In this document: positions 1 to 34,723 of the stretch, one piece after another
Layout: each line of letters opens with the position of its first letter
How positions within the stretch are numbered: the first letter of the stretch is position 1
Origin: a virus
Length of the DNA: 34,723 nucleotides
Virus record (IMG/VR): IMGVR_UViG_3300007346_000100
Location: 1-34,723 of that record
Reading direction: 5' to 3' (one strand)
Made by a program: the position numbers and the translations under genes
The notes under the pieces: model-generated
Seen by the model: the letters and a program-made list of their open reading frames with translations, nothing else
Database searches by the model: none
What the model was told of the DNA's origin: nothing

Positions 1-1
1 A

Positions 2-505
2 CAAGTTGGTGAAACTAAACCTTTACACATAGAGGCTGGCGGTAACAAATTACAGATACCAAGTACAGATGATATAACCTCAGCCGCTAAAACTGTTATC
101 ATCGGAAAGATGTTAGAAAAGGCAACAGCCAGTGGTTGGGCTACATTCAATGGCGATGAGTTGAGCGTACATGCTACAGTTAAAACGAAGGATTTGATTT
201 CCCTTGCTGGTATGAAAGGCTTGTTGGCTAATGATTCATTATACAAAGTACGAGCGCATTGCGGTGAAGGTGAATTCGGTATCGTGGCTGGTAAAGCCGC
301 TACTGGCCGACTCTTTACTGTATTACCTCTCATGGATAGTGCTGGCCCGAATGCTACGGTTGAAACTCACTTTGGAGATTGGTTGCCTACTTGTTTGCAG
401 TTCCTTGATGATGGTCAAGCGAGATTGTATATGGGTGATAACAGTATGATAATTTTTGACCAAACGAATACTTTACTGATGATTGTAAATGAGAGTGATG
501 AATGA
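2..505 (+). CDS. Possible PCNA-like sliding clamp, C-terminal part (5' truncated by window)
   Basis: The reading frame is open from the first bases of the window, so the gene starts upstream. The first in-frame ATG at 110 is probably internal, because the codons before it read as coding sequence. About 167 residues are visible. The end has the arrangement of a PCNA C-terminal domain: an acidic/aromatic segment (HFGDWLPTCLQFL), a beta pair (ARLYMGDNSMIIFD) and a last hydrophobic strand (TLLMIV) before an acidic tail. No diagnostic catalytic residues exist for clamps, so this is only a fold-level resemblance. Its place directly upstream of PolB, with a 4-bp ATGA overlap, supports a polymerase accessory role. 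It could instead be an unrelated beta-rich replication accessory protein. Confidence 0.4.
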   Translation, partial: QVGETKPLHIEAGGNKLQIPSTDDITSAAKTVIIGKMLEKATASGWATFNGDELSVHATVKTKDLISLAGMKGLLANDSLYKVRAHCGEGEFGIVAGKAATGRLFTVLPLMDSAGPNATVETHFGDWLPTCLQFLDDGQARLYMGDNSMIIFDQTNTLLMIVNESDE

Positions 506-2901
506 TGATTATTGATTACACATCGGATGACCCATATGAGCCGCCCATAATTTATGAGCGTACTCGTGGTGCTGATGGTGTACTCAAAGAGCGTTACATT
601 ACTCATGAAGATAGTGACTTCGTGTACCCTTTCTGTTGGTTGCGACAGAATGCACCGACATGGGTACTCAATCGCTTACGCAATTTCCATGCTCGTATTC
701 TTACTGATGAAATCGGTACAGGACTTGATGGTGGTAAGTTATGGAAGGTAGAAGTTAATCATCCTAATACCCTTTGGGAAATCAAAGATGCGGTTGGTAA
801 ATGGACACATGAGGCTGATTTGAATTATCTTGACCAAATCCTTCTTACCAACTATCCCGAAGGTATTCCCGAATTTCATCCTCGTAAGTGGTATTACGAT
901 TTAGAGTGGCAAACAACTGGTGATGGTGCTATTACCGTCATGGCGGTTGCTGACAGTGATGCTGAACATCCTGTAGTGTTTTCATGGAGTGAAGAATCCA
1001 TACGCTTGAGTATTACTAAGACTGAATGGATTGACCGTTACGGTGGCTACGAACTCCGTACATATCGTAATGAGGATAAGATGCTTGCAGGTTTCTTAGA
1101 TTACCTCAAAGAGCGTGACCCCGATATGCTGATTGCTCATGCAGGGGCATGGGCTGATTTACCAAAGTTACATGACCGCATGGGTGTACTTAAGCACGAT
1201 ATGTCACCACTTGGAATCTTTTTACCACCAAAGAAAAACAACGAAGGTTACAAAGTTACAGGCCAACCCATCAAAGGTCGTTTAGTATTTGACTCAGCCG
1301 CACGATGGGAAGAAGGAAGTGGGTTTGAAGGTGTATGGCAAAAGAGTGGTCGTGGCAAAGCACAACAACGCAAGTTAAACTGGTTCGCTACTGAACTTGG
1401 TTTAGGTCACAAACTCACTGATGATATTGAAGGAATGACTGTACACAATGGATGGAGTGATTACTATGATGACTTCGTTGATTACTGTTTAGTTGATACC
1501 ACTTTGTTGCGTGACATTGACGAGAAGTTACACTGTACTGATTTTCACTTTGCATTACAACAAGTGGCTGGTGTACAGTTCGGTAGCACACATAATGTAA
1601 GCAGATACTTTCGTGGTTTAATTGGCCGTAAAACAAATCTCAAAGCACCTACATCATTTATTGAAGAGCGACCCGATTTACAAGCGGCATGGGTTATGCC
1701 TCCTGTTGCTGGTCGCCACCAAAATGTAGCACTGGTGGATTTCGCATCCCTATATCCAAATATCATTCTCTCGGCCAATCTGTGTTGGACTACCATGTGT
1801 GACCATGCAGGGCCAAATATTCTTACTCTTGACATACCTGCTAAGATAGATGATGATGGTAACTATATTCCCGGTACAGGTGGTGTATTCCATTGGCGAC
1901 AAGACAGGGAAGGTTTGCTTCCAAAGGTCGTCAAAGATATGCTTGCCCTTCGTAAGCATTACAAAAACCTCATGAAAACCTCCACTGACCCCGATGAAAA
2001 GTTGGGTTACAATATGTTGCAGATGGCTGTAAAGGTTGCAGTGAATGCAATTTACGGTATGGTTGGTAGTAGGAAGGTTCGTGGACAATGGAGTAGTTAT
2101 GAGATTGCTCAGTCTATTACTTATCTTGGTCGTGAGTCAATATCCATGCTCGTCAAGAAGAGCGAAGAAATGGGGTATCGTGGTCTTGCAGGTCATACAG
2201 ATTCATGTTACATTCAAGTTCCATTTGAAGAGGCTGAGGTTATAGCCCAACGCCTTACTGACATTGCACAAAATGAAATGGGGCTAAAGTATCTTGATGT
2301 AGAATTAGAAGCATTCTTCCCGTACTGGTTCACGGCCAATGTCAAGAATCGTAACTTTGGTATCAAGTCATGGCCTCCCGAAGATGCAGGTGATATGAAA
2401 GTCACTGGGTTTTCAATTAAGGCATCAAACGCCCCACCACTCACAAAAGAAATACTGGGTAAAGTATTCAAAATGATTTCAAGCGGTGATGATGAAGATA
2501 CAATTCATCATGCTGTACGCCCACAAGTCAAGTCTGTGTATGAAGGTAGTATAACACCAACTGAGGCATCTTCGTATGGTTCTATCAGTAAGAATCTAAA
2601 TGAATATGATAAGGTAGTACCCAATCCTGCTAAAGCGGCACGCTATTCAAATGAATACTTGGGTACTTCATACGGAAAGAATGATAGCGTGCGCTGGATA
2701 TTTGTTGATGATGTACCCGAAGGCCAGCCTTACTGTAATGTAGTAGGTTTTGAGGATGAGCGTCAATTGAGTGAGTACAGTATTGACTGGACTACTATTG
2801 TAAATAAATGGATTCATAGTAAATTAAAGTCGGTGTATGAAACACTTGACTGGGATTTAGAAAGGCTGACGGCACGCCGAGTGCCGAGAAAAATGTGGTG
2901 A
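502..2901 (+). CDS. polB: Family B DNA polymerase (replicative)
   Basis: Protein of 799 aa that should copy the viral genome and proofread it. The 3'-5' exonuclease motifs are present: Exo I as YYDLEW (D133, E135), Exo II as AWADL (D219) and Exo III as YCLVD (D332). Palm motifs follow in order: motif A VDFASLYPNII (D413), motif B KVAVNAIYG (K511, N515) and motif C AGHTDS (D567), where the usual YGDTDS has become GHTDS. A KNRNFG segment after motif C matches the KxY-like region. Length is typical of an archaeal or viral PolB. There is no obvious PIP box at the C-terminus. The start at 502 overlaps the stop of the upstream possible clamp. Polymerase and exonuclease sites both look intact. Confidence 0.96.
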   Translation: MMIIDYTSDDPYEPPIIYERTRGADGVLKERYITHEDSDFVYPFCWLRQNAPTWVLNRLRNFHARILTDEIGTGLDGGKLWKVEVNHPNTLWEIKDAVGKWTHEADLNYLDQILLTNYPEGIPEFHPRKWYYDLEWQTTGDGAITVMAVADSDAEHPVVFSWSEESIRLSITKTEWIDRYGGYELRTYRNEDKMLAGFLDYLKERDPDMLIAHAGAWADLPKLHDRMGVLKHDMSPLGIFLPPKKNNEGYKVTGQPIKGRLVFDSAARWEEGSGFEGVWQKSGRGKAQQRKLNWFATELGLGHKLTDDIEGMTVHNGWSDYYDDFVDYCLVDTTLLRDIDEKLHCTDFHFALQQVAGVQFGSTHNVSRYFRGLIGRKTNLKAPTSFIEERPDLQAAWVMPPVAGRHQNVALVDFASLYPNIILSANLCWTTMCDHAGPNILTLDIPAKIDDDGNYIPGTGGVFHWRQDREGLLPKVVKDMLALRKHYKNLMKTSTDPDEKLGYNMLQMAVKVAVNAIYGMVGSRKVRGQWSSYEIAQSITYLGRESISMLVKKSEEMGYRGLAGHTDSCYIQVPFEEAEVIAQRLTDIAQNEMGLKYLDVELEAFFPYWFTANVKNRNFGIKSWPPEDAGDMKVTGFSIKASNAPPLTKEILGKVFKMISSGDDEDTIHHAVRPQVKSVYEGSITPTEASSYGSISKNLNEYDKVVPNPAKAARYSNEYLGTSYGKNDSVRWIFVDDVPEGQPYCNVVGFEDERQLSEYSIDWTTIVNKWIHSKLKSVYETLDWDLERLTARRVPRKMW

Positions 2902-2906
2902 ATGAA

Positions 2907-3017
2907 ATGGGATTTTGGGATTGGTTATTTGAAAAACTAAGAACGCAAGAAGAAGAAAGACAGATAGATGGCTATTACGATAAGGCCAAAAAGTTGTACG
3001 GGGTTGAAGAAGAATGA
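2907..3017 (+). CDS. Small hypothetical protein (36 aa)
   Basis: Reads MGFWDWLFEKLRTQEEERQ at the start and ends in GVEEE. It fills the gap between PolB and the MazG-like gene exactly, and its TGA overlaps the next ATG (ATGA at 3014-3017), the pattern seen throughout this operon. It has an amphipathic, charged, helix-like composition and an N-terminal aromatic patch. Function is unknown. A 12-aa reading frame starting at 2902 was judged less likely because it does not fill the gap. Confidence 0.55.
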   Translation: MGFWDWLFEKLRTQEEERQIDGYYDKAKKLYGVEEE

Positions 3018-3205
3018 GTCGCATTGAAGATGAAGTATGCGCTAAGATTCAGCAACGGGCTGAGGTCGGTAAAGCCAAGTATGGCGTAACGATGGAACGA
3101 GGCGACCTTAACCTTGTTGAGTGGCTCACTCATCTACAGGAAGAACTCATGGATGCCGCAGTATATGTTCAGCGATTGATTGAAGAGGTGAAGAAGAATG
3201 AGTGA
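3014..3205 (+). CDS. MazG-like all-alpha NTP pyrophosphohydrolase-type small protein
   Basis: Protein of 63 aa, all helical in appearance. The segment LTHLQEELMDAAVY matches the EExxD-type helix of the all-alpha NTP-pyrophosphatase (MazG-like) superfamily, and the stretch around KYGVTMERGDLNLVEWL is of a kind common in small phage proteins of this class. Such proteins hydrolyse non-canonical or excess nucleoside triphosphates and can adjust nucleotide pools during infection. At this length only one EExxD helix pair is present, so activity would need oligomerisation, or the protein may be a degenerate relative. It overlaps the upstream peptide by 4 bp and the downstream nuclease by 8 bp, so translation is probably coupled. 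Confidence 0.6.
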   Translation: MSRIEDEVCAKIQQRAEVGKAKYGVTMERGDLNLVEWLTHLQEELMDAAVYVQRLIEEVKKNE

Positions 3206-3962
3206 GGTGACATGGCCATTCGCTTTTGACGAAGCGGAACGAATGGTGTGGATTGACAACGCCAGCAAAGGTGGCGAATACACATGTCCCGATTGCGAAG
3301 GTCGCATGATTCCAGTTAAGGGAGATGGCACTCGCCATCACTTTCGCCATCATGTTGATAGCAACTGTTCAAGTAAAGGCGAAGGGCCAAGACACTATTT
3401 CGCCAAACATACCCTCGCCAGCATACTTCGTAACCAACGAACCTTAGAAGATGAGTATTGGTCGGTGTCCATTGAACAAAATGTAGGAGATTATGTTGTT
3501 GATGTAAAGGCCATCAACCACTGCGATGATGGTTTTGTTGAAGGGGTTTATTACTACGAAATCAAAGACTCACACGCCCTCACAAATGAGAAAAGAAATT
3601 ATCTAAAAAAATCGGGTGAAGTACATGAAGTTGATATTAGTAAAATGAGCGATGATGAAGTGTATGACGCAATAAATCTCACTACACTATTCGTTGAACG
3701 CTACAAGTGCGATAGGGTTGAGTTCTTCGGTGGCTCGCTTCACAAGCATAATAACAAGTGGGGCGTTAAAATCAACGACTACGGTGAGTTTGATAGGGAA
3801 GATGCGAAGCAAGGCGACTATTGTGTAGTGTATATCAAAAAAAGCGATACCATCCGTGTAGTTCGGCTTGGTAAGCGTATTCTCCATAATCAAAAATATT
3901 CTTTCTTTGAATATGACGAAAACGATAGAACAGAACTTGGACACTGGTGGTGGACTGAATGA
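3198..3962 (+). CDS. CoiA-like nuclease (zinc finger plus PD-(D/E)xK)
   Basis: Protein of 254 aa. The N-terminus carries a CoiA-type zinc-binding unit: CPDC, then HHFRHH and a further Cys near residue 54, followed by a helix containing RHYFAKHTLASIL. After it comes a compact nuclease core, DYVVDVKAI then VYYYEIKDS, which fits the D...ExK arrangement of PD-(D/E)xK nucleases. CoiA proteins are known mainly from bacterial competence and from mobile elements, where they act on recombining DNA. The C-terminal half (about residues 165-254) is beta-rich and unrecognised. It starts 8 bp inside the MazG-like gene. A role in processing replication intermediates or host DNA is inferred from the neighbouring nucleases and polymerase. 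Confidence 0.65.
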   Translation: MSEVTWPFAFDEAERMVWIDNASKGGEYTCPDCEGRMIPVKGDGTRHHFRHHVDSNCSSKGEGPRHYFAKHTLASILRNQRTLEDEYWSVSIEQNVGDYVVDVKAINHCDDGFVEGVYYYEIKDSHALTNEKRNYLKKSGEVHEVDISKMSDDEVYDAINLTTLFVERYKCDRVEFFGGSLHKHNNKWGVKINDYGEFDREDAKQGDYCVVYIKKSDTIRVVRLGKRILHNQKYSFFEYDENDRTELGHWWWTE

Positions 3963-3978
3963 TACAGGAGGCGAGCCA

Positions 3979-4155
3979 ATGAGCAAGTGGAAGTTTTGGA
4001 ATAAAGTAAAAGATTCACCAGTAAAGAAAAGAACATGGTGGAAGAGTACATCAGTTTGCCCTACATGCGGCAGATTTGATTTACCTAAAAGTAGGCAAAC
4101 AAAGTTGTATGAATTCTTTGACATGTCGCAAAAGACTTTGGATGGTGAAAACTGA
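3979..4155 (+). CDS. Small basic protein with one CxxC pair (58 aa)
   Basis: The frame is open further upstream (ATG at 3868), but that part lies on top of the CoiA-like gene. The ATG at 3979 is preferred because a perfect aggagg site lies at 3966-3971, seven bases upstream. The protein starts MSKWKFWNKVKDS, is strongly basic and aromatic at the N-terminus, and contains a single CPTC motif near the middle. It may bind zinc as a dimer or with a partner, and the basic part could contact nucleic acid; both ideas are inference. Its TGA overlaps the next ATG in an ATGA. Confidence 0.6.
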   Translation: MSKWKFWNKVKDSPVKKRTWWKSTSVCPTCGRFDLPKSRQTKLYEFFDMSQKTLDGEN

Positions 4156-4259
4156 TGAGTGAATGTAACTTTTGTGAAGCAGACCACAATTGTTCAGTGT
4201 GTAAGAATTGTAATGAACATTGCGATTGTGATGGATGGGATGGTGAAACTGATGAGTGA
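4155..4259 (+). CDS. Tiny Cys-rich, metal-binding-like protein (34 aa)
   Basis: A 34-residue frame whose ATG overlaps the upstream TGA and whose own TGA overlaps the ATG of the RecB-like nuclease at 4252. It carries seven cysteines (C4, C7, C13, C16, C19, C23, C25) and two histidines (H11, H22) within 22 residues, mostly as CxxC pairs, with an acidic tail. This density suggests two zinc ions or an iron-sulphur site, as in metallothionein-like or double zinc-knuckle peptides. Function is unknown. Gap-free packing on both sides and the regular Cys spacing support it as a real gene. Confidence 0.6.
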   Translation: MSECNFCEADHNCSVCKNCNEHCDCDGWDGETDE

Positions 4260-5244
4260 TAGAGATTGGAGTGCATACGCTAAGTCGTCGTATATATTAG
4301 GTGAAAAAGAATACTTACGGATAACTAAGTCAAGTCTAACATCGGACTTTGATTTCTGTCCTAAGCAATACGAATACAAGCGTATTCACAAACTCCCTGA
4401 GCCATCAACTGATGCGATGACAAAGGGAACAAATGTCCACGACGCTATTGAAAAGTTCTACGATAATGTAACACCTATTCTACCCGAACTTTACAGACTT
4501 ATGAAGAATCTAAGAAACGACGAGGCACTTAAGATGGCGCTTAGTGTAATACCTGAACAAGAATATCATCTCGGTGAAGAAAGTGCTATTCAACAACGCA
4601 TCGTTTGGGATTTGGAACGACTTAGAGTAACTGGCGTAGCGAATTATTTACCTGTTATCAATGAATTAGAAGTTCACGCTTTCACAGAAGAAGAAATTGA
4701 ATTCAATGGCGAAGTCCACAAAATTCCCATCCATTTTGCTGGGAGTATTGACAGAGGTTTCGCTACCGACGAAGGCACTTACGCACTGATGGAATTGAAA
4801 ACAGGTAAGTGGGTGCAGACGAAGGATAAGAATGATGAGTGGCAAGATTCTAAATTCAAAGTTGATTCCATGCGAACTGAAATGGCATTTTACAAGAAAC
4901 TCTTGGCATACGCTAATCACCCCTATCAAGATGTCACGCACTGGGGATGGGTTTATCCATCCGGTGTACCGAATGAACTTGAATTACTCAATAAATACGG
5001 CTATGAGCAGAGAGGCATCAATAAAATTGTCTACGAGTCTTGTATGAATAAAGTAGGTGACAAGCATGCTAAAGCAGTGGATAAGTTGAAAACTGCGCTA
5101 CTGACCGCATATTTGGCTAATGATTTCCCGACCAAAGCAAGTGCTGGAAAATGTGCATATTGTAACTTCAAATCAATATGTCCGAGTTGGGAAGGAAGCG
5201 ATAACCCGCAAGAATATCTTGATGCATATCAGGAGGAAGAATGA
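4252..5244 (+). CDS. RecB/Cas4-type nuclease with Fe-S cluster
   Basis: Protein of 330 aa from the ATG at 4252; a frame extension to 4159 is rejected because it only shadows the Cys-rich peptide. It has the RecB-family order: an N-terminal FDFCPKQY (C36), GTNVHDAIEKF (H63), GSIDRG (D167), MELKTGK (E181, K183), a MAFYKK segment in place of the QxxxY motif, and a C-terminal KCAYCNFKSICP (C301, C304, C310). The four cysteines, one N-terminal and three C-terminal, match the 4Fe-4S clamp of Cas4 and AddB nucleases. Such enzymes resect DNA ends, often 5' to 3'. No cas genes are nearby, so a role in viral DNA processing or replication-linked recombination is the likely job. Confidence 0.88.
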   Translation: MSDRDWSAYAKSSYILGEKEYLRITKSSLTSDFDFCPKQYEYKRIHKLPEPSTDAMTKGTNVHDAIEKFYDNVTPILPELYRLMKNLRNDEALKMALSVIPEQEYHLGEESAIQQRIVWDLERLRVTGVANYLPVINELEVHAFTEEEIEFNGEVHKIPIHFAGSIDRGFATDEGTYALMELKTGKWVQTKDKNDEWQDSKFKVDSMRTEMAFYKKLLAYANHPYQDVTHWGWVYPSGVPNELELLNKYGYEQRGINKIVYESCMNKVGDKHAKAVDKLKTALLTAYLANDFPTKASAGKCAYCNFKSICPSWEGSDNPQEYLDAYQEEE

Positions 5245-5513
5245 TGAAAGTAGAAAACATTGCACAAAAGAGAAGAGAGATTGAATCGTTACTGTCCGAT
5301 ACCGTTGGTAGAAATGTAGAGGTTTCATTCACAAAATTAGGCAGAGATACACCATATAGTGTCGCCATTCAAACGACACTGTATGAGTTTGAAGAGACAC
5401 CAAGCGGCCCTCGTGGGCCGATGTATTTGTCAATCAACGCATCTATGCTACAAGACGAATCTCAATTGGATGACTTGGTTCAAGCAATCGGTAGACGATA
5501 CAAGGGTGAGTGA
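5241..5513 (+). CDS. Hypothetical protein (90 aa) between nuclease and primase
   Basis: Not recognised. It starts with two consecutive ATGs (5241 and 5244) just after an aggaggaag site at 5231-5239 and overlaps the nuclease stop; it ends one base before the primase ATG at 5515. The first 35 residues are charged and helical, and the middle has alternating hydrophobic residues compatible with short beta strands (VEVSFTKL, YSVAIQTTLYEF, MYLSINASM), followed by a C-terminal helix with DDLVQAIGRRYK. The mixed alpha/beta pattern suggests a small globular replication accessory protein. No catalytic or metal-binding motif is visible. Confidence 0.7.
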   Translation: MMKVENIAQKRREIESLLSDTVGRNVEVSFTKLGRDTPYSVAIQTTLYEFEETPSGPRGPMYLSINASMLQDESQLDDLVQAIGRRYKGE

Positions 5514-5514
5514 T

Positions 5515-6618
5515 ATGCAATTAGTCTTTGACTTTCCAAGAGAAGTAATGGAACTGAGTATGGAAAGTAAAAGAGGCTACAGAAAAATCGTTAGAAATAA
5601 TGGTGACTTAGAACGCTATTGGAATGGTAAAAATGGCGTATCAAATGCATACATGACTGTCTACGGTTACAGGGCTACCTTACAGCCATACAACCGACGA
5701 GTAGACTTGGACACCCCAATCATCCGACATTTTGTTATGGACTTTGACCCAAAGGACTTCCGTAGAGATAAGGGCAACCATGTAGACCCTTCCGTTCCAC
5801 TGGAACAAACCAAGCGTTTGCATGACTTTTTACTTGACAGTGACATCACTCACAGCATGTGGTATAGTGGTGGAGGATTCCATATTTGGGTAGGTCTTGA
5901 CAAGCCTTACATTCCCAGTAGCGGGGATGGGCTGTCCGACATCAAAGAAGCCGGTATGAAATTAGTCAACGATTGGATTCATGAGATGGACTTATATTGC
6001 TCTGACCCCGCTGTTCCATTTGATACCAGCGGGATGATTCGCATTCCTAATTCATATAACTCCAAGCGTGGCTTATGGTCTATTCCACTTAGCACCAATG
6101 ACCTTGAACAAGGTATTGATTATATCATGGAAAAGGCCATTGACCCAAGTAGCGGTATGATTCCTTATGGGAGTCAGGGTCTCACGCTCAACATCGTCAA
6201 AGGTAAAACTCGCAATAAAATTTTCAAAGCCAGCGCCCAGCCCATTGATTTACCGACTATCTCAATGGATGGCGTTATCATTCTTCCATGCCTAAACTCG
6301 GCAGCCTGTAGAGTAGGTAGTAACCCAAGTCACGATGCTCGTGTGCAACTCGTCAAATACCTATCAAAACGGCTGAGAAATTTCATATCCGTTGAAAGGA
6401 TTGATAAAGAGAGACTACAAGAGCACACCGAGACCATCATCAATTTCATCCGTTCATTAGAATGGGCTGACTTTGATGAGGGTACGACTCGGTATCAGGT
6501 CAGCACCATTGTTGGCACAGAATATCCACAGACATGCTCTATGCTTTACAAGAAAGGTATGTGTTTAGGTAAGTGCCGATACTGGGATAAGACAGGTGCA
6601 ATTGAGGAGGAAGAATAA
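5515..6618 (+). CDS. Archaeo-eukaryotic primase, PriS-like catalytic part joined to PriL-CTD-like Fe-S domain
   Basis: Protein of 367 aa starting at 5515, right after the upstream stop; the upstream frame extension to 5359 shadows the previous gene. The AEP motifs are clear: FVMDFDPKD (D76, D78), SGGGFHIWV (H123) and PFDTSGMIRIPNS (D170). From about residue 255 the protein resembles the large-subunit C-terminal domain: PCLNSAAC (C259, C265), a helix with HDARVQLVKYL, a YQVSTIVG segment and PQTCSMLYKKGMC (C341, C350), then C354. In cellular archaea these two parts are usually separate PriS and PriL proteins whose PriL-CTD carries a 4Fe-4S cluster. The single chain should make primers for the viral PolB. 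Its stop overlaps the next start. Confidence 0.9.
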   Translation: MQLVFDFPREVMELSMESKRGYRKIVRNNGDLERYWNGKNGVSNAYMTVYGYRATLQPYNRRVDLDTPIIRHFVMDFDPKDFRRDKGNHVDPSVPLEQTKRLHDFLLDSDITHSMWYSGGGFHIWVGLDKPYIPSSGDGLSDIKEAGMKLVNDWIHEMDLYCSDPAVPFDTSGMIRIPNSYNSKRGLWSIPLSTNDLEQGIDYIMEKAIDPSSGMIPYGSQGLTLNIVKGKTRNKIFKASAQPIDLPTISMDGVIILPCLNSAACRVGSNPSHDARVQLVKYLSKRLRNFISVERIDKERLQEHTETIINFIRSLEWADFDEGTTRYQVSTIVGTEYPQTCSMLYKKGMCLGKCRYWDKTGAIEEEE

Positions 6619-6869
6619 TGGCGAATGCAATGCTAAAACATCTTATTGAAAGAGTGTTAAAAGAAGGCGGAGAACTCACGAGTGGCGAAGTAGTAGAGGC
6701 TTTAGGTAACCTCAAAAATCACGCAGGCCGACCTTACAAACAATCCTTTTCCTCTAACCAAGTTTACAATGTATTGAGTGGTAATTTCAAAGATACAGGT
6801 AAAAGAAAGCGTGTAACAACTATCTATGGTGGTAGTTACGAAACTGTTGTATGGGCGGTGCGTAAATAA
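6618..6869 (+). CDS. Small helix-turn-helix-like protein (83 aa)
   Basis: Starts at a TAATG overlap with the primase stop, with aggagg at 6605-6610. The sequence is helical at the start (HLIERVLKEGG), then LTSGEVVEAL, a loop rich in polar and basic residues, SSNQVYNVLSGNF, and a final beta-hairpin-like part (TTIYGGSYETVVWAV). That helix-helix-helix-wing order resembles a winged helix DNA-binding domain, perhaps an early gene regulator or a replication accessory factor. The family is not recognised and the call rests on secondary-structure pattern only. Confidence 0.6.
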   Translation: MANAMLKHLIERVLKEGGELTSGEVVEALGNLKNHAGRPYKQSFSSNQVYNVLSGNFKDTGKRKRVTTIYGGSYETVVWAVRK

Positions 6870-7120
6870 TGGCTACACAATTTTGCAATATTTGCAGTAA
6901 GAAATTCAACCCAAAATCAAAAACTGCAAAGCAACCGTTTTATGTTCCTATTTGTTTATTTTGTAGAAAAAAAGGGGCAATAGACGAATATAGATGCAGT
7001 GTTATTTCAAAATCAACAGGAGAGCGTTGTGGACTGTGGGTTGACTTTTCAATAGAAGGACAAAGATGTAATGTACATAGAAGTGCCGAGTATATTACAT
7101 GCGAGAAACAGGTGGAGTAA
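6869..7120 (+). CDS. Zinc-finger protein (83 aa)
   Basis: Starts at a TAATG overlap with the previous gene. It contains CNIC near the N-terminus, CLFC at about residues 29-32, then further cysteines in YRCSV and GERCG and a CNVH near residue 68. The spacing suggests two zinc sites: a CxxC...CxxC ribbon, then a C...C...CxxH cluster. The first part is basic. Nucleic acid binding is a reasonable guess, but nothing identifies a specific role. A short membrane peptide begins inside its last codons in another frame. Confidence 0.65.
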   Translation: MATQFCNICSKKFNPKSKTAKQPFYVPICLFCRKKGAIDEYRCSVISKSTGERCGLWVDFSIEGQRCNVHRSAEYITCEKQVE

Positions 7121-7221
7121 CGCTTGCTCAATTTTTCAAAGCCATTGCACTCATCACAGTCATCATTCCGATTCTTGCTATACTCTATCCAATTTATTAT
7201 TTTAAAAATAAGGTGATTTAA
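7099..7221 (+). CDS. Single-pass membrane micropeptide (40 aa)
   Basis: ATG at 7099 lies 22 bases inside the preceding zinc-finger gene, and the TAA at 7219-7221 overlaps the ATG of the XPF-like nuclease (TAATG), so the frame fills the gap exactly. After a short polar start (MRETGGVTLAQFFK) there is a run of about 20 hydrophobic residues containing ITVIIPILAIL, then a basic end (YYFKNKVI). This is a single transmembrane helix with positive charge after it. Function unknown. It could anchor the replication machinery to the membrane or act in lysis; no evidence separates these. Confidence 0.5.
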   Translation: MRETGGVTLAQFFKAIALITVIIPILAILYPIYYFKNKVI

Positions 7222-7952
7222 TGAAACCTCCACTTATCATTGATACAAATGAACGAGGGCCACTTCACGATGCTGTCATTAGAGCAGCAGAGCGTGAAGG
7301 TTTCCCTGTGCATAAAGAGCACTTACAGAGTATGGGAGACTACAAGGCCGGTAACGCAAACATAGAGTGCAAGAGTCTGTCCGATTTATTCATGTCAAGC
7401 CACAGCGGTCACCTTATGCGACAACTGGAAAACATGGATGCCAACTGTGAACGAATCGTTTTAGTCGTACACGGTGATATTAAGAAATATGTTGCCTTGT
7501 CTAAGCAGCAAGGGCGCAACACATCATACTCCAAAGTTATGAACGAAATGCTTGGAACTTTTGCCCGAATCACGGCAGACTTTGATTGCCATATTTACAG
7601 AGCACAAGACTATTCCGAAGCAGCGATGTTTATCGCTAAACTTCATAGCAAAATGAACAAACCCGCCAGCCGACATGGTGCAAGAGCAGTTACACGAACC
7701 AGCACAAACGATGTGAGAGCAGATATGCTGATTGCCATTCCGGGTCTTGGCCCTGAAATGGTCAAGAACTTGCTTGACAAGTGCGGTTCTATAGAAGAAA
7801 TGCTTTACCCCGAATCGCTGAAACAAGTGAGAGGAATGGGTGAGAAATTACGGCAACGGATAATAGAAGTATTGACATCCGAACAGCCAGTCATAGTCCA
7901 AAAGACATACAAAGGGAGAGAGAATCATGGAACACAAGGCCAGCAAATATGA
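7221..7952 (+). CDS. XPF/ERCC4-type structure-specific endonuclease with tandem HhH
   Basis: Protein of 243 aa. The N-terminal nuclease domain shows IIDTNERG (D8, E11), MGDY (D40) and IECKSLSD (E49, K51, D55), which is the ERCC4 core GDx(n)ERKx3D with Cys replacing the Arg. The pattern LMRQLENM after it is also typical. Two helix-hairpin-helix units follow: IAIPGLGPEMVKNLL near residues 175-190 and VRGMGEKLRQRIIE near 206-220. Enzymes of this family cut branched DNA such as flaps, forks and Holliday-type structures. No helicase domain is fused, as in short Mus81/Hef-nuclease forms. It would resolve replication or recombination intermediates of the virus. Confidence 0.9.
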   Translation: MKPPLIIDTNERGPLHDAVIRAAEREGFPVHKEHLQSMGDYKAGNANIECKSLSDLFMSSHSGHLMRQLENMDANCERIVLVVHGDIKKYVALSKQQGRNTSYSKVMNEMLGTFARITADFDCHIYRAQDYSEAAMFIAKLHSKMNKPASRHGARAVTRTSTNDVRADMLIAIPGLGPEMVKNLLDKCGSIEEMLYPESLKQVRGMGEKLRQRIIEVLTSEQPVIVQKTYKGRENHGTQGQQI

Positions 7953-9360
7953 GTGCATGCGGCACTATGACATCGTAGAAGGGTATTTAGAGCACTTTAA
8001 TCAAGTGAGTAAAAACAACGAGATACCCGGTTTAATTTCGTTTTTCTATATTTTAGGACAAGCAGCGATTCCTTATGTTCGTATTCCTATTGACGGTAGT
8101 AATCTTGACCCACGAGTAAGCATCTTTTGGATTCAAGATACAAGGACAGGTAAATCAGCGGCTTACCAGCACATAGAGAAAGTTCTCAAGGGTGCTGGTC
8201 TAAACTCGGATGATTACAACAGTGGTAATGATGCGGCACTTATTGGTACACTCATTCCCGACCCCGATTTTGAAGGCTCTCCACGAGATGCACCGCAGAT
8301 TGCGAGACCGGGATTACTGGCTGGTCGTAAAGGATTGAACTTTGACGAAGGTAGTGTGGTGCTAAAAACTGGTCAGCACAATGAGAGCACGACTCTGTTT
8401 CTACAATCAGCACTGAACGCTGCTGGAACAGGTCGGAATGTGCTGACAAAACACATGGCAAGAGATACCTTTACAGTCAAATCCGAAGTATCACTTTGGA
8501 TTACCACTTATCCTCCAAAGGGTATCAAAGAGCATGTGTTGGATAAAGGTATTTTCCAGCGTGTCCTTACATATTGGCGACATTGGACATTAGAGATGAA
8601 GCGTGAAATTAACCACAGTCTTGCTCAAGGTGCTTACCGCAAAACTCAATTTGAAATCTCTTTTGAAGAAGTGATTGAATTTTTCAACGATGTGCAACAC
8701 CGTCTTAAACGCAGAGTGCTTGATTTGAGTGGCATACCTCCACTGGAATGGGAGGAAATGAGTGCAGATGACCAAGAAGTGGTTGTCATGGATTTGTGCT
8801 GCAATCAACAATGTATGTTTAACATAGATGACGCATACATCCCTGCTTTAATGTCGGCTATTGACGAATACTACAGCATCGTTGAAGTCATGAGTCCTGA
8901 CAAACAAGGTATCTGTTCATCGTTTATTATGGGTTTACAAAACTACACCCATGTATTAGCCCATCACTTCGCCATCATTGAAGGTGCTTGGACAGTGCGT
9001 GGTGACCATATTGATATGGCGAAAGAAATTCTATTTGACTTGTATTTGAACCTCATCCAATGGCTTGAATCGGAGGTCAACATCGGTGCTGGTAATAACG
9101 AGCGAAACAAAATGCAAGGTTATTGGAAAGACGCTTACGAACAATCGGAGATATTTGACTTTGATGACCATCGTGGTCACGGTTGGGCGAAAAAGAAAGA
9201 AGTCATGGAAAACTTTGGAAGGATTGCCAATTACAGCAGCCCTGCATCTGTCAATGAAAAATTCAACACTTATGGCAACGATATGTTTACCGATACACGA
9301 GAAGGAGTTAGAGTCTTTATCCGCTTGAATGATGAGTTCAAGAGGAGGGGTAAGAACTGA
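7927..9360 (+). CDS. P-loop/AAA+-like ATPase, probable replicative helicase
   Basis: Protein of 477 aa. Walker A is seen in WIQDTRTGKSAAY (K76), Walker B in GLNFDEGS (D140, E141), a sensor-1-like WITTYPPKG (T near 194) and an arginine-finger-like GIFQRVLTYWR (R212). This order fits MCM-like or DUF3987-type helicase ATPases encoded next to AEP primases. The C-terminal half (from about residue 240) is mostly helical and unrecognised, ending in a basic tail with a possible small winged helix. It begins 26 bp inside the XPF-like gene after a gggagagag site. The context of primase, polymerase and possible clamp strongly suggests the unwinding enzyme of the viral replisome, but the exact family is uncertain. 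Confidence 0.7.
   Translation: MEHKASKYECMRHYDIVEGYLEHFNQVSKNNEIPGLISFFYILGQAAIPYVRIPIDGSNLDPRVSIFWIQDTRTGKSAAYQHIEKVLKGAGLNSDDYNSGNDAALIGTLIPDPDFEGSPRDAPQIARPGLLAGRKGLNFDEGSVVLKTGQHNESTTLFLQSALNAAGTGRNVLTKHMARDTFTVKSEVSLWITTYPPKGIKEHVLDKGIFQRVLTYWRHWTLEMKREINHSLAQGAYRKTQFEISFEEVIEFFNDVQHRLKRRVLDLSGIPPLEWEEMSADDQEVVVMDLCCNQQCMFNIDDAYIPALMSAIDEYYSIVEVMSPDKQGICSSFIMGLQNYTHVLAHHFAIIEGAWTVRGDHIDMAKEILFDLYLNLIQWLESEVNIGAGNNERNKMQGYWKDAYEQSEIFDFDDHRGHGWAKKKEVMENFGRIANYSSPASVNEKFNTYGNDMFTDTREGVRVFIRLNDEFKRRGKN
9341..9350 (+). promoter_or_regulatory. Strong ribosome binding site supporting a CTG start
   Basis: The purine run agaggagggg ends six bases before the CTG at 9357. It lies inside the last codons of the helicase gene and is as strong as those in front of clear genes in this operon. 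No ATG, GTG or TTG lies in the following frame near the site, so it marks the start of the small zinc protein. Confidence 0.5.
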
Positions 9361-9524
9361 CGAAAACATTTTGGCATACCGAATGCCTAATATGTGACAC
9401 CAAAATAGGAGAACACATCGGAGGCTATATCATAGGCGTTCACCACAAAAAAATCGTAGCCATATGCGACGGCTGCAAGCATATGTTGGAAGGTTGTTTA
9501 AATGAAGAAAATGCTGGCACTTGA
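9357..9524 (+). CDS. Small zinc-ribbon-like protein, probable CTG start (55 aa)
   Basis: The frame runs from a TAA at 9351 to a TGA at 9522 and has no ATG before a late internal one. A CTG at 9357 overlaps the helicase TGA (CTGA) and follows the strong purine-rich site at 9341-9350. The predicted protein contains CLIC and CDGC about 27 residues apart, with His pairs and Ile-rich strands between them, a standard zinc-ribbon layout. Without this gene there would be a 141-base gap in an otherwise gap-free operon. Its end overlaps the exonuclease start by 23 bases. Function unknown. The coding call is more secure than the exact start codon. Confidence 0.55.
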   Translation: MTKTFWHTECLICDTKIGEHIGGYIIGVHHKKIVAICDGCKHMLEGCLNEENAGT

Positions 9525-10110
9525 TATTGAAACTGCTAACTTCTCCCATGAAATAGGGGGATGGGGGCAGAGTCACCTGTTTGAACCTACAGTCGTGGCA
9601 ACATGGGATGGTGAAAATGGCACAGTCTATGCCAACGAGCATGTGTCCAAGTATTTACCCGAAGGTACGAATGTCAAACCCCTTCATCCTAAAACGCTCG
9701 GTGAAGATTTAGCCAAACATGTCTCCGATGGAGGGATGGTGCTCGGTCACAACCTACGACAATTTGACTTACCTGTTATACGAGATGCACTTGATTGCTG
9801 GACAGCAGGTGACATCATGGCAAAGGGAGAAGAGCAAATCTTTGACACATCTGTTTTGCTAAAATCCATCGTCGGGCATGCAGTTCCTCTATCGGATGCT
9901 TGTTTCCACACATTACAAAAAGGTAAACTCATGAACAGTCATGATGCGCCCATTGAGTGGCGTAAGGGTAATTACGATAAAGTAGCAGAATACTGTCTAA
10001 AGGATGCTCAATTAGTTTACGAACTATGGGAACACGGTATGAAAGAAGGATTTGTCAAAGCACGATGTCGCCACACCGGAGATGTCAAAGAATACGAGGT
10101 TGATTGGTAA
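9502..10110 (+). CDS. DEDDy 3'-5' exonuclease (RNase H-like fold)
   Basis: Protein of 202 aa with the DnaQ/PolB-exonuclease motif set: MLALDIETA (D8, E10), LGHNLRQFDLPVI (D89) and YCLKDAQLVYELW (Y164, D168). The Tyr four residues before the last Asp places it in the DEDDy group. No polymerase domain is attached and the length fits a free-standing exonuclease. PolB in this operon already has its own Exo motifs, so this second enzyme may act in recombination, primer removal, RNA turnover or host DNA breakdown. A C-terminal CRHTG lies outside the motif set. It overlaps small zinc-protein genes or their boundaries at both ends. Confidence 0.85.
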   Translation: MKKMLALDIETANFSHEIGGWGQSHLFEPTVVATWDGENGTVYANEHVSKYLPEGTNVKPLHPKTLGEDLAKHVSDGGMVLGHNLRQFDLPVIRDALDCWTAGDIMAKGEEQIFDTSVLLKSIVGHAVPLSDACFHTLQKGKLMNSHDAPIEWRKGNYDKVAEYCLKDAQLVYELWEHGMKEGFVKARCRHTGDVKEYEVDW

Positions 10111-10253
10111 TGGCTATGATAATTTGCGAAGTGTGCGATAGAGATAACTGGGCAGGCATACGGTGCTCTAATCACCGAGTATGCAATGCCTGCATTGATT
10201 CCATATTGGAAAAATACTTTGAGGGAGAATTAAATGAACGAAAACGAGAGTAA
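10110..10253 (+). CDS. Small zinc-finger protein (47 aa)
   Basis: ATG at 10110 overlaps the exonuclease stop in a TAATG, and the frame ends at 10253, running 20 bases into the chaperonin gene in another frame. It holds CEVC, then CSNHRVCNAC, a CxxC...CxxH/CxxC spacing like a small RING or B-box half, followed by a charged helix (SILEKYFEGELNERKRE). The cysteine spacing and exact gap filling support it. It may bind protein or nucleic acid; its role is unknown. Confidence 0.6.
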   Translation: MAMIICEVCDRDNWAGIRCSNHRVCNACIDSILEKYFEGELNERKRE

Positions 10254-11733
10254 TACGAGCGCAGTTGTCCATAACATTAGGGCGGCTAAGAGAGCAGTGA
10301 ACACGGTCAAGACAACACTTGGGCCGATGGGCATGGATAAAATGATGGTAGATGCCACCGGCAGCGTCATCGTAACGAATGATGGTGCAACCATTCTTCA
10401 AGAATTAGACATCAGCCACCCCGCTGCCAAAATGGTAGTTGAAGCGGCTAACACACAAGAAAGCATGTGTTATGACGGCACAACCAGTACCGTTGTTTTG
10501 GCTGGTGAATTGTTAGGTAACAGTGAACTGCTTTTCAACAAAGGATTACACGCTAACATCATTTGTCGTGGTTATAGAAAGGCATCTAAGTGGGCTACCG
10601 AGCACATTGAAGCAACATTGACAATTCCAGCGGAAGAACACCTTGCAATGGTCGCCAAAACATCAATCACAGGTAAAGCGTTAGAATCCAGCGTTGAACA
10701 TGTCAGTCAACTTTGCGTAGATGCTGTCAAAACTGCTGGTGGAGAATACGAGCGCATCCGTGTGCTTTGTCAACCCGGTGGGAGTTTAGACGATTCCTCC
10801 TGTTTTTCAGGGGTGGTTTTGCACAAGGAGTTCATGCTTCCGGCTATGCCGACTAACCCGACTGGAAAAGCCCTTCTCATCAACACCGGCCTGAGTGACA
10901 GCAAAAGCGATGACAATGTTCAACTTAACCTTGCTTCCGCAGCGGAATATCAACAATATCGCAGGCAATCAAGTCGTGACCAATGGCTTGAGAAGTCGCA
11001 AGTAATCATTAACTTACTCCCTGATGGGGGCGTTGTCTTTTGCCGAGATACTGTCAACGAAGTCGTTGCAGCGACCCTTGCAAAACAAGGCATTTCGCTG
11101 GTACACCGAATACCCGAAAGTGATATGACGGCTCTTTCTAAACTACTCGGAACATCAGTATCGCACAGCACCGATGACCTAACTGAGGCTGTTGATTGTG
11201 ATGTAGAATGTAAACAAATCGGTGATATGAAGTATGTCGTAGTAAGAGGTGGAGGTGAAGTTACCACACTGATTTTGCGTGGTGCTACCAAGCAAACACT
11301 TGATGAAACTGAGCGTGGATTTGAAGATGCACTTGGTGTGGTTTGCCTCGCTTACACTAATAATCAAGTTGTAGCCGGTGGAGGTTCTGCTTATCTTAAC
11401 GCAGCCTTATACTTACGCTCAAGAGCAGCCGAAGCGGGTGGCCGTGAGCAAATGGCAATTGAGGCTTTTGCCGATGCCCTTGAATCAATCCCTGCCACGA
11501 TTGCAGAGAACGCAGGTCATGACCCTCTTGATACGATTTTAACGCTACGAAACGAGCACATGGCTGGTCACACAGATGCAGGGCCGGACATTGAGAATGG
11601 CGGTGCATGTTACATGCTACAATGTGATGTTTACGAGCCTGTAGATTTGGTAAAGCAAGCCATTCAATCAGCCAGCGAAGTCACCATTAGTATTCTACGC
11701 ATTGATGACATCATTGGAAAACGAGGCGAATAG
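10234..11733 (+). CDS. Group II chaperonin (thermosome-type) subunit
   Basis: Protein of 499 aa, slightly shorter than the usual 530-550. Clear signatures are KTTLGPMGMDKMM (residues about 26-38), TNDGATILQELDISHPAAKM, YDGTTSTVVLAGELL, GVVLHKEF and PAMP at the apical domain entrance, ERGFEDALGVV (D365, the usual ATP-hydrolysis Asp) and NAGHDPLDTI. The canonical GDGTTT has become YDGTTS, keeping the catalytic Asp (D81) but replacing the first Gly with Tyr. The N-terminal extension and C-terminal tail of cellular subunits are reduced. It would form a ring folding viral or host proteins, possibly the very large virion protein on the other strand. It is the last protein gene of the early operon. 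Confidence 0.96.
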   Translation: MNENESNTSAVVHNIRAAKRAVNTVKTTLGPMGMDKMMVDATGSVIVTNDGATILQELDISHPAAKMVVEAANTQESMCYDGTTSTVVLAGELLGNSELLFNKGLHANIICRGYRKASKWATEHIEATLTIPAEEHLAMVAKTSITGKALESSVEHVSQLCVDAVKTAGGEYERIRVLCQPGGSLDDSSCFSGVVLHKEFMLPAMPTNPTGKALLINTGLSDSKSDDNVQLNLASAAEYQQYRRQSSRDQWLEKSQVIINLLPDGGVVFCRDTVNEVVAATLAKQGISLVHRIPESDMTALSKLLGTSVSHSTDDLTEAVDCDVECKQIGDMKYVVVRGGGEVTTLILRGATKQTLDETERGFEDALGVVCLAYTNNQVVAGGGSAYLNAALYLRSRAAEAGGREQMAIEAFADALESIPATIAENAGHDPLDTILTLRNEHMAGHTDAGPDIENGGACYMLQCDVYEPVDLVKQAIQSASEVTISILRIDDIIGKRGE

Positions 11734-11744
11734 ATACCACTCAT

Positions 11745-11816
11745 GGGCGTGTGGTGTAACGGATAGCATTCCGACCTTCTAAGTCGGAGATAGGGGTTCA
11801 ATTCCTCTCACGCCCG
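11745..11816 (+). tRNA. tRNA-Arg (anticodon TCT)
   Basis: A full cloverleaf of 72 bases folds: acceptor GGGCGTG with CACGCCC, D-arm with loop AACGGATA, anticodon stem CCGAC/GTCGG around the loop CTTCTAA, a 4-base variable loop, and T-arm AGGGG/CCTCT with loop TTCAATT. The discriminator is G and CCA is not encoded. It reads AGA codons, which are frequent in the early genes. It lies 11 bases after the chaperonin stop with no visible promoter, so it may be cut from the early transcript. Its last 9 bases overlap the end of the convergent minus-strand gene. Confidence 0.93.
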
Positions 11817-12059
11817 TTCACTTCGCTTCAATAAGTAACGAGAAAACCTACCACCTGTTTGCTTGGCTACGGGCTTGGCTTTACGCTTACGCTCACCCTT
11901 AAACCCTAATTGCCCATGAAAGCGGAGATAGTTACAAAACGGACATTGGTGAATGACCGCTTTTTCACCACTAATATAATTACCAGCGATGCATAAAGGT
12001 AAAGCGATTCGGTTACAATTCTCGCATTTCTGCTTGAGATGCTCAATAAATCTACCCAT
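11808..12059 (-). CDS. Basic zinc-ribbon protein (83 aa)
   Basis: The start at 12059 is preferred over 12107 because it sits 4 bases after the upstream stop instead of overlapping it by 44. The protein has CENC (C12, C15), a further Cys at 23 and CPFC (C39, C42), forming a zinc ribbon, followed by a strongly basic tail (KGERKRKAKP, then RFSRYLLKR). This suggests nucleic acid binding. It is the last gene of the late transcript and its stop codon overlaps the 3' end of the tRNA on the other strand. The function is not recognised; a late-acting regulator or DNA-packaging-associated protein is possible. Confidence 0.65.
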   Translation of the reverse strand: MGRFIEHLKQKCENCNRIALPLCIAGNYISGEKAVIHQCPFCNYLRFHGQLGFKGERKRKAKPVAKQTGGRFSRYLLKRSERA

Positions 12060-12063
12060 AATA

Positions 12064-12936
12064 TCACGAAAACAATACAATTTGTTTAGCCGAATAACCA
12101 CCGACAATCAATTGAGTACCAGTTGAATCCCAAGCGAGTCCACCAACAAGGTCGGGATAACCCGAACCATCTAACCCTAAGTGCGGGTGAAGGCTAATGC
12201 TTTGAACAAAGGCTCTTGTGGTAATATCCCAAGCAGTTGAAAGACTAAATTCAGCGACCTTTGAGTGGTTGATTGTATTTGCCGCAGTTCCGTTTGAATT
12301 ACGATAACAAATGAACATCTTTGTTCCTGTTGGGTCAAATCTCAAACCTGTAAAATTGCTACCCATAGCGTTACCATCGCTATCAATTTGACTTGAAAGT
12401 GATACGGTTGAAGTCACTGTAAATGTGGAAATATCCCACAACGATACAGGCGCACATACCCGTACATTACCCGATTCAACAGCGAAAAAGGTATCTCCGA
12501 TGTCATTAAAATGAATACCCTGTGCGCCCCAACTTGGAGTTGTTGTGGATGGAGTTGAAGGTGACGCAGTACTCAAAGCATAAAGAGTAGAGAGGGTTAT
12601 TTGTTGTAGTCGTGGTGTAGCATTTCCAGCAATGTAAAGATATTTACCATTATCACCCCAACATATTGCTCTTGGATTTTGAGTAGATACACTGATTGTA
12701 GCGGTAGCGGAAGGAAAAGTGATAGGTGAACCAGCAAATGGATAAGAGCGAATTGTTTCTGTCGCACCACTTTCATCAGCCGCTATGTATTCGGTTGGAC
12801 TCATCAACCAATCTGTCACCGTTGCGAGTGTATGAGTGGTTGCTGAATCAAATGATAATGCGGCTAATGAATAAGTAACAGGTGTGACAGCATTCGCTTC
12901 CTGTTCAGCGCAAGCACCAGCCACAGCGAGATACAT
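12064..12936 (-). CDS. Beta-propeller-like tail/receptor protein (290 aa)
   Basis: ATG at 12936 follows the fibre stop by 2 bases, while a longer frame to 12984 would overlap the fibre gene. The sequence repeats a blade-like pattern in which a Trp/Phe-x-Asp segment with glycine (CWGDNGKYLYIAG, IHFNDIGDTFFAV, LRFDPTGTKMFICY, LAWDSTGTQLIVGG) alternates with stretches such as SLWDISTFTVTSTVSL and STAWDITTRAFVQSI. This is the form of phage proteins with LSTxWDITT repeats at tail tips, where they are thought to contact host surfaces. At least four blades can be counted. It follows the tail fibre directly, so it is probably a receptor-binding or fibre-tip protein. No signal peptide is evident apart from a mildly hydrophobic start. 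Confidence 0.65.
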   Translation of the reverse strand: MYLAVAGACAEQEANAVTPVTYSLAALSFDSATTHTLATVTDWLMSPTEYIAADESGATETIRSYPFAGSPITFPSATATISVSTQNPRAICWGDNGKYLYIAGNATPRLQQITLSTLYALSTASPSTPSTTTPSWGAQGIHFNDIGDTFFAVESGNVRVCAPVSLWDISTFTVTSTVSLSSQIDSDGNAMGSNFTGLRFDPTGTKMFICYRNSNGTAANTINHSKVAEFSLSTAWDITTRAFVQSISLHPHLGLDGSGYPDLVGGLAWDSTGTQLIVGGYSAKQIVLFS

Positions 12937-12938
12937 AT

Positions 12939-15332
12939 TCACACCCCAAGAACAATCCAAGTAGTAGTTGTAAGTGCAATACATGTTGCACCATTATAAT
13001 CATTCACCGTCACAGCCGCATTTACACCGTTGATTGTATCAGTTCCATTAGGTGTAATTGTAATAGTAGCACCACCACCACTTGTGTTAAGGATAGTATA
13101 ATGGTCGCCAGCAGTTGGTGTAGCGGGTAGTGTGACATTTGCTGTGCAAATCAAATACCGACCAGCATGAGAAGCGGCTGTTAAATTAGTTGATGTTGAA
13201 ATAGGAACAGTAGGTAAGCGAAGTGACTTGATTGAAGGTGCAGTAAGCGCACCTGTAAGGTCAATCGCTGATGCAGCGTTAATTGCGGCTACTGCATCCG
13301 CATCAGCGTAAGCAGTTGCGCCTGTTGCTATACCGTCAAGTTTCGTTTTATCACCATCAACAAACGCACCTTCCGCTAACACACCTTGATAGTCTATATC
13401 TTCTACTGCGGCACTAATGACTGAGCCATTTGATTTAACAATACCATTAATGGCGGCAACAACTGGGTCTGTTTCTGTAAATGAAGTAAGATACCCTGCG
13501 GCTGCATGGTCGCCCCACCCATACGCAGTATCACCTTGCGATATGTCACCCGAACCAGCGTTTGTCACATCACTTAATTCAGTCACACTATGAGTTGAAA
13601 GGTCGGTTACATCAGTTGGTTTGTTGAGAATTTGAGCATCACCGCTTACTGCATTCCAATCAGCATTGACATTGACTTCTGCACCCGTAGCGATACCGCT
13701 GAGTTTTGTACGCTCGGTTGAAGTCATCATCACATTCGTAGCACCATCGGCCAAATCATCAGCATCCAATACTACTGCGCCCGTTGCACTATTCACACTT
13801 TGCACAGGGGCGGCTGATGCAGCGCCAGCAGCGTCAACGAATACAGAATCATTCGTCAATTCACTGATGTTATCACTGGCTCGTATAACAGCGTTAGAAC
13901 CAATCTTAGGGCGGTTAGATGCACCACTGTCAAGCCATAATGTATTGGCGGCTACACCACCGGGATTAGCGCCTTGAGGGTCAAGTTCAAGCCCTGTAGG
14001 GTCAATGAGTCCTGTGACGGTTAATTTACCATTTACGGTCAATTCACCACCAGCGGCATCCCATGATAAGTCAGTATCACTGGTAAATCCACCAGCACCA
14101 TCGGACAATTGAACAAGACCGCTTGCACCTGATGATGATGCTGATACACCTGCTGCTGATGATATTTGTTGCCAATTCGTACCATCGTAAACGAAACTGG
14201 CAAATTCACCTACTGATACATTAACATTGATTGGCGTAACGCTATGACCACCAACTGTTGAATCAAAATGCAAAGTATGAGCGCCTGCTGTATGGTATAT
14301 TTGCACAACATGACCTATTCCGAAGTTACCTGTAGGATTAATTGTGCGATTTGCATCAGTCGTGATGACCCACAAATCGGCTTGGTCAAAGGTAAAAGTC
14401 AAGTTTCCAGTTGTCGTAATAACTTCCAAGCGATTCGGCCCAATGACATAGGTATTTGTAACAGGTGTGGTGTTCAAGTTACGAGGTAAGGATGCGTAAA
14501 TATTGGCATGCTTGCTTCCACTTTCATCTTCACGGTGACTTTGCCAAATCGCACCGAATGTGCTACCGTTAAGGTCTCCATCTTCGGGGCTACTGAAAAA
14601 GCCATCTAAATCGGTGACAGCGTTAGCAGGGTCTACATTACCAATAGAACCCTTTGTCATCGGTGTAAGATAAAGTGGAGTTGAGCGCAGGTATGCTCTC
14701 CTATCGTGGATGACAGGGGTTGCACTAAGCGATGTCGTTACGCTACCAGCACCACCTGTCATTGTGTAACGCAATACACCTAATACGGTGTGTTGATGGT
14801 TAGAATCAGTATTACCAGTGATGCTTGGATTTGAAAGGAAACGGTTGGGAATTAGAGGCACTCCGCTGGAAGGTGATACAGGTGTTCCCATTTCATACAT
14901 AAGATGGGCTTCGGGTGTGTTCCTACCTACAAGATAAACGACAACGAAAACATCGCTATTTGAACTGGGAACGCTTGGTAAATTACCACTATGGTTTGCA
15001 CCTGCGCCAGTCGTACCGATGATGAATGACTCACTTGAACCCGGCCCGTTTGCGAATTTATACATCACACCGTCAAGAACACAGTAACCACCGTAGACTT
15101 TGATTTCGCCTTGACTTGCACCGACTTCAATATAGCCGGGTGTATTAGGAATGATACTGTTTCTCAGTGAGTCACCTCTTGCACCATCTCCAAGACGCAT
15201 GATTCCATTACCATGTATGGCTTCGTAGATATTGGTTAAACTTGGACTGGTTAGCCCATCTCCATCTCTAAGCCCTTGTGCGTTAGCACCCATTCCACTT
15301 GCACTCGTATGCCCTGCCGTTGGATTCGTCAT
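12939..15332 (-). CDS. Tail fibre protein
   Basis: Protein of 797 aa, poor in Cys and rich in Gly, Ser, Thr, Ala and Asn. It starts with a conserved-looking N-terminal part with GDGARGDSLRNSI and a beta-rich region (about 50-250) likely to attach to the baseplate. Fibre modules follow: GLVQLSDGAGGFTSD with WDAAGGELTVNG, and two copies of a motif found in many bacteriophage fibres, TERTKLSGIATGAEVN (about 537-552) and DKTKLDGIATGATAY (about 660-674). The C-terminal 80 residues form the common end ITITPNGTDTING...TWIVLGV. It would mediate host recognition. The start overlaps the upstream stop in an ATGA. Similar modules are best known in bacteriophages, so module exchange is likely. Confidence 0.88.
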   Translation of the reverse strand: MTNPTAGHTSASGMGANAQGLRDGDGLTSPSLTNIYEAIHGNGIMRLGDGARGDSLRNSIIPNTPGYIEVGASQGEIKVYGGYCVLDGVMYKFANGPGSSESFIIGTTGAGANHSGNLPSVPSSNSDVFVVVYLVGRNTPEAHLMYEMGTPVSPSSGVPLIPNRFLSNPSITGNTDSNHQHTVLGVLRYTMTGGAGSVTTSLSATPVIHDRRAYLRSTPLYLTPMTKGSIGNVDPANAVTDLDGFFSSPEDGDLNGSTFGAIWQSHREDESGSKHANIYASLPRNLNTTPVTNTYVIGPNRLEVITTTGNLTFTFDQADLWVITTDANRTINPTGNFGIGHVVQIYHTAGAHTLHFDSTVGGHSVTPINVNVSVGEFASFVYDGTNWQQISSAAGVSASSSGASGLVQLSDGAGGFTSDTDLSWDAAGGELTVNGKLTVTGLIDPTGLELDPQGANPGGVAANTLWLDSGASNRPKIGSNAVIRASDNISELTNDSVFVDAAGAASAAPVQSVNSATGAVVLDADDLADGATNVMMTSTERTKLSGIATGAEVNVNADWNAVSGDAQILNKPTDVTDLSTHSVTELSDVTNAGSGDISQGDTAYGWGDHAAAGYLTSFTETDPVVAAINGIVKSNGSVISAAVEDIDYQGVLAEGAFVDGDKTKLDGIATGATAYADADAVAAINAASAIDLTGALTAPSIKSLRLPTVPISTSTNLTAASHAGRYLICTANVTLPATPTAGDHYTILNTSGGGATITITPNGTDTINGVNAAVTVNDYNGATCIALTTTTWIVLGV

Positions 15333-15685
15333 ACTGTCACCTCAATGATTGCAGAAAATTGTATTTCGTTATTACTCGTTTTTTGGATAGAGTTGTAAGT
15401 GTATCGCATAAAGTCAGTTGTATCAGCCGAATCGCTGGGATTTTTGTAGCGGATGACTACCTCTCGTAGTGGGCGGGTGAAGGTAGTATCTAATGCTAAT
15501 TTCGCTTCTACAATCAGCGTATTATCATCTACGACACGCACCGTAGGTGTGACGACTACAGCAGGGCTACCGATTCCACCATCCTGTTGGGTGGCAACTG
15601 TGCCATCAAAGCCAAACACAACTTCGTTAATGCGGTTTTTCAAAGTATCAATCAAAAACCTCGTACCTTCATTCAATAACGGCAT
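15329..15685 (-). CDS. Small beta-rich baseplate/fibre-connector candidate (118 aa)
   Basis: ATG at 15685 has the perfect aggagggg site just upstream and lies 1 base after the hub stop. It begins with a helix (LLNEGTRFLIDTLKNRINEVVFG), then alternates strands: TPTVRVVDDNTLIVEAKL, REVVIRYKN, MRYTYNSI and EIQFSAIIEVTV. Its place between the hub protein and the long fibre, and its overlap with the fibre start, suggest it connects fibre and baseplate. The family is not recognised. No catalytic motif is present. Confidence 0.6.
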   Translation of the reverse strand: MPLLNEGTRFLIDTLKNRINEVVFGFDGTVATQQDGGIGSPAVVVTPTVRVVDDNTLIVEAKLALDTTFTRPLREVVIRYKNPSDSADTTDFMRYTYNSIQKTSNNEIQFSAIIEVTV

Positions 15686-15686
15686 A

Positions 15687-17342
15687 TCATCCCCTCCTGT
15701 TACTCAAATAATAACTATGCACTGCCCCAATCTTAAGATTGTCATTTCTCGTTTCAGGGAAATCCTTCGTTGACAAGATGAAAACTTCTTCATTATCTTC
15801 TATAGAATGAACACTTGCAGACTTGATAGCCAATGTGTTTACACCAATAGAAGCAAGGTCAACATGACCCAATTTATTCCCATTGGCTGTATAGACGGCT
15901 GCGTTATCAGTCGCAAAAGCAGTAACAGCAGATGTTCCGTCAACTGCGAAAGATGTCGTTCCAATCGGATAACCACCTGAGTTATTGATAAGAACCCCCG
16001 TACTCTGTAAATTAAGACTTCCGTTGATGCTGTTACGGCTATTAACACCAATCGTAAACCCTACACCTCTGTTCATATCAACACGCTCGGAGATTTGCCA
16101 AGTGACTTTGAATTTGAAACCAAACGATGTAGCAAACTCTTCGGTTGAAAATTGACGATTGCGTTCCTCGTTTGCTTGTAAGTTACCACTTACATCTATT
16201 TCTTGAAATCGCTGCAACACATCTTCAAGCGTCACATCCACCGAATTCACATGCAATTCGCTGAGTTTTTCGTTGAGGTTGATTTTACTTCCAAGCACTA
16301 TGTAACGCTCGTTATCCGTTCTTGTTTGATACGATACCATATCACCCGGATGCATATGGCTCGCTGCTACGACATCTATCAATTTACGACTACCAGTAGC
16401 GTTCTTTGCCATTCTTAGCATGCGTTGACCGATAACTTTCGCACTGGCCTTTGTCACAGCCGTAGGCGCATGAATTCCACCGGGAACTTCGTTAATGCCA
16501 TCAGCCTGCCGACCAAAGTCATCTACTTGGATAACATTTTCATAATTGTTAGCGATAGTTTTCCCACGCACAATGACACGGTTCGGTGTATTTTCATTTA
16601 CCTCCTCAATCGTGCCTCCGAGAACACGGTTTTCACCGACAAAAAATTCACGCTCTACATGGTTTTGAGGGAAATAGCAGACATTTCCAAACCTGTCACT
16701 TTTAGGGCTAAAGCCATCATGCTTTGCTAAATAACGAAGTGCGCTAAATGCTTCAACGCCATAGAAATCTTGAGCCAAAAAAGTACCAGTGCTAACATTG
16801 GCCTTTACGCCATTGATGGCGCTGGTATTAGCCTTAGCGACACGATGAGCCAAATCGGATGTTCGCAAGCCCACGCCAATTTTTTGAGCGAAATGGATGG
16901 TTTTATCGGTAAAGCCGATGCTTCGTAAATCACGACCTTTTAGGTTTTCAACACGATACCTTGTTCCTTTTGTAGCGTCTTGTATTTGTGATACAGCAAG
17001 TAGTTGGTTAGGGTTTTCGCTTCCCATAACTAACGAAGGTAAAGTGCTTGAAGTGTTCACTTTATCTTTGTCAAAAAATACTGCACCTTCGTAACGCATA
17101 CCTTCTGTCGGATTGTGAAGCAAACGGATGGTATCTTCCTCTTCAATCAACTTGTATCGTCGTTCTGCGGTTGGTACAAAATCACTGGCGGTTGGTCGGC
17201 TAACAACAAAACCGTTGACATTTTTGGAATATTCTCCATGCCGCACAGCGTTATCTACGAAGCGTGGCTTACGCACGACTTTCATAACAGAATCTTGGTC
17301 AGCATCAAAGCGACCAGTTGAAAGATTCTTACCCAGTGTCAT
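15687..17342 (-). CDS. Probable tail hub/baseplate protein (551 aa)
   Basis: The start at 17342 is chosen because its ATG overlaps the upstream TGA (ATGA) and has gggaggg six bases upstream; the frame continues to 17378. The central part (about 190-330) contains AFSALRYLAKHDGFSPKSDRFG, a cluster of strands, and NRVIVRGKTIANNYENVIQVDD, resembling gpD/gp27-like hub proteins in which a ring of beta-barrels closes the tail tube. A C-terminal module (about 449-522) repeats in the giant protein. The two late regions DVTLEDVLQRFQE and VTWQISERVDM may be helical linkers. Hub identity is inferred from pattern and position, not from a diagnostic motif. Confidence 0.5.
   Translation of the reverse strand: MTLGKNLSTGRFDADQDSVMKVVRKPRFVDNAVRHGEYSKNVNGFVVSRPTASDFVPTAERRYKLIEEEDTIRLLHNPTEGMRYEGAVFFDKDKVNTSSTLPSLVMGSENPNQLLAVSQIQDATKGTRYRVENLKGRDLRSIGFTDKTIHFAQKIGVGLRTSDLAHRVAKANTSAINGVKANVSTGTFLAQDFYGVEAFSALRYLAKHDGFSPKSDRFGNVCYFPQNHVEREFFVGENRVLGGTIEEVNENTPNRVIVRGKTIANNYENVIQVDDFGRQADGINEVPGGIHAPTAVTKASAKVIGQRMLRMAKNATGSRKLIDVVAASHMHPGDMVSYQTRTDNERYIVLGSKINLNEKLSELHVNSVDVTLEDVLQRFQEIDVSGNLQANEERNRQFSTEEFATSFGFKFKVTWQISERVDMNRGVGFTIGVNSRNSINGSLNLQSTGVLINNSGGYPIGTTSFAVDGTSAVTAFATDNAAVYTANGNKLGHVDLASIGVNTLAIKSASVHSIEDNEEVFILSTKDFPETRNDNLKIGAVHSYYLSNRRG
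15776..15998 (-). repeat. Shared beta module, copy in the hub protein
   Basis: Encodes about residues 449-522, starting GVLINNSGGYPIG and ending EDNEEVFI, with FAVDG, TAFATDNAAVYTANG and KLGHV between. The giant protein carries a clearly related copy at 31091-31307. It is a protein-level repeat, not a long DNA identity. Confidence 0.6.
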
Positions 17343-17356
17343 ACGCTTCCCTCCCA
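17336..17356 (-). repeat. Partial third copy (21 bp) of the start-region repeat
   Basis: Identical over 21 bases to 17839-17859. It covers the Shine-Dalgarno site and the stop/start overlap in front of the hub gene, but not the following codons. It marks the end of the two-gene cassette. Confidence 0.85.
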
Positions 17357-17845
17357 TATACCACTTGGCTTTGTCCATACCAATTTATCAGGGTCAAGAT
17401 TTGTTTGATGTTGTGCAAACGACTCTTCAAAATCCATTGGCAATGATTCGTATTCTATATGCCCAAGTAAAGCAGATGAAGGGTCTATTGCCATTCGGTT
17501 AATTGGATTCGGGAGTTTCCCACGATAACCCATTACCATCCCCACAGGGTCACTCACTGCTGCAAAAGCCGAAGCCCCTTCGTGCGCTTGAGGTGTGTTT
17601 CCTTTAGCCCACCATGACCCCTTTCCGCTAATTGAAAAGGGCGCAATTTCTTCATAGGGGTTTGTATGCCATTTTTCAGCAGGTTGAGGTTGCACACCTT
17701 CACTCATGTTTTGAGCAACACGCCCACCGTGAATACCCCTAAAGGCCGTTACAGGCTCTTTACCGGGGTAGTCCTCTATGTAATTATACAACTTCATTTG
17801 TCGCATCTCTTTCAACACCAACCAAGCCTCCTCCATCGGTGTCAT
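17339..17845 (-). CDS. ADP-ribosyltransferase-like protein, copy A (168 aa)
   Basis: Starts at the ATG at 17845, which overlaps the stop of copy B. The first residues MTPMEEAWLVLK and the last WEGSV are shared with copy B. Between them is a small alpha/beta protein with TAFRGIHGG (R36), a long insert, AFAAVSDPVGMVMGYRGKLPNP and a LDPDKLVWTKP end. These align in order with YYHGTPS, AFVSDNPMSARAY, GMVIGVRGEP and IPPERLVFLPK of copy B. The first position is Arg rather than His, as in R-S-E type ADP-ribosyltransferases, and D152 lies where copy B has E120. It may be active in another mode, or degenerate. Location between tail genes suggests a virion or injected protein. Function is inferred from fold pattern only. 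Confidence 0.45.
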   Translation of the reverse strand: MTPMEEAWLVLKEMRQMKLYNYIEDYPGKEPVTAFRGIHGGRVAQNMSEGVQPQPAEKWHTNPYEEIAPFSISGKGSWWAKGNTPQAHEGASAFAAVSDPVGMVMGYRGKLPNPINRMAIDPSSALLGHIEYESLPMDFEESFAQHQTNLDPDKLVWTKPSGIWEGSV

Positions 17846-17852
17846 ACGCTTC
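17811..17852 (-). repeat. 42-bp direct repeat, copy 1 (start of copy A gene)
   Basis: Forty-two bases identical to 18257-18298. The unit holds part of the ribosome-binding region, the start codon and the codons for MTPMEEAWLVL. Differences begin abruptly on both sides. It could allow recombination that adds or removes the gene between the two copies. Confidence 0.9.
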
Positions 17853-18291
17853 CCTCCCACGGTGGAAGGCTCTTTAGCCATTCACGGTCAGGTCTTAAAT
17901 CACGATATGATTTAGGTAAAAAAACTAATCTTTCAGGCGGTATTCCTTGAGCAGTGGAAAAGTAACCCATATCTCCACCTTTCAACCCTTCAGGCTCACC
18001 TCTTACTCCAATCACCATACCGGGTGCAAAATCATCAGTATAAACATCTCCACCCGCATATGCTCTCGCTGACATAGGGTTGTCAGACACAAAGGCTTCA
18101 TTTCCCTTTTGACCTTGATTTACAAATGTATTTCTTGGTTCAATACCTGTACGCATAAATGAAAGTCTATCGGTACTTGGAGTACCATGATAGTATTTTA
18201 CTTCACCATAGGGGCTTGGTAAATCGGGGTGGTGTTCACCAAGTTTCGTTTGACGCTTCAACACCAACCAAGCCTCCTCCATCGGTGTCAT
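17842..18291 (-). CDS. ADP-ribosyltransferase-like protein, copy B (149 aa)
   Basis: ATG at 18291 lies 5 bases after the stop of the giant gene, with ggagagtga upstream; a GTG at 18300 in frame is an alternative. After the shared N-terminal peptide MTPMEEAWLVLK come VKYYHGTPS (H35), a GIEP turn, AFVSDNPMSARAYAGG (Y78), GMVIGVRG and GIPPERLVFLP (E120). H...Y...E in this order, with YHGT, a ...SxxxxxARxYA helix and xPPExL before the end, is the usual form of H-Y-E ADP-ribosyltransferase-fold proteins such as Tpt1-, Arr- and PARP-like enzymes. It would transfer ADP-ribose from NAD to a protein or nucleic acid. Tailed viruses such as T4 carry such enzymes in the virion. Family assignment by eye only. 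Confidence 0.5.
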   Translation of the reverse strand: MTPMEEAWLVLKRQTKLGEHHPDLPSPYGEVKYYHGTPSTDRLSFMRTGIEPRNTFVNQGQKGNEAFVSDNPMSARAYAGGDVYTDDFAPGMVIGVRGEPEGLKGGDMGYFSTAQGIPPERLVFLPKSYRDLRPDREWLKSLPPWEGSV

Positions 18292-18298
18292 ACGCTTC
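18257..18298 (-). repeat. 42-bp direct repeat, copy 2 (start of copy B gene)
   Basis: Identical to 17811-17852. It includes the start codon of copy B and its first eleven codons and touches the stop codon of the giant gene. Confidence 0.9.
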
Positions 18299-21200
18299 AC
18301 TCTCCACTATGGTCGCTCGTATTAAAAGATGCATCTTCTTTACTACCCTTCGGGTGCAAGGTTTGACTGAATCTTGGTTGAACGCTGTAATCACCTTCAT
18401 CATCGTCTATAGAACGACGACTTGCGTCGGCTCGGAAGTGTTCAAGCGTATTCTCCGACATAACCATCCTTGCAACAGGTGAACGAATATCCGACTTATC
18501 GTAACCCGTTACCTCAACACCTTGAATCTTCGGGCCTTGACTGTCGGGAACTGTCAAACTGGAAGTTGGGTCAAGCGTATAAACAGGTGCATACGGTGGT
18601 AAATTAGGTGTGCCTACTCTTGCACTTGGGGCATCGCTGACAAACAAACCGTATTTACCACCGGCTGTTGCTCTATAGAAATTAGCACCGCTCTGTGGCC
18701 CTATGGTATCAATGAATGCTCGGAACATTTGGCTATGTTTGTAATCAAGTCCGTGTGCTGGTCTATAGAGGAATTGAACAGTTTCATCGGTATAGTTGAC
18801 ATTTTCAAGAGTTGGGTCGTGGTCTGCGTCTTGATATGGGTTTGAAGATGAAGATGAACCGGCTTTACCCCAACCTTTGACATCAATCACACCATCATAC
18901 TTACTCCATTCAATGACATAAGTTCCACCGAGCGGCCACATAGCATGTGCATTAGAATGCTTGACTACTCCAGTTACAGGCTTGTCCGACCAGTCTAACG
19001 AAGTCATATCCAAATCTTTGAGTGTTTTACTACCAACATCGTATGCGCCTCTTAAATTTGTACGCTGACCTATCTCTCGGTCTGTGTGAAGGCTATGTGC
19101 TTCGGTAGACATAACGACATATTCACGACTTGTTCCATCATTGAGTTCAGCAAGCGTATCTACATCAAGTCCTAATCTAACATCGTTTCTTGATACAGCC
19201 TCAGCCCCTCTCGTATCAGCATTGACCGTTTCAGTCGCCTCACCTACATTGGCCGATGGCTTGAGCAAACCATCATCCGAATTCAAATCAACACGGTCAC
19301 TAATACCACGCTCAACTTCACCTGCTTGGAGAGCAAGATTACTTGGTCTTACAAGTCCTTGACCAACGATAGGCTCAGCCGTACTATGACTGAGAACCAA
19401 ACCCGTAGCGTCAAATCGCTCACTAACATCCATCAGCAAACTTTCGTTAAACACAGTCGGCCAGCGAACACCACGACCATCCCCTCTGTCACCGACTCTC
19501 AAAGCACTGGCAGGGTTGAACCAGTCAACTTTATCCATATTGGTCGCAGTATTGTTATCAGTGTTATCATTACCACTATATCGGTCATTTCCATCTCCAC
19601 CAAACAGAGCAGATGGTCGGTGTGAGACATTCGTATCGGCATAAGCATCTTCTGCATCCCAAGATGGCCGCAGCCCGAATCCTCTTACAGGGAAACGCCT
19701 GACATCTTCTCCACGAGTGTTGCCCCACCAATCTACCATGTAGTGTCGGTGTGCTTGTGCCAACTCTTCAATTCCTTGACCAGCCTCATCGTTAGGGAAC
19801 AAGCGGGTCGTTGTTGATGCGTTGCGTAGAGTTCGCACAGGGCAGCCGAATGGCCCAGTCATACGACGACCATCGCTGTAGCGAACCTGCCTTCCGATTT
19901 GGTCTTGCCCGACAAGACTTGACACTTGAGTAATCCGTTCTAAAATACCGACATACAGAGCATCAAAGTCCACGCCTGAATCCCAACCGTCTGTCTTAGA
20001 ATCGTGCTGGATAAGTGGCCCATTATAGTAGCCAAGCATAGCGTTACTGTTTGCTACTTCAAGCCAACCTCTTTCGTACATAGACCAGCGGGGGCGGTTA
20101 TACAATTGCCTCACGGCCATTCGGTAACCAAAGCATCGGTTTCTATCACTCGGTAATGACAAAGTAGCGATGCCTGTAGAATCTTGGTAAGTTCCGCAAT
20201 CCATACCGAAGGTATCACTTCCCCATCCGATAAGCGAATGACCATAAGACTCTAAACGACTTACTGCACCGCCACCGTGACTACCGCCTGCCCAAAATCC
20301 AAAGAAATTGTATTTATTTGAACCAACCGTTCCACCTTGATGCTCAAGTGATGCGTCAGCGTCAATTTGGGCTGCGGTGAATAATGCACCTGTGCCTTCG
20401 GGCTTAATCCATTTCATACCTAACGCAAATGGCCCTTTACTTGCTACATAGTTGAAGTCGTGGTAATGAATCGTTTCAAAGTGCTCAGGGATATGGTTGT
20501 AGCCTATCTTGTTGACAGGTGTATCAGCCGTACCGCTGTTACTGTAGTAGGCTCGGCTGGCATCGTCGCTATACCATGTATATGGCCGACCAAGATTAGG
20601 ATGCCACATACAGAGGAATGCATCGGGTGGGTTGAGTGAGTTGGTATCACGGCTACCATTGGCTAATTGAGGAAGGGAACGGGTCATGATGCTCTTTGTA
20701 GAATCAATATACATGGTAGAAGCGTCACCGTTATCATAAGCCTTTGTTATTTGTAGGATTGTACCTGACCCGATATTTGCCCAAAACAAAGGGTCAGCCG
20801 CCACTCCCTCAAAGACCGTCGCATCTCCGAGTGTAGGGTAAGCGAGCGTTCCTGTTCGGTTGGTATAAGTCGCAGTATAACGAATACCGTTTTTGTAATA
20901 CATCAACTTCTCACCGTAATAGGGTACGACTGGGAATAATTCGTTATTATCAACAGTGATTGTGTTGGCAACCGAATCGGCTGATGCAACAATACAGTTA
21001 GGGTTGATGCTCTTGATTCGCATATGTGGTTCGTATATGTCAAGATAACTTGTAGGATAGCCTGCGAGTGTCAATTGAGCACCAACTGAGCCGTAGCCAA
21101 CTCTACAGAATTCATAGTAGTTATCGGGCTTATGCCACTCTATGTGTCGGAATTTATCAGCAGCGGATGAGGCTGCCCCGTCTTTGTGCAAAATACCCCA

Positions 21201-24200
21201 CCACGGTATGGTAACTGTGTAACCCGGTGTGGCGCTTTGAAACATGCCGGGTCGGTAAGGTATGCTTCTGCGTGTGAAACTTGGACTTGAGGTTTCTTGA
21301 ACGCCAAGTGGATTGTATAACGCAAGTGGTGCTAAATTTGTAAACTGACTACCTGCGTCGGGTTCAATGTCCAAGATAACTTCGTTAAGTATAATCTCGC
21401 AACCACGCACATCAGCCATCATTGCTTCTGCGAGGATGAGTGCGTAAGCCCCTCGTGTTCCCATATCTTTCTCAATAGCAATAACCGTGTTGACTTGTTG
21501 ACCCGTTAATTCAGTAACTTTCGTACCCGCTTCGCTTGGTGCTTTTGTAGCCTCGCTATGATTGCGGTGGAATCCCTTCAACTGTTGCTTGAATACATTC
21601 GGCTGAATGATAATTTGGTAAGCACCTACTTCAAGTGGGTCGGGGAAATGGTTGTTGAATGTATAGGTGTTCGCTGCCTCAAGGACAAGTGTATGCCCTC
21701 CTTCTGCATTAATATCACCAGCGTTTGCACCGCTACTGGCGGCAATACCGTAGCCTTCATACTTGACTTTTGTCTCAGTTAGTAGAGTAAACGCACCACC
21801 ATGTATGTCACTTGGACTGAAAGCAGCGGTTGGAGTAGAGAACCAAATCAATGGGTCTTTTACAATTCCGTATGAACTGAGTGTTTCTGTCGTAGATAGC
21901 CGAGCAGCCTCAAGCGTACCGATGTAATTGTCACTCATTGGGCTGTAATTGGCACTTTGACAAGCCGTGTTAAGACTATACATGCGCTGGTAAGCAGGGT
22001 GTGCATAATGACCGGGCATCAATGCCATTGTGGGATTGACATAGTGATGACCCATTCTTGGAATCGGCATTGGTGTCATCTTTGGTGTTGATAGGTATGT
22101 GTAAGGAATAGATGGCTCTGTCATCGCACCAGTTGATGCTGGTAAAGAATCGTAGAGTTTGAACCAATTAGTAGCAGGCATATCAGGGCTTGCACCGCTG
22201 TATTCACTATGGTCACGCAATCTTCTTGCTGCAAACATACGAGTGCTTCCGGCAGGTAAATAGTAAGAAGGTACGACTTTGAGACCGCTCTTTCCTGTTA
22301 CGAAAGATACAAAGTCAGGGCTGTAAACGACACCTGTAAAAGTAGAACCGCTAACTCCTGTGTAAGAAGCAATGACACCTTTGTTTGTCGCAGGGTCATA
22401 GACTCGCATAAACCATCTTCCACCACTCTGTTCGGATGTATCTTGCCATACAGCGGATTCGGGCGCTGTTCCTACTGTAACGACACTACCTGAATAACTA
22501 CTGTAGTCTAATTCATCAACATCGTATCGGTGTGTCATTGATACACCCATGCGAGTTACATGGAAGAATAAACTACGGTCATGTGGTTCGTAAGCGGATT
22601 GTAGCGGTGCATCGCTACTATGGTCAGACCAACCTTCACTACTTGATGCTGGGAATTTGAGTCGGTTGTTAGCGACATCCGATGCGTCTTGGCTAAGATG
22701 TTCCCATCCGTTGTTTTCCCATGTAGGCCATAGGCGTGGGCCTGCGTACTCGTTTTCAAACATGTGACGAATTTGAGTCGCACCTTGAGCAGGGTGTTGT
22801 AGACCACCTGAACCAATTGTTTCGTTTTGATATGCTTGAATACGGTCAAAGCCGGAACGGACAACGATGTTGCCGGGAATTTCATCGGGGTTAGGTAAGC
22901 GGATTTTGAGATTCGGATTGACACCAGCGCCAGCCAACGCAGGTGCGAGTCCTTCAATGTCTCTATCACTGATATGCCTAAAGTCCATAATCACCGTACC
23001 AAGAGGACTTCCACCTTCCAAAATATGTTCTTGACCAGTATCGTCTACAACATTGACACTTTGAAATTGCTCGTGTTCGTTAGGAATCAGCAGTGCGTTT
23101 CTAATTTCAAGCGGGTGTTGCTCGGCTAATTGCGGATGTGATAGTTCCTGTGCTTGTATGATAGGGAACATAGCAGCGTTAGTGGTTTCAAAAGAAAACC
23201 GAACATTACCGAGAATCTTTTCACCGACCATTTTGTATTCAGCACCGTCTTTACGAGTGACAAAGGGTATCATACCTAATCCTCTTGCATTGACAGCAGG
23301 CATAGTGAGGCTACCGCCATCCATACGCTTCCAAACAACATGTTCGGGTAAGAAGTTACGAGCCGCACTTCTTGCATTGTAATAGCCGTAAAGTCCGTTA
23401 TGAGGCATTGTAGCCGAACTTGCACTGATGTTAAGATAGTGATTGCGACCTGTTATACCAATACATTCTACTGCATAAGTACCAGCATCTTCGTGGAATC
23501 CTGAATTCTTGACCACCGACTCATCCCAAAACAAATCACCTGTTGGGAAATTACAAGCGTTTGCTCGCACCATATCTCCATTTTGTATGGTTCTGTGTAA
23601 CTGAACATCAGTAGGCGCACTACCTACAGCAGGGTAGTCCGAAGATGAGGTTGGTAATGCGAATGCAGAGTGCATCTGTGCTTCAACATGAGGCCCAGCA
23701 GTGGCTGGCCCGACATAGCGACTTTTGTTGTGAACTGCATCAGTATCAATCTCAACTGTACCTGCGTGTGCAATGTTATTCGTTTGTGCAACATGTAACC
23801 AATCACCTGCACACGAAATACCATCTCTATCTGCTTTAGCAATGATAGGTAACTCGCTTTCGTGAGTGACCGCAACAAGATGTCGGCTAAATAAACCACT
23901 AATGCAATAGTCACTGTAAAAATCTATAGAAGGTGACTCTATGCTTCCAAACGGTGCGCTTCCACCAAAGCAAGACTCAGCAGCGCCATATGGATTGAAA
24001 CCTAAAAATGGATGCCAAGCACCGAGTCCAGCAGGGTGTAAGTTTGCCCCAATTTCATTACTCGCCTCGTATGAATTCAAGTAAGAATACGCTTCGCCAT
24101 TCCATCCAACTGCGCCAATCGGCTTTGTTCTATCTACAGCATCTAAAAATCCGCTAAAGTGAACTTGTGTCATATGGTCTCTTGACGAACCGGAGGCAGC

Positions 24201-27200
24201 GTTATTGAAACGGTGAGTACCTGCCTTAGTCCAAATATATGCTTTGTAAGTCGCATCGGGCGTAATAGCAAGCCGTGTTTGCGGATTCACAATGTTTGTG
24301 TCTGCTGTAATAGCGTTTACAGCCAATGTAAAAGTTCCAGCGGAATAACTGATATAAGGTGCAAAACCACTTACTGTTCCGTTACTGACTCTTATCCATC
24401 CGTAATTGGGATAAGTTGTCGCTACACTTGACACTGTAAGGCTTGCAGGTGTTACGCCTGATTCGGCTGTGTAACTTGATACATCAACCTCAACCCATCC
24501 GTATCGGTCTTGATTGTGGGCATTTTGCATACTTGGCATGAATGTTCCACCAATGGCCTTTAGCGGGTCTGTGCCGGGAAATGTATTGATAGCGCCACTT
24601 AATACTGCCCCAAGTTCTTCTGCGTTTTGACAACGAGTGGCATCAACGACGACGACATTATCAGCAACTGCTTGGTTGTTAGGCGTTCCACCATAGTATG
24701 ACAAATAGGCTTTAGCAAGTAATCCACATGGGCGGAATGAACTGGTGTTATACTTAGCACCAGCACCACTGTCAAGGAAGTTTCCGCTGACTGGATTCTT
24801 TGGATTCTTTCGTACATGGTCATCAAGGAAATGTCCACCGGGATGATAGCCGCCATCCATGTGCCAAATGACAGAAGATTTACGAGTCTTTGGATAAGTC
24901 GCACTACCAATCGCATTACCACTAATATCGCTGAATACATAACTAAATGGATGATAATGCTTAGGTAATCCTGTTGTAGCACCATCTGTACCTTCAAAGA
25001 AAAAGGCGCTTGTATAGGGCTGTGAATAAGTCCTTGATGATGATGCATTGACAGACGGGAAGCCTTTGGTAGGCTGCCAGTTCATTACATAATTGAATCC
25101 TTGTGCATGGTTCTTTTGGAAGAAAGTTGTCATTGGTAAATGAGCAGCGGCACTACTTTCACGATTCAAACCACTATGTTCTGTAATGTCACCATTTGCT
25201 AACTGATTTGGTAAAAACGAATCATCACCAGTTTTACCTCCAATATAGATAGGAACAGCACTGTAACCATTTCCTTGAGTTACAATACTCGCACCTTGTG
25301 GTTCAGTAGATGCGCTATTGTGAGGGAAAGCCTGACCCGGCCCAAAAATGATGTACGAAGTTTGTTGTGCATTATTTCCTTCCGCACTATATCGTGCGTG
25401 AGGGTGAGCAAATCGTAGAATGATTGGACTTGGTAAGTTGACACTTACTTCGTTATTTGCGCCTGTATCTGTGTATGTCAGTCCTGTAACACCTGTGTTT
25501 GCACCCTTTGCCATGTCAAAGGGTAAAATCGCATCTTGGTTGAAGAACGGTGGATTGTTTTGACCTTTATGTTGGTCAAGATACGGTGTGCCGGGAAACA
25601 TTGCCATCATCGCATTTGTATCAATAAGTGCAAATGAGCCAGCGATTTCGCCCACATTTTGGAATCCAGCAGAACCAGTCGGGCCACTTGAGTATGGGTG
25701 AGTATAGAAATCCGAATAGTCGTTTTGAGTACCGTCATTAATGTCAACGACAACGCCACTAAAGCCTCCACCGAAGTAAAGAGGCACAAAATGGTCAGGG
25801 CTGTCTCTTGCGCCTCTAAAGTAAAGCAAAGGGTTACTCTGCTTACTACCAGCGATGCGAATACCATCTGTTTCTTTTGCACTTCGTAAATTCGTGCTAC
25901 GCTTGAAAAATACTTCACCTGCTGCAATATGGAATGAACCGGATAAACCCACATTCGTATCAAATTTAAAATCCGTAAGACTTGAAGCACCGGGGTCACT
26001 GCGAACTATGGCGTATTCGTCATCATTATGCCACACAATGATAGGCTCTCCCCAAGAATTGGGGTCGTCGCAAGCAGGCTTAGCAAGCAATGCCATAGAT
26101 TGTCCGGTAGCGAGTGAAAATTTACCTGAGCCGGAGGAATAAGAACCTACAACAAGACAAGGTGAATCTACTCTTGGAATGATGTGGTCACCGGGCGCAT
26201 CAGTATAATTTTCACCACGAAGATTTCGTTGCCATGTGGTCACATCTACGATGTTGTTTTGACTATCTACTAATACAGGCGTAGCGGTGTTTGCATTCGT
26301 TCCTCTGTATTTTGTACTAACATGTAATACTGTCTTAGGAATATACCCAATATCAAGGCGAGTACCGTTATCAACTTCCGCAGTTGTTAATCCACCGAGA
26401 TGAGCAGTAGTAACGGCTTCTGTTGAAACACCGTCAAGAATGCCCCAATCTTTAGCAACCGAAGCCTCAAACAAGTTACTGAGAGGAATACTTGCGTCAC
26501 TTCTTACTTTAATACGGATAGCGGTAGCACTCACACCCCATTCACCTAATGTCTTACCATCGGGTGCAAACATGTTAGTGCAATCAAAACTGGTAAAGTC
26601 TACATTGTCTTGAGTAGCGCCATCTGTATTGATAGCATAGGCTACGGCTGCTGCAATGACTTCATCAGTAAGAAGGCTGGTAAAGTTGATTCTTGGACTG
26701 AGATACCAGTCAGTGTCGCTGTAGTTCGCAGCACCACCGACTACTCCGAAGAACTTGTGAGTTCCAGTAGCATCATCGTGTGTGCGACTTGTGTAATAGA
26801 AAGTTAATCCTTGAACACCACTTTGAGTGGATAACTGGAACATACCGCTTTCAGGGAAGCCAAGATAACCAAGAAGGTCAGGATGAGAATTCAACAATGC
26901 TTCCGAGCCATCATAAGGTGCATCCAATGTCACCGTCATTGTGCCACTGGATAAGGCGGTTGTAGCCAACACACCTACAACGGGTGAAGGATATGTGTTC
27001 CAAAGATTACCTTTGAAATCAATAAGCGTACCGCCTGTTTTTTCTCCACACACTTCTCCACTACCCACCATGTGACGACCAATGGTAAAGCCACCTTGAC
27101 TTACATCTCTATCATCAAAATGAATGATAACTTCTTCATCAAGGGTTGGTGGTAAGAATGTATTTTCGCCAGCAAACTTTTGTCCGTATTGCTTGTAAAG

Positions 27201-30200
27201 TAGGCGAATAGTATGACTACTACCTCTATGGTCATCAAAACGAATTCCGTAAAGTGGGTTATTACCAATATTGGCCGACTTCATATCATTAGAAGGAATA
27301 TAACCATCTTGATAGCCTTCTGTCGTAAAGGTCATCGGACTACTGGCGTTTGTTGTATTCCCGTAGCGACTTACATTAATCGTTCCATCGTTAGTGAATC
27401 CCCAGCGACTTAAATCGGGTGACCAGCCGGGAATACCAGCCTGCGTCATACCACCGAAGTTGATTCTTGCCTTAGCCTTCGTACCTACACGAAGCCCGTC
27501 TACAAGAACTGATGCAGGGCTTTTTGTTTCAAAGGATTCGTTAAGAAGCGTATTTGCATTTCTACCCGACACCATTTCAGTGTTGGCTTCGGCTAACACC
27601 CCTTGACTGGCAATAATATCAGCGCCTAAGTGTAAGTTATTGGTTGTCTCATCATCAGCAAATTCGGGCGGTAAATACTCTTTGAGTGTTGTAATCGGTG
27701 CAAATGGTCTACCGAATCGGTTAATTGGCATTGGCGCAGGGTGCATGTTTTCACCACTGATTTCGTCAGGCTGACACCAATAGTTGCGGAATCGCCCACC
27801 GTGTCCGATGAGGTATTGAGGTCTGTATGGTGTTTGAGCACGACTACTATCAAGCCAAGCACAGAAATTTCTTCCACCTGCACCCGGCACAGTTGAATGT
27901 ATGATAATTGAAAAGCCTTGATTGCCATCCGAATCAAGAACTACTCTACCTAAATGAGCACGAACATATCCCATATGCGTTCCTCTATCGTGACTTGAGA
28001 ATGCTTTCTTTACATCCCAAAATGGTGCTGGGTCATGAGTAGAAGCCGTAGCAGCAAAGTCAGCGTATTGGTGCTTGGAAGCAGGGTCATCGTTCATCGT
28101 TCCTAAGAATTGGTCGTTAGGTCGTCGTGCGTGTGTTTTGCCATTCTTTGCACCTGCTTGGTTAATTAGACGGACTACTTCTCTCGCTGCTGATTGAATA
28201 TTTGTCACTCCATCTCGTAGCGAAACCTCACCCAAATCCACACTCAATCTTCTTACAAAGTCCATATCAGTCCAATGGTCAAGGTTGTTCATCCGTGTAT
28301 CACTCAATACCAAAGAAGTGTTACGAATTCCTTTCATGGCTAAGAATGCTGGAATAACTCGTGTTCCATCCGGTGTATCAAAGAAAGTAGATTGTTCCTT
28401 AACTCCATCTTCAAATTCGTCATGCTTCGCTGCCGCCTCATCAGTGTTGACCGTAGAATCATTTGTACGATTTGAATAACCATTATCGTCTAACCCAGCA
28501 ACGCCACCAACTGAATGAGTAGATAAACCGCCACTTGTGCTTTCGTTCCAATCCGAGTTGTGCGAATACGCTGCCTCAATGAAATCCGAATCTTCTGTTG
28601 TATTGAGCATTTTATTTTGACTTGGGAAGCCAGCGGCAACATCCAGCAAAGAACCACTGGCAGCGACGCTGTTATCTATTTCCCCTGTTTTCAACTTGCT
28701 ATCCGAACCGATAGATGCCGTAGCAGGGCTGGTTTGGACTTGCATGTGAATATCTTGGAATGCGATGAACTCACGGTCATGTTCAACATCATAGAGAAGA
28801 ACTCTTGCGAATTTATCTGTGCATTGATAAGGGTCAAGATAAGCCACGACTGGAGGAGTAGTGGATAGTCCAAGCGTATCGTAGTTCAACTCAATTGTTT
28901 TATTGATATGCTGCACAAGATTTTGAGCCGTTTCTATACAACTGTCTCCAATGAGAAAATTCTCCATCGGTATGCTGTCTCTCGGATTAGCATCAAATGC
29001 ACCGACTCCACCAGTAAAGCCTGACCAAACCTCTGCCTCGTTAAGTGTTCCTCTGCTTTTACAGAATAAGCCTTCAATGGCATGTGGATTGGTATAATGC
29101 ATGTTCATCCAAACCGTATCGCCTTGTCGCAATCCTCCGACACAGAATGGATGCGCCCACGCTCTGTTAAGGAAAGTCTCTTTGACTTTAGGATAAGTAC
29201 CAGCCGATGTAGCATACAAATCTTCTACATATATTTCACTCCCAACAACGGGGCTAAAGCCAGCATCAGGACTTACGATGGTAAGTGTGTTGTCAGTTCT
29301 CCCATCATAAAAACCACGATGCACAGTGCCACTGGTATCTCTCCATGCAACTCTAAATTTGTAATCGGTATCGGGGCTATCTTTAGGGAAAAGAGAAGCA
29401 TCGTCTAATGTTAATGATGTAGCAGGGCTACCTGTAAGTGAAATGACAGTTGCTGTTGGTCGCTTTGATTGAATCTTCGGTAAATGCGGATTGCTTTTTG
29501 GCCCAGCCCTCAATTCAATGGCGCTTACATATTGCTTTAGCCCATAGTCTACATTCCCACCTTGAGTCATGACATTTGAGCGGTCATAGTAGAACGAGCG
29601 ACGACTTTCATATCCCGCACTATCAAGTGTAGGATTATCAGCAATACCGCTGTAATTCATATCTTGGTAACTCGGTGACGAAAGTAAGTAAGCACCTACT
29701 TTCAAATCTCTAAAAAAGTTCTTGCTGGAAATATAATCGTCACCAGCAGAACCAACGACAGTGAGGTAATTATTTGTCAAATCTCTTGCCGAATAAATCA
29801 CCCATTCTCCGTTGGCTAAGTAGGCTCTCCTGTATCGTGCGCTACCTCCGAGATTAGCAACAGTAACCGGAGGGGCGGATGGTATTGGGAAAATGTCAGC
29901 ATCTTCTACATAAATTCGGTGAACCGCAGAATCATAAGGTCGTGTAACTTTCGTACCTGACCGATGTGTTTTATTTTGAATTGTATAAGAAAATGGCCCA
30001 AACACTTCGGGGTCTTTGGGTGAAACTGCATCGGCTCTCCTCCCAACTGGATTAGGATTCCAAGAATGCGCTGTGTGAGTTGCATCAATATGAATCTTCA
30101 TGCTGTTATCAGGGCCGGGAAAAATACCTTTGTCGGGCTTGTCAAAAAAGAATTCTTCAAACAAAGGAATTTCTACCAATGCACGAGTGCTTGCATATTG

Positions 30201-33200
30201 TGTTCCGAGTTGATAGTCATGCTGAACAGTATCAAGAGTTTGAAATAATCGGTCATTGATGGTCGTTCCATCACTGCACATAGTTTCTTCACCAAACTTA
30301 TCGTCTACATGCAGCACACTACCGGCAGTGATACCTGTTGATGTAATCCAATCAGCAAGTGAGTCTGCCTCCGAGCCATCAGCGAGAATAAACTGACCCG
30401 TTCCGAGATGCCCTGTACCCGATGCAAATGTAAAAGTGTCACCTGTTTTGCTGGTATATTCGGCTTTTGAAAATCGTGTACCTTCACCTTTGTTCTTTGG
30501 CATTTCAAGATAAATGAAGCCTTTTGCTGGGAAACAGTAAGTTCCCCATGATTGCAAATCCTCTGTTCGGTTATTGAGGGGAGTCACTGTAACTGTTGTG
30601 CTGGTCGTGGATGCAACAGCGATTTGACAGTTTTGACGAGTATTCCAAGCCAATCGTGCTAACGGACTTGGGTCAAATGTTTCTTTAGTATTGATAGCCC
30701 CTTGTCCAGCACCACCAAGCGTCATCGTGACAACTGGCGCACCGGGCATGATTTCTTTGACGATATGACTATCAGGTGCTGCTGAACCTTTGACATATAC
30801 ACTGGATGATGAAAGGTCGCTGGTAACACCATGCGCTCGCATAATATGGTTACCATCCGCATCATCGGAGAAAGATAAAACTCTTCCACGAGAAACCAAT
30901 CGTTCAATTGAGATACGATTCGCTCGCTCTGTTGTAGAAATCATCTTGGCTAACATGGTAAGTCTGCTTCGGTCACTGGGTTGAATGACTAATCGCATGA
31001 CATTTTCATTTGATGTATGCTCAATAATGTCAAAGTATTCATTGACACAAGTGCTTTGGTTACTTGTTCCTATGCCAAAGATTTGCGGCTGATTAAATAA
31101 TTCGTCATTATCCACAACCGAATCGGATGTTCCTCCACCAATGGTAACAGTTGTTGCAGTTACGCCAGTGACTGTACCGAGATTTGTTCCATTAGATTTG
31201 TAAAGAATATCACCGATAGCAAATACTGTAGTCGCATCTACACCATCAACTGTCATCGCACTAATAGTAGAAGATGCATAACCCGATGAATTGTTAATAT
31301 AAACACCGCTTCGTAAACGAATACCGTTACTGGCTCGTTGGTATCGTATATCAGCCACTTCTTCAAACTGACTTACTGACTTGTTACTTCTTACAAATAC
31401 ACGGTGGAATACCGAACTGCGTGATGATAGTTCCGATGTAGCCACAGTGATTGCCTGTGGTGGTTTGTTTGGAGGGTCGGTTGAAGTAAGAGGTAAATAG
31501 TTGATAGGGCATAGGTCGTAGTTTAACACATTCTCTGCAATCAACCCTTCGGAGTTATCGCCTTCTAAATCTCCATCTTGAAACATACCCATGCTGGGCT
31601 TTTCAAACTCAATGATACCTCCGGGCGAAAAGAGTTCCAACTCAGCAATTGCCATTGATTCCTTGATTAAATCAAGGATTGAATACGAGCCAGTGAGAAT
31701 GGTGCTTACTTTTGGCAAGGTTTTTGTTACCATGAGTTTTGGAGTTTGGCTGATGGTTCTTACGATAGCACCTGTAGTAGCAAGAGTAACGAAAGCCGCA
31801 TCAGCGGCAGAGTCAAGCGTCAAAGTGTTTGTCGCATAATCTATAATAGCGTAAACAGTTACAGTCGCAGAAGCAGGTGTATCACCGATACGGATAAGTC
31901 CAGCCGATATTCGTTGACCATCATAGCCAAACGGCTTAACGCTTTGAAGAGTTAATATAGTGTCGCCACCACTAATGTTTGCAGTTAGCCTTGAGGCTGC
32001 GCCAATTGTAAATTCTGTGCCTTCTAAATCAATGGCATTATAGTGGATTTGAACAAAAGGTGCATAATCATAGTCAGCAAGATTTGGCACTGACAATGTA
32101 GCGATTCTACTTTCACTTGATGGTATAATAAATCGGGTGTTACCGCTTTCGCTATTGGTTGGTAGGGATTTGAGTAAGAAAGGTGTTGGGTCAAAGTTAA
32201 TACCACCGATGGCGATGATGTCACGCTGAGTATCATCAATGCCTGACATACCGTTCTCAACTAACAAATTAACAGTGCTGGATGATACAATATTGCTAAG
32301 TTTAATCGGCCCATGCACATCGTAACTTGACACGATACTATTGATTGGAACAGTGCTACGAAGGTCGTTGTATTGGGCTGGGAAAGTCGCTTCAATGACA
32401 TCAGCCCCCATGTCTAATTTCTTTTCAACCACATGCGATTGAGTAGGTGGTAAAAGACCCATAAACGGATGACTGGTAACATGATTGTAGATATGACGAC
32501 CACAGTGGCCGGTCAAGTAAGTAGAACCCATGTTCGTCGTGCTGGCAGAAAACTTGTTGTATTCGTGACTATCAATCGCCATACTTAATGAGAACATCAT
32601 GCCGTGATTTTCAAAATCACTTTCGTCAATGCATATCTGCCCTTGTCGCTGAGAAAACTGAGTGCCACTGCCATATGGTTGGAACTCGTTACCGTTACCT
32701 GCATCTACAATACAGTCACCTGTAATAATGACAAATTGACCAGCATCGTGATTCATCAATGCCCCTCTTCTCCCACTGGTCGGATTTGCACCAAAGTCCA
32801 AGTGAATGGACTCAACTGTAATTGTTCCAGCACTTGCATCAATAGACATGAGTCGCATGCGCTCAGGTGCTTTGTTCGTAGGTTTACCTGTGTTTTGATT
32901 ATATCCGAGCGGATTAACCAAAATATTGTAAGGAACTTTAGGGATGGCAACTGTCGTCGTTGAAGAAGCCGCATATACTGTTAATGAGTAATCACCGGAA
33001 CTGTAAGGACTGGTTGTGAAATCTATAGCAGTAAGTCCACTTTGACCTGCTAATTCATCCAATAATGCTTGGGCATTACTCGTACCTATACTGATGACTG
33101 ATGTAGCCGATGTAGATGCGGTAATAGATGGTGTTGTCGTTATGAGGTCAAACGGCTCAATTGGCTCTTCAAACCTCCAAAGCCCAAGCGTATTATCACT

Positions 33201-33872
33201 CTTCATAGGCGAATACTGTTGATAAGCAGATGGCACTTCTCCTCTCATCCAATGAACAGCCTCAAGCGTTCCTCTAAAGTCGCCACCTCTGCCGCCCAAA
33301 TAGATGTGATTCTGCTGAGTGACTAATTCATGCACCTCTTCCAATGTTTGCGAAACCGCAACATCACCATTGACAAACATAGTAATGACTCTACCATCAA
33401 ACGATACGGTGACATTTAGCAACTCTCGGTGACCGCTGTTGAAAGCCGTAACATCATTGCGCTCTGCATCTGTGGCTAAGTATGCGTCGTGAATCTCATT
33501 TGCAGCAGGGAAAAGAATTCCTTCCCAGTATGCAATTTGACCATTGGCTTTTGTGATAGGTTTTGCAGTAGAAATTGAAAAGACAGCATCTCTTCCACTG
33601 GAAGGGTTATACAAACGCACTTCAAAAGTCGCAGGTGCTGGGCTACTTGGGCTGCCTACAGTCAAACGCATGACATTTTCTTGCTCAAAAATCACGCCAC
33701 CGCAATCGGGAATGAACCAAGTTTCAAGCGTAAACGACGAAAGCGAGCGAGGCAAACCTTTACGCTCTTCATCTTGTACACCGTGAATTTGCTTTGTATT
33801 TACAGGTACGAGAACGCTATCGCTGATACCGTTGAACTTAAGTCCGTAGCCGGGATTAATTAGCAAACTCAT
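18297..33872 (-). CDS. Giant beta-rich virion protein with N-terminal LamG-like domain (about 5191 aa)
   Basis: An uninterrupted frame of 15.6 kb. The ATG at 33872 is preferred, 1 base after the upstream stop with aggtgt nearby; a GTG at 33881 is an alternative. Residues about 30-235 resemble a LamG/concanavalin-like domain: FTLETWFIPD, NVTVSFDGRVITMFVNGD, YLGGRGGDFRGTLEAVHWMRG and LGLWRFEE. The rest is rich in Gly, Asn, Ser, Thr, Asp, Tyr and His with little coiled coil, so it does not look like a tape measure. A module at about 856-927 is shared with the hub protein, and similar short beta segments occur near 630-690, 1472-1552, 3140-3217, 3794-3869 and 4287-4357. The C-terminal 150 residues are charged. 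It is probably a tail or surface structure binding glycans. No catalytic motif is seen. Confidence 0.75.
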   Translation of the reverse strand: MSLLINPGYGLKFNGISDSVLVPVNTKQIHGVQDEERKGLPRSLSSFTLETWFIPDCGGVIFEQENVMRLTVGSPSSPAPATFEVRLYNPSSGRDAVFSISTAKPITKANGQIAYWEGILFPAANEIHDAYLATDAERNDVTAFNSGHRELLNVTVSFDGRVITMFVNGDVAVSQTLEEVHELVTQQNHIYLGGRGGDFRGTLEAVHWMRGEVPSAYQQYSPMKSDNTLGLWRFEEPIEPFDLITTTPSITASTSATSVISIGTSNAQALLDELAGQSGLTAIDFTTSPYSSGDYSLTVYAASSTTTVAIPKVPYNILVNPLGYNQNTGKPTNKAPERMRLMSIDASAGTITVESIHLDFGANPTSGRRGALMNHDAGQFVIITGDCIVDAGNGNEFQPYGSGTQFSQRQGQICIDESDFENHGMMFSLSMAIDSHEYNKFSASTTNMGSTYLTGHCGRHIYNHVTSHPFMGLLPPTQSHVVEKKLDMGADVIEATFPAQYNDLRSTVPINSIVSSYDVHGPIKLSNIVSSSTVNLLVENGMSGIDDTQRDIIAIGGINFDPTPFLLKSLPTNSESGNTRFIIPSSESRIATLSVPNLADYDYAPFVQIHYNAIDLEGTEFTIGAASRLTANISGGDTILTLQSVKPFGYDGQRISAGLIRIGDTPASATVTVYAIIDYATNTLTLDSAADAAFVTLATTGAIVRTISQTPKLMVTKTLPKVSTILTGSYSILDLIKESMAIAELELFSPGGIIEFEKPSMGMFQDGDLEGDNSEGLIAENVLNYDLCPINYLPLTSTDPPNKPPQAITVATSELSSRSSVFHRVFVRSNKSVSQFEEVADIRYQRASNGIRLRSGVYINNSSGYASSTISAMTVDGVDATTVFAIGDILYKSNGTNLGTVTGVTATTVTIGGGTSDSVVDNDELFNQPQIFGIGTSNQSTCVNEYFDIIEHTSNENVMRLVIQPSDRSRLTMLAKMISTTERANRISIERLVSRGRVLSFSDDADGNHIMRAHGVTSDLSSSSVYVKGSAAPDSHIVKEIMPGAPVVTMTLGGAGQGAINTKETFDPSPLARLAWNTRQNCQIAVASTTSTTVTVTPLNNRTEDLQSWGTYCFPAKGFIYLEMPKNKGEGTRFSKAEYTSKTGDTFTFASGTGHLGTGQFILADGSEADSLADWITSTGITAGSVLHVDDKFGEETMCSDGTTINDRLFQTLDTVQHDYQLGTQYASTRALVEIPLFEEFFFDKPDKGIFPGPDNSMKIHIDATHTAHSWNPNPVGRRADAVSPKDPEVFGPFSYTIQNKTHRSGTKVTRPYDSAVHRIYVEDADIFPIPSAPPVTVANLGGSARYRRAYLANGEWVIYSARDLTNNYLTVVGSAGDDYISSKNFFRDLKVGAYLLSSPSYQDMNYSGIADNPTLDSAGYESRRSFYYDRSNVMTQGGNVDYGLKQYVSAIELRAGPKSNPHLPKIQSKRPTATVISLTGSPATSLTLDDASLFPKDSPDTDYKFRVAWRDTSGTVHRGFYDGRTDNTLTIVSPDAGFSPVVGSEIYVEDLYATSAGTYPKVKETFLNRAWAHPFCVGGLRQGDTVWMNMHYTNPHAIEGLFCKSRGTLNEAEVWSGFTGGVGAFDANPRDSIPMENFLIGDSCIETAQNLVQHINKTIELNYDTLGLSTTPPVVAYLDPYQCTDKFARVLLYDVEHDREFIAFQDIHMQVQTSPATASIGSDSKLKTGEIDNSVAASGSLLDVAAGFPSQNKMLNTTEDSDFIEAAYSHNSDWNESTSGGLSTHSVGGVAGLDDNGYSNRTNDSTVNTDEAAAKHDEFEDGVKEQSTFFDTPDGTRVIPAFLAMKGIRNTSLVLSDTRMNNLDHWTDMDFVRRLSVDLGEVSLRDGVTNIQSAAREVVRLINQAGAKNGKTHARRPNDQFLGTMNDDPASKHQYADFAATASTHDPAPFWDVKKAFSSHDRGTHMGYVRAHLGRVVLDSDGNQGFSIIIHSTVPGAGGRNFCAWLDSSRAQTPYRPQYLIGHGGRFRNYWCQPDEISGENMHPAPMPINRFGRPFAPITTLKEYLPPEFADDETTNNLHLGADIIASQGVLAEANTEMVSGRNANTLLNESFETKSPASVLVDGLRVGTKAKARINFGGMTQAGIPGWSPDLSRWGFTNDGTINVSRYGNTTNASSPMTFTTEGYQDGYIPSNDMKSANIGNNPLYGIRFDDHRGSSHTIRLLYKQYGQKFAGENTFLPPTLDEEVIIHFDDRDVSQGGFTIGRHMVGSGEVCGEKTGGTLIDFKGNLWNTYPSPVVGVLATTALSSGTMTVTLDAPYDGSEALLNSHPDLLGYLGFPESGMFQLSTQSGVQGLTFYYTSRTHDDATGTHKFFGVVGGAANYSDTDWYLSPRINFTSLLTDEVIAAAVAYAINTDGATQDNVDFTSFDCTNMFAPDGKTLGEWGVSATAIRIKVRSDASIPLSNLFEASVAKDWGILDGVSTEAVTTAHLGGLTTAEVDNGTRLDIGYIPKTVLHVSTKYRGTNANTATPVLVDSQNNIVDVTTWQRNLRGENYTDAPGDHIIPRVDSPCLVVGSYSSGSGKFSLATGQSMALLAKPACDDPNSWGEPIIVWHNDDEYAIVRSDPGASSLTDFKFDTNVGLSGSFHIAAGEVFFKRSTNLRSAKETDGIRIAGSKQSNPLLYFRGARDSPDHFVPLYFGGGFSGVVVDINDGTQNDYSDFYTHPYSSGPTGSAGFQNVGEIAGSFALIDTNAMMAMFPGTPYLDQHKGQNNPPFFNQDAILPFDMAKGANTGVTGLTYTDTGANNEVSVNLPSPIILRFAHPHARYSAEGNNAQQTSYIIFGPGQAFPHNSASTEPQGASIVTQGNGYSAVPIYIGGKTGDDSFLPNQLANGDITEHSGLNRESSAAAHLPMTTFFQKNHAQGFNYVMNWQPTKGFPSVNASSSRTYSQPYTSAFFFEGTDGATTGLPKHYHPFSYVFSDISGNAIGSATYPKTRKSSVIWHMDGGYHPGGHFLDDHVRKNPKNPVSGNFLDSGAGAKYNTSSFRPCGLLAKAYLSYYGGTPNNQAVADNVVVVDATRCQNAEELGAVLSGAINTFPGTDPLKAIGGTFMPSMQNAHNQDRYGWVEVDVSSYTAESGVTPASLTVSSVATTYPNYGWIRVSNGTVSGFAPYISYSAGTFTLAVNAITADTNIVNPQTRLAITPDATYKAYIWTKAGTHRFNNAASGSSRDHMTQVHFSGFLDAVDRTKPIGAVGWNGEAYSYLNSYEASNEIGANLHPAGLGAWHPFLGFNPYGAAESCFGGSAPFGSIESPSIDFYSDYCISGLFSRHLVAVTHESELPIIAKADRDGISCAGDWLHVAQTNNIAHAGTVEIDTDAVHNKSRYVGPATAGPHVEAQMHSAFALPTSSSDYPAVGSAPTDVQLHRTIQNGDMVRANACNFPTGDLFWDESVVKNSGFHEDAGTYAVECIGITGRNHYLNISASSATMPHNGLYGYYNARSAARNFLPEHVVWKRMDGGSLTMPAVNARGLGMIPFVTRKDGAEYKMVGEKILGNVRFSFETTNAAMFPIIQAQELSHPQLAEQHPLEIRNALLIPNEHEQFQSVNVVDDTGQEHILEGGSPLGTVIMDFRHISDRDIEGLAPALAGAGVNPNLKIRLPNPDEIPGNIVVRSGFDRIQAYQNETIGSGGLQHPAQGATQIRHMFENEYAGPRLWPTWENNGWEHLSQDASDVANNRLKFPASSSEGWSDHSSDAPLQSAYEPHDRSLFFHVTRMGVSMTHRYDVDELDYSSYSGSVVTVGTAPESAVWQDTSEQSGGRWFMRVYDPATNKGVIASYTGVSGSTFTGVVYSPDFVSFVTGKSGLKVVPSYYLPAGSTRMFAARRLRDHSEYSGASPDMPATNWFKLYDSLPASTGAMTEPSIPYTYLSTPKMTPMPIPRMGHHYVNPTMALMPGHYAHPAYQRMYSLNTACQSANYSPMSDNYIGTLEAARLSTTETLSSYGIVKDPLIWFSTPTAAFSPSDIHGGAFTLLTETKVKYEGYGIAASSGANAGDINAEGGHTLVLEAANTYTFNNHFPDPLEVGAYQIIIQPNVFKQQLKGFHRNHSEATKAPSEAGTKVTELTGQQVNTVIAIEKDMGTRGAYALILAEAMMADVRGCEIILNEVILDIEPDAGSQFTNLAPLALYNPLGVQETSSPSFTRRSIPYRPGMFQSATPGYTVTIPWWGILHKDGAASSAADKFRHIEWHKPDNYYEFCRVGYGSVGAQLTLAGYPTSYLDIYEPHMRIKSINPNCIVASADSVANTITVDNNELFPVVPYYGEKLMYYKNGIRYTATYTNRTGTLAYPTLGDATVFEGVAADPLFWANIGSGTILQITKAYDNGDASTMYIDSTKSIMTRSLPQLANGSRDTNSLNPPDAFLCMWHPNLGRPYTWYSDDASRAYYSNSGTADTPVNKIGYNHIPEHFETIHYHDFNYVASKGPFALGMKWIKPEGTGALFTAAQIDADASLEHQGGTVGSNKYNFFGFWAGGSHGGGAVSRLESYGHSLIGWGSDTFGMDCGTYQDSTGIATLSLPSDRNRCFGYRMAVRQLYNRPRWSMYERGWLEVANSNAMLGYYNGPLIQHDSKTDGWDSGVDFDALYVGILERITQVSSLVGQDQIGRQVRYSDGRRMTGPFGCPVRTLRNASTTTRLFPNDEAGQGIEELAQAHRHYMVDWWGNTRGEDVRRFPVRGFGLRPSWDAEDAYADTNVSHRPSALFGGDGNDRYSGNDNTDNNTATNMDKVDWFNPASALRVGDRGDGRGVRWPTVFNESLLMDVSERFDATGLVLSHSTAEPIVGQGLVRPSNLALQAGEVERGISDRVDLNSDDGLLKPSANVGEATETVNADTRGAEAVSRNDVRLGLDVDTLAELNDGTSREYVVMSTEAHSLHTDREIGQRTNLRGAYDVGSKTLKDLDMTSLDWSDKPVTGVVKHSNAHAMWPLGGTYVIEWSKYDGVIDVKGWGKAGSSSSSNPYQDADHDPTLENVNYTDETVQFLYRPAHGLDYKHSQMFRAFIDTIGPQSGANFYRATAGGKYGLFVSDAPSARVGTPNLPPYAPVYTLDPTSSLTVPDSQGPKIQGVEVTGYDKSDIRSPVARMVMSENTLEHFRADASRRSIDDDEGDYSVQPRFSQTLHPKGSKEDASFNTSDHSGE
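31091..31307 (-). repeat. Shared beta module, copy in the giant protein
   Basis: Encodes about residues 856-927, starting GVYINNSSGY and ending VVDNDELFNQ, with MTVDGVDATTVFAIGD and YKSNGTNLGTV between. The order and several residues (GV-INNS-GY, VDG, NGT/NGN, DN-E) match the hub copy at 15776-15998. Confidence 0.6.
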
Positions 33873-33873
33873 A

Positions 33874-34722
33874 TCATACACCTATTACAAAGTCTGTGGC
33901 TACCAAAAGCATAGTGAATGCGTAGTAGTTGTTGCCAGCATCATACCGCACATGAAGTTTCTCAGGCATAATTCTAATCCCACCATCATTACCGTGAGCC
34001 TCTGTACCGAGCGTAACAAGCGTATCTTCAATAACCGATTTAAGAAAACCAAAAATAGATACTATTTCTCCAGCAATGGGTGTATTTTCAATCCAATCAA
34101 ATAGACCCTCTTTGTCATCATCATCAATGTTACCGCCTACTGAGTTTATGACCATTTGATTCATCAACTCCGAAGCCGACCTTGTATTTGCAAGTGCGCC
34201 TTTTTCTGTAGCAGGTATGTCTCCGAAGGTTAAGAAAAAGTTTCTCGCAATACCTGTCACACCCGAACTGGTGATAAGACTGTCGTAAGGGATTTGTATT
34301 CCACGAAACATATCAATATTTTTATTTGAATTAGAAACTAAACCAATCAAATCTTGCACTTTATCTCCAGCCGATTTTTTAGCACCATTATCAATAAGAT
34401 TATCCGCCTGCACAACTTGTACCATATCACGAAGTGCTGGACTAAAGGGGTAAGGGTCACTTACTGGATTATCAGGGATATACTTCTGTTCAATGACAAC
34501 GATGGATTCGTATCTTGATACTTTGAAAGCATCAGGTAAAGTTTGCCCTTGCTCATTGACTTTGAAACTAAAATTAGTGATGTTCCCAGTAAGTTGCAAA
34601 GCATCTTCTATAAGACTCGCCATAATCACGGCAGGGTTTTTACCATTAGTTGTCGCAATACCTTTGATGGGAATTAAAACCACTGCATCAAAGTGATAGG
34701 CATCTTCTTTATCTCGTGTATA
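33874..34722 (-). CDS. Unknown tail-associated protein (5' part beyond window)
   Basis: The frame is open to the right edge of the window. A GTG at 34683 could start it, but the codons before it (YTRDKEDAYHFDA) read as coding sequence, so the true start is probably outside. About 283 residues are visible. It has strands near the beginning (VVLIPIKGI, ITNFSFKVNEQG, SIVVIEQKYIPD), a helical, Asn- and Asp-rich middle, a short hydrophobic segment (IAGEIVSIFGFLKSVI) and a beta end (YYAFTMLLVATDFVIGV). The family is not recognised. Lying directly in front of the giant gene in the late transcript, it is probably a tail or baseplate component. No transmembrane helix is convincing. Confidence 0.6.
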   Translation of the reverse strand, partial: YTRDKEDAYHFDAVVLIPIKGIATTNGKNPAVIMASLIEDALQLTGNITNFSFKVNEQGQTLPDAFKVSRYESIVVIEQKYIPDNPVSDPYPFSPALRDMVQVVQADNLIDNGAKKSAGDKVQDLIGLVSNSNKNIDMFRGIQIPYDSLITSSGVTGIARNFFLTFGDIPATEKGALANTRSASELMNQMVINSVGGNIDDDDKEGLFDWIENTPIAGEIVSIFGFLKSVIEDTLVTLGTEAHGNDGGIRIMPEKLHVRYDAGNNYYAFTMLLVATDFVIGV

Positions 34723-34723
34723 G

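Follow-up and report, generated by a model that had tools for sequence, protein, structure and literature searches.

A ten-residue helical tag shared by two adjacent genes of an archaeal virus is a possible cargo address for virion effectors

Introduction

In the stretch of viral DNA analyzed here, a 34,723-nucleotide IMG/VR record (IMGVR_UViG_3300007346_000100, hereafter the window), two adjacent genes, A and B, encode proteins that begin with the same 12 residues and end with the same five (WEGSV). A sequence-only reading had pointed this out, and both the adjacency and the shared ends were confirmed. Overall, the two proteins are about 29% identical, and the question is what the shared ends mean. 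The same reading had taken them as a sign that A and B are tandem paralogues of an ADP-ribosyltransferase (ART) family, encoded inside the tail gene cluster of an archaeal virus. The features used in the analysis are the following.

17842 to 18291, minus strand: gene B, 149 aa, start ATG at 18291, from the ORF list; predicted ADP-ribosyltransferase fold
17339 to 17845, minus strand: gene A, 168 aa, start ATG at 17845, from the ORF list; distant relative of B
18297 to 33881, minus strand: 5194-aa ORF, from the ORF list, presumed tail protein, directly upstream of gene B
15687 to 17378, minus strand: 563-aa ORF, probable start at 17342, following A in the late block, unrelated to A and B
10234 to 11733, plus strand: group II-type chaperonin, in the replication half, which is opposite to that of A and B
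17842 to 17859, minus strand: WEGSV and stop codon of B, coinciding with the ribosome-binding site of gene A and its ATGA overlap
17339 to 17356, minus strand: WEGSV and stop codon of A, coinciding with the ribosome-binding site of the 563-aa ORF and its ATGA overlap
18256 to 18291, minus strand: tag of B, MTPMEEAWLVLK, PSSM score of 31.1; recurrent motif, helix 3-14 in the AF2 model
17810 to 17845, minus strand: tag of A, MTPMEEAWLVLK, 12 residues identical to the tag of B and DNA nearly identical
18199 to 18255, minus strand: leader of the B domain, RQTKLGEHHPDLPSPYGEV, conserved in alignments of the B family
17750 to 17809, minus strand: leader of the A domain, EMRQMKLYNYIEDYPGKEPV, nearly invariant in the A family; the sequence L020:8527-8967 bridges it to B
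18187 to 18189, minus strand: H35 of B, invariant in a 14-member alignment
18058 to 18060, minus strand: Y78 of B, present in almost every homologue; the aligned residue of A is F94
17932 to 17934, minus strand: E120 of B, within IPPERL; E, Q or K among homologues

Results

The shared WEGSV ending was traced to the DNA rather than to the protein. The codons of WEGSV and the stop (TGG GAG GGA AGC GTA TGA) contain a Shine-Dalgarno sequence, GGAGGG, and the ATGA stop/start overlap by which B runs into A and A into the 563-aa ORF. The 14-mer GTGTCATACGCTTC (plus strand) is found at three gene starts, at 18285 for B, at 17839 for A and at 17336 for the 563-aa gene, which is unrelated to them, and the WEGSV-coding stretch likewise lies upstream of the 563-aa gene, with a near copy upstream of B. 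Since the 14-mer recurs even before an unrelated gene, the WEGSV match is a translational signal, and its reading as protein homology was rejected. Nor do the first 12 residues argue for paralogy, because they also occur on many unrelated proteins. The placement of A and B inside the virion gene block was supported; within it, the pair lies near tail genes rather than head genes.

The claim that B is an ADP-ribosyltransferase was borne out by its predicted fold and by profile searches. The AF2 model of B (pLDDT of 75), compared with known structures (Foldseek/VIA), matched Tpt1/KptA best (E value of 7e-4, Z score of 10.2), and the matches listed were ART-fold proteins; viral structures also yielded ART-type matches. 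The hits listed for the B family profile against the PDB were nearly all ARTs, mostly KptA, PARP and ART-toxin chains, with weak E values, and Pfam PARP matched one member of the family at 6e-5. Searches of Pfam and PHROGs with A and B alone gave no significant match, and a search of INPHARED for a B-type ART and for a tagged polyprotein gave no convincing one. The residues proposed as an H-Y-E triad, H35, Y78 and E120, are all present in B, and the first two held up as family features, H35 being invariant among the 14 aligned sequences and Y78 nearly so, whereas the last position varies between E, Q and K. On these alignments, B is better filed as H-Y-x than as H-Y-E, the window copy itself having E. 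The B family has in common with Tpt1/KptA and the PARP ART domains the predicted ART fold, the HGT strand with an invariant His and an AxxYA helix, but differs from both in the variable last residue of the triad. Unlike Tpt1/KptA, B lacks the N-terminal RNA-binding lobe, and its 149 residues align just to residues 89 to 177 of Tpt1. We describe B as a predicted ART-fold enzyme of the Tpt1/PARP-like (H-Y-x) type, with a putative enzymatic activity and a putative target.

About 30 homologues of A were found. With tag and tail removed, blastp with A or B did not retrieve the other protein directly. Tag-free profiles of the two families (17 and 15 sequences) were nevertheless aligned by hhalign with a probability of 94 and an E value of 1e-7, and profiles of the core only, without the leader, gave 1e-4, against 0.047 for the best of 40 column shuffles. 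Core-only HMM searches, from A to B and from B to A, did not retrieve the other family. Given that the tag-free profiles align well above the shuffles, the homology of A and B is real but distant. A bridge between the families is found at L020:8527-8967, where an A-like leader (KLYNWIEDYP) is joined to YHGS.

Whether A is itself an ART received a mixed answer. R36 and the Asp (in LDPDKL) that had been reported for A are present, and the profile homology to B argues for the assignment. The AF2 model of A, on the other hand, is of low confidence (pLDDT of 36.5), and its profile found no ART in the PDB, only weak unrelated matches to zona pellucida, choline transporter and ryanodine receptor proteins. 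With the model having failed and no ART among the PDB matches, distant homology to B is the one argument that remains. Judged from the aligned sequences, A is probably an ART, though still an unproven one, in which R36 and F94 take the places of H35 and Y78 of B. A-type genes lie next to B-like genes again in L191, L195, L201 and L205. A third subtype (L201:3502-4080, L205:3502-4095, L191:2322-2978, L118:3533-4102 and L102:8759-9358) has the tag, a RQTTLGEFHPDFPSP leader and a core without YHGT that ends in GVRMPI...IPPERLV; it is possibly a degenerate ART.

The shared N terminus of A and B contains a 10-residue tag, PM[DE]xAWxxLK. The first lead was a 600-aa ORF (L011:2029-3828) with an A homologue at its end and GEPMD-type copies of this motif between its domains. 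A DNA pattern for the tag matched at least 119 viral stretches, against five for the reversed pattern, and the matches fall in open frames, at N termini, in linkers and at C termini. After de-duplication, about 207 tagged ORFs, most of them from the morphogenesis half of related viruses, carried 255 tags, of which 97 were N-terminal, 129 internal and 29 C-terminal, the last being followed by 2 to 11 residues (2 to 6 in most). Different codons specify the same tag residues in different contigs. The composition of the tag, with [ST/GE]-P-M-[DE] at its start, is that of an N-capped amphipathic helix, and the AF2 model of B predicts it to be helical.

The segments of these ORFs that lie outside the tags formed 118 cargo clusters, a count that, like that of the tags, depends on the chosen thresholds (PSSM score above 18, blastp 1e-3), so that there are probably fewer unrelated cargo families than this. 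Domains recognized among the cargo include ART, Dam methylase (2.8e-17), HD (3e-6) and SLOG (7e-6), with weak matches to GNAT and SAM lyase. Several tags may occur in one polyprotein: eight in 1205 aa in L055/L170, three in L011 and three in L116, where two ART-type domains and an HD domain are joined in one polypeptide (L116:10954-12891). The polyprotein at L170:1-3615 is at least 1205 aa long, with its eight tags spaced 100 to 340 aa apart and with segments that resemble GNAT, ParB-like (GHHR) and, weakly, SAM lyase domains. The lysine- and glycine-rich first segment of L011:2029-3828 matches DUF5872 (1e-9) and recurs on several tagged ORFs. ORFs with a DHSG-type C-terminal ending, as in the 5194-aa ORF that occupies almost half of the window, lie upstream of cargo genes in L006, L007, L009, L012 and L013.

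In a collection of cellular genomes covering 84,980 species, searched with two strict patterns, the tight internal tag pattern gave no match and the N-terminal pattern gave one, in a Dehalococcoidales MAG, which was judged to be due to chance. No convincing tag was found in HVTV-1 and vir519. HVTV-1, a cultured haloarchaeal relative, has a repeated motif of its own (for example, VYVDSPDEAPEGVQVQQGDRGGLWY) in three late proteins, one of them annotated as “zeta toxin” (genes 113, 115 and 116; L293:9266, 13686, 17800 and 17911), which may serve as a counterpart of the tag in a cultivable virus.

Tags and domains were compared across loci. The A domains of the window and of L009-L014 are 83 to 90% identical and carry different tags (PMEEAWLVLK, PIDKAWVFLK and PMDAAWTLLK), whereas A and B, despite their low overall identity, have the same tag in the window. 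Because closely similar domains bear different tags and diverged domains the same one, tags and domains appear, from their sequences, to be exchanged separately. Tag DNA is slightly more alike within loci than between loci (0.677 versus 0.642; 0 of 500 permutations), and part of this likeness may be due to genome composition.

The suggestion that the virus is archaeal was supported. A chaperonin scored above the cut-off in 29 of 50 tagged contigs and a prohead serine protease in 30, one or the other being present in 47 at an E value of 0.001, and the window encodes a chaperonin and a B-family polymerase of its own. These genes fit magroviruses, which are viruses of Poseidoniales archaea (PMC12999244; PMC10160649). 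The window is a 34.7-kb fragment with the capsid genes outside it, and its relatives of about 100 kb fit the profile of the Magrovirales: tailed viruses that encode PolB, a chaperonin and a prohead protease and whose modules are transcribed in opposite directions. Magroviruses rank among the most abundant viruses of the ocean and, to our knowledge, are known from metagenomes only.

Contigs found by their tags are a biased sample, and contigs were therefore selected again by the major capsid protein of genome G028 alone, from the best 80 matches, which gave 43 contigs of at least 20 kb that were searched with a relaxed tag pattern. As G028 is itself tagged and the best 80 matches were taken, this sample represents relatives of G028 rather than all magroviruses. 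At least one tag was found in 27 of the 43 contigs, with no hits in the control, and tag and capsid gene share a strand in all 64 cases (strands compared by hand). About a third of the contigs lack the DNA pattern; some of these are fragments, and degenerate tags such as MFEKAWRFLK are missed by the pattern. Two near-complete genomes have 21 and 11 tags, all in the morphogenesis half, with none in the replication half and none in reversed sequences. In G028, the tagged genes lead to the terminase, portal, head protease and capsid genes; the portal, protease and capsid ORFs themselves are untagged. Among the tagged ORFs of the two mapped genomes, just one breaks the strand rule: a 484-aa ORF of G028 (L170:5809-7260) that carries tags at residues 4 and 393 and is encoded on the other strand than the late genes.

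Discussion

We propose that A and B are small magrovirus effectors. Each consists of a domain preceded by a 10-residue N-capped amphipathic helix, PM[DE]xAWxxLK. The tag would bind a component of the assembling head, which would lead to the packing of tagged proteins alongside the genome and to their delivery into the cell infected next. There, B would ADP-ribosylate a target of the host (or of the virus). We assign this reading a probability of about 0.5. The tag is taken as a cargo address on account of the parallel with phage T4, the effector-like cargo and the helical nature of the tag; by analogy with T4, head binding, packaging and delivery would be the most likely course of events, and the cargo types, as far as their sequences tell, fit injected effectors. 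More tentatively, and with odds a little short of even, one position-independent helix of 10 residues would label a swappable arsenal of virion effectors, in which any domain that gains the tag becomes cargo of the particle. Counting against the cargo address are the internal and C-terminal tags, the tag-free HVTV-1, the location of A and B among tail genes, the untagged third of the capsid-selected contigs, the opposite-strand ORF of G028 and the variable last catalytic residue of B.

The tag could instead be a processing site, each copy of which is cut by the prohead protease so that single domains are freed from polyproteins. This would account for the tags that separate domains in L055/L170, L011 and L116, it agrees with the prohead serine protease in 30 of the 50 tagged contigs, and T4 offers a precedent in targeting sequences that are removed by its prohead protease (PMC9026906). 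Cutting a terminal tag, as in A and B, would however release just about 10 residues, the 29 C-terminal tags leave merely 2 to 11 residues, and the residue pair after the tag is not conserved. Moreover, the common GE/SE is followed by proline, a poor P1′ residue for proteases. We consider processing an unlikely explanation, although targeting and processing are compatible and the tag can serve both. It is similarly doubtful that the tag docks another partner, such as the virus-encoded group II chaperonin, a tail protein or some host factor, with no relation to head packaging: 29 of the 50 tagged contigs encode a chaperonin, T4-type propeptides can recruit chaperonins too (PMC10052503), and A and B sit among tail genes, but the portal, protease and capsid ORFs of G028 are untagged, and a general folding tag is not expected to be limited to accessory cargo of the late block.

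Two further explanations concern the origin of the shared ends, and we hold both to be very improbable. A hot spot of recombination at the 5′ end, or a recent conversion event between the neighboring genes, with no function at the protein level, would explain why A and B have almost the same tag DNA in front of differing domains, why tag DNA is slightly more alike within loci and why A homologues with closely similar domains bear differing tags. Against it, the motif is conserved as protein, with the same residues drawn from different codons in different contigs, and stays in frame whether it is N-terminal, internal or C-terminal; the tag may still be spread by recombination. That A and B are simply a tandem pair of ART paralogues whose common N terminus reflects common ancestry is in keeping with the tag-free profile homology, the bridge sequence L020:8527-8967 and the A-type and B-like tandem neighbors in L191, L195, L201 and L205. 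The tag is nonetheless found on domains that have no mutual similarity, and A homologues that are 80 to 90% identical in the domain have different tags. Common ancestry as the explanation of the shared ends was ruled out by the tag on unrelated domains and by the ribosome-binding site, while as the source of the distant similarity between the A and B domains it stands.

If the cargo-address reading is true, the injected arsenal of uncultured archaeal viruses would become readable from sequence, with the tag at either end of a protein or inside a polyprotein, and a tag that marks cargo would yield candidate host-takeover proteins for hundreds of genomes in this way. The tag gives the inferred packaging into virions a concrete, testable basis that goes beyond the sequence-only reading. 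A literature search, which was not exhaustive, found no mention of the tag motif or of ARTs in magroviruses.

Among known systems, encapsulin cargo-loading peptides are short, often C-terminal, and direct cargo into a shell of HK97 fold. The magrovirus tag resembles them as a short peptide proposed to direct cargo into a shell; it differs in sequence, its shell binding is putative, and encapsulin cargo is cellular rather than viral. The cargo itself recalls the polyvalent proteins known from phages and plasmids (PMC5512222) and NAD/ADPr effectors (PMC9503650), which are known or predicted to be packaged. As in the systems described there, ART, methylase, HD, SLOG and GNAT-like domains are fused or adjacent in the late block. 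In the parts of these sources consulted, no common short motif between domains is reported, whereas here each domain is tagged, and magrovirus cargo, unlike theirs, exists in both single-domain and multidomain versions. Several disparate domains in one late-block polypeptide, the mark of a polyvalent protein, are found in relatives, in L116:10954-12891 and in the L055/L170 polyprotein; A and B themselves are single-domain proteins, unlike polyvalent proteins.

The parallel for the proposed mechanism is that of the capsid-targeting sequences of T4 IPI-III. In T4, an N-terminal stretch of ten residues is enough to direct IPIII to the head, an identical targeting peptide stands on the diverged protein IPII, the ADP-ribosyltransferase Alt is packed and injected, and the targeting sequences are cut off by the prohead protease (PMC9026906). 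The magrovirus tag is likewise about 10 residues long, identical on diverged neighbors and found on unrelated proteins of the late block; its cargo includes an ART, as does that of T4 with Alt, and it belongs to a tailed virus with a prohead protease and a head gene block. The two differ in that the viruses are of different lineages, that the magrovirus tag is also internal or C-terminal (129 and 29 tags, respectively), is repeated in polyproteins and has many more cargo types, and that its head targeting is presumed from sequence. If it marks cargo, the tag would extend the capsid-targeting idea of T4 to archaeal viruses.
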